A DNA stretch of 64,000 bases from Bacteroidota bacterium. GTDB taxonomy: Bacteria > Bacteroidota > Bacteroidia > Bacteroidales > Prolixibacteraceae. Under the pieces are notes generated by a model. It was not told where the DNA came from, searched no databases, and was given only the letters and a program-made list of their open reading frames with translations. Positions 1 to 64,000 of the stretch are shown here, piece by piece. Position 1 is the first letter of the stretch. Each line of letters starts with the position of its first letter. The translations under genes and the position numbers were made by a program. The stretch spans positions 1 through 64,000 of the forward strand of contig JAJRSD010000040.1 of assembly GCA_024278975.1 (NCBI GenBank). The letters are read 5' to 3'.

Positions 1-138
1 ATCTGTGCCAGTAATGGTTTTTCTGATTTTTTAGTATTTTTATGCTGTGGAAGAAAGCCCATAATTTTAATTTAAAAGTTTGCACTTCAAAAGTTGGAAT
101 TTTTTGGCTTTTTTCCTACTTTATTCTTTCGGACAGTT

Positions 139-459
139 ATGGCGAACTGTATAAATATAAATATGCAACCCGATTTCAACCATTTGAAATCCCAACTCGA
201 AGGCGACCTTTTTATAGATAATGTTCAACGTGTGTTGTATTCAACCGATGCGTCGCAGTACAAAGAGTTGCCGTTGGCAGTTGCAAAGCCAAAAACAAAA
301 GATGACATTAAAAAGATAATTGCTTTTGCAAAAGAAAATGACACTTCTATTATTCCACGTGGCGCGGGCACTTCGCTGGTGGGACAGGTTGTTGGCAGTG
401 GCATTGTTGTCGATATTTCGAAATACATGAACGAAATAATCGAATTTAATAACTGGTAG
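139..459 (+). pseudogene. truncated FAD-linked oxidase (GlcD/DLD-like) N-terminal fragment
   Basis: The reading frame encodes only the beginning of an FAD-binding PCMH-type oxidase. The glycine-rich PRGAGTSLVGQ loop that holds the FAD pyrophosphate is clear, preceded by the usual VAKPKTKDDIKKII segment in which flavin oxidases say which residues bind. It then stops after about 100 residues, just past the VVDISKYMNEI strand. Full-length relatives (D-lactate/glycolate dehydrogenase subunits, often fused to an iron-sulfur domain in Bacteroidota) are about 450-1000 residues, so the substrate domain is missing. Downstream bases to the next terminator show no continuation in any frame. The start could be the ATG at 139 or at 163 (Met before QPDF). 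I read it as a duplicated or deleted remnant, unlikely to be catalytic. Confidence 0.7.
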
Positions 460-510
460 ATTACTCCAAAAAAGAATTTATCTTTGAGACTATTTAGTAA
501 CAAAATAACA

Positions 511-538
511 AAGCCCCGGTTCTTGCGAACCGGAGCTT
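511..538 (-). terminator. hairpin terminator downstream of the EF-G2-like gene
   Basis: A stem with arms around CCGGTTC (left) and GAACCGG (right), extended by AAGC/GCTT with one mismatch, surrounds a TTGC loop. Read on the minus strand it follows the stop codon of the EF-G2-like gene by about 30 nt and is followed by a T-rich stretch, as expected for intrinsic termination. It could also serve the plus-strand oxidase remnant. Confidence 0.75.
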
Positions 539-570
539 CAATATCTCATAAAAATAAATCTGAAAATGAT

Positions 571-2727
571 CTATTCCTCTTCCTGCTCTTTTGCGTAGGC
601 TTTTAGTAATTCGTCCTGAACATCAGAAGGAACTTTCTCGTAGCCGTCGTAAGTCAATTTAAATACACCGCGTCCTCCGGTAATCGAACTCAACGAAGTT
701 GTATATTTATTCATCTCTTTTTGTGGTACTTTTGCGGAGATTTTTTCCAATCCTTTTTCTGAACCCATTCCCATAATCATGGCACGGCGACCTTGTAAAT
801 CGCTCATTACGTCTCCCATTCTGTCCGAAGGAGTCCAAACTTCGAGGTCGTAAATTGGTTCCAGAATTTTAGCACCTGCATTTTTAAATGCCTGGCTGAA
901 TGCATTTCTTCCGGCAAGTTTAAACGAAATTTCGTTTGAGTCAACGGGGTGCATTTTGCCATCGTAAACATAAACGCGAATGTCGCGGGCATACGATCCT
1001 GTGAGTGGTCCTTCTTCCATTTTTTCCATAATTCCTTTCAGAATTGCGGGAATAAAACGTGCGTCGATAGAACCACCAACAATACTATTTACCAAAACCA
1101 GTTTACCTCCCCACGGAAGCTCGTGTTCCTGAATGTCGCGGTGAGCAAGTTTTTGTTCTTTGTCACCAATTTTTATCATTTTTTTCGGTTCCAAACCTTC
1201 TTCGAAAGGTTCAATAATCATGTGTACTTCGCCAAACTGACCTGCACCACCCGACTGTTTTTTATGACGGTAATCTGCCTGTGCTGTTTTAGTAATAGTT
1301 TCGCGATAAGGAATTTTTGGAGTAAGATAATCGACGTTTATTTTATAAATATTATCGAAATACCATTTCAATATATTCAGATGATATTCGCCTTGTCCGT
1401 GAACCAGCAACTGTTTTAATTCTTTCGAATATTCGATTATAAAAGTTGGGTCTTCGTATTTAATTTTATTAAGTACTTCTCCTACTTTTTCGTCGTCCGA
1501 ATCGTTTTCTGCTTTCATGGCAACCGTGTGTCTTGGAGCTGGGAAAACAATCTCTTTAAACTTAATATCGTCTTCTTTGGTACTTAAAGTTTGGTTGTAT
1601 TTTGTGTCTTTTAATTTAACTGTACAACCCAAATCTCCGGCAACCAATTGGTCAACTTTCTCGCGATTTTTACCTGCCGAAACAAATACTTGCGAAAGAC
1701 GCTCTTTGTTTCCGGTGGTAGTATTTATTAAATCGAGCCCCTCTTTAATTGTGCCCGACATAACTTTGAAATATGTAATTTCTCCAACATGCGATTCAAC
1801 GGCAGTTTTAAAAACAAAAATACTTGGCGAATCAGAAGCTTCCATTTTTACCTCTTTTCCACTCACAATTTCTGTCATTTGTTTTTCGTTTGGTGCAGGA
1901 GAAATATTGGTGATGAATTCCATTAAACGACCAACGCCGATATTCTTTTTCGCACATGTACAAAACACAGGGAAAAGTCCACGTTCGAGCATTCCCAGTT
2001 TAATTCCTTTGCGCATTTCATCTTCTGAAAGCGAACCTTTGTCGAAATATAACTCCATTAAAGCCTCTTCATTTTCGGCGGCCATTTCAATCAATTCGTT
2101 GTGCAACTCATCGGCTTTTTCTTTTTCCGAATCAGGAATATCAAGTATTTCAGGTTTGCCTCCATCGGCTCCATATTTGTACATTTTCATCTTCAAAACA
2201 TCAATAATTGAAGAGAAAGTTGGACCGGCATCAACTGGATACTGAACAATAGTAACTTTGTTTCCAAAAGTAGATTTGCACTGTTCGAGTGCCGCTTCGA
2301 AGTTAGTATTGTCGTGGTCTAATTGATTAAATACGAATACTAAAGGAGTGTCTGCATCTTCGGCGTGGCGCGAAGCAGCTTCCGTTCCGGCTTCAACTCC
2401 GGTTGTAGAGTTAATAGTAATTATACTCAGTGCTGTAACACTTAGTGCCGAAACTACACTTCCACAAAGGTCGTCCATTCCGGGTGTATCCAGAATATTG
2501 ATTTTCTTTCCGTTAGCCTCTGTGTACAACAGTGTTGAGAATACAGAATTACCGTAATCCTGCTCAATTTGGTTGTAGTCAGATACCGTATTTTTTGCGG
2601 TAACCTCACCTCTACGATTTATCACTCCACCCTCAAAAAGCATAGCTTCTGCAAGGGTGGTTTTCCCACTACCAGCATTACCGATTAAAGCAATGTTTCG
2701 GATTTCATCCGTCTTATAAACCTTCAT
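571..2727 (-). CDS. EF-G paralogue (EF-G2-like translation factor)
   Basis: A 718-residue translational GTPase homologue with the EF-G domain order: G domain, domain II, then domains III-V with the QSGGAGQFGEV and GSYARDIRVYVYDG segments. G1 (P-loop) is GNAGSGKT at residues 16-23 and G4 is NQLD at 134-137 instead of NKxD. The G3 motif reads DTPGMDDL, so the catalytic His of canonical EF-G (DTPGHVDF) is Met84. In Bacteroides thetaiotaomicron an EF-G paralogue without GTPase activity supports translation under carbon limitation and gut colonisation; this gene looks like that class, which is inference from motif changes. The canonical EF-G gene is also in this window, in the str cluster. It is monocistronic, with its own promoter and terminator. 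Older annotation might call it tetracycline-resistance-like or simply elongation factor G. Confidence 0.9.
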   Translation of the reverse strand: MKVYKTDEIRNIALIGNAGSGKTTLAEAMLFEGGVINRRGEVTAKNTVSDYNQIEQDYGNSVFSTLLYTEANGKKINILDTPGMDDLCGSVVSALSVTALSIITINSTTGVEAGTEAASRHAEDADTPLVFVFNQLDHDNTNFEAALEQCKSTFGNKVTIVQYPVDAGPTFSSIIDVLKMKMYKYGADGGKPEILDIPDSEKEKADELHNELIEMAAENEEALMELYFDKGSLSEDEMRKGIKLGMLERGLFPVFCTCAKKNIGVGRLMEFITNISPAPNEKQMTEIVSGKEVKMEASDSPSIFVFKTAVESHVGEITYFKVMSGTIKEGLDLINTTTGNKERLSQVFVSAGKNREKVDQLVAGDLGCTVKLKDTKYNQTLSTKEDDIKFKEIVFPAPRHTVAMKAENDSDDEKVGEVLNKIKYEDPTFIIEYSKELKQLLVHGQGEYHLNILKWYFDNIYKINVDYLTPKIPYRETITKTAQADYRHKKQSGGAGQFGEVHMIIEPFEEGLEPKKMIKIGDKEQKLAHRDIQEHELPWGGKLVLVNSIVGGSIDARFIPAILKGIMEKMEEGPLTGSYARDIRVYVYDGKMHPVDSNEISFKLAGRNAFSQAFKNAGAKILEPIYDLEVWTPSDRMGDVMSDLQGRRAMIMGMGSEKGLEKISAKVPQKEMNKYTTSLSSITGGRGVFKLTYDGYEKVPSDVQDELLKAYAKEQEEE

Positions 2728-2790
2728 ATTGTAACGTTTTATTGATTTATGATTAACCTAATTCTCGCCTTTGTTTTGAAGAAAGGACAC

Positions 2791-2820
2791 CAAAAATAGT
2801 AATAATTTGTTAACAATCAA
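2791..2820 (-). promoter_or_regulatory. Bacteroidota-type promoter for the EF-G2-like gene
   Basis: On the minus strand TTG (2818-2820), a 19-nt spacer, and TATTTTTG (2791-2798) match the Bacteroidota -33/-7 consensus (TTTG, TAnnTTTG) exactly at the -7 box. The predicted transcript would have a leader of about 55 nt before the ATG. Confidence 0.7.
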
Positions 2821-3049
2821 GAGTGCGTAAATCAACTGAAAATGTTGTACAACAACTTTTGAAATCTATACTTTTTTAAGTGCCTGTTTATTAGCTTATT
2901 AGTTTGTTGTTGCTGCTGGGTAGTATCTGTTAAATATTTAAATATAAGGTGATTAACAGTATGGTTTTTATTTTTTAAAAAATAATGATATTTTTTTGAT
3001 TTGACTTTTTTCAGTCAAAAAAATAAATAGAAAGAATGTTTTTTTGAAA

Positions 3050-3081
3050 TTGTACAAAGCCGGATTTTTATTCTATTTTTG
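3050..3081 (+). promoter_or_regulatory. Bacteroidota-type promoter for the TonB receptor operon
   Basis: TTG at 3050-3052, a 21-nt spacer and TATTTTTG at 3074-3081, a perfect -7 box, end 18 nt before the receptor ATG. The leader would be very short. Confidence 0.65.
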
Positions 3082-3099
3082 AATGCTCTATAAAACAGT

Positions 3100-5421
3100 A
3101 TGTTCAGAATATTCATCATAATTCTTATGACGTTTTTTATTTCTGTTGTGGCAGTTGGTCAGCAGAAGTATGTGATTAGCGGAACCATAAAAGATGTTGC
3201 AACCGGCGAAGATTTAATCGGTGCAACTATCGTAGTTGATGGAATGTCGAACACGGGAACTATCTCGAACAGTTATGGTTTTTTCTCTATCTCATTACCC
3301 GAAAATAGCTATAAAATACGATTTCAGTTTGTGGGTTACGAAACACAATTCATTCAAATAAACTTAACCGAAAATAAGAGGTTAGATATTGAGTTAAAAG
3401 AAAAAAGTATTGAACTTGGTAATATTGTTATAACAGGTGAGCGTGCCGACAGAAATGTTACCTCGATAGAAATGGGAAATGTAAAAATAACTCCCAAACA
3501 AATTGAGAGCATTCCGGTAATTTTTGGCGAGCAGGATATCCTAAAAACCATTCAGCTTACTCCGGGAGTTAAATCTGCCGGCGAAGGAAATTCCGGTTTC
3601 CATGTAAGGGGTGGTGGAATAGACCAAAATATGATTTTATTAGATGAAGCTCCGGTTTATAATGCATCGCATCTGCTTGGTTTTTTCTCGGTTTTTAATT
3701 CGGAAGCAATAAAAAGCGCCAATTTAATGAAGGGCTCAATTCCGGCTGAATTTGGTGGGCGTGCATCCTCTGTTTTCGATATTAAAATGAAGGAGGGAAA
3801 CATGAAAAAATTTGGTGTTACCGGAAATGTTGGTCTAATTTCGTCGAGTGTGGCTGTTGAAGGACCGATTGTAAAAGACAAAGGTTCGTTTATTGTTAGC
3901 GGCAGAAGAACTTATGCCGACATGTTTTTGGTCTTTTCAAAAAAAGAAGATATCAGAAATACAACTCTCTATTTTTACGATTTAAACCTTAAATCAAATT
4001 ATAAAATCAATAAAAATAATCGTATTTATCTGTCGGGTTATTTTGGACGCGATAATTTTGGCTTCTCCAACGAATTTGGTTTCGACTGGGGGAGTATTAC
4101 CGGAACTTTTAGATGGAATCATAATTTTAGTGAAAAACTCTTTTCTAATACATCGTTAATTCTCAGTAACTATTCGTACGAAATCAACATTATGGACGAG
4201 GCTGAAATCACAATTGGCTCTGAAATAAGAGACTTAAATTTCAAGCAGGATTTTACATATTATGCAAACACTCAAAATACAATAAAGTTTGGGGGCAATG
4301 TTATCTACCACAATATTTTACCGGGCGAAATATCTGTTTCTGAAGGCTTTGGGTTTAAACCCGATGATATCCCACGACGACGTGCAATCGAATGGGCAGG
4401 GTACGTTTCTAACAGTCAGAGTATTTCTGAACATTTTAAAATATATTATGGCTTGCGACTTGCACTTTGTAGTAATGTTGGTCCGGGCGAATATTACGAG
4501 TTCAACGAGAATGGAGAGTTAACAAATACTGTTGAAGTTAAAGATTTCAAATTTATGAAAACGCAGGGTGGAGTTGAACCACGACTCGGTGTAAATTATA
4601 TTTTCAGTAGTAAAAGTTCTGTTAAAGCATCGTATAACCGAATTTATCAGTTTTTACATTTACTGTCGAATTCAACAACTACAACTCCAACCGATTTATG
4701 GTTGCCAAGTAGTAACAACGTAAAACCGCAGATTTCAGACCAAATTTCGTTGGGCTATTTTCGTAATTTTAAAGATAATGAATTCGAAACTTCACTGGAA
4801 GTTTATTATAAAGATTTAAAGAATCAGATTGATTATAAAAATGGTGCCGAGCTGGTTTATAACTCAACGGTTGAGTCGGAGCTGGTTTATGGAAGAGGCT
4901 GGGCATACGGAGTTGAATTAATGGTGAAACGAAATTTTGGGCGATTAAATGGTTGGGTTAGTTATACGTGGAGTAAAACAATGCGGCAGTTCGATAAAAT
5001 AAACAAGGGCAACCCATTTCCGGCGCGCCACGACAGAATGCACGATATCTCGGTGGTGGGGATGTACGACCTTACCCGTAAATTAAAACTCTAGGCAACA
5101 TGGATTTATTATACCGGAAACGCCGTTACTTTCCCCAGTGGCAAATACGAAATAGAAAATCATTTGGTAGCTTATTACACCGAACGAAACGGTTACCGGA
5201 TGCCCAATTATCACAGGTTAGATTTGGGATTAACATGGCAACGAAAAAAAACCGAGAAGTTTGAGTCGAGTTGGGTCTTTTCGGTATATAATGTTTATGG
5301 TCGCGAAAATGCATATTTTATCGATTTTCAGCAGAGCGAAGAAAACCCTAATATAACACAGGCGGTGCAGTTTGCAATTTTTAAAGCAATACCTTCGGTT
5401 AGTTATAAGTTTAAATTTTGA
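3100..5421 (+). pseudogene. TonB-dependent outer-membrane receptor interrupted by an in-frame TAG
   Basis: The protein opens with a signal peptide (ending near VGQQ), then a carboxypeptidase-regulatory-like beta domain (about 22-110), a TonB plug (about 125-235; the GFHVRGGGIDQNMILLDEAPVYN region is diagnostic) and an outer-membrane beta barrel. After residue 664 there is TAG at 5092-5094, but the same frame continues with barrel-like sequence (ATWIYYTGNAVTFPSG) to a natural end at 5421, finishing with SYKFKF, a typical aromatic C-terminal barrel strand. The receptor is therefore a full-length gene of 773 sense codons with one amber codon; a single base change such as TCG to TAG explains it. 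Whether it is a real mutation, a sequencing error or readthrough cannot be told here. The gene downstream is a DUF4249 lipoprotein, the usual partner of this receptor class. Confidence 0.85.
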
Positions 5422-5438
5422 TTTGAAAAAATGGTTGG

Positions 5439-6353
5439 ATGAAAAAATGCGTAAACAATAGAATGATAAAAGGAGAAAGAAATAGTAAATTAAAATCTCA
5501 CAGCTCATGGCTCACAGCTCACGGCTCGCAGCTCATGGCGCGTAGCTCAAAGCTCGCAGTTCAAAGCTCACAGCTTTTTCTGTTCATTATCATGCTTCTC
5601 TTAGGTTGCGAAAAAGTTATTGATGTTGATTTAAACGAGGCAAATCCGGAAATTGTTATCGAAGCTAATTTGTCGGATTATACTAATTATGCCGAATTGA
5701 AACTCACAAAAACAGGTAGTTATTTTAGCGGTTCGCCAATCGAAAAAATTAGTGATGCTAGAGTGCTAATAGAAAATGAATTTGGTGAAACTTTTAAATT
5801 AGATGAGGTTGAAGATGGTTTTTACCGAACGGAAGATATTACTTTTCAGCCCGGAGTAACCTACAATCTTTCTGTTAATATTGAAACTGAAAAATACGAA
5901 TCGTCATCAAAATTAAATCGGGTAGTTTTAATAGACTCACTCGCATATTATTACGATGATGGTTTTGCCTTTCTCGACGAGGGTTACGTTGTGAAAATTT
6001 ATTTTGTCGATCCGCCCGATAAAAATAATTATTACCGAATTAAAATTTTTGAAAACGACACATTAAAAAATGGTGCTGAAGATCTGTTTGTTTTTGATGA
6101 CCGTTTAATCGATGGGCAATCGCTGGAAGTTAATATGCGCGGAGTAATTTTCGACCTTGGCGATACGGTTTCCATCCAATTAATTTCGCTGGATAAAGGT
6201 GCTTACGAATATTTCAAAACCTTTCAGGAGTTGATAAATGTGAATCCCGGTTCTGCTGCACCTGCAAATCCTACTTCGAATATTACAAACGGTGCTCTGG
6301 GTTATTTTTCTGCCTGGTCAGCCGACGAAAAAACTGTGATTATAAAAGAATAA
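5439..6353 (+). CDS. DUF4249-family lipoprotein, partner of the TonB receptor
   Basis: After a lipobox (LLLGC, Cys near residue 57) the mature part is a DUF4249 protein: the start CEKVIDVDLNEANPEIVIEA, then beta-rich sequence with VTYNLSVN and a conserved final LGYFSAWS. Such proteins sit with TonB receptors in Bacteroidota and are presumed surface or periplasmic substrate-binding partners; substrate unknown. The N-terminus is odd: some 45 residues precede the hydrophobic signal core, and most of them (about 21-46) are encoded by a 7-bp tandem repeat that yields a seven-residue repeat (HSSWLTA, HGSQLMA, RSSKLAV). The start at 5439 is the first ATG; 5463 and 5536 are alternatives, the last inside the repeat. 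Lies 17 nt after the receptor frame, so probably the same operon. Confidence 0.85.
   Translation: MKKCVNNRMIKGERNSKLKSHSSWLTAHGSQLMARSSKLAVQSSQLFLFIIMLLLGCEKVIDVDLNEANPEIVIEANLSDYTNYAELKLTKTGSYFSGSPIEKISDARVLIENEFGETFKLDEVEDGFYRTEDITFQPGVTYNLSVNIETEKYESSSKLNRVVLIDSLAYYYDDGFAFLDEGYVVKIYFVDPPDKNNYYRIKIFENDTLKNGAEDLFVFDDRLIDGQSLEVNMRGVIFDLGDTVSIQLISLDKGAYEYFKTFQELINVNPGSAAPANPTSNITNGALGYFSAWSADEKTVIIKE
5499..5575 (+). repeat. degenerate 7-bp tandem array, 11 units
   Basis: Eleven contiguous heptamers with consensus CACAGCT (variants CATGGCT, CACGGCT, CGCAGCT, CAAAGCT, CGTAGCT) run without a gap. Because 7 is not a multiple of 3, the protein repeat has a period of 21 nt. The array lies within the 5' coding part of the DUF4249 lipoprotein gene. 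Confidence 0.9.
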
Positions 6354-6396
6354 TTATTATATTACTGAGCTTAGCATTTCATTTAAACCTACAGTT

Positions 6397-6684
6397 ATGC
6401 AAACTAAAAACTGCTGCCGAATATTCCCAATTATCCTGATTCTTATTTCATCAATATTTGCTCTTGCAATCTGGTATTTCGACGAGGGTGCCCTTGAATT
6501 TACATTTTTAAAAGATTGGGGCGAGTTTGTTAATTTCCTTGGAACTGTCCTTTTTATCTCAATTATTCCAATCGGTATGTTTTACTTCTTTGTTGAAAAA
6601 GAAAAATATCAGTCGAAAGCAAAGTTGCTTGCTTTGCTTGGCTTTTTACCTGCTGTCTGTGTTTTGGGTTTTATACTCTTTTAG
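6397..6684 (+). CDS. small three-segment membrane protein, unknown function
   Basis: A 95-residue protein that I do not recognise. Hydrophobic segments at about 8-26, 42-64 and 77-95 suggest three transmembrane helices, joined by a short acidic loop (WYFDEGALEF) and a charged loop (EKEKYQSKAK). It sits between the DUF4249 lipoprotein gene and the palindromes ahead of the ATPase gene, with 43 nt to the former; co-transcription with the receptor operon is possible but nothing shows it. Codon use is like that of its neighbours. Confidence 0.6.
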   Translation: MQTKNCCRIFPIILILISSIFALAIWYFDEGALEFTFLKDWGEFVNFLGTVLFISIIPIGMFYFFVEKEKYQSKAKLLALLGFLPAVCVLGFILF

Positions 6685-6698
6685 TTGATATTTTGTTT

Positions 6699-6738
6699 TA
6701 CTCAATATATTGAGTAGTTTTACTCAGTGTATTGAGTA
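6699..6738. promoter_or_regulatory. two 18-bp operator-like palindromes
   Basis: TACTCAATATATTGAGTA (6699-6716) is a perfect palindrome, and TACTCAGTGTATTGAGTA (6721-6738) is its near copy. Centres are 22 bp apart, about two helical turns, and the second ends 12 nt before the ATG of the ATPase gene. This is the geometry of a pair of dimer-binding sites or of a self-regulating promoter; the binding protein is not evident. Confidence 0.65.
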
Positions 6739-6750
6739 AAATATCAAAGT

Positions 6751-7935
6751 ATGTTTAGAAGACCTAATTTTCAGCAACTTGTAAAAAGATTAAATGAGCC
6801 AAAACTATTTATTCAGGTAATTAATGGTCCGCGGCAGGTTGGTAAAACAACTTTAATTCAGCAAGTATTAAACGATATAAAAATTCCCTCGATGTATATT
6901 ACTGCCGATGGAATTGTAAATTCCAACTCCAACTGGATAGAGACTCAATGGAATATTGCACGCCTAAAATTAAAGAATAGTGAGTTAAACGAAATTATTT
7001 TAGTTATAGATGAGATTCAGAAAGTTGATAACTGGAGCGAAATTGTAAAAGCTAATTGGGATGCCGATAAAATTAATTCAATTGAGATTAAGTTGGTTTT
7101 ATTGGGTTCGTCACGCTTGCTTTTACAAAAAGGATTAACAGAATCGTTGGCAGGAAGATTCGAATCTATTTATATGGGGCATTGGAGTTTTTCTGAGATG
7201 CAAGAAGCTTTTGGATTTTCTGAGGAGCAATTTGTATGGTTTGGCGGATATCCGGGTGCTGCAGAGCTTATCGTCGATGAAAACCGATGGAAAGATTATA
7301 TCCTTAATTCGTTGATTGAAACTACCGTTTCGAAAGATATATTATTAATAGAGCGAATAAATAAACCTGCTTTGTTACGAAATCTTTTCGAGTTGGGATG
7401 TTCTTTTTCAGGTCAGATTCTATCGTACACAAAAATTTTGGGACAACTGCACGATGCAGGAAATACAACCACACTGTCGCACTATTTAAAATTGTTAGAT
7501 AGTGCCGGTTTATTGTCAGGATTAGAAAAATTCTCACACGGAAAAATTATGAAGCGCACTTCAAGTCCTCGTTTTCAGGTTTATAATTCGGCTTTGTTTA
7601 GTGCTTTAAGCGAGAATAGTTTTTCTGAATCTGTTTTGAATACCGAAATATGGGGCAGGCACGTTGAATCGGCGGTTGGTGTGCATCTGTTAAATTCCTC
7701 AAAGAGTAATTCTTTTAAATTAATGTATTGGCGACAAGGTAATTACGAGGTTGATTTTGTTTTGGAATACAAACATAGAATTATTGGTTTGGAGGTAAAA
7801 AGCGGTTCGTCGAAAGTTACAAAAGGAATGGTCGAGTTTGATAAATTATTCCGCCCGCATAAAACTTATCTTATTTCGCAAAATGGATTAAGCTGGCAGG
7901 AGTTTCTTAAAATTAATCCGGTGGAATTGTTTTGA
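6751..7935 (+). CDS. AAA ATPase with DUF4143 C-terminal domain
   Basis: A 394-residue P-loop ATPase. Walker A is GPRQVGKTTL (about 26-35), Walker B is ILVIDEIQKV near residue 90, and a sensor-like LLGSSRLLL follows near 122. The C-terminal half is DUF4143, ending in the nuclease-like YEVDFVLEY and IGLEVKSGSSK segments that are conserved in the family and resemble a PD-(D/E)xK core. Members are widespread, often horizontally moved single genes; their physiological role is unsettled. Two palindromes lie directly upstream. The gene is followed by an exporter gene with its own likely promoter, so it is probably monocistronic. Confidence 0.88.
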   Translation: MFRRPNFQQLVKRLNEPKLFIQVINGPRQVGKTTLIQQVLNDIKIPSMYITADGIVNSNSNWIETQWNIARLKLKNSELNEIILVIDEIQKVDNWSEIVKANWDADKINSIEIKLVLLGSSRLLLQKGLTESLAGRFESIYMGHWSFSEMQEAFGFSEEQFVWFGGYPGAAELIVDENRWKDYILNSLIETTVSKDILLIERINKPALLRNLFELGCSFSGQILSYTKILGQLHDAGNTTTLSHYLKLLDSAGLLSGLEKFSHGKIMKRTSSPRFQVYNSALFSALSENSFSESVLNTEIWGRHVESAVGVHLLNSSKSNSFKLMYWRQGNYEVDFVLEYKHRIIGLEVKSGSSKVTKGMVEFDKLFRPHKTYLISQNGLSWQEFLKINPVELF

Positions 7936-7950
7936 ATATTAGTTATTGAA

Positions 7951-7981
7951 TTGGGCAACTGTTTAATATTTTCTATCTTTC
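7951..7981 (+). promoter_or_regulatory. candidate promoter for the C39 ABC exporter
   Basis: TTG at 7951-7953, a 20-nt spacer and TATCTTTC at 7974-7981 (one mismatch to TAnnTTTG) lie 17 nt before the exporter ATG. Confidence 0.5.
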
Positions 7982-7998
7982 CACCACAAAACTAAACC

Positions 7999-10284
7999 AT
8001 GGCAAAATTTCCACATTATTTACAACCCGATGCAATGGACTGCGGACCCACATGTTTACGTATTGTGGCAAAACATTTTGGTCGGCACTATAATCTGGAA
8101 ACCTTACGCGAACTTACATGGAAAACCCGCGAAGGTGTGTCGCTACTTACCATTAGCGATGCAGCCGAAAAAATCGGTTTTCGCTCGCAGGGAGCACGTA
8201 TAAATCTGGAAACCCTTTTGGAAGTGCCGCTGCCAATTATCTTGCATTGGAATCAGGACCACTTTGTGGTACTATACAAAATCAAAAAAACAAAAAAAAC
8301 GAAGTTTTTTAGCTCCCTTCCCCTTGGGGGAAGGGTTGGGGATGGGGCTTCCTCCTCCCCCCACGGAGGAGGTCGGGAGGGGGCTATCTCTTTTTACATC
8401 TCCGACCCCGCACATGGTTTGGTAGAATATAATAAAGACGAATTCTTAAAAAGTTGGGCATCAACTCAACAAGATGGCGAGCCTGCCGGAATTGCGTTAC
8501 TTTTAGAACCCACTGCCGAATTTTATAAAGAAGAGGGCGAAAAAGTAAATAAAGCGGGTTTTAAATATCTGTTTTCGTATTTAAAACCTTACAAAAAACT
8601 AATTACCCAACTGTTAATTGGTTTTTTTACAGGGAGTATTCTCAGTCTGATTTTTCCGTTTTTAACTCAGGCAATTGTCGATGTTGGTATCGCCACAAAC
8701 AACCTCAGTTTTATAGTTTTGGTTTTGGTGGCACAGTTGGTTTTAACAATCAGTCAAACTGCGGTTGGGTTTATTCGTAGCTGGATAATGTTGCACACGA
8801 GTACCCGAATCAGTATTTCGCTAATTTCCGATTTCCTGCTAAAACTGATGAAACTCCCAATCAGGTTTTTCGATACAAAACTTATTGGCGACCTCCGGCA
8901 ACGGATTGAAGATAACGACCGTATTCAATCGTTCCTTACCGGAAATCTGGTGAGCATGTCGTTTGGCATTTTTACCTTTATTATTTACAGTTTTGTAATG
9001 GCTTATTACGACTGGAAAATACTACTCATTTTCTATGTGGGAAGTACCTTTTATGTGTTGTGGATTCTTCTATTCCTGAAAAAAAGAAAGGAGCTGGATT
9101 ACAAACGATTCACTGTAGCTTCGGCAAATCAGAGTAATGTTTACCAACTGATTACCGGGATGCAGGAGATAAAACTCAATAACTGCGAAAAGCAAAAACG
9201 GTGGGAGTGGGAACGTATTCAGGCAAAGCTTTTTAAAGTAAGTGTAAAAGGATTAATACTTACTCAGAACCAACAAGCGGGTTCGGTTCTTATCAATCAG
9301 ATAAAAAATATTTTAATATCGTTTATTGCTGCAAAAGCTGTTGTCGATGGCGATATGACTTTGGGAATGTTGGTTGCAGTACAATATATAATAGGGCAAT
9401 TAAATAGTCCGTTAAACGAGTTTATCGGTTTTATCCGTGCCGGACAAGATGCAAAAATAAGTCTCGAACGTTTAGCCGAAATTCATGATAAAGAGGAGGA
9501 AGAGGAGAATACCGATATTTTCAGGAATTACGAACTGCCACAGAATAAAGCGATTTCGATTACCGGTTTATCATTTCATTACGAGGGACCAAAATCGCCG
9601 AGGGTACTCAATAATATTAACCTCATAATTCCACAAAATAAAATTACTGCTATTGTTGGGGCAAGTGGAAGTGGTAAAACTACACTCATTAAACTGATGC
9701 TTGGTTTTTATCCTCCAAACAAAGGACGTATCGAAATTGGCGGAATCGGATTGAGTCAGTTTAGTATGGAAATGTGGCGAAGTAAGTGTGGGGTGGTAAT
9801 GCAGGATGGTTTTATTTTTTCTGATACGATTGCAAATAATATTTCGGTTGGCGATGATTATCCCGATAAAGAGAAACTGTTGCATGCAGTTCGAATTGCA
9901 AATATTGAAGATTATATTGAGAATCTTCCGTTGCGCTATAACACAAAAATAGGGCAGGAGGGAGTTGGTTTGAGTCAGGGGCAAAAACAGCGTATTTTAA
10001 TTGCCCGGGCGGTTTATAAAAATCCGGAGTTTCTCTATTTCGATGAGGCAACAAATTCGCTCGATGCAAATAACGAGAAAGTTATTTTGGAGAATCTAAA
10101 TGAGTTTTTTAAGGGGAAAACTGTTGTAACAGTGGCACACCGTTTAAGTACAGTTAAAAATGCCGACCAAATTGTGGTACTCGAAAAAGGTGAAATAGTT
10201 GAAGTTGGAACACATAAAGAATTGACCGCTAAAAAAGGTGTTTACTATAATCTGGTAAAAAACCAGTTGGAGCTGGGGAATTAA
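7999..10284 (+). CDS. peptidase C39 domain ABC exporter (bacteriocin/peptide type)
   Basis: A 761-residue inner-membrane exporter that would cleave leader peptides at a double-glycine site and export the product. The N-terminal C39 peptidase has Gln9, catalytic Cys15 (MDCGPTC), His88 (QDHFVVLY) and Asp136 (SDPAHG). Then come an ABC transmembrane domain (about 190-480) and a nucleotide-binding domain: Walker A GASGSGKTT, signature LSQGQKQR, Walker B FLYFDEATNSLD, H-loop AHRLST. Residues about 101-128 are foreign to the fold: a Gly/Ser/Pro-rich stretch encoded by two GC-rich hairpins, placed between catalytic His and Asp. Family members are about 730 residues, which fits an insertion. The HlyD-type adaptor normally next to it lies 1.7 kb downstream beyond two unrelated genes. 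No obvious double-glycine peptide gene is seen nearby. Confidence 0.92.
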   Translation: MAKFPHYLQPDAMDCGPTCLRIVAKHFGRHYNLETLRELTWKTREGVSLLTISDAAEKIGFRSQGARINLETLLEVPLPIILHWNQDHFVVLYKIKKTKKTKFFSSLPLGGRVGDGASSSPHGGGREGAISFYISDPAHGLVEYNKDEFLKSWASTQQDGEPAGIALLLEPTAEFYKEEGEKVNKAGFKYLFSYLKPYKKLITQLLIGFFTGSILSLIFPFLTQAIVDVGIATNNLSFIVLVLVAQLVLTISQTAVGFIRSWIMLHTSTRISISLISDFLLKLMKLPIRFFDTKLIGDLRQRIEDNDRIQSFLTGNLVSMSFGIFTFIIYSFVMAYYDWKILLIFYVGSTFYVLWILLFLKKRKELDYKRFTVASANQSNVYQLITGMQEIKLNNCEKQKRWEWERIQAKLFKVSVKGLILTQNQQAGSVLINQIKNILISFIAAKAVVDGDMTLGMLVAVQYIIGQLNSPLNEFIGFIRAGQDAKISLERLAEIHDKEEEEENTDIFRNYELPQNKAISITGLSFHYEGPKSPRVLNNINLIIPQNKITAIVGASGSGKTTLIKLMLGFYPPNKGRIEIGGIGLSQFSMEMWRSKCGVVMQDGFIFSDTIANNISVGDDYPDKEKLLHAVRIANIEDYIENLPLRYNTKIGQEGVGLSQGQKQRILIARAVYKNPEFLYFDEATNSLDANNEKVILENLNEFFKGKTVVTVAHRLSTVKNADQIVVLEKGEIVEVGTHKELTAKKGVYYNLVKNQLELGN
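8311..8382. repeat. GC-rich double-hairpin element inside the exporter gene
   Basis: Two adjacent stems: CCCTTCCCC/GGGGAAGGG (8315-8323 with 8327-8335, 3-nt loop) and CCTCCTCC/GGAGGAGG (8351-8358 with 8365-8372, 6-nt loop). Base composition is sharply higher in G+C than the flanking gene. It keeps the reading frame open. A related G/C-run element occurs in the HlyD-type gene at 12073-12109, so this is probably a mobile REP-like intergenic repeat that has landed in coding DNA. Confidence 0.75.
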
Positions 10285-10333
10285 TTTAAAACTGCAATGA
10301 AAGATTGTCTTATCAATAGTTAATTATGGACAG

Positions 10334-10810
10334 ATGAGCGAGATTAATTTAAATATTGAAAATAAAATATTTACGATTCGTGGCAAACAGGTGATGCTGG
10401 ATCATGATTTGACTGACTTATATGGAGTCGAAATTAAACGATTAGGAGAACAAGTAAAACGGAATAAAAATCGATTTCCCGATGAGTTTAGATTTCAATT
10501 AACAAAGGATGAGTATGATTATCTAAGGTCGCAAATTGCGACCTTAGATAAAAGCGAAACAAAAATATTGTTGAATGCTTCTTTGAAAATGGGGCAAGGG
10601 AAACATCGGAAATACTTACCTTTTGTTTTTACAGAACAAGGAGTTGCAATGCTTTCCGCCGTTTTACGGAGCGAAACAGCAGTAAAAGTAAGCATTCATA
10701 TTATACATGCTTTTGTCGAAATGAAAAAGTTTATTGTAAATAATGCAGTAATTTTCCAGCGGCTTGATATTTTTCAGAAGAAACATATACATATAGAATT
10801 GTATAATTAG
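10334..10810 (+). CDS. ORF6N-domain protein, C-terminally shortened
   Basis: A 158-residue protein with an ORF6N (phage KilA-N-associated, presumed DNA-binding) domain over about residues 5-95: the IRGKQVMLDHDLTDLYGVE start, NRFPDEFRFQL, then LPFVFTEQGVAMLSAVL. Relatives continue with a coiled or helical C-terminal part to 250-300 residues; this one stops soon after IFQRLDIFQKK, so it is probably truncated. A 33-bp palindrome lies in its middle and encodes LRSQIATLDK. Together with the next gene it separates the exporter from its adaptor, which marks it as an insertion of accessory, phage-type cargo. Confidence 0.8.
   Translation: MSEINLNIENKIFTIRGKQVMLDHDLTDLYGVEIKRLGEQVKRNKNRFPDEFRFQLTKDEYDYLRSQIATLDKSETKILLNASLKMGQGKHRKYLPFVFTEQGVAMLSAVLRSETAVKVSIHIIHAFVEMKKFIVNNAVIFQRLDIFQKKHIHIELYN
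10519..10551. repeat. 33-bp palindrome within the ORF6N gene
   Basis: Arms TTATCTAAGGTCGCAA (10519-10534) and TTGCGACCTTAGATAA (10536-10551) are perfectly complementary around a single central A. It lies inside an intact frame. It could be a mobile palindromic element, a recombination site or a strong mRNA hairpin. Confidence 0.85.
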
Positions 10811-10850
10811 ATGTTTTTTTTCACAAACTAATTACTTTAATATATTAAAA

Positions 10851-11963
10851 ATGAATAAATTAATAAGTTTTATTAAAAAAATTCAAACAGAAAAGAGGAT
10901 TCAAAATCTTAATGAGGAGGCAACAAAGCAAAGTGTAATATTGCCGATGCTTCAACTATTAGGATGGCAAGTATTTGATGCAGATGAAGTGTATCCTGAG
11001 TTTTCTATTGAAAATACTAGAGTAGACTATGCTTTGAGAAATGGAATAACTAGTAAAGTTTTTATCGAAGTTAAAAGAATAAATGAAGATTTAGATAGGC
11101 ATCAAGAGCAATTGCTAACCTATTCATTTAGGCAAGGAGTTAATCTTTCAATTTTAACCAATGGAATTATTTGGTGGTTTTATTTGCCTTTGCAGGAAGG
11201 TAGTTGGGAGCAGCGGAAGTTCTATGCTATTGATATGTATTCACAGAGTTTTGAGAAAATTGCTGAAGTTTTAATTAATTATTTAGCAAAAGAAAAAGTG
11301 TTCAATGGTGACGCCTTAAAAAATGCAAAAAGATTATTTAACAATCGCCAGAAAATTGATATTATCAAAAAGAATATTCCTAAAGCTTGGCAAAAACTAC
11401 ATGTTGAAGGAGATGAATTTTTAATAGAACTTATTGCTGAAACAACTGAAAAAATATGTGGTTATAAGCCTGAGGATAAGGATATAATTGAGTTTTTAAG
11501 TTCAGTCGTAAATGGAAGTCAGAATAATGAATTGCCGAAAAAGATTAAACCAAAGAGAATAACTAAGCATTTAGCAGAAATAGCACCAAGTAGTCTAAGA
11601 ACTACAACTATCAATAAGGATTTATATTCATTAAATGATGATTTTACATTTAGAAAGATATCAGGTTTTATATTCTTCAATATTAATAAAGATATTTCTT
11701 CGTGGAGGCAATTCTTGATAGAATTTATTAAAATAATTGCAAATCGACATATTAATGATTTTTACAAAATAGGTCTTGTGGGAAAGAAAAAAGTATATTT
11801 TTCCAAAGATTCAAGCAAATTTCAAAATCCGGTAAAAATATTGGATTCTGGATATTTTATAGAAACAAATTTAAGTGCAAATAATATTGCATTAGTAATA
11901 AAGGATGTTTTATTGACATTTAATTATGAAATAAATGATTTGAAGATTAGATTACGTAGTTAG
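10851..11963 (+). CDS. HsdR_N-type (type I restriction-like) nuclease-domain protein
   Basis: A 370-residue protein whose first about 160 residues resemble the HSDR_N_2 nuclease domain of type I restriction R subunits: NEEATKQSVILPMLQLLGW, then VDYAL and VFIEVKR, the Asp...Glu-x-Lys of a PD-(D/E)xK site, and LSILTNGIIWWFY. The helicase motor of a true R subunit is absent, and no modification or specificity gene is adjacent, so it is a stand-alone protein. The C-terminal half (about 200-370) is not recognised. The gene is more A/T-rich in codon choice than its neighbours, suggesting recent transfer. A role in phage defence is plausible from the domain only. Confidence 0.75.
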   Translation: MNKLISFIKKIQTEKRIQNLNEEATKQSVILPMLQLLGWQVFDADEVYPEFSIENTRVDYALRNGITSKVFIEVKRINEDLDRHQEQLLTYSFRQGVNLSILTNGIIWWFYLPLQEGSWEQRKFYAIDMYSQSFEKIAEVLINYLAKEKVFNGDALKNAKRLFNNRQKIDIIKKNIPKAWQKLHVEGDEFLIELIAETTEKICGYKPEDKDIIEFLSSVVNGSQNNELPKKIKPKRITKHLAEIAPSSLRTTTINKDLYSLNDDFTFRKISGFIFFNINKDISSWRQFLIEFIKIIANRHINDFYKIGLVGKKKVYFSKDSSKFQNPVKILDSGYFIETNLSANNIALVIKDVLLTFNYEINDLKIRLRS

Positions 11964-12031
11964 TTTAAAAAAAAGATTGTATGATAGTTTTTATTAACGA
12001 TAGGATTTACAAGCAAAAAACTTAAGCAAAA

Positions 12032-13402
12032 GTGCATAATAAAAACAAAAATATACGGCGTACAGAATTTTCACCCAAAGGGGGAAATCCCGAAGGGAAA
12101 GGGGGCTCCATAGAAATCCGTTCTGAAGAGGTACAGGATATTATGGGAACTCCGCCAAAATGGATTATCCGTTGGGGAATTATAATTATTTCGGCAGTGG
12201 TTTTACTTTTAATTATCGGTAGCTATTTTTATAAATACCCCGACATTATTAAAGCCCGTGTAACAATTGTTTCCGAAAATCCGCCAATATCAATTGTTGC
12301 CCGTTCCGATGGTAAACTCGACAAAATATTTGTTGCTGACAAGCAAAAAGTTTCGGCAAATACAATACTCGGAATTATTGAAAATCCGACTAACTATGAT
12401 GATGTTTACTCCCTATTAAATGTATTGAAATCTATTCAAAACTTTTTTAATTTTCCCGAAAAATTTATTGGGCTTGCGTTCGAAGAAGATTACAGTCTTG
12501 GATTGTACCACTCATATTATTCAGCATTTATAAGTCAGTTCAAAGACTATCAAACATTTGTTTCATACAATCCGTTCGACCAGCGTATTCAATCGTTAAC
12601 CAAACAAGTTCGTGATTATCAAAACTACCTCGCTAAATCGAGAGACCAAATTGCAGTCTTACGTCAGGATTACGAACTTGCAAATAACCAGTTTCTTCGC
12701 GATTCGGTACTGAATGTACGAAATGTTATGTCGGATGTTAATTTCGAGAAGTCGGAAGCGGCAATGTTAAAGCAAAAATTTGCTTACCAAAATGCAATGA
12801 CACAACTGGCAAGTGCGCATATTACAACCAATAATTTGACAAATCAGATTCAGGAACAAAAAGTATTAAAAGTTGAGACTGAAAAAAAACTTTTGGCGGG
12901 GCTGAAAGAAAAGTATGATAATCTGTTAAATCAATTACGTTCGTGGGAGCAGGCTTTTGTATTAAAAACACCGGTTGAGGGGAATGTAACATTTACAAAT
13001 TTCTGGAGCGCAAATCAGTTTGTGTCGAGCGGGAATGTTGTTTTTACAATTGTGCCCGACGATAAACAACATATTATTGGTAAAGCAATAATTCCGGTAA
13101 TTGGAGCCGGTAAAATAGAAGTTGGTCAACGGGTTAATATGAAACTGGATAACTACCCATACATGGAATTTGGTTTTCTGGAAGGAACAATAACTAATAT
13201 TTCTATGGTTCCGGTAGTAACAGAAAGTGGAAGTTATTACACTGCCGAAATTCAGTTAAACAACGAATTAATTACCAATTATAAAAAGCAACTTCCATTT
13301 AATCAGGAGATGCAGGGAAATGCTGAAATAATTACCAAAGAGCGCCGCTTAATAGAGCGATTGGTCGAGCCGTTGGTTTCTATTTTTCGTGAAAAAATAT
13401 AG
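12032..13402 (+). CDS. HlyD-family membrane-fusion adaptor for the C39 exporter
   Basis: A 456-residue periplasmic adaptor: one transmembrane helix at about 48-68 (IIISAVVLLLIIGSYFY), a biotinyl-lipoyl-like half (SIVARSDGKLDKIFV), a long coiled-coil hairpin (about 180-290), the second half (LKTPVEGNVTF) and a beta-barrel (IPVIGAGKIEVGQRV). It links a C39 ABC exporter to an outer-membrane channel. The start is GTG at 12032; the family-typical beginning is IEIRSEEVQDIMGTPPKW, and residues about 13-26 before it (SPKGGNPEGKGGS) are encoded by a GC-rich repeat. The repeat may have displaced the original start. An ATG exists at about 12143 but would drop conserved residues. The ABC partner ends 1.75 kb upstream. 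Confidence 0.88.
   Translation: MHNKNKNIRRTEFSPKGGNPEGKGGSIEIRSEEVQDIMGTPPKWIIRWGIIIISAVVLLLIIGSYFYKYPDIIKARVTIVSENPPISIVARSDGKLDKIFVADKQKVSANTILGIIENPTNYDDVYSLLNVLKSIQNFFNFPEKFIGLAFEEDYSLGLYHSYYSAFISQFKDYQTFVSYNPFDQRIQSLTKQVRDYQNYLAKSRDQIAVLRQDYELANNQFLRDSVLNVRNVMSDVNFEKSEAAMLKQKFAYQNAMTQLASAHITTNNLTNQIQEQKVLKVETEKKLLAGLKEKYDNLLNQLRSWEQAFVLKTPVEGNVTFTNFWSANQFVSSGNVVFTIVPDDKQHIIGKAIIPVIGAGKIEVGQRVNMKLDNYPYMEFGFLEGTITNISMVPVVTESGSYYTAEIQLNNELITNYKKQLPFNQEMQGNAEIITKERRLIERLVEPLVSIFREKI
12073..12109. repeat. GC-rich REP-like element in the 5' end of the HlyD-type gene
   Basis: Runs of GGGGG and CCC (AAAGGGGGAAAT, TCCCGAAGGGAAAGGGGG) interrupt otherwise A/T-rich coding sequence. Its complement resembles the CCCTTCCCC element inside the exporter gene. 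It contributes in-frame Gly/Pro/Lys codons just before the conserved N-terminus. Confidence 0.65.
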
Positions 13403-13673
13403 AAACGGCTTCATTTTTTTTGTCAGTAAAAAGTCATGTTTCCGCTCGAAGTGATATTATGTCTTGGTTTTTAAATGGTTAACCACTATTGACTAATGCC
13501 AAGTTGATTATTGTTTGCAGCATCCACGAAAACAAGCAGGGTATCCGCCTAACGGTTTGGATCCGCTCGGCGGGTTTCAGTAAATGCGGCTGATAAAAAT
13601 ACAAATAGTAAATATAGCCACACCCTTTTGTTTTGTTGTGAGTCTGGATAAATTAATAGAGTTGTGTAAATCC

Positions 13674-13715
13674 CTCATTACTCATTACTAAATACTTTCT
13701 ACTATTTACTTCTTC
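13674..13715 (+). repeat. second degenerate 7-bp tandem array, six units
   Basis: CTCATTA, CTCATTA, CTAAATA, CTTTCTA, CTATTTA and CTTCTTC follow each other without a gap, all beginning CT and mostly ending TA. The period is the same as in the 5499-5575 array although the unit differs. Confidence 0.65.
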
Positions 13716-13751
13716 TAATCTTAATTAATTAAAAATAAAATAAAAAAGCTA

Positions 13752-13780
13752 TTGAACTTTGCACAAAAATTGTACTTTTG
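13752..13780 (+). promoter_or_regulatory. principal promoter of the str ribosomal operon
   Basis: TTG at 13752-13754, an 18-nt spacer, and TACTTTTG at 13773-13780, a perfect TAnnTTTG box. A second -7-like box, TAATTTTG at 13847-13854, lies nearer the rpsL ATG with a poorer -33 region, so a tandem promoter is possible. The leader from the first site is about 115 nt. Confidence 0.65.
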
Positions 13781-13902
13781 CGAGCCGTTTTAAGGGGGTG
13801 GTATGCATTTTCCTCTCAAAACATAGTGTTTTTAAGGATTTTTGCATAATTTTGCAGTCCAATTTTTGAAATAATTATTAACTATATAAAAAACAGGTAG
13901 TT

Positions 13903-14280
13903 ATGCCAACTATTCAACAGTTAGTTAGGAAAGGAAGACAACGTAAAGCAGAGAAAAGTAGTTCTCCTGCATTAGATTCATGCCCACAACGTCGTGGAGT
14001 ATGTGTTCGTGTTTATACAACTACACCAAAAAAACCAAATTCGGCAATGCGTAAAGTTGCAAGGGTAAGGTTAACAAATGGTAAAGAGGTAAATGCTTAC
14101 ATTCCGGGTGAAGGACATAACTTGCAGGAACACTCAATAGTTCTTGTTCGTGGTGGTAGAATTAAAGACCTTCCGGGTGTTCGTTATCACTTAATTCGTG
14201 GTGCACTCGATACCGCAGGTGTTGAAGGACGTACACAACGTCGTTCGAAGTACGGTACTAAAAGACCGAAGAAGAAATAA
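13903..14280 (+). CDS. rpsL: 30S ribosomal protein S12
   Basis: 125 residues, typical length. S12 lies at the decoding centre and controls accuracy. The near-invariant [17 protein letters not shown] and [11 protein letters not shown] segments are intact, and the two lysines whose change gives streptomycin resistance (in TPKKPNS at about 43 and GRIKDLPG at 88) are unchanged, so the gene predicts the sensitive allele at those positions. First gene of the str operon; followed by rpsG after a 131-nt structured gap. Confidence 0.98.
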
Positions 14281-14344
14281 AAATTAAAAGTAGTTAACAA
14301 CGTTATTTGTAGTGGTTGGGTTGAGTAAGTAATTCTCTTAGAAT

Positions 14345-14368
14345 GTCTTCCGGAGAAAAGCTGAAGAC
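14345..14368 (+). promoter_or_regulatory. stem-loop in the rpsL-rpsG gap, possible S7 autoregulatory site
   Basis: The 131-nt gap holds GTCTTC (14345-14350) pairing with GAAGAC (14363-14368) around a 12-nt loop, followed by a C/G-rich stretch. In Escherichia coli S7 represses its operon by binding the rpsL-rpsG intercistronic RNA. The position matches; the structure is not shown to be homologous, so the function is inference. Confidence 0.35.
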
Positions 14369-14411
14369 CGCCTTAGGGCAGCCGATTTAGATAACACTAA
14401 AAAGTTTTAAA

Positions 14412-14888
14412 ATGAGAAAGTCGAAACCAAAAAAAAGGCATCTGTTACCGGATCCAAAGTTTAACGATACATTGGTAACCCGGTTCGTGAATGACCTTAT
14501 GGTAGATGGGAAAAAATCAGTAGCCTACTCAGTTTTTTATCAGGCGATAGAGATGGTAGAAAAACGTGTAAAAGATACTGAAATGTCGCCACTTGATGTT
14601 TGGAAAAAAGCATTGGAAAACATTACTCCTGCAGTTGAAGTAAAGAGCCGCCGTGTTGGTGGAGCAACATTTCAGGTGCCAATGGAAGTACGTCAGGAAA
14701 GAAAGCAATCAATCAGTATTAAGAATATGATTCTGTTTGCTCGCAAACGTTCTGGTAAATCAATGGCCGATAAATTGTCTGCAGAAATTGTTGCTGCATT
14801 CAACGAAGAAGGTGGTGCATTTAAGAAAAAAGAAGATACACACAGAATGGCTGAAGCCAACCGTGCATTCGCACACTTTAGATTTTAG
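14412..14888 (+). CDS. rpsG: 30S ribosomal protein S7
   Basis: 158 residues, S7 family (usual length 155-179). S7 nucleates assembly of the 30S head and contacts mRNA and tRNA at the exit site. Visible signatures are [13 protein letters not shown] at the N-terminus, [12 protein letters not shown] in the beta hairpin and the C-terminal [15 protein letters not shown]. The ATG is preceded by an A-rich leader. fusA follows after 38 nt. Confidence 0.98.
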
Positions 14889-14926
14889 TTTAGTTGATTC
14901 AGGGAAATAATAAGGAAACAGAAAAG

Positions 14927-17038
14927 ATGGCTAAACAGGATCTTAAATATACAAGGAACATCGGAATTATGGCGCACATCGATGCGGGTAAAACCACGGT
15001 TACAGAACGTGTTCTGTATTACACCGGGTTGACACATCGTATTGGTGAAGTTCATGACGGTGCTGCCACAATGGATTGGATGGAGCAGGAACAGGAGAGG
15101 GGAATTACAATTACCTCTGCCGCAACAACTACATTCTGGAAATATAAAGATGTTGAACATAAAATCAACATTATTGATACTCCCGGACACGTAGATTTTA
15201 CAGTTGAAGTTGAACGCTCTCTGAGAGTTTTAGACGGAGCTGTTGCACTTTTTTGTGCTGTTGGTGGTGTAGAGGCGCAATCGGAAACCGTTTGGCGTCA
15301 GGCTGAAAAATACGGCGTACCGAGAATTGCATTTGTAAATAAAATGGACCGTTCAGGTGCCGACTTCTTTAATGTTTATAGCGACATAAAAGAAAAGTTA
15401 GGTGCAAATCCGGTTCCGGTTCAAATTCCTATTGGTGCCGAAGAAAAATTTGAGGGAGTTATCGACCTCATCGAAATGAAAGCAGTTCGCTGGTACGATG
15501 ATGAAAACAAAGGCACAACATACAGTTTGGAAGATATTCCGGCTGAACTGGAAGAACAAGCTGAAGAGTGGAGAGGGAAATTAGTAGAATCGGTAGCTGA
15601 AGTTGACGACGAACTTTTAGAGCGTTACTTCGAAGATCCTGATTCGATTACAAAAGACGAAATGCTTAAGGTTATTCGCCGTGCCACACTCGAAGGAGTT
15701 ATCATTCCAATGATGTGCGGATCAGCATTTAAGAATAAAGGAGTACAACGACTGTTAGATTCAGTTTGTGCTTTCTTACCAAGCCCGCTTGATAGTGGCG
15801 ATATAACAGGAATAAATCCTGATGTTAAAGAAGAAATTACTCGTACTGCTGATGTTAACGAGCCTTTTGCTGCGTTGGCATTTAAAATTGCAACCGACCC
15901 ATTTGTTGGGCGATTGGCGTTTATGCGGGTCTATTCAGGCAGAATTGATGCAGGTTCAACAGTATTGAATTCTCGTACAGGTAAAAAAGAACGTATTTCT
16001 CGCTTATATCAGATGCATTCAAATAAACAAAATCCTAAAGATTTTATTGAAGCAGGAGATATTTGCGCAGCAGTTGGTTTTAAAAATATACGAACCGGCG
16101 ATACACTTTGCGATATTAAAAATCCAATCGAATTGGAAAGCATGGACTTCCCGGAGCCGGTAATTGGTGTGGCAATAGAACCAAAATCTCAAAAAGATAT
16201 TGATAAATTGTCAAACGGATTAGCAAAACTTGCCGAGGAAGATCCAACATTTCAGGTAAGAACAGATCCTGATTCAGGTCAGACCGTAATTCGTGGAATG
16301 GGAGAACTTCACCTTGAAATTTTAGTCGACCGTTTACGTCGCGAATTTAAAGTTGAATGTAACCAGGGTGCACCGCAAGTTGCATACAAGGAAGCAATCA
16401 GCAAGAAAGTTGAGTTGCGCGAAGTATTCAAAAAGCAAACTGGTGGACGTGGTAAATTTGCCGATATTATTGTAGATGTTGAGCCAGCAGACGAAGGAGT
16501 AACCGGATTGCAATTTATCGACAAGGTTAAGGGAGGTAGAATTCCTAGAGAATTTATTCCTTCAGTTGAAAAAGGATTTACTCAGGCATTAAGAAATGGT
16601 CCGTTGGCAGGATTTCAGGTTGACAGTTTAAAAGTAACACTACTCGATGGTTCTTTCCACCCGGTAGATTCAGACCAATTGTCATTCGAAATTTGTGCTA
16701 AACAAGCATTTCGAAATGCAGCATCAAAAGCAGGTCCAAAATTATTAGAACCTATTATGAAAGTGGAGATTGTAACTCCGGAAGAGTACATGGGTGATAT
16801 TATTGGAGATTTAAACCGCAGACGAGGCGAAATAGCAGGTATGGAAGATAAAGGTGGTGCAAAAGTTATTAGTGCAAAAGTGCCACTTTCAGAGCAATTT
16901 GGTTATGTAACCGTGTTGCGTACACTCTCTTCCGGAAGAGCAACATCGTCGATGGAATTTAGTAATTACAGCGAAGTTCCACGAGGTATTGCAGAGAAAG
17001 TTTTAGAAGAAGTTCAAGGAAGAACAGATTTATTATAA
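14927..17038 (+). CDS. fusA: elongation factor G (canonical)
   Basis: 703 residues from the ATG at 14927 ([14 protein letters not shown]); an in-frame ATG at 14894 would add a non-conserved tail. All GTPase motifs are canonical: G1 AHIDAGKT, G2 [13 protein letters not shown]3 DTPGHVDF with the catalytic His, G4 NKMD. Domains II-V follow, with [12 protein letters not shown] in domain IV and [13 protein letters not shown]. It catalyses GTP-driven ribosomal translocation. Position in the str operon between rpsG and rpsJ is classical; note that tuf is not in the cluster here. It contrasts with the His-less paralogue at 571-2727. Confidence 0.98.
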
Positions 17039-17059
17039 TAATTATAACAAATTCTCACT

Positions 17060-17365
17060 ATGAGTCAAAAGATCAGGATTAAGCTAAAATCGTACGATCA
17101 CAACCTAGTTGACAAGTCGGCTGAGAAAATCGTAAAAACCGTTAAAACTACAGGTGCTGTTGTAAGTGGTCCTATACCGCTACCCACACACCGAAGAGTT
17201 TTTACCGTATTACGATCGACCTTCGTAAATAAAAAATCGAGGGAGCAATTTCAGTTGTCTTCATACAAACGTTTGATTGACATTTATGGCTCATCCGCAA
17301 AAACAATCGATGCACTAATGAAACTGGAATTACCCAGCGGCGTCGAAGTAGAAATTAAAGTTTGA
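17060..17365 (+). CDS. rpsJ: 30S ribosomal protein S10
   Basis: 101 residues, full length. [34 protein letters not shown] and the final [13 protein letters not shown] are S10 signatures. In the 30S head it sits near the decoding neighbourhood, and in other bacteria it also pairs with NusB in antitermination. It starts only 21 nt after fusA, so str and S10 operons are joined here rather than separated. Confidence 0.98.
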
Positions 17366-17383
17366 TAATTTAAAGTAGTCAAA

Positions 17384-18013
17384 ATGGCTGGTATTATTGG
17401 AAAAAAAATCGGAATGACATCCGTATTCAGTGTTGAGGGGAAAAACATCCCATGCACTGTGATCGAAGCCGGTCCTTGTGTTGTAACACAAGTTAAGACC
17501 GAAGAAACCGACGGCTACAACGCGCTTCAGCTTGCGTATGGTGACAAGAAAGAAAAAAGAACCACGAAAGCAGAGTTTGGGCATTTTAAAAAGGCCGGGG
17601 TAACACCCAAGCGTAAAGTTGTAGAGTTTAGAAACACCTATCAAGACACCTTTGAATTGGGACAAGAAATTGATGTTACCGTATTTCATGAAAATGATTT
17701 CGTTGACGTTGTTGGAGTTTCAAAAGGAAAAGGGTTTCAGGGTGTAGTAAAAAGACACAATTTTAAAGGTGTTAACGATGCAACGCACGGACAGCACAAC
17801 AGGTTAAGAGCACCGGGTTCCATTGGAGCTTCGTCTTGGCCATCGCGTGTTTTCAAAGGAATGCGTATGGCAGGTAGAGATGGTGGCAAAACTGTAACCA
17901 TCGAAAACCTTCAGGTAATAAAAATTATTCCTGAAAAGAATTTAATAGTGGTAAAAGGTTCAATACCTGGAGCCAAAGGTTCATACATTATAATGAGGAA
18001 ACAATGGAGTTAA
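17384..18013 (+). CDS. rplC: 50S ribosomal protein L3
   Basis: 209 residues. [13 protein letters not shown] begins the protein and [16 protein letters not shown] with [20 protein letters not shown] forms the long loop reaching the peptidyl-transferase centre. An early 50S assembly protein. Its last codons overlap the start of rplD by 10 nt, which suggests translational coupling. Confidence 0.98.
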
Positions 18014-18633
18014 GTGTTCTAAATATTGAAGGAAAAGAAACCGGAAGGAAAGTCACTTTAAACGACCAGATTTTTGGAATTGAGCCTAGCGACCATGCGA
18101 TTTACTTAGATGTAAAACAATACATGGCAAATCAACGCCAGGGAACTCATAAATCGAAAGAACGTGGAGATATTACGGGAAGTACTCGTAAAATCAAAAA
18201 ACAAAAAGGTACAGGAACAGCGAGAGCAGGTAGCATTAAGTCTCCTATTTTTCGTGGTGGCGGTAGAGTTTTTGGACCACGTCCGCGCAACTATGGTTTT
18301 AAACTGAATAAGAAAGTAAAACAGTTGGCCAGAAAATCTGCTTTAACTTATAAAGCAAGCGAACAAAGTATTTTAGTTCTTGAAGATTTCAATTTTGAAT
18401 CTCCAAAAACGAAGGAAATGGTGGCAATAAAAAGTAATCTGCAAATAGCAGATAAAAAGTCACTTTTCGTATTACCAGTCGAAAATAATAATATATATTT
18501 GTCCTCCAGAAATTTACAGGACGTTTCGGTTGTAATAGCTTCAGAATTAAGTACTTACCAGATTCTAAATGCAAAAACCATTGTAATCCTGGAAGGTTCG
18601 GTAGAGAAAATTGAAGAAGCGTTAAAATTTTAA
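18004..18633 (+). CDS. rplD: 50S ribosomal protein L4
   Basis: 209 residues. The loop lining the exit tunnel is recognisable as [17 protein letters not shown] and [15 protein letters not shown]. In E. coli L4 also represses the S10 operon through the leader; no equivalent leader exists here because rpsJ follows fusA directly. Overlaps rplC by 10 nt. Confidence 0.97.
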
Positions 18634-18645
18634 GGCGATAAAGAA

Positions 18646-18936
18646 ATGGATATTTTAGTAAAACCATTAGTAACCGAAAAAATGACCACCCAATCAGAAC
18701 GGTTTAACCGTTACGGATTCGTGGTAGATCGCAGAGCAACCAAACCACAAATAAAAAAGGCTGTCGAAAGTCTTTATGATGTAACGGTTGAACGCGTGAA
18801 CACCATGGTTTATGGTGGAAAAATAAAATCAAGATTTACCAAAGGTGGTGTAATCACCGGCAAAACTGCTACATACAAAAAAGCATTTGTTACATTGGTA
18901 GATGGCGATAGCATAGACTTTTATAGTAATATTTAA
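18646..18936 (+). CDS. rplW: 50S ribosomal protein L23
   Basis: 96 residues. Opens ILVKPLVTEKMTTQSE and contains YGFVVDRRATKPQIKKAVESLYDV, the usual L23 core. L23 forms part of the tunnel-exit platform where signal recognition particle and trigger factor dock. 12 nt after rplD, 6 nt before rplB. Confidence 0.97.
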   Translation: MDILVKPLVTEKMTTQSERFNRYGFVVDRRATKPQIKKAVESLYDVTVERVNTMVYGGKIKSRFTKGGVITGKTATYKKAFVTLVDGDSIDFYSNI

Positions 18937-18942
18937 TATAAA

Positions 18943-19767
18943 ATGGCAGTAAGAAAATTAAAACCAGTAACACCGGGTCAAAGGCACAAAATAATTGGCG
19001 CTTTTGATACCATTACTGCATCTACGCCTGAGAAATCATTGTTGGAGCCCCTGCGGAAATCTGGTGGTCGAAATAACCAGGGCCGCATGACAATGAGGTA
19101 TAGAGGTGGGGGACACAAACGCAAATACCGTATTATCGACTTTAAACGCGATAAAGACGGAGTTGCAGCTGTTGTCGATTCCATACAGTACGATCCAAAC
19201 CGTACTGCTCGCATCGCCCTTCTGAAATATGAAGATGGTGAAAAAAGATACATCGTTGCGCCTAACGGGTTGCAAGTTGGCCAAACGGTGAAAAGCGGGA
19301 CAGGAGCAGATCCTGAAGTGGGAAATTCTCTACCTCTATCTGAAATACCTCTTGGTACTTTGGTACACAACATTGAACTCCACCCTGGGCAGGGTGGTGT
19401 GATGGCTCGTAGTGCAGGCGCTTATGCGCAACTGACCTCTCGTGAAGGTAAATTCGCAATTTTGAAATTACCTTCAGGCGAATCTCGTATGGTACTCGTA
19501 TCCTGTAAGGCTACAATAGGTACTGTTGGAAATACAGAACACAACCTCGAAAAATCGGGTAAAGCCGGTCGCTCAAGGTGGTTAGGAAGAAGACCACGAG
19601 TTCGTGGTGTTGTAATGAATCCTGTCGATCACCCAATGGGTGGTGGTGAAGGTAAATCTTCTGGAGGACATCCACGCTCACGCACAGGTGTTCTTGCGAA
19701 AGGGTTTAAAACCCGTTCTAAGAAGAAAGCTTCCAATAAATATATTGTAGAACGTAGGAAAAAATAA
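18943..19767 (+). CDS. rplB: 50S ribosomal protein L2
   Basis: 274 residues, normal length. [20 protein letters not shown] is the RNA-binding signature, and [17 protein letters not shown] carries the conserved His needed for peptidyl-transferase function in other bacteria. L2 supports subunit association and the catalytic centre. Tightly spaced between rplW and rpsS. Confidence 0.98.
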
Positions 19768-19780
19768 ATAAGGAATAATT

Positions 19781-20050
19781 ATGAGTCGTTCATTAAAAAA
19801 GGGTCCTTATATCGATTTTAAAGTTGAGAAAAAAGTATTGGCTATGAATGAAGCCAATAAAAAATCGGTATTTAAAACATGGGCCAGAGCATCAGTAATT
19901 TCTCCCGATTTTGTAGGCCATACTATTGCAGTACACAACGGAAACAAATTCATCCCGGTTTATATTACCGAGAATATGGTAGGACACCGTTTAGGTGAAT
20001 TTGCGCCAACTCGTACATACAGAGGGCATGCTGGTAACAAAAAGAGGTAA
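19781..20050 (+). CDS. rpsS: 30S ribosomal protein S19
   Basis: 89 residues. [12 protein letters not shown] and the [26 protein letters not shown] region identify S19, which pairs with S13 in the 30S head. Preceded by AGGAATAATT, a weak ribosome-binding site. Followed by rplV after 32 nt. Confidence 0.98.
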
Positions 20051-20082
20051 GGCATAACTATTAATTTTAAAAAGAAAAGAAA

Positions 20083-20505
20083 ATGGGTGCCAGAAAAAGA
20101 GTAGCAGCTGAGAAAAGAAAAGAAGAAAAAAAACAACAATATTTTGCTGTTTTAAAAAACTGCCCTACATCTCCAAGGAAAATGAGGCTTGTAGCCGATA
20201 TGATTCGTGGAGTTGAGGTAAACAAAGCGCTTGACCTTTTGAAGTTCTCTTCAAAAGAAGCATCGCTTAGGGTAGAGAAACTTCTTCTTTCGGCCATTGC
20301 CAATTGGCAGGCTAAAAACGAAGGAATTCGTTTAGAAGAAAGTGAACTTTACGTACAAAAAATCATGGTAGATTCAGGAAGAATTTTGAAAAGGTTGCGT
20401 CCGGCCCCACAAGGTCGTGCACACCGAATCAAAAAACGCTCGAACCACGTGACTTTATTCGTAGATAGAAAAGAAAGTGTTGTTGAAGAAAATCTTAATT
20501 CGTAA
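20083..20505 (+). CDS. rplV: 50S ribosomal protein L22
   Basis: 140 residues, longer than the 110 of E. coli because of a charged N-terminal extension ([16 protein letters not shown]) and an acidic C-terminal tail ([14 protein letters not shown]). The core [18 protein letters not shown] and the tunnel hairpin [19 protein letters not shown] are intact. L22 lines the exit tunnel and is a site of macrolide resistance. Confidence 0.97.
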
Positions 20506-20508
20506 TTC

Positions 20509-21219
20509 ATGGGACAAAAAGTAAATCCGATATCAAATCGTTTGGGGTTCATTAAAGGATGGGACTCAAACTGGTTCGGTGGTGACGATTACGGCGACAA
20601 GTTGGTTGAAGACCACAAAATCAGGGAATACCTGAACGCTCGTTTAGCGAAAGCCAGTATATCAAGAATCGTTATAGAACGAACCTTGAAACTGATTACC
20701 ATCACAGTACATACTTCGCGCCCCGGTATTATAATTGGGAAAGGCGGTCAGGAAGTTGACAAGCTAAAAGAAGAATTAAAGAAAATTACGAACAAAGAGG
20801 TTCAAATCAACATTTTCGAGATTAAACGTCCTGAACTCGATGCCAAAATTGTTGCAAATAACATTGCACGGCAAATCGAGGGTAAGATTGCTTACCGCAG
20901 GGCAACTAAAATGGCTATTGCTTCAACCATGAGAATGGGAGCTGAAGGAATCAAAGTATTGGTTTCCGGAAGGCTTAACGGAGCAGAAATGGCTCGTTCT
21001 GAAATGTATAAGGATGGCCGTACTCCGCTACATACTTTGCGTGCAGATATTGACTACGCATTGGCTGAAGCATTAACAAAAACCGGACTGATAGGTGTAA
21101 AAGTTTGGATTTGTAAAGGTATGGTTTATGGTAATCGCGACTTATCGCCAAATTTGGGTCAAAAACCCGGACGCGGAGGAAAAGGTGGTGGCGGCAACCG
21201 TAACAGACGTAGAAAATAG
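20509..21219 (+). CDS. rpsC: 30S ribosomal protein S3
   Basis: 236 residues. [20 protein letters not shown] at the start, a KH domain with [14 protein letters not shown], and the C-terminal [19 protein letters not shown]3 lines the mRNA entry channel and contributes helicase function. Starts 3 nt after the rplV stop. Confidence 0.98.
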
Positions 21220-21248
21220 TGGTTTAACACTTAGAATATAAATTAAGG

Positions 21249-21671
21249 ATGTTACAGCCGAAAAAAGTAAAATTTAGAAGAGTACAAAAGGGTCGAATGA
21301 AAGGCAACGCAAATCGCGGAAACCAATTAGCATTCGGTTCATTTGGAATTAAGTCGTTGGAAGAAGCGTGGCTTACGGGCCGCCAGATTGAAGCTGCAAG
21401 GGTTGCGGTAACTCGTCACATGCAACGACAAGGTCAGATATGGATTAGGGTTTTCCCTGATAAACCTATTACCAAAAAACCAGCCGAAGTTAGGATGGGA
21501 AAAGGTAAAGGTGCTCCTGAAGCATTTGTTGCTCCGATTTCTCCTGGGCGTATTATTATTGAAGCAGACGGTGTGCCATTTGCAACGGCCAAAGAAGCTT
21601 TAAGATTAGCCGCACAGAAGTTACCGGTTAAAACAAAGTTTATGATTAGACGTGATTATGTTGAAGAATAA
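21249..21671 (+). CDS. rplP: 50S ribosomal protein L16
   Basis: 140 residues. [19 protein letters not shown] start, then [22 protein letters not shown] and [10 protein letters not shown] with [23 protein letters not shown]16 organises the A-site region of the 50S subunit. The Arg of [11 protein letters not shown], target of L16 hydroxylase in some bacteria, is near residue 75. Confidence 0.98.
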
Positions 21672-21683
21672 AAAAGGTGAATA

Positions 21684-21887
21684 ATGAAAACTTCTGAAAT
21701 CAAAGAACTGACGAGCAAAGAAATCGTCGAAAGGTTACAGGTTGAAAAGGAAAACCTTGTTCGCCTAAAGTTAAATCATGCAGTTTCTCCGCTTGAAAAT
21801 CCTATGATAATTAAGGAAAGCAAGCAAAGTATTGCAAGGTTAAAAACTATTCTTCACGAAAGAGAATTAAACGAAAATCAGAATTAA
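21684..21887 (+). CDS. rpmC: 50S ribosomal protein L29
   Basis: 67 residues, a two-helix coiled protein next to L23 at the tunnel exit. MKTSEIKELTSKEIVERL and the basic second helix KESKQSIARLKTILHERE match the family. 12 nt after rplP and 9 nt before rpsQ. Confidence 0.95.
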   Translation: MKTSEIKELTSKEIVERLQVEKENLVRLKLNHAVSPLENPMIIKESKQSIARLKTILHERELNENQN

Positions 21888-21896
21888 TTTTCAACG

Positions 21897-22163
21897 ATGG
21901 AAGAAAAAAAAGTAAGAAATCTCAGGAAAGAGAGAATCGGAGTAGTTGTTAGCGATAAAATGGACAAATCTATTGTGGTTGCTGTTAAACGTAAAGTTAA
22001 GCATCCTATATATGGTAAGTTCGTTAACAAAACAACTAAATTCCATGCTCATGACGAAGACAATACCTGCAACGCAGGCGATACTGTAAAGATAATGGAA
22101 ACACGTCCACTCAGTAAAACCAAGTGTTGGAGATTAGTTGAAATAATGGAAAGAGCTAAGTAA
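21897..22163 (+). CDS. rpsQ: 30S ribosomal protein S17
   Basis: 88 residues. [27 protein letters not shown] is split over the OB-fold strands, and [22 protein letters not shown] is the family signature. A primary 16S rRNA-binding protein of the 30S body. Ends 2 nt before rplN. Confidence 0.97.
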
Positions 22164-22165
22164 TC

Positions 22166-22531
22166 ATGATACAACAAGAATCAAGATGTGCAGTGGCTGA
22201 CAACAGCGGAGCAAAAGAAGTTCTCTGTATTCGTGTTCTGGGAGGAACAAGAAAACGGTACGCTTCTTTAGGCGATACTATTGTAGTTACTGTTAAAAGT
22301 GCAATGCCTGGCAGCGAAGTTAACAAAGGAACAGTATCTCGCGCAATTGTAGTTCGTACGAAAAAAGAAAATCGTCGTGCAGACGGTTCTTATATTCGTT
22401 TCGACGACAACGCAGTAGTTCTTTTAAATACCGCTGGAGAAATGCGTGGAACACGTATTTTCGGGCCAGTAGCACGTGAATTGCGAGAGAATAATATGAA
22501 AATAATATCACTCGCACCTGAAGTGCTTTAA
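22166..22531 (+). CDS. rplN: 50S ribosomal protein L14
   Basis: 121 residues. Begins [20 protein letters not shown] and contains [20 protein letters not shown] then [13 protein letters not shown]14 sits at the subunit interface and binds the silencing factor RsfS in other bacteria. Typical first gene of the spc part of the cluster, here without a visible separate promoter. Confidence 0.98.
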
Positions 22532-22548
22532 TTAGTAAAAAGCTCAAT

Positions 22549-22872
22549 ATGCAGAAAAAGTTACACATAAAGAAAGGTGACACTGTGATTGTGAATACCG
22601 GAAACGACAAAGGACAAAAAGGTCGCGTGTTGGAAGTATTCATAAAAAACAGCAGAGCAATTGTAGAAGGTGTTAATTTGATGAAAAAACATACCAAACC
22701 TAACGCGGAATCGCCACAGGGAGGTATCATCGAAAAAGAAGCACCTGTACACATCTCAAACCTAATGTTAGTAGATCCTAAATCGGGTGAAGCTACACGT
22801 ATTGGTAGGAGATTGGATGACAATGGTAAATTAGTTCGTTTTTCTAAAAAATCTGGAGAGGAGATAAAGTAA
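22549..22872 (+). CDS. rplX: 50S ribosomal protein L24
   Basis: 107 residues. [20 protein letters not shown] is the KOW motif, followed by [20 protein letters not shown]24 starts 50S assembly by binding the 5' domain of 23S rRNA. Its TAA overlaps the ATG of rplE by one base (TAATG), so translation is probably coupled. Confidence 0.97.
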
Positions 22873-23429
22873 TGGCTTACATACCAACTCTTAAAAAGAA
22901 ATATCAAGAAGAAATAATCCCTTCGTTAAAAAAGGAATTCGATTATACTTCAGTGATGCAGGTTCCAAAATTAGAAAAAATTGTTCTTAACCAAGGTGTT
23001 GGAGCAGCAATAGCCGATAAAAAGCTAATTGATATTGCCCAAACCGAAATGACAATGATTGCAGGTCAGAAAGCCGTGCAAACCCTGTCGAAAAAGGACA
23101 TATCTAATTTTAAACTAAGAAAGAAAATGCCAATTGGCGTGCGTGTTACATTACGTCGCGACCAAATGTATGAATTCTTAGATCGTTTAATTGCTGTGGC
23201 ATTGCCACGTATGCGCGATTTTCGCGGAATAGAAAGCAAAATGGACGGTCGAGGTAATTATACGCTAGGTATTCCAGAACAAATTGTTTTTCCTGAAATT
23301 GTCCTCGATAAAGTGAGTAAAATTAACGGGATGAACATTACCTTTGTTACTTCAGCAAATACCGACGAAGAAGGTTTTGCTTTGTTGAAAGAAATAGGTT
23401 TGCCATTTAAAAACGTTAAAAAGAACTAA
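22872..23429 (+). CDS. rplE: 50S ribosomal protein L5
   Basis: 185 residues. [37 protein letters not shown] and [15 protein letters not shown] define L5, which binds 5S rRNA and contacts S13 and the P-site tRNA. Starts on the stop codon of rplX and ends 2 nt before rpsN. Confidence 0.98.
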
Positions 23430-23431
23430 GT

Positions 23432-23701
23432 ATGGCTAAAGAATCAATGAAAGCACGCGAAGTAAAACGTGCCAGATTAGTTGAGAAATACGCCGAAAAA
23501 CGTGCCAAGCTGAAAGAAGAAGGCGATTGGGTAGGTTTGCAAAAACTACCTAAAAACTCGTCGAAAGTTCGTTTACATAACAGATGTAAACTTACTGGTC
23601 GTCCAAAAGGGTATATGCGCCAATTCGGAGTCAGCAGGATTAATTTCAGGGAAATGGCGTCAGCCGGTTTAATTCCCGGAGTTAAAAAGGCAAGTTGGTA
23701 A
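23432..23701 (+). CDS. rpsN: 30S ribosomal protein S14 (zinc-free type)
   Basis: 89 residues. The motif [20 protein letters not shown] is that of S14, but only one cysteine remains, so this is the long zinc-independent form rather than the short CxxC zinc-ribbon form. S14 is a late-binding protein of the 30S head. Confidence 0.97.
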
Positions 23702-23722
23702 TCGTTAAAAGAACTTGAAAAA

Positions 23723-24130
23723 ATGAGTAAAATAACAGATCCAATAGCAGATTTTCTTACAAGGATAAGAAATGGTATTCAGGCAAAACATCGCGTGGTT
23801 GACATTCCTGCTTCGAATTTGAAAAAAGAGATGACAATACTCCTAAAAGAGAAAGGTTATATCTTAAACTACAAATTTGAGGACGGAGTAGGATACCAGG
23901 GGAATATTAAAATTGCATTGAAATACAATCCTGAAACGAAAATATCTGCAATAAAAAAGTTAGAACGTATTAGTAAACCAGGTTTACGTCAATATTGTGA
24001 TTCAACCAATATTCCACGTGTACTAAACGGTTTGGGCATAGCAATTATCTCAACATCGAAAGGTGTTATTACCGACAAAGAAGCTAAACAGCTTGGCGTT
24101 GGGGGAGAGGTTTTATGTCACGTCTATTAA
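23723..24130 (+). CDS. rpsH: 30S ribosomal protein S8
   Basis: 135 residues. [19 protein letters not shown] at the N-terminus and the C-terminal [20 protein letters not shown] are S8 signatures. S8 binds the central domain of 16S rRNA; in E. coli it represses the spc operon at the rplE start, for which no evidence is visible here. Confidence 0.98.
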
Positions 24131-24145
24131 TAAGGAGGAATAGTC

Positions 24146-24703
24146 ATGTCACGAATAGGTAAATTACCCATTACAATTCCGGCAGGAGTAACAGTTAATG
24201 TTAGCGACGAAAATGTTGTTACCGTTAAAGGTGCACTTGGCGAATTGACGCAAAAAGTTGATGCTAAAATTGAAGTGTCAACAGAAGACGGCGTAATCAA
24301 TGTAAAAAGAGAAGACGATTCGAAACGTCAGAAATCGATGCACGGATTGTATCGCTCTTTAGTTAACAACATGGTTGTTGGCGTATCAAAAGGTTACGAG
24401 ATTAAGTTGGAATTAGTTGGTGTTGGTTACCGTGCAGAATTACTGCCCGGCAACGTGCTCGACCTAGTATTAGGTTTTGCTCACCATACATATTTGCAAC
24501 TTCCTTCCGAAGTAAAAGTTGAAGCAGTATCTGATAAACGCAAAAACCCAATTATCACATTAAATTGTATTGATAAACAATTGGTGGGACAGGTTGCTGC
24601 AAAAATCAGATCATTCCGTAAACCTGAACCTTACAAAGGAAAAGGTATTAAGTTTGTTGGCGAGGTATTAAGGCGCAAAGCTGGTAAAGCCGCTGCAAAA
24701 TAA
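24146..24703 (+). CDS. rplF: 50S ribosomal protein L6
   Basis: 185 residues with two similar alpha/beta domains. MSRIGKLPITIPAGV starts it and the family signature PEPYKGKGIKFVGEVLRRKAG is near the end. L6 lies near the factor-binding region. Unusually for this genome the ATG is preceded by a strong Shine-Dalgarno sequence, AAGGAGG at 24132-24138. Confidence 0.98.
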   Translation: MSRIGKLPITIPAGVTVNVSDENVVTVKGALGELTQKVDAKIEVSTEDGVINVKREDDSKRQKSMHGLYRSLVNNMVVGVSKGYEIKLELVGVGYRAELLPGNVLDLVLGFAHHTYLQLPSEVKVEAVSDKRKNPIITLNCIDKQLVGQVAAKIRSFRKPEPYKGKGIKFVGEVLRRKAGKAAAK

Positions 24704-24721
24704 TTTATAAGATTAATTATT

Positions 24722-25078
24722 ATGGCAATAACAAAATTAGAAAGGCGTACTAAAATTAAAAGTAGAATACGCGTAGTTGTTTCCGGCACAGCAAACCGCC
24801 CAAGATTGAGCGTTTTTAGAAGTAATAAAGAAATTTATGCTCAACTTATCGACGATGTGCAAGGAACAACGATAACTGCTGCCGGCTCTACCGACAAAAC
24901 AATTGCCGGTAAAGACGGAAATAAATCTGAGAAAGCTGCAATGGTTGGTAGTTTAGTAGCCGAAAAAGCAAAGGCTGCCGGAATTACCGAAGTTGTATTC
25001 GATAGAGGTGGTAATTTATACCACGGCAGAATTAAACAATTAGCTGATGCCGCCCGCAAAGGTGGCCTTAAATTCTAA
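24722..25078 (+). CDS. rplR: 50S ribosomal protein L18
   Basis: 118 residues. [20 protein letters not shown] and [18 protein letters not shown] match L18, and [20 protein letters not shown] is the C-terminal signature. It binds 5S rRNA with L5. Ends 6 nt before rpsE. Confidence 0.98.
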
Positions 25079-25084
25079 TACATT

Positions 25085-25600
25085 ATGGCGAAATTAAGTA
25101 ATAAAGTAAAAACAAGCGACCTGGATTTAAAAGACAGGTTGGTAGCCATTAACCGTGTTACAAAAGTTACTAAAGGTGGACGTACATTCAGTTTCTCTGC
25201 CATTGTAATTGTTGGTAACGAAGACGGTATTGTAGGATGGGGCCTTGGCAAAGCTAGCGAAGTAACAACCGCTATTTCGAAAGGTGTTGACGCAGCTAAA
25301 AAGAATCTTGTGAAAATTCCGGTTATCAACGGAACCATCCCTCACGAACAAACTGCAAAGTTTGGCGGTGCAAATGTATTGTTAAAACCAGCTTCATCGG
25401 GTACCGGTGTTAAAGCAGGTGGTGCGATGCGTGCTGTACTCGAGAGTGTTGGAATCCACGATATTTTGGCTAAATCAAAAGGTTCATCAAATCCTCATAA
25501 TCTTGTTAAAGCAACAATGGCTGCTTTGCTCGAATTGAGAGATGCATACACAGTTGCCGAACATAGAGGTGTTTCATTACAAAAAGTTTTTAAAGGATAA
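25085..25600 (+). CDS. rpsE: 30S ribosomal protein S5
   Basis: 171 residues. [21 protein letters not shown] is split between the conserved N-terminal strand and loop, and [36 protein letters not shown] follow. S5 shapes the mRNA entry site and influences accuracy together with S4 and S12. Confidence 0.98.
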
Positions 25601-25607
25601 CACAGTT

Positions 25608-25790
25608 ATGGCGAAACTAAAAATTACACAAGTAAAAAGTAGCATTGGTTCAACTAAACGTCAGAAGTTAACACTGGCGGCGTTAGGTTTAAAAAAACTA
25701 AACCGACCAATTGTACACGAAGCTACTCCTCAGATTGTTGGCATGGTTAACAAAATGAGGCATTTAATTAGTGTTGAAGAAGTTAAATAA
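25608..25790 (+). CDS. rpmD: 50S ribosomal protein L30
   Basis: 60 residues from the ATG at 25608 (MAKLKITQVKSSIG). The open frame reaches back into rpsE, but those codons are not conserved. QKLTLAALGLKKLNRPIVHE is the typical L30 segment. L30 is a small, late-assembling 50S protein missing from some bacteria. Seven nt after rpsE. Confidence 0.96.
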   Translation: MAKLKITQVKSSIGSTKRQKLTLAALGLKKLNRPIVHEATPQIVGMVNKMRHLISVEEVK

Positions 25791-25801
25791 TATTTAATAA
25801 T

Positions 25802-26248
25802 ATGAATTTAAGTAACTTACAACCTGCTCCAGGTTCGACAAAAACTACTAAACGAATAGGAAGAGGCCAAGGCACAGGTCGTGGCGGCACTTCTACTCGT
25901 GGACATAAAGGACAAAAGTCGAGATCAGGATATTCAAGGAAAATTGGATTCGAAGGTGGGCAGATGCCTTTACAGCGCGTTGTTCCTAAAATGGGATTTA
26001 AAAACATTAACAGAGTTGAGTACAAAGGTATCAACCTCGATATGTTGCAAATTATCGCTGAAAAGAATAATCTGACTGTCATCGACAAAGAGTCATTGAT
26101 TAATGCGGGAGTCGCTTCGAAAAACGATAGAATTAAAATTCTTGGTGGTGGTGCTTTAAGTTTAAAACTTGAAGTAAAAGCCAACGGATTTTCGAAAAGT
26201 GCGAAAGAAGCAATAGAAAAATTAGAAGGAACAACAGAAATACTTTAA
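25802..26248 (+). CDS. rplO: 50S ribosomal protein L15
   Basis: 148 residues. MNLSNLQPAPGSTKTTKRIG and the Gly/Arg-rich RGQGTGRGGTSTRGHKGQKSR is the rRNA-threading extension, followed by GGQMPLQRVVPKMGF. The C-terminal globular part ends in EAIEKLEGTTEIL. Directly precedes secY, as in most bacteria. Confidence 0.97.
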   Translation: MNLSNLQPAPGSTKTTKRIGRGQGTGRGGTSTRGHKGQKSRSGYSRKIGFEGGQMPLQRVVPKMGFKNINRVEYKGINLDMLQIIAEKNNLTVIDKESLINAGVASKNDRIKILGGGALSLKLEVKANGFSKSAKEAIEKLEGTTEIL

Positions 26249-26253
26249 GCCAA

Positions 26254-27588
26254 ATGAAACGATTCATTGAGACCCTAAAGAATATATATAAAATTGAAGA
26301 CCTTAGACTTCGTATTGGAACAACTTTATTCCTCCTGTTAATATACAGGCTGGGATCATTTGTTTCACTTCCGGGAATCGATCCAGCTCAGTTACAAAAT
26401 CTGCAGTCACAAACTTCAGACGGACTACTTGGCTTGATTAATATGTTTTCGGGAGGTGCGTTTGCGCAGGCTTCTATATTTGCTTTAGGAATTATGCCAT
26501 ATATTTCTGCCTCAATTGTGATTCAATTAATGGGAATTGCTGTGCCCTACTTCCAGAGGTTGCAGAAAGAGGGTGAGTCAGGAAGAAGGAAAATTAATCA
26601 GATTACACGGTACTTAACCGTAATAATCTTAATTCCACAGGCATCGGCTTATTTAGCTAATCTACATGCTCAGTTACCCGAAACAGCATTTGCAATGACA
26701 GGCGTTTGGTTTTCCATTCCCTCTATTGTAATATTAACTGCTGGTTCGATGTTCGTCCTTTGGTTAGGAGAACGTATTACCGACAAAGGAATTGGTAATG
26801 GTATTTCGCTGATTATTATGATTGGTATTATTGCACGTCTCCCCTCATCGGTTGTACAGGAATTTGCTTCCCGTATCAACCAACAGGGTGGTGGACTTGT
26901 TATGTTCCTTGTAGAATTTGTTATCCTGTTTATTGTGTTTATGGCATCAATCGCGTTGGTTCAGGGAACCAGACGAATACCGGTGCAATATGCCAAGCGA
27001 ATAGTTGGTAACAAACAATACGGCGGTGTACGTCAGTACATTCCTCTTAAAGTTAATGCTGCAGGTGTTATGCCTATCATTTTTGCCCAGGCAATTATGA
27101 TGGTGCCTATTACCATTGTTGGCGTTGCTAACTCTGAAAATCTGCGTGGTGTTGCGGCAGCTTTATCTAACATCACAGGATTTTGGTACAATCTAACACA
27201 GTTTTTATTAGTGGTAGCCTTTACGTATTTTTATACGGCAATTACTATTAACCCAACACAAATGGCTGAAGACATGAAAAAGAACGGTGGCTTTATTCCG
27301 GGTGTAAAACCAGGAAAACGAACCGTTGAATTTCTTGATACTGTTATGTCGAGGATAACCCTACCGGGTTCTATATTCCTTGGATTTGTAACAATACTTC
27401 CGGCATTTGCTATGTTAATAGGAATTAATCAGTCGTTTGCACTATTTTATGGTGGAACGTCACTGCTAATTCTTGTAGGCGTTGTGTTAGATACATTACA
27501 ACAAATCGAAAGTCACCTTTTGATGCGTCATTATGATGGTTTGATGAAATCAGGCCGGATTAAAGGACGTCCGGGAGGAGGAATGTAA
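26254..27588 (+). CDS. secY: Sec translocon channel subunit SecY
   Basis: 444 residues with ten predicted transmembrane helices. LPGIDPAQLQ, MFSGGAFAQASIFALGIMPYISASI (shown in part), the cytosolic loop RRIPVQYAKR and the conserved GFIPGVKPGKRT mark SecY. It forms the protein-conducting pore with SecE and SecG. Starts 5 nt after rplO. The usual map (methionine aminopeptidase) and adk genes do not follow. Confidence 0.98.
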   Translation: MKRFIETLKNIYKIEDLRLRIGTTLFLLLIYRLGSFVSLPGIDPAQLQNLQSQTSDGLLGLINMFSGGAFAQASIFALGIMPYISASIVIQLMGIAVPYFQRLQKEGESGRRKINQITRYLTVIILIPQASAYLANLHAQLPETAFAMTGVWFSIPSIVILTAGSMFVLWLGERITDKGIGNGISLIIMIGIIARLPSSVVQEFASRINQQGGGLVMFLVEFVILFIVFMASIALVQGTRRIPVQYAKRIVGNKQYGGVRQYIPLKVNAAGVMPIIFAQAIMMVPITIVGVANSENLRGVAAALSNITGFWYNLTQFLLVVAFTYFYTAITINPTQMAEDMKKNGGFIPGVKPGKRTVEFLDTVMSRITLPGSIFLGFVTILPAFAMLIGINQSFALFYGGTSLLILVGVVLDTLQQIESHLLMRHYDGLMKSGRIKGRPGGGM

Positions 27589-27648
27589 ATTGGTAAACTA
27601 GAGATTATCTTTGTTTATTATTTATTAAAAATTGTAAATTAGATTTTT

Positions 27649-27870
27649 ATGGCAAAGCAGCCTTCCATAGAGCAAGATGGTACAATAATAGAAGCATTAT
27701 CGAATGCTATGTTTCGTGTTGAACTGGAAAACGGACACATTATTACAGGTCATATTTCCGGTAAAATGAGGATGCATTATATTAAAATATTGCCTGGCGA
27801 TAAGGTAAAAATCGAGATGTCTCCATACGATTTAACCAAAGGTAGAATTACATTTAGATATAAAAACTAA
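27649..27870 (+). CDS. infA: translation initiation factor IF-1
   Basis: 73 residues, an OB-fold protein: [39 protein letters not shown], and [17 protein letters not shown]-1 occupies the A site during initiation. A TATCTTTG box at 27606-27613 in the 60-nt gap after secY could mark an internal promoter, though the upstream element is poor. Confidence 0.98.
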
Positions 27871-27882
27871 AATTAAATTGAA

Positions 27883-27999
27883 ATGAAAACTCGTGTTTCA
27901 GTTAAAAAACGTAGCGACGACTGCAAGATAATTCGCAGAAAAGGACGTTTATATGTGATTAATAAAAAGAACCCTAAGTTTAAACAACGTCAGGGATAA
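27883..27999 (+). CDS. rpmJ: 50S ribosomal protein L36
   Basis: 38 residues, [20 protein letters not shown] at the start, then [18 protein letters not shown]. It is too short for most gene-calling cutoffs. Only one Cys is left of the C-x2-C-x12-C-x4-H zinc site, so it is the zinc-free form common in Bacteroidota. L36 is the smallest 50S protein. 12 nt after infA and 24 nt before rpsM. Confidence 0.95.
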
Positions 28000-28023
28000 C
28001 ATTAATCTGTAAAATTAAAATTT

Positions 28024-28401
28024 ATGGCACGTATTGTAGGTGTTGATATTCCAAATAATAAAAGAGGTGAGGTAGTACTTACCTACATTTATGGCATTGG
28101 TCGCAGCAGGGCAAACACTATCTTAAAAGAAGCTGGTGTTGAAAGTAACCTGAAGGTGCAAGAGTGGAACGATGATCAGTTTGCAGCTATTCGTAAAGTA
28201 ATTAACGATAGCTTCAAAGTTGAAGGTGAATTGCGCTCTGAAGTTCAAATGAGTATTAAACGACTGATGGATATCGGTTGTTATCGTGGTATTCGCCACC
28301 GTATTGGTTTACCGGTACGCGGGCAAAAAACCAAAAATAATGCTCGTACACGTAAGGGAAAACGTAAAACTGTTGCGAACAAAAAAATGGCCACTAAATA
28401 A
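28024..28401 (+). CDS. rpsM: 30S ribosomal protein S13
   Basis: 125 residues. [20 protein letters not shown] start, the [14 protein letters not shown] helix-hairpin segment and the C-terminal basic tail [19 protein letters not shown] that reaches the P-site tRNA. First gene of the alpha segment (rpsM-rpsK-rpsD-rpoA-rplQ). Confidence 0.98.
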
Positions 28402-28413
28402 GGAATTTGAGTT

Positions 28414-28803
28414 ATGGCAAAAAAGAAAGGATCAAGTAGAAAAAGAGTTGTTGTGGTCGAAGCCAATGGAATGGCTCACATTCACTCTTCTTTCAACAAT
28501 ATCATCGTAACGTTGACAAACATGAATGGCGAAGTCATCTCATGGTCGTCAGCCGGAAAGAAAGGATTCCGCGGTTCAAAAAAGAATACACCGTATGCTG
28601 CGCAAGTAGCTTCAGAGGAGTGTTCTAAAACTGCTTATGACCTTGGACTTCGTAAAGTAAAAGTGTATGTTAAGGGACCTGGTAACGGGCGTGAATCAGC
28701 AATCAGAGCAATGGCATCAATTGGCATTCAAGTTACTGAAATTGTTGATGTAACTCCGCTTCCACACAATGGTTGCAGGCCTCCTAAACGTCGTCGTGTT
28801 TAA
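28414..28803 (+). CDS. rpsK: 30S ribosomal protein S11
   Basis: 129 residues. [19 protein letters not shown], then [20 protein letters not shown], and the C-terminal signature [18 protein letters not shown]11 lies on the platform near the Shine-Dalgarno helix of 16S rRNA. 12 nt after rpsM. Confidence 0.98.
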
Positions 28804-28822
28804 TTATTAAAAGCAAAAGGTA

Positions 28823-29431
28823 ATGGCAAGATATAGAGGACCAAAATCTAAAATAGCTCGTAAATTCGGTGAGCCGATATTCGGCCCCGATAAAGTATTC
28901 GAACATAAAAACTATCCACCCGGAATGCACGGTTTATCTGCAAAAAGGAGGAAAAAGTCAGAATACGGAGAGCAGTTAAAAGAAAAGCAAAAAGCAAAAT
29001 ATACCTATGGTATTTTGGAAAAACAATTCCGCGGGCTCTTTAAAAAAGCTTCGGCTTCTAAAGGAGTAACCGGTGAAGTATTGTTACAATTGCTAGAATC
29101 GCGATTGGATAATGTTATTTTCAGAATGGGTGTAGCTAAAACACGGGCAGCAGCTCGTCAGTTTGTTTCGCACAAACATATTACAGTAAACGGAAAAGTA
29201 GTAAACATTCCTTCGTATTCGGTTAAACCAGGAGACATTGTTGGTGTTCGGGAAAAATCGAAGTCGTTGGAGGAAATTACAACCTCTCTACATTCGCGCC
29301 GGAGTTCTAACTATGAATGGTTGGAATGGAACGGTGATTTAATGTCAGGGAAATTCCTAAATCGTCCAGAACGTGAGGAGATACCTGAAAACATCAAAGA
29401 GCAACTTATCGTAGAGTTGTATTCAAAATAA
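28823..29431 (+). CDS. rpsD: 30S ribosomal protein S4
   Basis: 202 residues. [17 protein letters not shown] start, [23 protein letters not shown] (S4 domain, shown in part) and [14 protein letters not shown]. Primary 16S binder, and in E. coli the translational repressor of the alpha operon. The N-terminal zinc-ligand cysteines found in some species are absent. Confidence 0.98.
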
Positions 29432-29450
29432 TAATTTTATTTAGGATATT

Positions 29451-30443
29451 ATGGCAATATTAGCATTCCAAAAGCCTGACAAGGTGATAATGTTAGAATC
29501 CGATGATAAATTCGGAAGATTTGAATTTCGTCCGTTAGAACCGGGGTACGGTATTACAATTGGTAATGCGTTACGCCGAATTCTTTTATCGTCGCTCGAA
29601 GGTTATGCAATTACAACTGTAAAAATTGAAGGCGTTGACCACGAGTTTGCTACGATTAAAGGTGTTATTGAAGATGTAACAGATATTATACTTAATCTTA
29701 AGCAGATCCGTTTCAAAAACGAGGTGGATGACTTTGACAGTGAAAAAGTTTCGATTACATTAACCGGACAAGAAGAATTTACTGCAGGAGATATCAACAG
29801 GTTTATGACCGGTTTTAGGGTGTTAAACACCGACTTGGTTATTTGCCGTATGGAATCCGATGTGAAAATTCAGATTGAGTTAACAATCAACAAAGGACGT
29901 GGATATGTTCCTTCTGTTGAAAACAAACCGGTTGAAGCTGAATTTGGAGTAATCCCAATAGATTCAATTTTCACACCAATAAAAATAGTAAAATATGCTG
30001 TTGAGAATTATCGTGTTGAACAAAAAACTGACTATGAAAAATTGGTTTTTGATATCACTACCGATGGTTCAATCCAACCAAAAGAAGCGCTGAAAGAAGC
30101 AGCAAAAATTCTGATTTATCATTTCATGTTATTCTCAGATGACAAGATTACTCTCGATTCTGATGAGAAATTTGCAAATGAGGAGTTCGACGAGGAAGTA
30201 CTTCACATGCGTCAGCTATTGAAAACTAAATTGGTTGACATGGATTTGTCTGTAAGGGCATTGAATTGTTTAAAAGCCGCCGATGTTGATACATTGGGAG
30301 ATTTAGTTACGTACAACCGAAACGACTTACTAAAATTCAGAAACTTTGGTAAAAAATCACTTACCGAGTTAGATGATCTTCTGGATAACATGGGGCTGAA
30401 TTTTGGAATGGATATTTCGAAATATAAACTAGACAAGGAGTAA
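29451..30443 (+). CDS. rpoA: RNA polymerase alpha subunit
   Basis: 330 residues. The N-terminal dimerisation domain has [20 protein letters not shown], and the C-terminal domain (from about 245) has [16 protein letters not shown] and [18 protein letters not shown], which contact UP elements and activators. Two copies nucleate assembly of beta and beta-prime. 19 nt after rpsD; rplQ follows at once. Confidence 0.98.
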
Positions 30444-30449
30444 GAGGTA

Positions 30450-31040
30450 ATGAGACATAATAAGAAATTTAATCATTTAGGCCGTAAAACTGCACATCGG
30501 AAAGCGATGTTGGCAAACATGGCAAGTTCTCTAATTCAACACAAGAGAATTACGACCACGGTTGCTAAAGCAAAAGCTTTGCGTATGTACGTTGAGCCAC
30601 TGATTACAAAATCTAAAAAAGATTCGACACATTCGCGTAGAGTAGTATTTAGTTATTTGCAGGATAAAGAAGCGGTTTCTGAATTATTCAGAGAAGTTGC
30701 TGCTAAAATAGCTGAACGCCCGGGAGGATATACACGTATTCTGAAAACAGGAAATCGTTTGGGCGACAACGCCGAAATGTGTATTATCGAATTGGTAGAT
30801 TACAACGAAACAATGTTGGCTGCTAAAGAGGAAGCTGCTGCACCTAAAAAACGTCGCTCGCGTCGTGGTGGTGCTAAAAAAGCAACAACTGCTGCTAAAA
30901 CAGAAGTTGCAACCGATAAAGTTGAAGTTGTTGAAGATGTAAAACCAGTTGAAGAAACTGAGGCAAAAGCCGAAGAGACAACTACTGAAGAACCAAAATC
31001 AGAGAATACTGATTCTGCTGAAGAGAAAAAAGAAGAATAG
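30450..31040 (+). CDS. rplQ: 50S ribosomal protein L17 with long acidic tail
   Basis: 196 residues. The first about 125 are a regular L17: [40 protein letters not shown], and [19 protein letters not shown]. Then comes a basic patch ([15 protein letters not shown]) and a Glu/Ala/Thr-rich tail of about 50 residues, so the protein is much longer than the 127-residue E. coli form. Extended L17 tails are seen in Bacteroidota; the role is unknown. Last gene of the supercluster. Confidence 0.97.
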
Positions 31041-31060
31041 ATTTTTCTTGAATATATTAA

Positions 31061-31092
31061 AAGCCGGCCTTTTTTAAGAGCCGGCTTTTTTA
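31061..31092 (+). terminator. intrinsic terminator of the ribosomal supercluster
   Basis: AAGCCGGC (31061-31068) pairs with GCCGGCTT (31080-31087) around an 11-nt loop and is followed by a T run. It starts 21 nt after the rplQ stop. Confidence 0.92.
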
Positions 31093-31528
31093 TTGAAATT
31101 ATCCTGTAAATTTTTAAAAGTATTCTTCCATAAAAAAAGGAAAGCCCTTTTATTGACTTCCCCTATTGTTGGGATACCAGAATTCGAGCATAGTCCTAGT
31201 TATGCCTTTATATCAATGATTTACATCACTCTTGATTTTACGGATCACCGTTTAGTTCACATTTAAAGAACGTTGCTTTATAATATATAAAGCTATTGTA
31301 AAGATAAGGTTTTCAATTCAATTATTCTTCTAAGTTCAGAAACCATGCTTGAAAGGGAATTGATGCATCAAGGAATATAGTGTTCAATAATGTTTAAATT
31401 CGTTTAAATGCAGATTCCATCATTACCTGTTCTGGACTTGAAATGTTCATACTTCCTGCTCTTTTTGCTCACTGCTCCACCTGTGCAAAGAAACTGAAGG
31501 CTGTCCAATCCGTTCTATAAATACAAGT

Positions 31529-31574
31529 ATCTTTCATTATAATATCTCTATATCTAAACATTATAATGAAAGAT
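31529..31574. repeat. 15-bp perfect inverted repeat, AT-rich
   Basis: Arms ATCTTTCATTATAAT (31529-31543) and ATTATAATGAAAGAT (31560-31574) surround a 16-nt spacer. It lies 50 nt beyond the AraC stop on the minus strand. It lacks a G/C-rich stem and a T run, so it is a poor intrinsic terminator; it may be the remnant ends of a small element or a protein-binding site. Confidence 0.75.
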
Positions 31575-31624
31575 TCGAATAGTATTCCACACTGTAACAA
31601 GTACACTTATTATTCCCATTACAA

Positions 31625-32452
31625 TTAAAAAGGACGTGTTTTCTTTAGCTTGCCCGGACTGTAATTAAACTGTTTTTTAAACTGGCGATAGAAATAAAAT
31701 TCATTGTTGTAGCCCGATTCAAAAGCAATTTCTTTTACGCTTGTATTCGTAGTAGTAAGCAGTTTTATAGCATGCTCCATGCGTAACCTTAGCATATAAT
31801 TGTAAGGGGTTAATCCAAAGTTCTTTTTAAATATGCGATGAAAGTAATTGGGTGCAAAGTTCGATTTTGAAGCGATCTCTTCTAAGGGTGGATTCTGTTT
31901 AAATTCATTGTTCATGAATTTTAGTGAAGGGTCTAAATTTGTAATCTCACCTGATGCAGAAAAACTTTGTACGGGAAAATCTTTTATAATATCAGCTATA
32001 AAATTTAATATATAACTGTGCAATTTAGCCTCTTCAAAACAATAGTGTAGGGTTAATATATTTGATGACAATAAATTATCGTTGTTGAATACTTTTTTTG
32101 TAAACTTATTGAAATTATCCATAAAAGGAAAATCGGTATTATCCCATACATGTACCGGTTCAGAATTCAATAATATATGCCTTAAATACAACGATGTAGG
32201 AATGAAATGCAGCCAGAAGATATCCATAAAAGAGTTGCATTTTTGCGAAACGATATTAAATCCTGAAATAAAATATATATTGCCTGATTCAATTAGATAT
32301 TCCGTATTGTCAACATTAATAATGGCATCTCCCTTAACAGGATTATAAATTTTAAAGCAGCGATCAAGTTCACTGCTGGATTTATTCCATGAGCTGTCGC
32401 AATGGTTAAAACCTCCGGTAATAATCTTACATTCAAACGAATCAATTGTCAT
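31625..32452 (-). CDS. AraC-family transcriptional regulator
   Basis: 275 residues. The N-terminal half (about 10-120) is a cupin-like sensory domain (NVDNTEYLIESGNIYFISG). The C-terminal 100 residues hold two helix-turn-helix motifs: PLEEIASKSNFAPNYFHRIF and TSVKEIAFESGYNNEFYFYR, then FKKQFNYSPGKLKK. It is divergent from the glycyl-radical gene across 120 nt and is the obvious candidate local regulator of the carbohydrate run. In this family the effector is usually a sugar or sugar acid; here unknown. Classical hybrid two-component or SusR-like regulators are not seen. Confidence 0.92.
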   Translation of the reverse strand: MTIDSFECKIITGGFNHCDSSWNKSSSELDRCFKIYNPVKGDAIINVDNTEYLIESGNIYFISGFNIVSQKCNSFMDIFWLHFIPTSLYLRHILLNSEPVHVWDNTDFPFMDNFNKFTKKVFNNDNLLSSNILTLHYCFEEAKLHSYILNFIADIIKDFPVQSFSASGEITNLDPSLKFMNNEFKQNPPLEEIASKSNFAPNYFHRIFKKNFGLTPYNYMLRLRMEHAIKLLTTTNTSVKEIAFESGYNNEFYFYRQFKKQFNYSPGKLKKTRPF

Positions 32453-32518
32453 AATAGTTAAGATTGTATATGTTTTAGTTTGAATCGTTTATTTTATATC
32501 TGTCTGTTATTGTGTTCA

Positions 32519-32550
32519 TTTGACTGAATAAAAGTATTAATAAAGTTTAG
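32519..32550 (+). promoter_or_regulatory. candidate promoter for the glycyl-radical/glycosidase run
   Basis: TTTG at 32519-32522 and TAAAGTTTAG at 32541-32550 with an 18-nt spacer give Bacteroidota spacing with an imperfect -7 box, as expected of an activator-dependent promoter. It lies in the 120-nt divergent region facing the AraC gene and 23 nt before the ATG. Confidence 0.4.
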
Positions 32551-32572
32551 ATAGTCAAAATATAATACAATT

Positions 32573-34846
32573 ATGAAGGAAAATGAAGTAACCAGAAAGT
32601 TTACACCTGACAATAGAATGCAGACGCTTATTGACCGACGATTACAATTAGTAATTGAAAAGAAGAGGGATATCTATGTTGATAATGCCGAATTTTTGGT
32701 TTATCATTGGTCAGGCGAAGCTGCATCATTCTCTCCTGCCACCGGAGAGCATGCCTGTGATATTGACAAACGAATTGGAATTGGTGACCATAATGCAAGG
32801 GTTGATATTGGCATCCCTTTCCCAAAAGCAGATGATATGCCTTCAAAAAAAGGCAATTTTGAATACACCCCTTTAAACTGGGCGAAAGATTATGCTTTTT
32901 TTATTGATAATAGTCCGGCAGAGGTTTATGAGAATGAACTGATTGTAGGTGAATTTCATTGGCAGTTAGATGAAGCGCGTTATTTTCAATATCCTGATGA
33001 ACAGCGAAACGATGGTTTCGAGGCACGGGAGTTGGGAGCAGGTGGAATCAGTTTTACACATACCACTCCCGATTTAAGTATTGGACTGGAATTGGGTTGG
33101 AATGGTCTGCTGGATAAAGTAAGAAAAAACATTTCAAAATTTGAGAAAGAGGGTAAAACCGAACAAGTTGATTATTTGAAAGCCTCGGAATTAATTGCAC
33201 TTTCAATTCAGCGTTTTATTAAGCGCCATGCAGATGAAGCACGAAACAAGGCAAGTAAATTGTCAGATTCAAAACAGATAGATCTCTATTTATCCATTGC
33301 AGAAGTGTGTGATAACCTCGCGATACGAGCTCCTCAAACACTCCACGAAGCGGTGCAGTGGATCTGGTTTTTTCAGGTTGCCGAACGTATGCACGGACAT
33401 GGAAATGGCTATGGACGAACAGACTTGCTCCTGCAACCATTCTACAAAAAAGACATAGCAGAAAACAGAATTACCCGACAGATGGCTCGGGAACTGGTTG
33501 GTGAGATGTATATAAAATACGGAAGCTACACAGCCATTGGTGGAAGATTGCAAGATATGTCGGACGCCACAAATGAGATGAGTTGGGTCTGCCTTGAAGC
33601 CTACGATTTAGTGGGCGGAATAAATCACATGGGTGTAATGTGGCACGAAGATATGGATAAGAAGTTTTACCGCTATGCCAATGATGTTTTGACACGACAT
33701 GGATGCGGCGTACCCATCTTGGTGAATTACGACATACTTAAAGCCAGTGAAGTGCGAAGTGGGTACAAGCCCGAAGACGCATGGAATGTTGCATACAGCG
33801 GCTGCCAGTGGTATTGTGGGGTAGGAACAGAGTATAACGACCAGGATGTTAACAGCCTTGTACTTGTACAGCCTATGCAAAGAGCAATTGAACTGTCAAT
33901 AAAAAATAGGGTTGAGGACTTTGATGGTTTCTGGAAAATATACAACCATGAGGTTGACCGGACAGCAGATGCATTGGTGAAATTTAAAGATGTAACTTAC
34001 GACTGGCAGGCAAAAGTGTGGCCTGAGATGGTAACTACCTTTTGCATGCACGATTGTATCGAAAAGGGTAAGGATTGTACTGATAAAGGTGCCGTGAGAT
34101 ACAACTACACTTCTGTAAATGTATTGGGTGTTCCCAATGTGGCAGACTCAATGTATGCCATAAAGGAGTTGGTTTTCACAAAAAAACAGTACTCTCTTGA
34201 AGAGTTGGGGGATGCCCTTAAGGAGAATTGGGCAGGACGGGAAGTTATGAGACAGCACTTTTTGAACGTTCCCAAATTCGGTAATGATGAGGACGGAGTT
34301 GATGCAATGGCAATTCAGGTTGCAGAGCAGGTCAGGGAAGTGCTGGAGAGCAAGCAGAATAACAAAGGGTTTAATTATCGTCCTTCACTGTTTCAGTACA
34401 TGGGGCATACTTATGCCGGGCCAATGTTGGGTGCTACTCCTGATGGTCGACTGGCAAAAGAGCCGTTGGCACACGGAATGAATCCCATGCACGGTCGCAA
34501 TAGTAATGGCATTGCAAGTACAGTAAATTATTTTACAAAACTCGATTTCTCTAAATATCAGGGCGGTTCTTTTCAGATTGAATTAACTCCCGATTTCTTT
34601 AAAGCCGGTTCTGAAAAAGATAAACTTATGGATGCCTTTTCTGTAGGGTTTTTCAAGAAAGGCGGGGTGCAGATAAATTTTAATCTGGTTGATTTAGACG
34701 TTCTTGAAGATGCTATGAATGATAATGAAAACCCAATTTATAACGATATTAATGTAAAAGTAACCGGTTACTCCAGCCACTTTGTAACTATGGATAAACG
34801 TTTCCAGAAAGAGTTTATTGAGCGGGTAAATTATAAAAATTTGTAG
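32573..34846 (+). CDS. glycyl radical enzyme of unassigned subfamily (PFL-like)
   Basis: 757 residues, pyruvate-formate-lyase/glycerol-dehydratase superfamily. The C-terminal glycine-radical loop is KVTGYSSHF with Gly732 (usual RVxGY). The thiyl loop is AYSGCQWYCGVGTEY with Cys411. Dehydratase, choline lyase and decarboxylase types carry Cys-x-Glu here and formate-lyase has Cys-Cys; this protein has Cys-Gln-Trp, so neither reaction is supported. Other superfamily features include HTTPD (163-167), RMHGHGNGYGRTD (272-284) and DGRLAKEPLAHGMNP (624-638). The activase gene follows 43 nt later, and a FucP-like permease after that, so a role in fermenting a deoxysugar or its product is inferred. No microcompartment shell genes are visible. 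The enzyme must be oxygen-sensitive and cytosolic; no signal peptide. Confidence 0.88.
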   Translation: MKENEVTRKFTPDNRMQTLIDRRLQLVIEKKRDIYVDNAEFLVYHWSGEAASFSPATGEHACDIDKRIGIGDHNARVDIGIPFPKADDMPSKKGNFEYTPLNWAKDYAFFIDNSPAEVYENELIVGEFHWQLDEARYFQYPDEQRNDGFEARELGAGGISFTHTTPDLSIGLELGWNGLLDKVRKNISKFEKEGKTEQVDYLKASELIALSIQRFIKRHADEARNKASKLSDSKQIDLYLSIAEVCDNLAIRAPQTLHEAVQWIWFFQVAERMHGHGNGYGRTDLLLQPFYKKDIAENRITRQMARELVGEMYIKYGSYTAIGGRLQDMSDATNEMSWVCLEAYDLVGGINHMGVMWHEDMDKKFYRYANDVLTRHGCGVPILVNYDILKASEVRSGYKPEDAWNVAYSGCQWYCGVGTEYNDQDVNSLVLVQPMQRAIELSIKNRVEDFDGFWKIYNHEVDRTADALVKFKDVTYDWQAKVWPEMVTTFCMHDCIEKGKDCTDKGAVRYNYTSVNVLGVPNVADSMYAIKELVFTKKQYSLEELGDALKENWAGREVMRQHFLNVPKFGNDEDGVDAMAIQVAEQVREVLESKQNNKGFNYRPSLFQYMGHTYAGPMLGATPDGRLAKEPLAHGMNPMHGRNSNGIASTVNYFTKLDFSKYQGGSFQIELTPDFFKAGSEKDKLMDAFSVGFFKKGGVQINFNLVDLDVLEDAMNDNENPIYNDINVKVTGYSSHFVTMDKRFQKEFIERVNYKNL

Positions 34847-34889
34847 CTTAATATCTCCGAAGGAGTTCAACAATAATTGTCAGCTTTTA

Positions 34890-35854
34890 ATGGACAAGCA
34901 AAAATCAAACAACGAGATAAAAGGGCGAATATTTAAAATTGAATCGTTAAATACGCATAACGGCCCGGGTTACCGAACTGTTATATATTTAAAAGGATGC
35001 CCTCTGAATTGTCTTTGGTGTCATAACCCGGAAGGTATTTCGCAAAAAAAAGAGATATGGGTACTGCACTCCAAATGTATTGGATGTTTAAGCTGTGTTG
35101 ATGCCTGTCCCCAATCTGCCCTTTCTATGCAGAAATCAGGAATAGCAGTTGACCGTAGCAAGTGTGTTGGTTGTTATACTTGTGTTGATGTATGTCCTTC
35201 AAAAGCTATCGAAAAGTTAGGGGAAGATTATACTGTTTCAGAAGTTTTTGATCGGGTGTTAAAAGACAAACTTTTCCTCGAAGAATCGGGAGGTGGAATA
35301 ACAGTAACAGGTGGTGAGCCGGGGATAGCCCCCGAATTTGTAAGCCAACTGTTTCAGAAATGCCGCAATGAGGGTATTCACACTGCATTTGACACTTCCG
35401 GATTTATCTCAAAAAGGCTCTCGAAATGATAATCCCTTATACCGACCTTCTCTTTTTCGACCTGAAAGTTATGGAGGATGAGGCAGCCGTAAAACTAACC
35501 GGACAAGACACCTCCCACATATTTGAATCATTGGAATGGATTAAATCGTATAATTTAGCACACAACAAACCGGAGTTGCAATTTCGCACACCAATCATCC
35601 CGGGGTCAACAGACAGCACAAAAAATATGAAGGCCATTGCCACAAAAATACGAAATGAATACGCAGGACTTTTTACCGAGTGGGAATTAAATCTATTCAA
35701 TGACATCTGCGAAGATAAATATCAAAGGCTAAATAAAACATGGCATTATACCGGAATAAGTTTCGATAACAGTGCCTACAGTAAAGTGGACAGATTCAGA
35801 GAAGATAATTTAGATTTAAAGATTAAAATATCAGGTTTTTATCAAAAGAAATAG
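34890..35854 (+). pseudogene. glycyl-radical-enzyme activase (radical SAM), frameshifted
   Basis: The first part (179 codons) has the radical-SAM cluster motif CPLNCLWC (Cys37, 41, 44) and two ferredoxin-type 4Fe-4S sites (Cys63/66/69/73 and 92/95/98/102), as in activases of glycerol-dehydratase-type glycyl radical enzymes, then GGGITVTGGEP for SAM binding. It terminates at 35429 shortly after DTSGF. The remaining 142 codons continue in the -1 frame from 35426 (IIPYTDLLFFDLKVMED), with LQFRTPIIPG. Adding one A to the five-A run at 35411-35415 restores one protein of about 321 residues. A 1-nt deletion or a sequencing error is simplest; the ATGA overlap would also permit coupled synthesis of two halves. 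It would install the glycine radical in the preceding enzyme. Confidence 0.85.
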
Positions 35855-35932
35855 AGTAAATTATTATATTTACAGTTACCGGACTACCTGCTCTCTACTG
35901 CTGTTTTCCGACATAAGCTTAATTGATCAATT

Positions 35933-37138
35933 ATGAAAAATCAAACATCAAAATTCTTACCTCTGCTTTTAGTTTATATCCTATTTTTCATGTGGGGATT
36001 TATCTGGAACATGTTTAATGTTCTGGCCACTTTTTTTCAGGAGTCGTTTAATCTCTCCAACACTCAGGTCTCGTTCGGAACATCCTTGTCTTTTCTCGCA
36101 TTTTTTCTGATGTCGTACCCTGCAAAAATTATTATTGGCAAATTCGGAACTCAAAAAGCCATTGCTCTCGGCGCAGCAGTTACCGGAGTTGGGTTATTGA
36201 TATTCTATCCCGCTTCAGTTGCCGAAAGTTACAACATCTTCCTGATTGGGTTATTTGTCTTGTTTACCGGAGTAACTATTCTCCAAACAGTTTGCAACCC
36301 TTATGTTGGTATATCCGGAAAGCCAAAAAACAGAGCAGCCCGAATTAATTTCGCACAGGGTGTGGGTGCTATTGGTGCTGCTTTAACTGCCCCTTTGGCC
36401 GGATGGTTTATACTCAAACTGTATGGAGATGACATTTTTGGAGGGATAAAAATATTCTACTTGCTTATTGCCGGTGTCTTCTTTTTGTTGGCTTTTCTGG
36501 TTATTGTCGTTAATATGCCTCCTAATCCAACAGAAGAGAAACAAAAGAGTGTTGCGATTAGCTTTAAACCGGGGGGTGCCTTTAAACACCGTCATTTTGT
36601 GATTGGCTTTATTATTATGTTTGTTTACATGGGTGCCGAAGCAATATTGTACCAGTTAATGACACCCTACTTTAAAGAGGTTGGACAGATTGGGAATGCC
36701 AAAGCAGTACAACTCTCATCTATTATTTTTTATGGATTGATGGCAGGCAGACTATTAGGTGCCTGGGCTATGACAAAAATTGATCCTGCTAAGATTCTCG
36801 GTTCATTTGCCTTGATAGCTGCACTCTTGGTAATTACATCGATGGTTGCCGGGGGAACAGTTGGGATATATGCCATAACTGCCATTGGATTTTTTATCTC
36901 CATCATGTTTGCTTCAATATTTGCCCTCGCAACAAAAGGACTCGGGAAAGATACAAATGAAGCATCTTCGTTTGTTATTATGGCTATTTCGGGAGGCTTT
37001 TTTATACCGCTGCTATTTGGTGTAACTGCTGATTACTTTAGTTTGTCGGCATCATTAATTGTTGTTGTTATTCCTTTACTCGCAACTTCGGCCTATGGTT
37101 TCTTCTACAAAAGGATTATAAATTATAACGATAATTAA
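35933..37138 (+). CDS. FucP-like MFS sugar permease
   Basis: 401 residues, about twelve hydrophobic segments. The start LPLLLVYILFFMWGFIWNMF and the NPYVGISGKPKNRAARINFAQGVGAIGAALTAP region (part shown) match the fucose/glucose:H+ symporter (FHS) branch of the major facilitator superfamily. L-fucose is the likely substrate from the adjacent alpha-fucosidase genes; glucose, galactose or N-acetylhexosamine remain possible. It lies between the activase and the DUF5703 gene in the same direction, 78 nt after the former. Confidence 0.85.
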   Translation: MKNQTSKFLPLLLVYILFFMWGFIWNMFNVLATFFQESFNLSNTQVSFGTSLSFLAFFLMSYPAKIIIGKFGTQKAIALGAAVTGVGLLIFYPASVAESYNIFLIGLFVLFTGVTILQTVCNPYVGISGKPKNRAARINFAQGVGAIGAALTAPLAGWFILKLYGDDIFGGIKIFYLLIAGVFFLLAFLVIVVNMPPNPTEEKQKSVAISFKPGGAFKHRHFVIGFIIMFVYMGAEAILYQLMTPYFKEVGQIGNAKAVQLSSIIFYGLMAGRLLGAWAMTKIDPAKILGSFALIAALLVITSMVAGGTVGIYAITAIGFFISIMFASIFALATKGLGKDTNEASSFVIMAISGGFFIPLLFGVTADYFSLSASLIVVVIPLLATSAYGFFYKRIINYNDN

Positions 37139-37258
37139 CATGAGGTAGGCAATAGAATTAAAAAATTTAAATGTATCGATTAAATTGCTTAATGAATCGG
37201 AACATTTGGGAGAATCTGATATTCATACAGAGATATAATTTATTTAAAAGAAATAATC

Positions 37259-39577
37259 ATGAATAAAAATTTAACAGGTATTATTGCAGCAGGAATCTTG
37301 CTGATTACCATTTTTTTCGCTTGTAAAACTGTTAAAACGCAACCAACCGAGAATCAGAAAAAACTTACCGCATACAATGTTATTTGGGACTCACCAAGCA
37401 TAGACCATCATGGATCGATGCCCATTGGTAATGGAGATATTGGCTTGAATGTATGGGTTGAAGAGAATGGCGACATCTGCTTTTATATAGGCAAAACCGA
37501 CTCGTGGGGCGACAACGGACGTTTGCTGAAAGTTGGTAAAGTAAGGGTGAAATTCAGCCCCTCCATTATTTTTCCCGGAACAGAATTTAAGCAGGAACTG
37601 GATCTAAAAACCGGAACCATCCAAATCAATTCCGTCGGCAAAATAGGAGATAAGAAAGTTAATCTTAGTTTTCAATTGTGGGTTGATGCCAATAATCCGG
37701 TTATTCATATTACACAAGAATGCTCTGTTCCGTTAAGCATGACTGCAAACATTGAATTATGGCGTACCAAACCTTATTCATTACCAAAATTGGAATCAAG
37801 CGATTTGATGGAAGATAGGTCAAAACCGGGTAGTTTGCACCAGCCAGTAATTGTAGAGCCGGATCGGTTAATTCAGGATACGAAAGATTATATAGGTTGG
37901 TATCATTACAATAAAAAATCGGTTGGTTTCGATTTGAATATGAAATTGCAAGGATTGTCGGAGTTTATCACAAACGATCCCATTCTTCATCGTACCTTCG
38001 GAGCAATTATCACCGGAATAAAAGCCAAACGAACAAGCGATAAAAGCTTGCAAACTGAAGCTGCAAAATTAGGTCGGTTGAATGTATATGTTTTAACTCA
38101 GCAACCTTCGAAACCTGAAGAGTGGCAAAAATCAATTGAGAACCTTGCTGTCAATACTGAAAAAAAATCTTTCACCAACCGAAAGAAAACTCATCGGAAT
38201 TGGTGGACTGCATTCTGGAACAGAAGCTGGATTTATGCCAGTTCGAATGACAGTGTCCGGCAGCCCGAAGACGACGATGCATTTATTGTATCGCGTGCAT
38301 ACAATTTACAACGGTTTATCGATGCTTGTGCAGGGCGTGGTAACTATCCTATAAAATTTAACGGATCCATATTTACGGTTCCAACCGGCGACAATCCAGG
38401 TGATGCTGATTACCGCCGTTGGGGACCCGGTTACTGGTGGCAAAATACGCGCTTGCCTTACCTCAGTATGTGTGCTTCCGGCGATTACGACCTGATGCAA
38501 CCATTTTTTAAAATGTATGCCGATGAAGTTTATCAATTGAGTAAAAAACGCACAAAAAAATATTTTGGGTTCGACGGAGTTTACTTCCCTGAATGTGTCT
38601 ATTTCTGGGGTGCTAATTTTATAGCTACTTATGGTTTGACACCTTATGAAGAGCGGGAAGACCCCCTGCAGGAAAGTGGCTGGCATAAGTGGGAGTGGGT
38701 TTCCGGTCTTGAGTTGGTTTATATGATGCTGGATTACTATGATTATACCCTCGATAAAGAATTTCTTCAGCATAAAATTCTGCCGGTAGCAAATGATGTA
38801 TTGCGTTTTTTTGATAATTATTACAAAACAAACAACAAGGGACAATTGGTAATGCATCCCTCCATGGCCTGTGAAACATGGTGGGACTGTACAAACCCAA
38901 TGCCCGAACTGGCAGGGTTGCACAGTATTACAAAAAGGCTTGCTGCACTACCGAAAAACTTAACAAGTGAACCAGACAGGAAATTCTGGAGCGAACTTAG
39001 CGTTAAGCTGCCTGAAATTCCTTTACGGGAAACACCATCAGGAATTGCTTTAGCCCCTGCTGAACGTTTTGAGAATAAGCAGAATGTTGAAAATCCGGAA
39101 CTGTACGCAGTTTTTCCATTCCGACTGTTTGGTGTTGGAATGCCTAATCCGGAGTATGGAGAAAATGCGTTGGAACACCGATGGGACAAAGGACATTTTG
39201 GCTGGCGTCAGGATGATATTTTTATGGCTTATCTGGGATTGACGGAACAGGCAAAAAATGGTTTGGTAAGTCGTGCAAAGAATTACGATAAAACAAAACG
39301 TTTCCCGGCTTTTTGGGGACCTAATTACGATTGGACACCCGATCAGGATCATGGAGGTACTTTAATGAAAGCTTTTCAGTCAATGTTATTACAAACAGAC
39401 CCATATTCAAAAAAGATTTACCTGACACCTGCCTGGCCCAAAGATTGGGATGTTGATTTTAAACTTCATGCACCTTATAAAACCGTAATTGAAGGACGGA
39501 TTATAAAAGGGAAAATAGAAAATCTGAAAGTAACGCCTGAATCAAGATTGCAAGATGTTATTATAAAAGGCAATTAA
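37259..39577 (+). CDS. DUF5703-domain lipoprotein, six-hairpin glycosidase-like
   Basis: 772 residues with a lipoprotein signal (IFFAC, Cys22). Residues about 40-300 are a DUF5703-type beta-sandwich: YNVIWDSPSIDHHGSMPIGNGDIGLNVWV, of which the PIGNGDIG turn is diagnostic (part shown). The rest is an (alpha/alpha)6 barrel resembling clan GH-L enzymes (GH95/GH65), with RRWGPGYWWQNTRLPY and HWEWVSGLEL-like helices, and a C-terminal LTPAWPKDWDVDFKLHAP strand region. Family members occur in polysaccharide loci; no activity is established to my knowledge. Faces the periplasm or the cell surface. First exported enzyme of the run, 120 nt after the permease gene. Confidence 0.82.
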   Translation: MNKNLTGIIAAGILLITIFFACKTVKTQPTENQKKLTAYNVIWDSPSIDHHGSMPIGNGDIGLNVWVEENGDICFYIGKTDSWGDNGRLLKVGKVRVKFSPSIIFPGTEFKQELDLKTGTIQINSVGKIGDKKVNLSFQLWVDANNPVIHITQECSVPLSMTANIELWRTKPYSLPKLESSDLMEDRSKPGSLHQPVIVEPDRLIQDTKDYIGWYHYNKKSVGFDLNMKLQGLSEFITNDPILHRTFGAIITGIKAKRTSDKSLQTEAAKLGRLNVYVLTQQPSKPEEWQKSIENLAVNTEKKSFTNRKKTHRNWWTAFWNRSWIYASSNDSVRQPEDDDAFIVSRAYNLQRFIDACAGRGNYPIKFNGSIFTVPTGDNPGDADYRRWGPGYWWQNTRLPYLSMCASGDYDLMQPFFKMYADEVYQLSKKRTKKYFGFDGVYFPECVYFWGANFIATYGLTPYEEREDPLQESGWHKWEWVSGLELVYMMLDYYDYTLDKEFLQHKILPVANDVLRFFDNYYKTNNKGQLVMHPSMACETWWDCTNPMPELAGLHSITKRLAALPKNLTSEPDRKFWSELSVKLPEIPLRETPSGIALAPAERFENKQNVENPELYAVFPFRLFGVGMPNPEYGENALEHRWDKGHFGWRQDDIFMAYLGLTEQAKNGLVSRAKNYDKTKRFPAFWGPNYDWTPDQDHGGTLMKAFQSMLLQTDPYSKKIYLTPAWPKDWDVDFKLHAPYKTVIEGRIIKGKIENLKVTPESRLQDVIIKGN

Positions 39578-39597
39578 TAACTAAGACTAATAATACT

Positions 39598-40632
39598 ATG
39601 AACCGCAAAGAACGCTTTTACGCAACAATAGAAAATAAACCTGTTGACCACCCGGCATCATGGCTGGGGCTTCCGGTGGCTGAAGCTTTACCAAATTTAT
39701 ATAAACATTTCGGAGTAAGTACATATAACGAACTCAAAGAAAAAATAGGCGACGATATTTATCCAATTGAAGTTCCTTATAACCATCCCCCGCTAAATCA
39801 CATTGCCTGTGCCTTTGATTTTGCCCAAAAAGGAGCATCGTCAAATGACGAACGCACACTAACTGCTCCTGGTTTTTTCGAAGATTTTACTGACCCAGCA
39901 AAAGTTAACGAATTTAACTGGCCTAAACCGGCAGAGCACATGGATTTTGAAACATGTAAAAAAGCAGTCGAAGATGCCCCACAGGATTATGCATTGATGG
40001 GGATTATGTGGTCGGCACATTTTCAGGATGCATGCGCTGCCTTTGGAATGGAAAATGCAATGACAACAATGTATATGGCACCCGAAATGTTTGAGGCAGT
40101 TATAGACCGGATTACCGATTTTTATTTGGAGGCAAACGAAATATTTTACAAAGCCGCCGGCGATAAGTTAGATGCCGTGTTGATTGGAAACGACTGGGGA
40201 AGCCAAACCGGTTTGATGCTGTCGCCCGAACTTTTACAGCAGTTTGTTTACAAGGGAACAAAGCAACTTATAGACCAGGCGCACTCTTATGGCTACAAGG
40301 TAATCCATCATTCATGTGGTTCCATCGCCGAAATAATTCCCGATTTAATTGAACTGGGGGCAGATGCAATTCATCCTATTCAGGCTTTGGCTGCCGGTAT
40401 GTCGGCAGCTGAATTGAAAGATAAATATGCCGGCAAAACATCTTTTTGCGGAGGTGTTGATGCGCAGGAACTATTGGTAAACGGTACTCCTGAAGATGTG
40501 AGTAAAAAGGTGAGGGAGCTAAAAGAACTTTTTCCAACCGGGTTAATAATTTCTCCAAGCCACGAAGCTATATTAACCGATATCTCCCCGGCAAATGTGG
40601 AGGCAATGTTTAATGAATTATTACCAGCTTAG
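39598..40632 (+). CDS. UroD/MtaA-like zinc methyltransferase homologue
   Basis: 344 residues, uroporphyrinogen-decarboxylase superfamily fold. It is not a haem enzyme by motif: it carries H238-x-C240 (VIHHSCGS) and Cys284 (SFCGGVD), the H-x-C...C zinc site of corrinoid methyltransferases such as MtaA/MtbA, which move methyl groups between corrinoid protein and thiol. No signal peptide, so cytosolic. No corrinoid protein gene is adjacent, so a demethylation role, for instance of O-methylated sugars, is only an idea. It starts 20 nt after the DUF5703 gene and precedes the first alpha-fucosidase gene by 31 nt, clearly the same transcript. Confidence 0.82.
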   Translation: MNRKERFYATIENKPVDHPASWLGLPVAEALPNLYKHFGVSTYNELKEKIGDDIYPIEVPYNHPPLNHIACAFDFAQKGASSNDERTLTAPGFFEDFTDPAKVNEFNWPKPAEHMDFETCKKAVEDAPQDYALMGIMWSAHFQDACAAFGMENAMTTMYMAPEMFEAVIDRITDFYLEANEIFYKAAGDKLDAVLIGNDWGSQTGLMLSPELLQQFVYKGTKQLIDQAHSYGYKVIHHSCGSIAEIIPDLIELGADAIHPIQALAAGMSAAELKDKYAGKTSFCGGVDAQELLVNGTPEDVSKKVRELKELFPTGLIISPSHEAILTDISPANVEAMFNELLPA

Positions 40633-40663
40633 AGTTATTTTATTTACCTTAAAAGCGAAGGAT

Positions 40664-42394
40664 ATGAATTTGTTTAGATTTATCGCAATTTTTATTTTGT
40701 TTGGTTTTGCAGCATGCAATAGCCACGAAGAACAAAAGTTAACAATGGATGAGGTTATCAATGACCCCGAAGCAGCTCATTTGGCTCGTCCAAGTGAAGC
40801 TCAATATAAGTATCACGAGCGTGAAAGAATTATGTTCGTCCATTTGTCTCCAGCTTCATGGCAGGGAGTTGAGTGGGACAGGGAAACAACACCTCTCAAA
40901 GACATAAATCCAAAACAACTGGATACAGATCAATGGGCAGAAGCTGCAACATCTTTTGGTGCCAAAACCATTCTTTATGTAGCAAAACATGTTGGAGGTT
41001 TTTGCTGGTGGCAAACAGAAACCAGTGAGTATTCGATTAAAAATACACCCTACAAAGGAGGGAAAGGTGATGTGCTTAATGAACTTATGGCAAGTTGTAA
41101 AAAAAATAATCTTCAAATGGGAATTTATATTTATCCGGGAGATCAGAAAAAGTGGGGAAATCGTGTAGGTACAGGTGGAGTTACTAAAGACCCATCGAAA
41201 CAAGAGGCATATAATAAGGTTTTTAGGGGGCAATATACAGAGGCCCTTAGTCGCTTTAAAGATAATCCGGACCTACTTAATGAGCTTTGGTTTGATGGCA
41301 GCTGTAAAATTGATATCACAGATATTATAAAAAAATATGCACCGGATGCCGTGAACCTGCAAGGACCATTAGCGAACGTCCGTTGGTGTGGAAACGAGAG
41401 TGGTGTTTTACCTTACCCGGCATGGAATTCTTTGTCAAAGAGAGATTTAAATACGGGTCTGGCTACAGTGAAACAGAGCAATCCCGATGGAGATGTCTGG
41501 GCACCTTTGGAAGTAGATATTCCGAATATGGGACGCCACTGGATTTGGAGTCCTGAGAATGAGGGAAAGATGAGAAGTGTCAAAAACCTTATTACACTTT
41601 ATTATAAGTCTGTTGGGCGTGGTGGAGTTTTCCTTCTTAACTCTTCACCTGATACGACAGGACTTATTCCCAAAAGCCACATGAAAATTTATAATGATTT
41701 TGGGAACGATTTAAAAAGGCGTTTTGCCAATCCTCTCGGAGAAACAAATGGATGCGGAAATAAGTACATCATCAAGTTTGATAAACCGCAAACAATTAAC
41801 CAATTAATGCTTCGCGAAGATTATCGCTACGGAGAGCGGATTCGTCGCTTTGAAGTAAAAGTTAAAAACGAAAAAGGCGAATGGCAACTTGTAAACAGAG
41901 GTTCAGCTGTTGGGTACAAACGTATTGTTGTTTTCGATGATGTTGTGGCTGCTGAAGTTTCTTTAGAAATTGTAAACAGTGTAGGAATCCCTATTGTAAG
42001 AGACTTTAAAGTTTATAAGCTGGAAGGCGACAATGATTTCTTAAAATTTTCTGATGATAATGTGGAATTTGTTAAGGAGATTAAATGGCTGCCTTGTTCT
42101 TTTGAAACCAACGAGAAACATGCAACAATTGACATTTCAGATAAAATTTCGATTCCGGCACAGTATCAATTCAAAATTATTACAAGCTTTACTCACTCCA
42201 TTACCAGTGTGAGAGTGGCTTATGACGGAGAATTTGTAATGGAACAGATGGTGCAAAAAGAAAAAGATGGAATCTACAACTTCACACATACTGCAGCAAC
42301 AACAGATGAACATAAAATAACAGTTCACATCGAATTTGATAAAGATGCCAAGGATGCCGGCCTTAGTTTTTTTATGGAAGATGTAATAGAATAG
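40664..42394 (+). CDS. GH29-type alpha-L-fucosidase, lipoprotein
   Basis: 576 residues from the ATG at 40664 (MNLFRFIAIFIL, lipobox with Cys18); an upstream in-frame ATG at 40595 lies within the preceding gene and is not preferred. The GH29 TIM barrel has the nucleophile Asp in ELWFDG and typical strands ILYVAKHVGGFCWWQTE and GVFLLNSSPDTTGLIP. The usual KHHDGF loop is KHVGGF, so the fucose-pocket His-Asp pair is altered. A C-terminal beta domain (from about 360) follows, with a discoidin-like LMLREDYRYGERIRRFEV segment. Likely cell-surface or periplasmic. Its next neighbour is a paralogue, suggesting tandem duplication. Confidence 0.88.
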   Translation: MNLFRFIAIFILFGFAACNSHEEQKLTMDEVINDPEAAHLARPSEAQYKYHERERIMFVHLSPASWQGVEWDRETTPLKDINPKQLDTDQWAEAATSFGAKTILYVAKHVGGFCWWQTETSEYSIKNTPYKGGKGDVLNELMASCKKNNLQMGIYIYPGDQKKWGNRVGTGGVTKDPSKQEAYNKVFRGQYTEALSRFKDNPDLLNELWFDGSCKIDITDIIKKYAPDAVNLQGPLANVRWCGNESGVLPYPAWNSLSKRDLNTGLATVKQSNPDGDVWAPLEVDIPNMGRHWIWSPENEGKMRSVKNLITLYYKSVGRGGVFLLNSSPDTTGLIPKSHMKIYNDFGNDLKRRFANPLGETNGCGNKYIIKFDKPQTINQLMLREDYRYGERIRRFEVKVKNEKGEWQLVNRGSAVGYKRIVVFDDVVAAEVSLEIVNSVGIPIVRDFKVYKLEGDNDFLKFSDDNVEFVKEIKWLPCSFETNEKHATIDISDKISIPAQYQFKIITSFTHSITSVRVAYDGEFVMEQMVQKEKDGIYNFTHTAATTDEHKITVHIEFDKDAKDAGLSFFMEDVIE

Positions 42395-42399
42395 CTAAT

Positions 42400-44064
42400 A
42401 TGAAAAAATTTAAACTAATCCTCGTAGCAAGTATTTTGCTCATTGGCAAAACAGCAATTTCACAACACCTGCCAAAACCATCAGAAGTTCAGTATAAGTG
42501 GCACGAGCAAGAGAGAATTATGTTTGTATGTTTGGACCCCTGTACCTGGCAGGGGAGAGAATACGACAATCACTCCACTCCGCTGGAGCAGATAAATCCT
42601 AAAAAACTGAATACCGACCAATGGTGCGAAACTGCACAACTCTGGGGTGCCAAGGAGATTCTTTTTGTAGCCAAACACACTGGTGGTTTTTGCTGGTGGC
42701 AAACCGAAACAACAGACTATGGAATTAAAGACACACCCTACAAAGATGGTAAAGGCGATGTAATAAGAGAACTCTCTGAATCTTGTAAAAAGTACGGATT
42801 AAACCTGGGAATTTATGTTTATCCGGGTGATGAAATCTGGGGAGCCGGAATTGGAAGTGGCGGAAAAACCAAAGACCCGTCGAAACAGGAAGCCTACAAT
42901 AAAGTTTTTAGAACACAATTGGAAGAAACATTGGCAAATTATGGAGATATAATTGAGGTTTGGTTCGATGGAAGCTGTGTGATTGATGTTTCTGATATTT
43001 TAGAAAAGTATGCCAAAAATTCTGTTGTTTTTCAAGGGCCACATGCCACACTTCGTTGGCCAGGAACCGAATCAGGAAAACTATTCTATCCGTTTTGGAA
43101 TACTGTAAAAAGTGAAGATTTCAAGTCAGGTGTTGCAACACAGGTACATGATGACCCTAATGGTGACGTTTGGGCTCCGATAGAAACAAACACAACACTA
43201 TATGACCATAATTGGTTTTGGTCGCCTGAAAACGAAGAGAAACGTAAATCTCTCGATGAGTTAATGGAGTGCTATTATAAATCGGTTGGTTATGGCAGTG
43301 TGTTTTTACTGAATTCAACACCCAACACAAGCGGCTTAATCCCTGAAAACGACCGAAAACTCTATAAAGCTTTTGGCGATGAAATTGACCGCCGGTTTAA
43401 AATCCCCATTGCTTCAGTTAATGAACAGAAAGGGAAAATTGTTGAGCTCGACATGTCCGGAAAGAAAAAAATAAACCATGTGGTGACCATGGAAGATTAC
43501 CGTTTGGGGCACCGGATACGGGAATACAAAATTGAAGGTTTTATTGATGGGAACTGGAAAGAGTTGTGCCGTGGTCAGTCCGTTGGACGTATGAAGATAG
43601 ATTATTTCGATGAAATTGAAGTGTCAAAAATACGGCTCAATATAACTAAAAATGTAAACGAACCGGTAATCAGAAAACTGTCGGTATATTATGTCGAAGA
43701 TTTTGTCGCCCCGCCAAAACGTGAGATTCGCCCCTGGTCAAACTGGCAAAATATTGGTAATTTTAATACAAAAGAAAATACGATAATAGAAGTTAATCTT
43801 ACCGGAAAAATTAAAATGCCCGGTCAGTTTACAGTGAGGGTTGAGCCTGAAAATGCAGATACAAAATTTAAAATCAGCAATGTAGAACTGATTTATGACG
43901 GACGGGTTGTATTAGAAAGTTTCACAACTGTAAAGGGGAACGAAATAAACATTAATCGCACAGCACAAGTTACCGACGAAAGTAAAATTACTTTACGTTT
44001 TAGTTTAAAAAGTAAAACAGATTTTAGTGGAAAAATACAATTTAAGCCCGCATTAATTTATTAA
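42400..44064 (+). CDS. GH29-type alpha-L-fucosidase, second copy
   Basis: 554 residues, secretion signal ending near ISQ. It parallels the preceding gene closely (PSEVQYKWHEQERIMFV versus PSEAQYKYHERERIMFV; WQGREYDNHSTPLEQINP). Nucleophile Asp lies in EVWFDGSC, and the loop is KHTGGFCWW instead of KHHDGF, as in its neighbour. The discoidin-like part includes VTMEDYRLGHRIREYKIEG. It begins 5 nt after the first copy. Two diverged copies side by side suggest different linkages or positions on the same glycan. Confidence 0.88.
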   Translation: MKKFKLILVASILLIGKTAISQHLPKPSEVQYKWHEQERIMFVCLDPCTWQGREYDNHSTPLEQINPKKLNTDQWCETAQLWGAKEILFVAKHTGGFCWWQTETTDYGIKDTPYKDGKGDVIRELSESCKKYGLNLGIYVYPGDEIWGAGIGSGGKTKDPSKQEAYNKVFRTQLEETLANYGDIIEVWFDGSCVIDVSDILEKYAKNSVVFQGPHATLRWPGTESGKLFYPFWNTVKSEDFKSGVATQVHDDPNGDVWAPIETNTTLYDHNWFWSPENEEKRKSLDELMECYYKSVGYGSVFLLNSTPNTSGLIPENDRKLYKAFGDEIDRRFKIPIASVNEQKGKIVELDMSGKKKINHVVTMEDYRLGHRIREYKIEGFIDGNWKELCRGQSVGRMKIDYFDEIEVSKIRLNITKNVNEPVIRKLSVYYVEDFVAPPKREIRPWSNWQNIGNFNTKENTIIEVNLTGKIKMPGQFTVRVEPENADTKFKISNVELIYDGRVVLESFTTVKGNEININRTAQVTDESKITLRFSLKSKTDFSGKIQFKPALIY

Positions 44065-44076
44065 AACTACAAACAG

Positions 44077-46461
44077 ATGAAAAAGTTAATGATTCTTTTT
44101 TCTCATAACTGTAAATATTTGTTGTTGACATTAACAATAATACTATCGTCATTCCCGTCCATTAAAGCTCAGGAAAAACTCCCATACAAGAATGCGGATT
44201 TGCCCGTTCAGCAGCGGGTTGCAGACCTGCTTTCGCGTATGACATTAGACGAAAAAATAAGCCAAATGTCGATGCTTAGTTTAAGGAAACTGAAAACCGA
44301 TAATGGTGGTGTGATTACTGAAAGCTCCTTGGAAAGGCTCTTTGACGGGCGAAGTACAGGATGTTTGGAAAGTCCGTTTATTGGAGTTGAAGAGATTGCC
44401 AAATATTCGGAAGCTGCCGACAGATATTTAAGAGAGAATACCAGACTTGGAATTCCGGCCATTCAAATTGCAGAGTGTTTACACGGACAACTGGCTTTTG
44501 GTGCAACTATCTTTCCACAGGCAATTGCACAGGGGAGTACCTGGAATCCGGAATTAATTAAAAGAATGGGCGAAGTAATTGCCAAAGAAGCTACATTGTC
44601 AGGTGTTGACCAGGCACTGTCTCCATTGTTCGATTTGGCGAGAGACCCACGCTATGGTCGTGTTGAAGAGTGTTTTGGAGAAGACCCTTTTCATGTAGCC
44701 GAAATGGGAAAAGCTTTTGTTATTGGCATGCAGGGTGCTCCGGAAATCACAAAAAATTATATTCCTGAAAACCATCTAATGTGTACTGCCAAGCACTTTG
44801 TGGCTTACAGTACACCTGTTGCCGGAATAAATCTTGGCCCCAATGATATTGGAGAAAGAACATTGAGGGATATTCACCTCTATCCATTTAAAAAAGTAGT
44901 TCAGGATGCTAATATTTATTCAGTAATGCCTTCGTATAATGAGTTAAACGGAATTCCTCTTCATGCATACACTCATCTAATAAAGGATGTTTTGCGCAAA
45001 GAGTACGGATTTAATGGCTATATTTTTTCTGACTATGGCGCAATTCAAATGCTCGAATTTTTTCATAAAACATCGGAAAATAAGCCACAAACAGCAATGC
45101 AAGCATTAACTGCTGGTATTGATTTGGAAGCTCCTCAACCTTATGCATATTCACATTCAGTATTAAAAGATTTAGTGGAAAAAGGAGAGTTAGATATCAA
45201 GTTAATTGATGAAGCTGTCAGTAATATTCTGACTGTCAAATTTAAGGTCGGCTTATTTGATAAACCGTACAAAGCACCAAAACAGATATCCAAACTGGTA
45301 CATACCGAAAGCTCAATTCTGTTAGCACGTGAAATAGCAGAAGAATCGACGGTTCTATTAAAAAATGACAATCATCTGTTACCGCTGAATATATCAGACT
45401 ATAAGTCGATTGCTGTAATAGGACCAAATGCTGATAGAATTCAATATGGCGATTATAGCGCTACTAAAGCTAAGTCGTCGGGAATAACAGTACTTGAAGG
45501 TATAAAAAATTATGTTGGTAATAAGGTTGAAATAAACTATGCCGAAGGCTGTGATATTACAGATTTAAATGATGAAGGCATAGAAGAGGCTGTAAAAGCT
45601 GCCACAAAAAGTGATGTTGTAGTTTTGGTTATTGGTGGCACAAGCATGACATTGTCAGGTATTGGTTGGGGAGACGATAATTCAGATGACAGTCCGACCT
45701 GTGGTGAAGGTTTCGACCGGGCTGAATTAAGACCACCGGGAATACAACCCGAACTGATAAAGGCTATTTATAAAACAGGCAACCCGATTGTTCTGGTTAT
45801 GGTTCACGGGCGTGCCTACAATATTAAATGGGAGAGTGAGCATATTCCTGCCATCCTTGATGCATGGTATCCCGGCGAGCAGGGAGGAAATGCCATTGCC
45901 CGAATTCTGTTTGGTGAGGTGAACCCCTCAGGGAAACTTTCTGTTTCATATCCGCAAAGTGTGGGGCATGTGCCGGTATTTTATAATTACCAGCCTTCCG
46001 GAAGGGGTTTTTATCATCAACCTGGCACAAAAGAAAAACCGGGCAGAGATTATGTTTTTAGTTCAACAGACCCTCTTTTTCCGTTTGGTTTTGGATTGAG
46101 TTATACAAAGTTTAAGATTTCAAACCTCAAAATAAAAAAGAACGTACTTAAACCTGATGAGACCATTCAATTGACAGTGGATATTAAAAATACGGGTAAA
46201 GTTGCAGGAAAAGAGGTGATACAGGTTTACATTAATGATATGATTAGCTCGGTTGCCACTCCGGTAAAGCAATTAAAGGCATTTGAAAAGGTGGAATTGA
46301 AACCCTCGGAAACGAAAACTGTTGAATTTGAAATACCCTGTTCTGAATTAGGCCTTTGGAATAGAAATATGGATTATGTTGTAGAACCGGGCAAATTTGA
46401 AATACAGATTGGTAATTCTTCCAGTGATATACATTTAAGAGGTAATATAAGAATTGAATAA
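44077..46461 (+). CDS. GH3 beta-glycosidase
   Basis: 794 residues with a signal peptide (ending near IKAQ). Domain order is GH3 N-terminal TIM barrel, GH3 C-terminal alpha/beta sandwich, and a fibronectin-III-like tail (VDIKNTGKVAGKEVIQVYI). The nucleophile Asp is in FSDYGAIQML, and AKHFVAYSTPVAG provides the Lys-His pair. Substrate ranges in the family cover beta-glucosides, beta-xylosides and alpha-L-arabinosides, and sequence alone does not settle this. It would trim beta-linked backbone or side-chain sugars exposed by the fucosidases. 12 nt after the second GH29 gene. Confidence 0.92.
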   Translation: MKKLMILFSHNCKYLLLTLTIILSSFPSIKAQEKLPYKNADLPVQQRVADLLSRMTLDEKISQMSMLSLRKLKTDNGGVITESSLERLFDGRSTGCLESPFIGVEEIAKYSEAADRYLRENTRLGIPAIQIAECLHGQLAFGATIFPQAIAQGSTWNPELIKRMGEVIAKEATLSGVDQALSPLFDLARDPRYGRVEECFGEDPFHVAEMGKAFVIGMQGAPEITKNYIPENHLMCTAKHFVAYSTPVAGINLGPNDIGERTLRDIHLYPFKKVVQDANIYSVMPSYNELNGIPLHAYTHLIKDVLRKEYGFNGYIFSDYGAIQMLEFFHKTSENKPQTAMQALTAGIDLEAPQPYAYSHSVLKDLVEKGELDIKLIDEAVSNILTVKFKVGLFDKPYKAPKQISKLVHTESSILLAREIAEESTVLLKNDNHLLPLNISDYKSIAVIGPNADRIQYGDYSATKAKSSGITVLEGIKNYVGNKVEINYAEGCDITDLNDEGIEEAVKAATKSDVVVLVIGGTSMTLSGIGWGDDNSDDSPTCGEGFDRAELRPPGIQPELIKAIYKTGNPIVLVMVHGRAYNIKWESEHIPAILDAWYPGEQGGNAIARILFGEVNPSGKLSVSYPQSVGHVPVFYNYQPSGRGFYHQPGTKEKPGRDYVFSSTDPLFPFGFGLSYTKFKISNLKIKKNVLKPDETIQLTVDIKNTGKVAGKEVIQVYINDMISSVATPVKQLKAFEKVELKPSETKTVEFEIPCSELGLWNRNMDYVVEPGKFEIQIGNSSSDIHLRGNIRIE

Positions 46462-46476
46462 TTTAAAGGTTTAGAA

Positions 46477-48789
46477 ATGAAATCAATACAAATGTTAAAT
46501 ATAACTGCGATACTAATTTTTGTCGTATTGTTTTTTGGTTGCACAAAACCAAAAACGGGGAGTGACAATGTAACAACACAAGGACACGGGTTGTCTTTTG
46601 ATTACATACCGGTTTCATGGGACGAAGCTATTCCTTTAGGAAATGGGATGCTTGGTGCATTGGTTTGGCAAAAGGATGGAAACTTACGTTTGTCGCTCGA
46701 CAGAGCCGATTTGTGGGATCTAAGGCCAATTGAAATAAAAGATACGGCGATATGGAATTATAATTGGATAATAGAACAACGTAAAAACGGAACGTTCTCA
46801 GAGGTGCATGATAAGCTCGATTGCTTGTACGATGATAATCCTGCCCCCACTAAAATTCCGGGTGCAGCTCTTGAGTTTGATATAAAGAAATTAGGGGAGG
46901 TTGAGAATGTATCCCTTAACGTATCTGATGCTCTCTGTATAATAAAATGGAAAAACAATACAAGTTTAACCACCTTTGTGCATGGAGATAAGAATAATGG
47001 ATGGTTTAAGTTTAAAGGTGTTGATAACGATTTTATTCCAATCCTCGTCCCTCCGGATTATACACATGGTGATATGAACAAAAAAGCCAATTCGCTAAAT
47101 CCACAAGATCTTTTGACCTTGGGTTATTCACAAGGTAAGGTTCATAGCACTTCAAACAGCCACAGTTATATTCAGGAAGGTTGGGGTGGTTTTAAATATC
47201 ATGTTTATGTTGAATGGGAATATCACAACAATCAACTGGTAGGTTGCTGGTCGATTAGTTCTGAATATCCGGAATGGGAAAAATCGGAGGATGCGATGGC
47301 AGTTGTGAAGAATAGTTTTAGTCGCGGTTATCCCAACGAATTGGAAAGCCATAAGAATTGGTGGAAAAACTTCTGGAGCCGGGCAAACATCTCGCTTCCC
47401 GATTCGGTAATTGAACGACAGTGGTATCTGGATATGTATAAATTTGGTTCAGCTGCCCGTAAGAATGCACCTCCGGTGGCACTGCAGGCAGTATGGACTG
47501 CAGATAACGGGCAGATACCACCATGGAAAGGCGATTACCACCACGACCTGAATACCCAGTTGTGTTACTGGCCGGCTTATAGTGGAAATCATTTGGACTT
47601 GGAAGAGGGTTTCCTGGATTGGCTATGGAGATACAGGGATAACTTTAAAGAATATTCGCGCGAATTTTTTGATGCAGAAGGTATAAATGTACCCGGAGCT
47701 TCTACTCTTGAAGGAAAGGTTATTGGAGGTTGGTCGCAGTATGGTTATACCCCTACTGCTGCGGCATGGTTGTCTCACCATTTTTACCTGCATTGGCGTT
47801 ACTCTATGGATCGGGAATTTCTTAAAAACAGGGCATACCCATGGATAAAGGATGTTGCCATATTTTTGGAAGATATTACTGAAAAAGATGAGAATGGTAA
47901 ACTTAAGTTGCCTTTAAGTTCGAGTCCGGAAATTTATAGCAACAAAGCAAAAGCATGGTTTTATGATATAACCAACTACGATCTTGCGTTAATACGATGG
48001 ACTTTTGAAAAAGCAGCCGAACTGGCTTTTGAACTCGATAATACTGAAGATGCAAAAAGATGGGATAGTTTACTGAAGGCTTGTCCTGAATTTGCAATTG
48101 ATGAACAGAGCGGATTAATGTATGCTCCCGGTTTTCCCTGTAATGAATCACACAGGCATCTTTCTCATCTTTTGGCTATTCATCCTCTAAGTAGCATCGA
48201 CTGGTCACAAGGAAAAGAAGCACAAACAATAATTACCAATACGGTTCAAAACTTAAAAGAGCTTGGTACTGATTGGTGGACCGGATATTCATTTAGCTGG
48301 TTTGCCAATGTTCAGGCACGGATGTTTGATGGAGAAGGAGCTGCAAAAACCTTAAGGATATTTGCGGAAAATTTTTGCCTTCCAAACTCCTTTCATGTTA
48401 ATGGAGAACAGTACGATCGCGGGTTTTCGAAATTCAAGTACCGGCCGTTTACCATTGAGGGTAATTTTGCTTTTGCGGCAGCTGTTCAGGAGATGCTGAT
48501 ACAAAGCCATTCCGGTATCGTCCGGGTTTTTCCGGCCATTCCGGCTGAATGGAAAGATGTTGCTTTTAACAACCTAAGAACAGAGGGGGCATTTACCGTC
48601 TCTTCGGAAAAGAAGGATGGAGAGGTTCAATTTGTAAAAATCAATTCTGAAAAAGGAGGAGTTATTAAGATTCATAACCCTTTTACCGGCTTAAAATACA
48701 GAGTGAATTCAAAAAGTGTTACCGGAACCTCTTTGATTGAGTTAAAAATGAAACCGGGTGAAACAACTGAATTGTATAAAACGGAATAA
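46477..48789 (+). CDS. GH95-like six-hairpin glycosidase lipoprotein
   Basis: 770 residues, lipobox LFFGC (Cys22). The N-terminal beta-sandwich has WDEAIPLGNGMLGALVW, and the (alpha/alpha)6 barrel holds HHDLNTQLCYWPAYSGNH, which aligns to the sugar-binding loop of GH95 (N-x-N-x-[QE]-M-N-Y-W), but with Asp for the first Asn and Cys for a later Asn. The C-terminal QEMLIQSHSGIVRVFPAIP is GH95-like. So it belongs to the clan but the catalytic loop differs; activity not assignable. Lies 15 nt after the GH3 gene. Confidence 0.78.
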   Translation: MKSIQMLNITAILIFVVLFFGCTKPKTGSDNVTTQGHGLSFDYIPVSWDEAIPLGNGMLGALVWQKDGNLRLSLDRADLWDLRPIEIKDTAIWNYNWIIEQRKNGTFSEVHDKLDCLYDDNPAPTKIPGAALEFDIKKLGEVENVSLNVSDALCIIKWKNNTSLTTFVHGDKNNGWFKFKGVDNDFIPILVPPDYTHGDMNKKANSLNPQDLLTLGYSQGKVHSTSNSHSYIQEGWGGFKYHVYVEWEYHNNQLVGCWSISSEYPEWEKSEDAMAVVKNSFSRGYPNELESHKNWWKNFWSRANISLPDSVIERQWYLDMYKFGSAARKNAPPVALQAVWTADNGQIPPWKGDYHHDLNTQLCYWPAYSGNHLDLEEGFLDWLWRYRDNFKEYSREFFDAEGINVPGASTLEGKVIGGWSQYGYTPTAAAWLSHHFYLHWRYSMDREFLKNRAYPWIKDVAIFLEDITEKDENGKLKLPLSSSPEIYSNKAKAWFYDITNYDLALIRWTFEKAAELAFELDNTEDAKRWDSLLKACPEFAIDEQSGLMYAPGFPCNESHRHLSHLLAIHPLSSIDWSQGKEAQTIITNTVQNLKELGTDWWTGYSFSWFANVQARMFDGEGAAKTLRIFAENFCLPNSFHVNGEQYDRGFSKFKYRPFTIEGNFAFAAAVQEMLIQSHSGIVRVFPAIPAEWKDVAFNNLRTEGAFTVSSEKKDGEVQFVKINSEKGGVIKIHNPFTGLKYRVNSKSVTGTSLIELKMKPGETTELYKTE

Positions 48790-48793
48790 AACT

Positions 48794-51028
48794 ATGAATT
48801 TACACAATAAAAGAACATACTTATTAGCTCTCATAATCAGTTTTACATACTTTTTTATTGATGTTAATGGGCAAGGTAGAGAAACTGCAAAACAAATTCC
48901 TTATGTTGATATTATTGAGAGAGCGAAGATTGAAACCAATTCGTTACAATCACCAACAATGGAAGCCTTGATACAAGGGAATGGTGATATTCATTCTTTG
49001 GTTTATGCACAGGGTAATCAGATTATCCTTCGGTTGGCAAAAAATGATGTTTACGATGCACGTATTGATACCGAAGATGATCCCGAACTGGCTAAAATTG
49101 ATATTGCAACCGGTAAAACTTCACGGGAGTTGACAATACCACCAAGTTGGGACAAACCATATCCACTTTCAATCAATTTTGCCAATATAACAATTGATTA
49201 CTCAGGTAGCCAACATGCTGTTATTGATATTTTACGTTCAAACACAAATATAAATAATGATGAGATTGTTATTCGCCCACTTTTACAAGACAATGTTTAT
49301 CATATTCAAACAAAGCAAAAAGTAACCCTAAGCGGCAAGGCATGGCAACCAATACCTGCCGCAAAAATGGGAGAAACCGATAATGTAAAATGGGTAAAGC
49401 AGGTATTGCCGGCTGATGTTTCCGGCGACTGGAAAGGTATGCATGTAGTAACTGCCATGGCATCTAAAGGGATTAACCATTTTGTGGCAGTTGTTTCATC
49501 GCTTGAAAACGAAAATCCTATGGAAGCAGCTATTGCGTTGGCCAAATCGTATGTTCAAAAAGATATTGTTACAGTTGTTAAGAAACATGAAGATCTTTGG
49601 CACAAATTCTGGCAGGCAAGCGGTATTAAACTTTCTGATAAAAACCTTAATGATATCTGGTATCAAAATCTCTATTTTAGCCGCTGTGCCCAGAATCCAA
49701 AATCACAGGCAATAGGCCTTTTTATCGGGCCACTTTTAAACCCACCCGAAGGCTGGCACGATAACTACACTATTAATTATAATTTTCAGCAAACGTTTTG
49801 GAGTTTCTTTAATACCAACCATGTAGAGTATGTCAATCCTTACAATAAAGTGGTTTTGGATTATCTTCCCCGTGCGCAGTGGTTTGCAGAACAAACTTAT
49901 GGCATCAAGGGAGCATTTTATCCACATAATCTCTACCGTCACGAACCGGTTAATCCTGAAGAGTGCAAATCGAATAATAACCGGATGTTTGCCGGAGGCC
50001 CCTGGGCATATACACTGGGTCTTTCCGGCTTCTTAATGCACAATCTTTGGTTGTCGTATAAGTTTTATCCTGAACAAGAGAGGCTTCAGGAGATCTATCC
50101 TGCTATTCGGGAAATGGCAAGGTTCTACGTTAATTTTTGTGAGAAATGTGAGGTTGGAAAAGATGGTAAATTGCATCTTGGTCCAACCGTTTCACCTGAA
50201 CATTTGCCCTTTGGCGTATATAATTGTCCTTTCGATATTGCTTTTATGAGGTTTTTGTTTCGGGGTTTTATAGAGGCGTCCGGCAAATTGAATCAAGATC
50301 AGGAACTTGCCAATAAAGCAAAAATATATATGCGGATGTTACCCGATTATCCTGTTGAAAAATCATCAGGATTTGTGGTTGACCGAGAAGGTGGTAAGCC
50401 GCTGAACTACAATATTCCTGTACCCATCACCCCAATTTTTCCAGCCGAACAGGTTACTTTTTTCTCTTCTTCCGAAGAAAAGAAACTTTTTGCACATACC
50501 TTAAAGCATATTAAAACAAATGAAAATAACTCAACCATTATGCTTGCCGTTTCCAAAGCACGACTAAGTACTCCCGATGCTAAAAGTTGGCTTGAAGAAG
50601 CACTTCGGGTTCGTCGAAAACCAAACGGAAGTATTCGTTTTTCCACTTATGAGCTTTTCGACAGTTTCGGTCATTATACCGAGATGTTTGCTTCAACCGG
50701 TGCGATTACAGAACTTCTGTTGCAGAGCGTTGATAACATTATTCGTGTTTTTCCGGCCTGGCCTAAGGAAGAGGATGCTGAATTTACAACTTTGCGAGCC
50801 AGGGGAGGGTTTCTGGTTTCAGCTCAGTTAAAGAACGGTGTGGTTTCAGAAATTGAAATTGTATCTGAATTTGGAGGTCAGTTTAGTCTTGTAATTCCTT
50901 GGGGAAATGTGGAAATCAGAAATGAAAGAAGTGGCAGGTCAAAAGAGGTAGAAATAGATGATAACGGAATTGCTACTTTTGAAACTATAGCCGGCGAAAA
51001 GTATATAATTTTAGAAAATAGAAATTAG
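48794..51028 (+). CDS. six-hairpin glycosidase-like secreted protein
   Basis: 744 residues from the ATG at 48794 (MNLHNKRTYLL with a signal peptide ending near VNGQ); an ATG at 48758 overlaps the previous gene. N-terminal beta-sandwich with ALIQGNGDIHSLVYAQGNQI, then an (alpha/alpha)6 barrel with YNFQQTFWSFFNTNHVEYV and GPTVSPEHLPFG, the latter at the place of the GH95 general-acid SPEN loop (Glu then His). The end, LLQSVDNIIRVFPAWPKEEDAEFTTLRARGGF (part shown), is again GH95-like. A distant clan GH-L relative, not assignable to a known family by eye. Confidence 0.75.
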   Translation: MNLHNKRTYLLALIISFTYFFIDVNGQGRETAKQIPYVDIIERAKIETNSLQSPTMEALIQGNGDIHSLVYAQGNQIILRLAKNDVYDARIDTEDDPELAKIDIATGKTSRELTIPPSWDKPYPLSINFANITIDYSGSQHAVIDILRSNTNINNDEIVIRPLLQDNVYHIQTKQKVTLSGKAWQPIPAAKMGETDNVKWVKQVLPADVSGDWKGMHVVTAMASKGINHFVAVVSSLENENPMEAAIALAKSYVQKDIVTVVKKHEDLWHKFWQASGIKLSDKNLNDIWYQNLYFSRCAQNPKSQAIGLFIGPLLNPPEGWHDNYTINYNFQQTFWSFFNTNHVEYVNPYNKVVLDYLPRAQWFAEQTYGIKGAFYPHNLYRHEPVNPEECKSNNNRMFAGGPWAYTLGLSGFLMHNLWLSYKFYPEQERLQEIYPAIREMARFYVNFCEKCEVGKDGKLHLGPTVSPEHLPFGVYNCPFDIAFMRFLFRGFIEASGKLNQDQELANKAKIYMRMLPDYPVEKSSGFVVDREGGKPLNYNIPVPITPIFPAEQVTFFSSSEEKKLFAHTLKHIKTNENNSTIMLAVSKARLSTPDAKSWLEEALRVRRKPNGSIRFSTYELFDSFGHYTEMFASTGAITELLLQSVDNIIRVFPAWPKEEDAEFTTLRARGGFLVSAQLKNGVVSEIEIVSEFGGQFSLVIPWGNVEIRNERSGRSKEVEIDDNGIATFETIAGEKYIILENRN

Positions 51029-51062
51029 GAGTTATTTCCATAAAAACTAATAAATCAAAAGC

Positions 51063-52511
51063 ATGAATAAAGCTAAAGTACTTTTAATTATTTTCATTTC
51101 TTTTCAGTTTTTTCTTGTGGGTTGTACAACACAAAAGCAAGAAACAGATGAGCCTATCCAGGCTTTTTCTATTGATTTTAATTGGGGTGAGGGAGGCCCG
51201 AATGCATTTGCCAAGCCAGGCTTGTGGGCTGATGCTTCTCCCGAAGAACATATTCAATGGTACAAAGACATGGGTGTAAATACCATTCAAACTTTTATAG
51301 TATCGTGCAATGGTTATGCCTGGTATAAAAATGGAGTCGTTCCTGAACAACCCGGATTAAAGCACGATTTCCTACCCGAGATGGTTCGGCTTGGACACAA
51401 AGAAGGAATGAAAGTTATGGGCTATTTCTGTATTGGCTCAAATACACGTTGGGGCTTGGAGAATCCTGAATATAGCTACGGAATTCCCACCGACCGCCAC
51501 ATTCCTTATACAAAAAAATACCTTGGTTATTTGGATGAAGTAATTCGCGATGCCGTTAAAAATACCGGTATTGACGGATTTATGATCGACTGGTTTTACC
51601 AACCCAATAGAAGCAGTACCAACGGTAAATGGCTCGATTGTGAAAAGCAGCGTTATGAAGAACTGATGGGAAAACAGTTCCCCGGAGAGGACAAACTTTC
51701 AGAGAAGGATTATGATACATACAGCCGGCTTGCCATTTCTGCTTGTTGGGATGTGATTTACAAGGCAGCAAAGGAAACCAATCCGGATTGTATTATTTGG
51801 TTAACAAGTTTCGATATTACCCATCCGCACATTGTTAATTCAAAAATGTTCCAACAAATCGATTGGCTTATGAACGAAGCAGGAGATATAGAAGGAGTTG
51901 AAGCAGTACGGAATATGGTTGGAGAAAAAACACGTTTGATTACTTGTTTGGCCAATTGGAACAAACAGGATCCAGCGGTGGTAGTGCCAAATGCTATTAA
52001 AGCAGGAGTCGGGCTTTACGGTTTTACTAAACCGGGCAAGAATTCCTTGTTGCCACCTATTGAAAAATATCTTGAGGCGCCTGTTGATAGTTTGAAAGGT
52101 GATGAGAAAAATATTGCAGTTTTGGCAAGAATTTTCAACGGTTATTCAATGAGTTACAAAACGCATCAATTAATAAAAACAGATACAATGCACCGTTACG
52201 GACAAATTATCAAATTAAAACCTGAAAGGGTTGAGGAATACAAAAAACTTCATGCAGAAGTTTGGCCAGATGTTACCAAAGCAATTGCTAAAAGCAATCT
52301 GAAAAATTATTCCATATATTTAAAAGATGAAATATTATTTGCCTATTTTGAGTACCATGGAAATCAGTTTGAGAAAGATATGGCTGAAATGGCAGCTAAC
52401 CCGGTAATTCAAAAATGGTGGGATGTTTGCAAACCCTGCATGTTGCCCATCGAAACCCGCGAAGAAGGAGAGTGGTGGGCCAATATGGAGGAGATTTTTC
52501 ATCAGGATTAA
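51063..52511 (+). CDS. lipoprotein fusing a TIM-barrel-like domain to an L-rhamnose mutarotase domain
   Basis: 482 residues, lipobox FLVGC (Cys21). Residues about 30-370 look like a glycosidase-type TIM barrel (GVNTIQTFIV, GMKVMGYF, GIDGFMIDWFY, the last with Asp-x-x-x-x-x-Asp-like acidic residues at strand ends), family not recognised. Residues about 376-481 are a RhaM-type mutarotase: HRYGQIIKLKPERVEEYKKL, then HAEVWPDV with the conserved His397, and NPVIQKWWDVCKPCM. RhaM normally is a free cytosolic enzyme that interconverts anomers of L-rhamnose (and related FucU those of L-fucose). Here it is attached to a lipid-anchored, exported protein, next to a RhaT-like transporter gene 10 nt downstream. 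Confidence 0.82.
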   Translation: MNKAKVLLIIFISFQFFLVGCTTQKQETDEPIQAFSIDFNWGEGGPNAFAKPGLWADASPEEHIQWYKDMGVNTIQTFIVSCNGYAWYKNGVVPEQPGLKHDFLPEMVRLGHKEGMKVMGYFCIGSNTRWGLENPEYSYGIPTDRHIPYTKKYLGYLDEVIRDAVKNTGIDGFMIDWFYQPNRSSTNGKWLDCEKQRYEELMGKQFPGEDKLSEKDYDTYSRLAISACWDVIYKAAKETNPDCIIWLTSFDITHPHIVNSKMFQQIDWLMNEAGDIEGVEAVRNMVGEKTRLITCLANWNKQDPAVVVPNAIKAGVGLYGFTKPGKNSLLPPIEKYLEAPVDSLKGDEKNIAVLARIFNGYSMSYKTHQLIKTDTMHRYGQIIKLKPERVEEYKKLHAEVWPDVTKAIAKSNLKNYSIYLKDEILFAYFEYHGNQFEKDMAEMAANPVIQKWWDVCKPCMLPIETREEGEWWANMEEIFHQD

Positions 52512-52521
52512 GTTTTAAACT

Positions 52522-53685
52522 ATGATTACACCAAATCCACTCATCGGAACCGGGCTTCATGCAGTTGGGGGCATTTCTGCATCAACCTGTTATATTCCAT
52601 TCAATAAAACAAAAGAATGGTCGTGGGAAAGCTATTGGTTGGTTCAGGCACTATTTGCCTGGATGATTATGCCGCTTATAATTGGCTTTTTAACCGTTCC
52701 TCAATTGTTCGAGGTATTACGAAATTCACCTACCGAAGCTTTAGTTATTCCTTTTATATTAGGAGCAGTTTATGGTTTTGGCGGAATGTCCTTTGGTTAT
52801 GCCATCAGGCACATCGGATTTTCGTTAACCTATACTATTTCTATAGGGATCTCTGCAGTTTTTGGAACAATAACACCACTTATTTTAAACGGGACTTTAG
52901 TTGAGCATTTTCAAAAACCGGGCGGACTAATTGTGTTGGGTGGCATGGTTTTGTCTATGTTGGGAGTTGCCCTTTGCGGTTCTGCCGGGTACAAAAAGGA
53001 GAAAGACATAAAGAGCATCCAGATAGAAAATGGCGGCATTCACTTTAATATGAAAAAGGGGCTTACCTTAACTCTTATTGCCGGGCTCCTCTCTGCCGTA
53101 TTCGGAATTTCGCTGGAATACGGGCAACCAATTTCAGATGTGGCGGCAGAATATGGGGCAGGTAATTTTGAAGGAAATGCAAAGCTAATTGTATCAACGG
53201 CCGGCTGTTTTTTTACAAACATAATTTGGTTTGTTATTCTGGGCTTTAAACAAAGTACTATTATGGAAATTGTTAAAACTGGAGATATCAGCAGAAAAGC
53301 ATTTTTAAGTAATTATTTATTAGCAGCTTTTGGTGGCTCTTTGTGGTATCTACAGTTTTTCTTTTACGGATTGGGACATGTGCGAATGGGAAATTTTATG
53401 TTTGCAAGTTGGGTCATCCATATGTCAATGCTGATTTTTTTCAGCTATATAATTGGTCTGGTTCTGAAAGAATGGAAAAATGTAAAAAGAAAAACCTATG
53501 CCAGATTAATTATTGCATTGCTTACTCTAATCATATCTTTTGTTGTTATGACTTATGGTTCGATGCAGGGCGAAAATATAGCTGAAGTTGAACAAGTTTC
53601 AGTGGGTGCCAGAACAGATAAAATTTTTTCTATTGATGGTAATTATCTCATTTACTTTGACTTTATTCTAAAACTGCAACAATAA
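52522..53685 (+). CDS. RhaT-like L-rhamnose/proton symporter
   Basis: 387 residues, about ten transmembrane segments. NPLIGTGLHAVGGISASTCY at the N-terminus and GAVYGFGGMSFGYAIRHIGFS match the RhaT family, which imports L-rhamnose with a proton. It is longer than E. coli RhaT (344 residues) through an extra C-terminal tail. Substrate in this setting may be L-rhamnose or another 6-deoxy-L-hexose. It lies directly after the mutarotase fusion gene, which supports pairing of anomer conversion and uptake. Confidence 0.88.
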   Translation: MITPNPLIGTGLHAVGGISASTCYIPFNKTKEWSWESYWLVQALFAWMIMPLIIGFLTVPQLFEVLRNSPTEALVIPFILGAVYGFGGMSFGYAIRHIGFSLTYTISIGISAVFGTITPLILNGTLVEHFQKPGGLIVLGGMVLSMLGVALCGSAGYKKEKDIKSIQIENGGIHFNMKKGLTLTLIAGLLSAVFGISLEYGQPISDVAAEYGAGNFEGNAKLIVSTAGCFFTNIIWFVILGFKQSTIMEIVKTGDISRKAFLSNYLLAAFGGSLWYLQFFFYGLGHVRMGNFMFASWVIHMSMLIFFSYIIGLVLKEWKNVKRKTYARLIIALLTLIISFVVMTYGSMQGENIAEVEQVSVGARTDKIFSIDGNYLIYFDFILKLQQ

Positions 53686-53695
53686 AAAGATAACT

Positions 53696-56071
53696 ATGAA
53701 ACAATTACTTATCATCGCTCTTTTGGCAACTCTAACTACATCTTGTTTTGCCCCCAAAGACAAATTTAAAAAAACAGGAATCTGGTTCAATCAACCTGCT
53801 AAAAATTGGAACGAAGCCATCCCAATAGGCAATGGTGCCCTTGGAGGAATGGTTTACGGTGGTATCGAATCCGATACTGTAAAAATTAATGAAGAGACGC
53901 TTTGGTCGGGTGAACCACGTGATTTGCAGAACTATGAAGCTATAAAGTATTTGCCCGAAATTCGGCAACTTCTACTTGACGGGAAAACCCAAAAGGCAGA
54001 GAAACTGATTAATAAAACCATGCTTGGCGAATACAACGAAAACTATTTGCCCATGGGTGATTTGGTAATTAACACAACCCCTATTGGGAAGGCTGAAAAT
54101 TACTATCGTCAACTCAACCTTGATAATGGAATAGTAACTGTTGATTATTCCATTGATAATGTTGATTACAAAAAGGAGGTTTTTGCATCCTTTCCCGACA
54201 AAGCAATTGTTGTGAAAATATCTGCGAGCAAACCCGGGCAATTGAATTTTTCTACATCGCTTATAAGTTTGTTAAAATATCAGGTTGAAGTGAAAGGCAA
54301 CCGGGTTATTTTGAGCGGTAATGCACCAAAACATTCTTATCCAAACTATACAGGTAAAAGACCACCTGTTTATGAAGATGGTCACGGAATGCGTTTCCAA
54401 ATGAGTTTATTGGTACGAAATAAAGGTGGGGTAGTAAAAAGTAAAAACAATGAAATTATTGTGGAAAATGCCGATGAAGTAGAACTCATCCTTACCGCAG
54501 CAACAAGCTTTAACGGTTTCGATAAAAACCCGTTTACCGAAGGAAAAGACTTCAATGCAATTTGTGAAAAACGTATTGCTGCTATTGAAAAATTAAATTA
54601 TGGGGAGCTGAAAAGTAATCATGTCGAAGATTATTCAAAGCTGTATGGCAGAGTTAAACTTGATTTAGGCGACATTGGTTCAGACTCTGTTTCTATTAAC
54701 GAACGTATAAAAAACTACACACCGGGCAATGACCCGGAACTCACAGAGTTGTATTTTAATTTTGGCCGTTATCTGTTGATCTCAAGTTCTCGTCCGGGTA
54801 AATTTGCACAGCCGGCAAATCTACAGGGAATTTGGAGCCGTTGGTTGCAGCCAGGTTGGAGTTCCAACTGGACACTAAATTGCAACGCTGAAATTAATTA
54901 TTGGGGTGTTGAAACTGCCAACCTGCCGGAACTCCATTTGCCTTTGATAGAACTTACCAAAGAGCTTTCGGTTGACGGGGCAAAAACAGCAAAAAACATG
55001 TATGGCGCCCGTGGTTGGATTGCCCACCACAATGCAGATATCTGGCGAACAACATCACCGGTGGGAGGTTCCGGGTTATGGGCAATTTATCAGGTGGGAA
55101 GTGCATGGCTTTGTCACCACCTTTGGGAACACTACGAATTTACCCTCGATAAAGAATATTTAAGAGAAGTTTACCCGGTGATGAAAGGGGCGGCTCAATT
55201 TTATATGGATAATTTGCAACGCGATGAAGAGGGGTTTCTCGTTACCAATCCATCAGAGTCTTTCGAGAATCATTTTAAACAACCTGATGGAACAACTGGG
55301 TGGGCCTGTGTTGGTGCAACTCAGGATATGCAAATAATACGCGACCTTTTTCAGAATTGTAAACTTGCAATTGCTGAATTGGATACCGACAAAGAGTTTG
55401 ATGCTAAGCTGGATGACTATCTGAGCCGGTTGCTGCCAATGCGAATAAGTCCGACAACCGGACGACTGCAAGAGTGGAAAGACGATTGGAAATCAGCTAA
55501 CCCCAATTCGGGACAAGTTGCACATGGCTGGGGATTGGCTGTTGGAAATCAGATTTCACCTCGTGAAACACCTGAGTTGGCAGAAGCATTTACAAAAACT
55601 CTGGAGTATAGAAAGCCTTGGAAAACAAACGAATGTTCAAGCTGGACAGGCAGCTTTTCTGCTAAGTTTTGGGCAAGGCTTGGTAATGGAGAAATGTTGC
55701 AGAAGGTATTTGATAACCATTTTAGTTGGGCGCTATTCCCTAATTTAACTTCCAATTTCCGTGGCTTCTGGGAGATAGATGGGAATCTTGGTATTATGTC
55801 TGCAATTGCCGAGATGTTGTTGCAAAGCCATACCGGCGAAATAGTATTGTTGCCGGCTTTACCCTCAAAATATCCTGACGGCGAAGTAAAAGGATTACGT
55901 GCCAGAAATGGTTTCGAGGTTGATATAAAATGGGAAAATAATGAATTAATTGAGGCAATAATTTATTCCAATCATGGCGTGGATTGTAAAGTTAGATATA
56001 AAGAGAAAGTAATAACTTTAAAGATAAAGGAAGACGAAAAGTCAACTTTAACAATTAACAATTTTCATTAA
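53696..56071 (+). CDS. GH95 glycosidase (alpha-L-fucosidase/galactosidase type)
   Basis: 791 residues; a likely lipoprotein (TTSC, Cys17). N-terminal beta-sandwich (WNEAIPIGNGALGGMVYGG, NEETLWSGEPRD), then the (alpha/alpha)6 barrel with LNCNAEINYWG (Asn395 and Asn397, catalytic asparagine pair), acid Glu524 in SESFENHF, and the Asp of FWEIDGNLG. All GH95 catalytic residues are therefore present, so an inverting alpha-1,2-L-fucosidase or alpha-L-galactosidase activity is expected. Stop codon overlaps the next ATG by one base (TAATG). Confidence 0.9.
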   Translation: MKQLLIIALLATLTTSCFAPKDKFKKTGIWFNQPAKNWNEAIPIGNGALGGMVYGGIESDTVKINEETLWSGEPRDLQNYEAIKYLPEIRQLLLDGKTQKAEKLINKTMLGEYNENYLPMGDLVINTTPIGKAENYYRQLNLDNGIVTVDYSIDNVDYKKEVFASFPDKAIVVKISASKPGQLNFSTSLISLLKYQVEVKGNRVILSGNAPKHSYPNYTGKRPPVYEDGHGMRFQMSLLVRNKGGVVKSKNNEIIVENADEVELILTAATSFNGFDKNPFTEGKDFNAICEKRIAAIEKLNYGELKSNHVEDYSKLYGRVKLDLGDIGSDSVSINERIKNYTPGNDPELTELYFNFGRYLLISSSRPGKFAQPANLQGIWSRWLQPGWSSNWTLNCNAEINYWGVETANLPELHLPLIELTKELSVDGAKTAKNMYGARGWIAHHNADIWRTTSPVGGSGLWAIYQVGSAWLCHHLWEHYEFTLDKEYLREVYPVMKGAAQFYMDNLQRDEEGFLVTNPSESFENHFKQPDGTTGWACVGATQDMQIIRDLFQNCKLAIAELDTDKEFDAKLDDYLSRLLPMRISPTTGRLQEWKDDWKSANPNSGQVAHGWGLAVGNQISPRETPELAEAFTKTLEYRKPWKTNECSSWTGSFSAKFWARLGNGEMLQKVFDNHFSWALFPNLTSNFRGFWEIDGNLGIMSAIAEMLLQSHTGEIVLLPALPSKYPDGEVKGLRARNGFEVDIKWENNELIEAIIYSNHGVDCKVRYKEKVITLKIKEDEKSTLTINNFH

Positions 56072-58074
56072 TGAAAAGTAATATGTTGAAAAATCGTTGT
56101 GTTGTTTTGTTTGTTCTTGGCATCTTGTTTACGATGGGAAGTCATGCACAGCAGCTCCGAATGGTCGTTAAATCCCCTAATGGGAAGATGATTACCGAAC
56201 TTAATTGGGGTAATGACGATATTCTGAAGTATAGTATTTTAAATGAGAATGATACTTTAGTTTATTTTTCGGAAATGGGTGTAACGGTTGATGGTATAAA
56301 TTATGGTGAAGATGTTGAATTTGTTGAAAGAATTGATTCTGTTATAAATGAAACTATACCATCACTATGGAACAAATCGGAAATAAAAAACAATTGTAGT
56401 TATTCTAAAATCAAGTTCTTAAATAGGTCAGATCAACTCTGTTTTTGGATTGAAGTTAAGACTTTTAACAATGGAATTGCCTTTCGATATATAATTCCCG
56501 GAGAAACAGAAAGGACAATTGAAGATGAAAGTACAGAATTCAGGATTGCCGGCGAAAATCAATTCTATTATGCAAGTGGCCCTTTCCAATATGGTTGGTT
56601 GCAGGAGTATCAGAAACGTTCGGGAGATTCAATCAAAGGGGAACTTCTTGCTCCTCCGGTTACCATAAAACGTGCAAACGGGAAGGGGTTTCTGGCCATT
56701 TCCGAATCAGCTTTGTTCAATTATCACGGGATGGTTCTGCAGGGAGTATCAGCTAATACTTTACAAACCGTTTTTGTTTCCAACGAAGGGCATTTGAAAT
56801 CAGGGAAGCAATTTGGCTTGCCTGAGTCAAAGTATGTTCATTCGGTTGTGTTTGGAGCAACGTGGAAACACAAAGGTGATATTGTTAGTCCGTGGAGAGT
56901 TATCATGTATGGAAAAGATTTAAACGAGTTGGTGAATAATGACATAATCAGTTCGGTTGCTCCCAAACCTTCAAAAGAACTTTTCCCCGAAGGCCCACAT
57001 ACCTCCTGGATCAAACCCGGACGCGCCTTTTTTACCTGGTTAAGCGAAAGATATCAACGTAAAAAGAACGATATAAAGACTTATCGTTTCTACATTGATA
57101 AAGCATCTGAACTGGGAATTGAATATGTTCTTGTCGATGAAGGCTGGTATGGCTGGCAATCGCAGGAAAAAAACAGGTGGAAAATATTGTCGGAGCTTGT
57201 AGCGTATGCCGCGCAAAAGAATGTGGGAATCTGGGTCTGGAAATCAAGCTATGAACGTAATGATATTCCCGGTTTTGACGATGTATCCTTCAGGCAGGAA
57301 TTTATGCGTAGATGTGCCGAAACAGGAGTGAAAGGTATTAAAGTGGATTTCTTCCATTCCGAAAATTACTTTACTGTTCGGTTAATGGAGGATATATTGA
57401 AGGATGCTGCAAAGAGTAAACAACTTGTTATATTTCATGGTGTAAACAAACCCACAGGTGATTTTATTACCTATCCTAACCTGTTAGCGAAAGAAGCCGT
57501 TCGGGGATTAGAATGTGTTGGAGGAGAAGATAGCTGGGCTCCCGGCCCGCCATGGCCAGTGCACAATACAACTTTACCATTTACCCGATTATTGGCCGGC
57601 CCTGCTGATTATTGCCCTCTACATTTCGACAGGTTTAAGCCGGCAGGAACCACAAATGCACATCAAGTTGCATCAATCTATATGTTTACATCCCCTATGT
57701 TAATATTTTCTGCCGACCCCCAAGATATAGAACGTAGTCCGGCAAAAAAGTATATTACCGAAGTTCCGGTAATCTGGGACAAAACAGTTGTGCTGCCGCA
57801 AAGTATAATAGGGGAACTGGCTGTTATTGCTAGACGAAAAGATACAGCTTGGTATGTAAGCTGTTTAAACGGAGAGGAAGAGAGACAGGTGGCATTGAGA
57901 TTAGATGACTTTCTACCGGAGAATAAAAATTATAGACTCGATTTGGTACAAGATGGAAAGAAGAAGAAGCTTGAAATTGTAAAGTTTCAGCATAATTCTT
58001 CAAAACCCATTATTTTGGATTTGCGCTCAGGCGGCGGCTTTCTATTAAAAGTAATACCTGAATCTGATAATTAA
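56071..58074 (+). CDS. GH97 glycosidase
   Basis: 667 residues with a signal peptide (ending HAQQ). Typical GH97 layout: N-terminal beta-super-sandwich (SPNGKMITELNWG, then GIAFRYIIPG), central TIM barrel with YVLVDEGWYGW and GIKVDFFHSENY, and a C-terminal small beta domain. The Asp of KVDFFH corresponds to the nucleophile of the retaining (alpha-galactosidase-type) branch, and the Glu base of inverting SusB-like enzymes is not evident; this favours retaining alpha-galactosidase-like activity, by inference. Starts on the stop codon of the GH95 gene. Confidence 0.9.
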   Translation: MKSNMLKNRCVVLFVLGILFTMGSHAQQLRMVVKSPNGKMITELNWGNDDILKYSILNENDTLVYFSEMGVTVDGINYGEDVEFVERIDSVINETIPSLWNKSEIKNNCSYSKIKFLNRSDQLCFWIEVKTFNNGIAFRYIIPGETERTIEDESTEFRIAGENQFYYASGPFQYGWLQEYQKRSGDSIKGELLAPPVTIKRANGKGFLAISESALFNYHGMVLQGVSANTLQTVFVSNEGHLKSGKQFGLPESKYVHSVVFGATWKHKGDIVSPWRVIMYGKDLNELVNNDIISSVAPKPSKELFPEGPHTSWIKPGRAFFTWLSERYQRKKNDIKTYRFYIDKASELGIEYVLVDEGWYGWQSQEKNRWKILSELVAYAAQKNVGIWVWKSSYERNDIPGFDDVSFRQEFMRRCAETGVKGIKVDFFHSENYFTVRLMEDILKDAAKSKQLVIFHGVNKPTGDFITYPNLLAKEAVRGLECVGGEDSWAPGPPWPVHNTTLPFTRLLAGPADYCPLHFDRFKPAGTTNAHQVASIYMFTSPMLIFSADPQDIERSPAKKYITEVPVIWDKTVVLPQSIIGELAVIARRKDTAWYVSCLNGEEERQVALRLDDFLPENKNYRLDLVQDGKKKKLEIVKFQHNSSKPIILDLRSGGGFLLKVIPESDN

Positions 58075-58103
58075 TAACACAGTAAAATTTTAAAATATAA
58101 AAT

Positions 58104-60506
58104 ATGAACTTTTCAAAATTAACCATTACAGTTCTTTCGTTTCTAATTTTTTGTTCATTTAACTATGGACAGAACACAGATAAACAGCACCTCAAACTTT
58201 GGTACAATCAACCTGCCGATGCATCGGTAAAAGATTTGTCCGATGGGAGGAAAGACGATGCTGAATGGCTCAAAGCACTTCCTTTGGGCAATGGCTCGTT
58301 AGGAGTAATGGTTTTTGGCGATGTAAACAAAGAGCGCATTCAACTTAACGAAGAGAGCGTGTGGTCGGGCAGCCCGTCTGATAACGATAACCCGGATGCA
58401 TTTGCCTTTCAGAACGAAATTAGACAATTGCTTTTTGATGGTAAATATAGAAAAGCCACCAAGATTACAAATAAAACTCAGGTTTGTAAAGGATTAGGTT
58501 CCGGGCATGGCAATGGTGCTAATGTTCCTTTTGGCTGCTTTCAAACACTTGGTGATTTGTGGATTGAAAACGGAAAAGATATCACTTACGAAAACTATTA
58601 TCGCGAGCTCGACCTTGACGATGCTGTTGTTCATGTAAGTTATTCGCAGGGAGGAGTCAACTTTAAACGGGAAATATTTACCAGCCGGCCTGACCAGGTG
58701 ATGGTTGCCCGTTTTACTGCCAACAAACCGGGGCAAATCTCTTTTACCTGTTCTATGACCCGTCCTGAGCGTTTTAAAAGTTATACTGAAAACGGACAAT
58801 TGATTATGTCAGGTAAACTTTCAGATGGGAAAGGGGGAGATGGATTGCAATACATGGCAAGATTAAAAGCTATAAATAAAAATGGAAAAGTAAGTTATTC
58901 CGATTCTAAAATAATTGTAGAGAATGCCGATGAAGTTATACTTTTTCTTTCCGCATCAACAGATTATTTATTGAAATACCCGGAATATAAAGGGCGTGAC
59001 TACGTAAATTTAACCAATAATAATATCGAGAAGGCAGTTGCAAAATCTTATTCTGAACTTCTTGATAATCACAAAAAAGAGTATCAGACCTATTTTAAAC
59101 GGGTAAGTTTTGATATTACACCCGAACCAATTACTGAAATACCGACCGATGAGCGGGTGAAGAATTTTAAACAAACTCACAGTGATCCACATCTGACTGA
59201 ACTCTTTTTTCAGTTTGGTCGATATCTGCTAATCTCATCATCTCGCCCGGGCACGCTGCCGGCTAACTTGCAGGGGATATGGGCGAATAAAATCCAAACG
59301 CCCTGGAATGGTGATTACCATACCGATGTAAACGTTGAGATGAATTACTGGCCCGCCGAGGTTACCAATCTTTCCGAGATGCACTTGCCATTGTTCGATT
59401 TAATTGAATCGCTGGTTCAGCCGGGCAGTAAAACAGCTACCATTCAATATCATAAAAAAGGGTGGGTTGTTCATCCCATAACCAACGTTTGGGGATACAC
59501 TTCTCCCGGCGAAAGCGCAGGCTGGGGAATGCATGTAGGAGCAGGAGCCTGGATTTGTTCGCACATTTGGGAGCATTATATTTTTACGGGAGACGAGGAG
59601 TTTCTAAGCAGAATGTATCCGGTTTTAAAAGGGGCAGCAGAGTTTTATATGGACTGGCTGGTTGAAAATCCAAAAACAAAAGAGTTGGTGTCGGGGCCCG
59701 CTGTCTCTCCCGAAAATGTTTTTATTGCACCTGATGGAAGCCGAAGCCAGATTAGTATGGGCCCGGCACACGACCAACAGGTAATTTGGCAACTGTTTAC
59801 TGATTTTCTTGCTGCTTCAAACGAATTGAAAATAGAGGATGATTTCGTTTTAGAGGTTAAGAATGCAAGGGAAAAACTAGCCGGTCCTAAAATTGGTTCT
59901 GACGGCAGATTAATGGAATGGGCGGAGGAATTTAAAGAAACAGAACCCGGTCATCGTCATATTTCACATCTGTTTGCCTTGCACCCGGGGTCGCAAATAA
60001 ACCTTGAACAAACTCCGGAATTGGCTAAGGCAGCGGAGAAATCATTGGATTATAGGATTGCCCACGGCGGAGGGCACACCGGATGGAGTGCCGCCTGGTT
60101 GATTAACCAATATGCACGATTGCAGGATGCTGAAAAAGCAGAAGAGAGCTTAAACACCGTTTTGTCAAAAAGCACATCGCCAAATTTGTTCGGACAACAC
60201 CCACCGTTTCAGATGGATGCTAATTTTGGCTCAACTGCGGGTATCGCCGAAATGTTGCTTCAGAGTCATGCCGGCATAGTTCAATTACTTCCGGCTTTAC
60301 CAAAAGATTGGGTAACGGGTGAAGTTAAAGGATTAAAGGCTCGTGGTGGTTTCGAGGTTGATATAAAATGGAAAGATAATAAACTAACAGAAGTAGTTAT
60401 TTATTCCGACAATGGCAAAGATTGTAAAGTTCGGTATAAAGACAAAGTCATAAATGTAAAATTAGCAAAAGGTGAAAAATCAATCTTAACAATTAATCGT
60501 TTTTAA
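58104..60506 (+). CDS. GH95 glycosidase, second clear member
   Basis: 800 residues, signal peptide ending near [20 protein letters not shown] and [12 protein letters not shown] open the sandwich; the barrel has [15 protein letters not shown], with Asp408-Val-Asn410 (first catalytic Asn replaced by Asp, as in several Bacteroidota members), Glu in AVSPENVF and Asp in [20 protein letters not shown]. Likely acts on a fucosyl- or galactosyl-type terminal residue. Similar in overall plan to the 53696-56071 gene but clearly diverged; the last about 60 residues of both are close, suggesting common ancestry or gene conversion at the 3' end. Confidence 0.9.
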
Positions 60507-60514
60507 ATATATAA

Positions 60515-62581
60515 ATGAATAACTTGAACCGAAGACAATTTCTAAAAACATCCACAGCAGCAGGGATGGCGGGTTTAATAGCACCATCGTTTGTTCTGTC
60601 GTCTTTTACAAACACAAAGAACGAAGTTGCACTCACCGTTGGAGATGTTAAAGTAAACCTACGTTTAGTTTATTGGGATAAGTCAAAAACATGGCATCCG
60701 CTGGAACTTGTGCAGGATGGAAATACAGTAAGAAGCATAGGTCCTGTTAAAGTTACTTTTTCATTTATTGACGAAGGGCAATATCTGACATATAATCTGG
60801 ATGTTCATTCTAATGATCCCACACGAATTGGCATGTTTCTGAGCTTGAGTGATACAATACCTCAGGCTCCGGTATTTCATGTTTTGCCTGGGCTTCTTTT
60901 TGGAGATAATAATCTGGCAAATGTTATCGATAAAAATGCTTTTCATCATTTAACAAATGAACCGCTGGAAGGAAAAGCTTTTTCCCCGATGTGGGAATTC
61001 CGTGCCGATAGGTGCGCCATGCCCCTGTCTGCCATGTGCAGCGAAAAGGCAACTGTTGCAATCTCTATTGATCCATATGCCAAATCAAATAAATCAGAAA
61101 CAATTACTTGTGGTGTTACATCAATGCTAGCTGATGACGCTGCTCCGGCATCTTGTGGCGTCACACTGGGATATGCAAACCTACCCTATTCCTACCCGTA
61201 TCAAGGCTCATTTACTGCTCCTATAGAAGAAACACTTCTTTCAGGCAAGGTAAGTGGGCGAATTTATGCAGAAGCTACTGGAGACCGTCGCAGTGTAAAT
61301 CGTTTTGTGCGGGAAGAATATAAATATAGAAGAGCTTTGCCAAAAATTGACAATACAAAAAATGAAGCATTAGTGGCTTGTGCTACCGCAATGCGGGATG
61401 TACTTTGGAGTTCTGAAGACAAAGCTTTCTGCAACCTCTATTTTGATAACGGTGCTACCCATGGCAAAGATGCGCGTAAACGAATTCTTACAGAAATCGG
61501 CTGGTGTGGAGGCCCTTCTATCGCTCTGCCTGCCATCCAGACCGGGCTTTATTTAAACGATAAGGAATTAATCCAACATGGTATGGATACCTGCAATATT
61601 GTTCCGACTTTATTGAACGAAAAATCCGGACTGCTTTACGATAATGGCATGACCGGGAATAAAGATGTAAATGGCTGGTGGTCTGGCCGCTCGGGTCGCG
61701 ATAAACATTTTGCATATACCAATGGAAGTTGTATCTCTGACCTTATGAGCGTGGCAAAAGTGATGGAAGATGCAGGTATGGAGGTTCCTGAAGACTGGTA
61801 TAAGATTTCTACTACTGTTCTTGATACAATTGCTTCATTACAACTGGAAGATGGAAACCTTGGTTTTGCCTACTCGATGGAGCAACCAGAGATAATTGAT
61901 TCGCATGGAAGTATTGGTGCCTGGTGGATTCCCGGATTTGCTCTGGCTTCAAAACGACTAAACAAGCCTCATTATATGAAGGTTGCCCGCCGGGCTTTAG
62001 AATATTATCATCAGTTTTATATCGATTTGGATGTAAACGGCGCTTCAATGGATACCGGGAAATCTCCCAACGAGGAGTCTTCCAACGCATTTATTCGCGC
62101 AGCACGAGTACTGCATGAATTAACCGGTGATGATTATTATCTGGAAGCACTCCGTGACGGTATCGATCTTGAATGTCTCTGGCGTTACGGATATGCCACT
62201 AAACCTTTGGTTCCACCTCTTTCAAATTCGGGGTGGAACTCCTGCGGCGGTTCGGTTACCAGTGTTGCTAATCCGTGTATTCATCCCATGGGAATCAGGG
62301 TGTCTGACGACCTTCGTTACTATGCGGAGATAACAGGGGATGAGTATGTTTACAACCGCTGGGAGGATGGTATTAACTGGTCTGTTGCTTCACTTGAGTT
62401 ATATCCTGAATATACCGGAATTGGTCCGTATGGAATTACCAGTGAGCGTTATTGCCAAAGTGATGGTATGCTCTATCCAAATTTCTATGGAGGAGAACTT
62501 TGGAGTATTTGGAATACCTCCCATTGTTTTGGTGTTGCTGCAATGTTGGAAGGACTTGTGGACGCAGTGGAATTGAAATAA
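60515..62581 (+). CDS. Tat-exported six-hairpin protein, unassigned
   Basis: 688 residues beginning NRRQFLKTSTAAGMAGL, a clear twin-arginine signal. A beta-rich part (about 35-250) is followed by an alpha-helical barrel with regularly spaced aromatic pairs (GSIGAWWIPGFALASKRL, ELTGDDYYLEALRDGIDLEC), typical of six-hairpin glycosidases or lyases, and a late segment GIGPYGITSERYCQSDGML. I do not recognise the family. Tat export implies that it folds in the cytosol, possibly with a cofactor or metal. Nine nt after the second GH95 gene. Confidence 0.72.
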   Translation: MNNLNRRQFLKTSTAAGMAGLIAPSFVLSSFTNTKNEVALTVGDVKVNLRLVYWDKSKTWHPLELVQDGNTVRSIGPVKVTFSFIDEGQYLTYNLDVHSNDPTRIGMFLSLSDTIPQAPVFHVLPGLLFGDNNLANVIDKNAFHHLTNEPLEGKAFSPMWEFRADRCAMPLSAMCSEKATVAISIDPYAKSNKSETITCGVTSMLADDAAPASCGVTLGYANLPYSYPYQGSFTAPIEETLLSGKVSGRIYAEATGDRRSVNRFVREEYKYRRALPKIDNTKNEALVACATAMRDVLWSSEDKAFCNLYFDNGATHGKDARKRILTEIGWCGGPSIALPAIQTGLYLNDKELIQHGMDTCNIVPTLLNEKSGLLYDNGMTGNKDVNGWWSGRSGRDKHFAYTNGSCISDLMSVAKVMEDAGMEVPEDWYKISTTVLDTIASLQLEDGNLGFAYSMEQPEIIDSHGSIGAWWIPGFALASKRLNKPHYMKVARRALEYYHQFYIDLDVNGASMDTGKSPNEESSNAFIRAARVLHELTGDDYYLEALRDGIDLECLWRYGYATKPLVPPLSNSGWNSCGGSVTSVANPCIHPMGIRVSDDLRYYAEITGDEYVYNRWEDGINWSVASLELYPEYTGIGPYGITSERYCQSDGMLYPNFYGGELWSIWNTSHCFGVAAMLEGLVDAVELK

Positions 62582-62613
62582 TTAAGGTAAAATTATATAT
62601 ATAAAGAAGAGTT

Positions 62614-64000
62614 ATGAGAAGAATATTGGGATTAATGGTTATTTCGATTTTGTGTATTTCCACGATTTCATCTAAGGAAAAAACAGCGACGAAAGACAAT
62701 GAAATTGTAAGGATGCAAGGAAAAAATATCATAAGTATATACTGTAGTGAAAACAACGATCTCTACCAGTTATTAAAAACAAGGGAACAAAGTTGCACAC
62801 GTTATGATAATATCGTTGCAGCACTCGAAGCTAGTCCAAAAAATATAACCTTACTAATTTTGGCAAAAGACTATCCAAATAAAAAAACAGTACTTCCCGA
62901 AGGTTTTTACAGGAAAACAAAGGAGAAGAATTTAAAAGTATATATAGAATTTCCAGACCGACTAGCATCAGGTAAAACGGGCGAAATTAAGCCAACAGAA
63001 AAAGAACGCATGGTAGTTACATCCTCATTTCTGGGGAAGAAACATTTATTGGATGTTTTGGATGCCGGCCTTTTTTCTTATGTAGAGGTAGCCGATAGAG
63101 AAAGTCATATAAAAGGAGCCAAAGTAGCGGGTTTTAAAAAAGCAGTTTATGGTCTTGAAAATACACCTAATTTTCCCGTTTTGTTTGAAGATGGCGATGT
63201 GCTGATATCTACTACAAAACTGAGTGATTTTAAAAAAAGCCGTTATTCTCCTTATGGAACATGCCGGAATATTATTGGAGGTATCTTATCTCATTTGTCT
63301 ATTGGTATGGAAGAGGATTTAATACAATGGAAACCCATTGTTCGGCCAACTTTCGATGCAACAATTGCCATTTCTCCGGAAGATTACCGCACAGCAGTGA
63401 ACCGCGGTGCGGAATGGTACGATAAGGCAAAGTTTCTTATTCATCAGGATTGGGAAGCACATTGGAAGACTATCGATGTCAAAAATCCACCAGTCGGTCC
63501 GCCCATGGATTTAAACCTTCCTTCGGGTGATGGCTCATTGGGCGTTATGGAAGGCCATTATTCTTATATTAATCCCGATGGAAGCCAGCAATACAGATAT
63601 TGGCTTAGAGCAGATTGTGTAGCCGAAACAGCCATGACCTTAGCTACGGCAAACGGGGTAAAACAAAATTCCAAATATTTGGAAACGGCAAATAATCTGA
63701 TGGATTTCCTTTTCAACACTGAAACTTTCAAAACTGCCAGCAGCAAAAATCCTGATAAATCTTCTTTCGGACTGGTGGGCTGGGCCGATACACATAAAGA
63801 CAGGTACTATGGCGATGACAACGCACGGGTGATTATCGGTTCGGTGCTGGCGGCACAGACCATGGAAAACCCTAAGTGGGACAAACAAATTCTGGAACTA
63901 ATTCTGGCCAATTTCCGAACTTCCGGTAAAAAGGGGTTTCGAAGTGGGGCACTTATTGCGTCAGATATAGACCAAACTACCTGGCAGGTATTAATGGAAA
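62614..64000 (+). CDS. secreted two-domain protein with (alpha/alpha)-barrel part, 3' end outside window
   Basis: Open from the ATG at 62614 to the window end (462 codons, no stop). MRRILGLMVISILCISTISS is a signal peptide. Residues about 30-240 form an alpha/beta domain reminiscent of a glutamine-amidotransferase-like or beta-galactosidase trimerisation fold (NIVAALEASPKNITLLILAKDYP). From about 250 begins helical sequence (DYRTAVNRGAEWYDKAKFL, GSLGVMEGHYSYINPDGSQQ) resembling a six-hairpin glycosidase. The ATG follows a weak AAGAAGAG site, 33 nt after the Tat protein gene. The product and full length cannot be given. Confidence 0.7.
   Translation, partial: MRRILGLMVISILCISTISSKEKTATKDNEIVRMQGKNIISIYCSENNDLYQLLKTREQSCTRYDNIVAALEASPKNITLLILAKDYPNKKTVLPEGFYRKTKEKNLKVYIEFPDRLASGKTGEIKPTEKERMVVTSSFLGKKHLLDVLDAGLFSYVEVADRESHIKGAKVAGFKKAVYGLENTPNFPVLFEDGDVLISTTKLSDFKKSRYSPYGTCRNIIGGILSHLSIGMEEDLIQWKPIVRPTFDATIAISPEDYRTAVNRGAEWYDKAKFLIHQDWEAHWKTIDVKNPPVGPPMDLNLPSGDGSLGVMEGHYSYINPDGSQQYRYWLRADCVAETAMTLATANGVKQNSKYLETANNLMDFLFNTETFKTASSKNPDKSSFGLVGWADTHKDRYYGDDNARVIIGSVLAAQTMENPKWDKQILELILANFRTSGKKGFRSGALIASDIDQTTWQVLME

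Follow-up and report, generated by a model that had tools for sequence, protein, structure and literature searches.

A glycyl radical enzyme with a Cys-Gln-Trp thiyl loop heads a fucoside locus in a Bacteroidota bacterium and belongs to an apparently undescribed subfamily

Which reaction is carried out by a glycyl radical enzyme (GRE) that heads a fucoside locus and carries a tryptophan where its relatives carry their catalytic glutamate? This question is raised by a gene in the window, that is, the whole 64,000-nucleotide stretch of DNA analysed here (positions 1 to 64,000 of contig JAJRSD010000040.1, assembly GCA_024278975.1), which derives from a member of the Prolixibacteraceae (Table 1). 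The active sites of GREs are interpreted from short motifs, with Cys-x-Glu marking eliminases and Cys-Cys marking formate-lyase, and a preliminary description of the gene had noted that its product fits neither pattern. This is borne out on both counts: the residue two positions after the thiyl cysteine is Trp413, Glu occurring there in none of the 33 Cys-x-Trp (CxW) rows of our alignment, and the loop reads G410-C411-Q412, without a Cys-Cys pair.

Table 1. Features of the GRE locus in the window (strand + is the forward strand; A1 is the 26-row alignment of the CQW family).
Feature	Position	Strand	Remarks
AraC-type regulator, divergent from GRE	31625..32452	-	Pfam; same cluster in L003-L010, L014
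GRE (CQW subfamily)	32573..34846	+	757 aa, ATG start
Thiyl-loop codons Y408-S-G-C411-Q-W413-Y-C415	33794..33817	+	Trp at Cys+2; invariant in A1
Cys411 codon	33803-33805
Gln412 codon	33806-33808
Trp413 codon	33809-33811
Cys415 codon	33815-33817
Radical Gly732 codon	34766..34768	+	within VKVTGYSSHF; Gly_radical domain; invariant in A1
GRE activase, N-terminal part (radical SAM, CxxxCxxC, 4Fe-4S insert)	34890..35429	+	frame broken; TIGR02494 positions 1-165
GRE activase, C-terminal part	35426..35854	+	other frame; TIGR02494 positions 171-279
FucP/GluP-like MFS sugar permease	35933..37138	+	Pfam; below NCBIfam cut-offs
DUF5703_N / GH95-like glycoside hydrolase	37259..39577	+	Pfam
UroD-family protein, weakly MtaA/CmuA methyltransferase-like	39598..40632	+	Pfam, NCBIfam
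Alpha-L-fucosidase family (PF01120, GH29)	40595..42394	+	Pfam
Alpha-L-fucosidase family (PF01120, GH29)	42400..44064	+	Pfam
GH3 glycoside hydrolase	44077..46461	+	Pfam
GH95	46477..48789	+
GH95	48758..51028	+	partial profile match
GHL6 domain fused to L-rhamnose-mutarotase (rhaM) domain	51063..52511	+
RhaT-family permease	52522..53685	+
GH95	53696..56071	+
GH97	56071..58074	+
GH95	58104..60506	+

First, the protein is a PFL-like member of the GRE superfamily in which both the radical glycine and the thiyl cysteine are intact. It matches the Pfam profiles PFL-like (307.7 bits, residues 162-615) and Gly_radical (56.2 bits, residues 633-738) above their cut-offs, its ORF is unbroken, and all residues invariant in the family are present, including Gly732 and Cys411. 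The earlier expectation that the enzyme should be functional is weakened in this genome by the broken frame of the activase, which is split into two overlapping ORFs by one base missing from an A-run relative to the related locus L003; L003-L008 and L010 each have a single activase ORF of 314-320 aa. This break would be explained if the system were decaying in the window genome and the split activase left the GRE radical-less. We regard such decay as quite unlikely, as the GRE retains its reading frame and every family invariant, the assembly is a 115-contig draft, so that the break at the A-run may be an assembly error, and another GRE-activase pair encoded at a different locus of the genome (L091) might, speculatively, act in trans. 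Across the family an activase match is found at 27 of the 32 loci, and of the five contigs without one, four stop inside the GRE gene and the fifth (L009) about 0.5 kb past it.

Second, the protein reaches no NCBIfam cut-off, in line with the earlier view that its reaction is unassigned, and we found no characterised subfamily with Cys-Gln-Trp. Its best profile is TIGR01774 (330.4 of 678.2 bits), and the second-best is HypD, trans-4-hydroxy-L-proline dehydratase, with a score far under the cut-off (259.5 of 1100); CutC (178.9 of 1050) and the pyruvate formate-lyase profile TIGR01255 (105.4 of 994.2) also fall short. HypD differs from the window GRE in having Cys-x-Glu, and the window genome encodes a HypD-type GRE of its own (L002) that branches with HypD. 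Foldseek ranked 1r8w first for the predicted structure (pLDDT 84.7, pTM 0.90, weak at residues 608-643), and by sequence profile score the best solved structures are 5i2a (304 bits) and 1r8w (299 bits), both dehydratases: the Roseburia inulinivorans 1,2-propanediol dehydratase (5i2a/5i2g) and the B12-independent glycerol dehydratase, respectively. These enzymes share with the window GRE the fold, the radical glycine and the thiyl cysteine, and, by hand-counting along the alignment rows, H163, H276, C411 and D425 correspond to H164, H281, C433 and D447 of 1r8w, whereas W413 aligns with E435. Hence the His and Asp of GRE eliminases are present at the 1r8w H164 and D447 positions and the Glu at Cys+2 is absent, at an overall identity of ~22-24%.

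In fucose fermentation, fucose is converted via lactaldehyde to 1,2-propanediol and then to propionaldehyde, and a conventional 1,2-propanediol dehydratase for the last of these steps would be consistent with the nearest solved relatives, with the retained His163, His276 and Asp425, and with the fucI gene in the genome. We do not favour this explanation and consider it very unlikely, since the glutamate found at Cys+2 in all 34 non-PFL GRE rows outside the CxW clades is a Trp here, identity to the Roseburia enzyme is ~24%, and microcompartment shell genes are absent from the window genome and occur in just 7 of the 31 genomes of the family. Moreover, no propionaldehyde-processing gene was recognised in the gene run, which was inspected without a profile search, and the sugar-locus context sets the window GRE apart from both dehydratase systems.

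Third, Cys-Gln-Trp is a trait of a whole subfamily across many phyla and not an oddity of one protein. The motif YSGCQWYC was recovered from the window GRE, 28 of 30 named relatives (by searching genome contigs) and one further genome, together spanning several phyla; the two remaining relatives (L029 and L031) have sequences that end before the motif. In a scan of the phylum covering 395 genomes, the window GRE scored 1414.8 bits and the next GRE 311.4; the identity of the window GRE to the other aligned GREs does not exceed 28%. In a 71-row alignment, which like A1 leaves out L010 (one in-frame stop) and the incomplete L023, L026, L029 and L031, Trp occupies Cys+2 in 27/27 CQW rows, in 6/6 rows with Cys-Asn-Trp or Cys-His-Trp (CNW/CHW) and in 0/38 other GRE rows, which have Glu (34, all non-PFL) or Ser (the 4 PFL rows). 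We conclude that CQW is a discrete and apparently undescribed GRE subfamily. No Cys-x-Trp GRE and no fucose-locus GRE of this type was named in the part of the literature covered, which is weak evidence of absence with most subscription journals lying outside that coverage. A plasmid search returned 141 records, all below 60% identity, and among the six matches sequence-checked of those listed there were two CNW members and no CQW member. The hosts of CQW enzymes, which we take to be anaerobes from sediment and from termite, human or animal guts, include culturable named organisms with an intact activase gene, such as Labilibacter marinus, Carboxylicivirga sediminis, Pontiella sulfatireligans and Diplocloster.

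The uncharacterised CNW/CHW enzymes, from Flammeovirga, Persicobacter and the phylum of Pontiella, group with CQW in a wider Cys-x-Trp clade, and the members of both branches lie beside sugar genes. The two share Trp at Cys+2, Glu at Cys+9, Asp425, Glu485 and further residues, but are ~24% identical, and the sister GREs have Ser at the Cys415 position and, in place of fucosidases, have GH47, GH130, sulfatase or MocA-type genes as neighbours. The join has an SH-aLRT value of 98, although the tree, a quick search with no bootstrap from which 21 of the 71 rows were removed as near-copies, carries a long-branch warning for exactly this node. Glycerol and propanediol dehydratases, CutC, benzylsuccinate synthase, isethionate lyase and the decarboxylases lie outside the tree, and for these the comparison rests on NCBIfam scores, solved-structure alignment and Foldseek. 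Because Cys-Gln-Trp is the signature of a subfamily and a second Cys-x-Trp clade exists, we believe that the motif reflects conserved chemistry; and with Trp in place of the catalytic Glu of its relatives, the enzyme probably performs a sugar reaction shown for no known enzyme of its kind.

The same alignment bears on two further mechanisms. Formate-lyases likewise lack Glu at Cys+2, having Ser in 4/4 PFL rows, and Glu485, which is common to the CQW and sister rows and also present in 4/38 others, aligns with Glu in those PFL rows; this could suggest a pyruvate formate-lyase-type C-C cleavage or acyl transfer on a keto-sugar. Such a reaction seems highly improbable to us, given the missing Cys-Cys pair, the position of the PFL rows on a separate branch, with E. 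coli TdcE the least identical row of all, and the fact that no CoA-type partner gene was recognised. Alternatively, the enzyme could be a radical sugar epimerase or isomerase, in which Cys411 takes a hydrogen and another donor, for example Cys415, returns one. This would require no base, which fits the loss of Glu, every CQW protein in A1 has Cys415, and at the Diplocloster loci no other new catabolic enzyme accompanies the importer. We nevertheless judge it distinctly unlikely: Cys415 is Ser in the sister clade, the eliminase-typical Asp425 and His163 are kept, and we know of no GRE epimerase.

What, then, is the likely substrate? As the preliminary description had it, the GRE heads a fucoside locus: every gene counted as real from 32573 to 62581 lies on the same strand, and the run contains fucosidase and 6-deoxysugar-transporter genes. 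Across the family, GH29, GH95-like or fucI genes are found at 11/32 loci as compared with 1/24 control loci (p 0.006, Fisher), and within Bacteroidota at 9/13 as compared with 1/20 (p 0.0002), in tests that count related genomes as independent and use control stretches that differ in length from the family loci, mostly from hosts of different lifestyle. The controls comprise 20 of the best-scoring GRE places of the phylum sample, one of which is the window genome's own L091, and four sister-clade loci. For example, GH29 adjoins the GRE in L009, L012 and L029, and fucI lies beside it in Treponema (L021) and Spirochaetales (L030), these last being the only loci outside Bacteroidota with any of the three gene types. 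In Diplocloster (L013/L032), an AraC-type gene and an RbsABC-like importer are followed by GRE and activase, an arrangement that one would predict were the GRE to act on the imported sugar or a close relative of it. The earlier suggestion of an anaerobic step on a deoxysugar-derived product thus gains support from the Bacteroidota loci, but is tempered by the 21/32 loci with none of the three gene types within the stretches examined and by the genome-level data. There, fucI exceeds its cut-off in 22/31 family genomes as compared with 18/98, but rhamnose isomerase above 500 bits is enriched in the same genomes (21/31 as compared with 24/98), so the signal is not fucose-specific and we dropped it as proof. 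fucI is present in the window genome, and three GRE-free relatives of the same genus or family have it too; the fucI loci of the window genome, Diplocloster, VE202-21 and a Chloroflexi MAG, inspected at ORF starts only, gave no hint on the GRE reaction.

Companion genes at some loci suggest a more specific chemistry. PhyH genes adjoin the GRE in L004, L005, L006 and L010, the same PhyH subtype occurring nowhere else in the 32 family genomes, and L027 and L096 have an FA_desaturase-type gene close to it, a type for which the search covered the family loci; five of these six loci also have a related xylose-isomerase-like TIM-barrel gene. The solved-structure kin of PhyH include EvdO2, SnoK and SnoN, which we take to be deoxysugar-modifying oxygenases, and UroD-type, weakly methyltransferase-like genes occur in the window, L006, L011 and L030. 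The GRE might accordingly split an ether bond of a fucose derivative (an O-methyl fucose, methyl fucoside or anhydro sugar) without O2, expelling methanol or opening the ring, with the O2-dependent hydroxylases of the sister loci as its aerobic counterpart. Precedent comes from YbiW/PflD, described as GREs that open the ring of the PTS-phosphorylated anhydrosugars 1,5-anhydroglucitol-6-phosphate and 1,5-anhydromannitol-6-phosphate (PMC12441222). They resemble the proposed window GRE in acting on a cyclic sugar, and PflD keeps Asp at the D425 position, but they have Cys-x-Glu and fall outside the CxW clade. We hold this ether-splitting reaction to be unlikely: the hydroxylase-family genes are found at 6/32 loci only, with none in the window locus, all of these partners are lacking at the Diplocloster loci, and we identified no enzyme for O-methyl or anhydro sugars. 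Solved-structure searches with the TIM-barrel, UroD and FA_desaturase proteins gave no matches and no substrate hint.

The explanation that we prefer, tentatively and at somewhat less than even chances, is that the window GRE is an uncharacterised CQW enzyme of the wider Cys-x-Trp clade that acts as a radical C-O lyase with L-fucose or a closely related 6-deoxyhexose derivative as its substrate; we read this substrate class from the gene neighbours, and the reaction is putative. Neighbouring fucosidases would release, and neighbouring permeases import, a fucose-type sugar. The radical-SAM activase, by homology, would place a radical on Gly732, from where it would move to Cys411, and the resulting thiyl would take a hydrogen from a sugar carbon. 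Given that His163, His276 and Asp425 are kept, an adjacent C-O bond (hydroxyl, ring oxygen or O-substituent) may then be expelled, as in GREs of the glycerol dehydratase and YbiW/PflD types. Elimination itself is uncertain because the enzyme lacks the catalytic Glu of GRE eliminases: with Trp413 in its place, possibly stacking on the sugar ring, a base would have to come from elsewhere, the clade-specific Glu485 being a candidate, or be unneeded. A broader proposal, which we put forward as doubtful, is that Cys-x-Trp GREs form a distinct catalytic class that acts without a Glu base on intact, perhaps unphosphorylated monosaccharides, the CQW branch being the O2-free counterpart, on L-fucose-type sugars, of the PhyH/fatty-acid-desaturase-type hydroxylases at the same loci.

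Finally, a deep-branching clade whose active site is that of a dehydratase apart from Trp at Cys+2 would bring in a chemistry that is overlooked by present annotation. Loci that pair the GRE with O2-dependent hydroxylases suggest a candidate oxic/anoxic switch. Fucose is abundant in algae, plants and mucus, and since CQW enzymes are widespread in anaerobes and often lie beside fucose genes, they may represent a hidden route for its use.

The window GRE carries PFL-like and Gly_radical domains (Pfam), and the residues Cys411, Gln412, Trp413 and Gly732 named in the preliminary description agree with the translated sequence. Twelve NCBIfam models match the protein and none does so at its cut-off: the best, TIGR01774, gives 330.4 bits (cut-off 678.2), and the HypD, CutC and PFL models give 259.5, 178.9 and 105.4 bits (cut-offs 1100, 1050 and 994.2, respectively). 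Among solved structures, a family profile ranked 1,2-propanediol dehydratase (5i2a) and glycerol dehydratase (1r8w) highest, each scoring about 300 bits, and in a Foldseek search with an AlphaFold2 model (pLDDT 84.7, pTM 0.90, low confidence at residues 608-643), 1r8w and 5i2g filled the first three places (22-24% identity). The CQW family is GRE by fold and radical machinery, but has neither the Cys-x-Glu of GRE eliminases nor the Cys-Cys of formate-lyase and lies outside both sets of motif features.

Counted along the aligned rows, H163, H276, C411 and D425 stand opposite H164, H281, C433 and D447 of 1r8w, W413 opposite E435, and G277 opposite S282. These 1r8w residues have roles in the glycerol dehydratase site, and by this alignment most of the site is retained in the window GRE, with the Glu lost. 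Loss of the Glu and the lack of shell genes in the window's genome (they occur in 7/31 family genomes) make a 1,2-propanediol dehydratase, the activity of one of the solved relatives, less likely than the radical C-O lyase proposed below.

The family is rare and discrete. A scan of genome contigs gave 30 relatives from Bacteroidota, Chlorobiota, Spirochaetota, Bacillota, Chloroflexota, Planctomycetota, Kiritimatiellota, Lentisphaerota, candidate division WS1 and a record titled Desulfobulbaceae; 28 contain YSGCQWYC and the remaining two end before the motif. An extra member (L071/L096) comes from the phylum of Pontiella, where 2/194 genomes have one, compared with 3/295 in the window's order. 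When 395 genomes from the window's phylum were scanned, the window's own genome alone reached a family-level score (1414.8 bits; next 311.4). No CQW GRE was detected at E 1e-100 in one same-genus and two same-family genomes, so the gene is accessory in that genus and family. In Phycisphaerales locus L022, a CQW GRE lies near a Cys-Val-Glu GRE that scores above the TIGR01774 cut-off.

A second Cys-x-Trp clade comprises six GREs with GCHWM or GCNWM: four, scoring 337-354 bits, come from the Pontiella phylum, and plasmids of Flammeovirga and Persicobacter supply the others. In a 71-row alignment these share with the CQW family Trp413, Glu485, Pro166, Trp176, Arg272, His358, His634, Gln668, Glu670, Asn702, Thr731 and further residues that are rare or absent in 38 other rows. 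In a 50-row tree with motif columns excluded, SH-aLRT support is 100 for each clade and 98 for their union, a join that carries a long-branch warning. The sister genes adjoin AP_endonuc_2/MocA-type genes (including AP_endonuc_2-MocA fusions) or mannose-6-phosphate-isomerase-like, GH47, GH130 or sulfatase genes, again a neighbourhood of sugar metabolism. Elsewhere, three phylum-sample GREs (L053, L055, L057) have a GCGEYI thiyl loop and branch separately from HypD-like and YbiW/PflD-like rows. Plasmids of Acinetobacter towneri (L108) and Moraxella osloensis (L113) carry a Cys-Val-Glu GRE and activase near Tn3-family transposase genes; both genera are aerobes, and a GRE on their plasmids is odd.

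Coordinates of features in the window and in related loci
Feature	Position	Remarks
Window GRE	32573-34846 (+)	757 residues
Activase in two ORFs	window 34890-35854	ATGA overlap; one base missing in A-run
UroD-family gene	window 39598-40632	within fucoside run; weak similarity to MtaA/CmuA methyltransferases
GHL6 glycoside-hydrolase-like domain fused to L-rhamnose-mutarotase domain	window 51063-52511	
Cys-Asn/His-Trp GREs	L072-L075; L109:11923-14064; L110:11890-14070	713-755 aa
Lacto-N-biose phosphorylase gene, one contig with CQW GRE	L014:75-2276	Clostridiales bacterium VE202-21
GRE pair	L022:7572-9992 and 11857-14337	

An AraC-type regulator lies divergently upstream of the window GRE. Downstream, with every gene on the + strand up to 62581, follow a radical-SAM activase, a FucP/GluP-like permease, GH95-like, UroD-family, two GH29 and one GH3 genes, and then more GH95 genes, the GHL6-rhaM fusion, RhaT and GH97. 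Past the window end, the same contig (L115) adds another GH29, a gene of the N-acylglucosamine 2-epimerase type and paired SusC/SusD-type genes. Close homologues of the UroD-family gene (57-61%) occur in GRE loci L006 and L011. The activase halves match consecutive parts of TIGR02494; relative to locus L003, the shortened A-run ends the first ORF and the second starts in the overlap. In this 115-contig genome, the split may stem from an assembly error or may be genuine, either as a lesion or as a functional arrangement. Activase matches occur in 27/32 family loci.

Fucose genes are enriched at family loci (tblastn at 1e-12). GH29, GH95-like or fucose isomerase genes were found in 11/32 family loci (the window, 30 relatives and L096) versus 1/24 control GRE loci (Fisher p 0.006), and in 9/13 versus 1/20 among Bacteroidota (p 0.0002); the sole positive control, L093, has a weak GH29 match. 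In L009, L012 and L029, the GRE has GH29 genes as immediate neighbours. Just two loci outside Bacteroidota are positive: in L021 (Treponema), fucose isomerase is accompanied by an FGGY kinase and an ABC sugar importer, and in L030 (Spirochaetales) by rhaM. The Diplocloster unit (L013/L032) comprises an AraC-type gene, RbsABC-like importer, GRE and activase. Against 98 other genomes of the order, an unfair match for non-Bacteroidota members, fucose isomerase is above cut-off in 22/31 unique family genomes versus 18/98, a count that leaves out G524 and G588 (duplicates of the L008 and L009 genomes) and the three GRE-free relatives, each of which has fucose isomerase. Rhamnose isomerase above 500 bits is likewise raised (21/31 versus 24/98), and genome content therefore points to a 6-deoxysugar user, not to fucose specifically. 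Our leading but tentative assignment, held with a little less than even confidence, is a putative radical C-O lyase acting on an L-fucose-type sugar.

Some family loci also encode oxygenases. A PhyH-type 2-oxoglutarate oxygenase gene lies immediately 3' of the activase in L004, L005, L006 and L010, the only 4/32 family genomes with this subtype, each in single copy; PhyH was found in 0/24 control loci (tblastn 1e-12). Among the family loci, the only ones examined for it, an FA_desaturase-type gene replaces PhyH in L027 and L096, and a related TIM-barrel gene is present in 5/6 oxygenase-bearing loci. Solved kin of the PhyH protein include EvdO2, SnoK and SnoN. Moreover, E. coli ybiW lies two genes away from ybiU (Gig2-like, Pfam), whose product we take to be oxygenase-like. 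Of the readings that fit, ether cleavage by the GRE, paired with the oxygenases, is the boldest. In one reading of these loci, oxygenase and GRE may perform parallel tasks, the former when O2 is present and the latter when it is absent.
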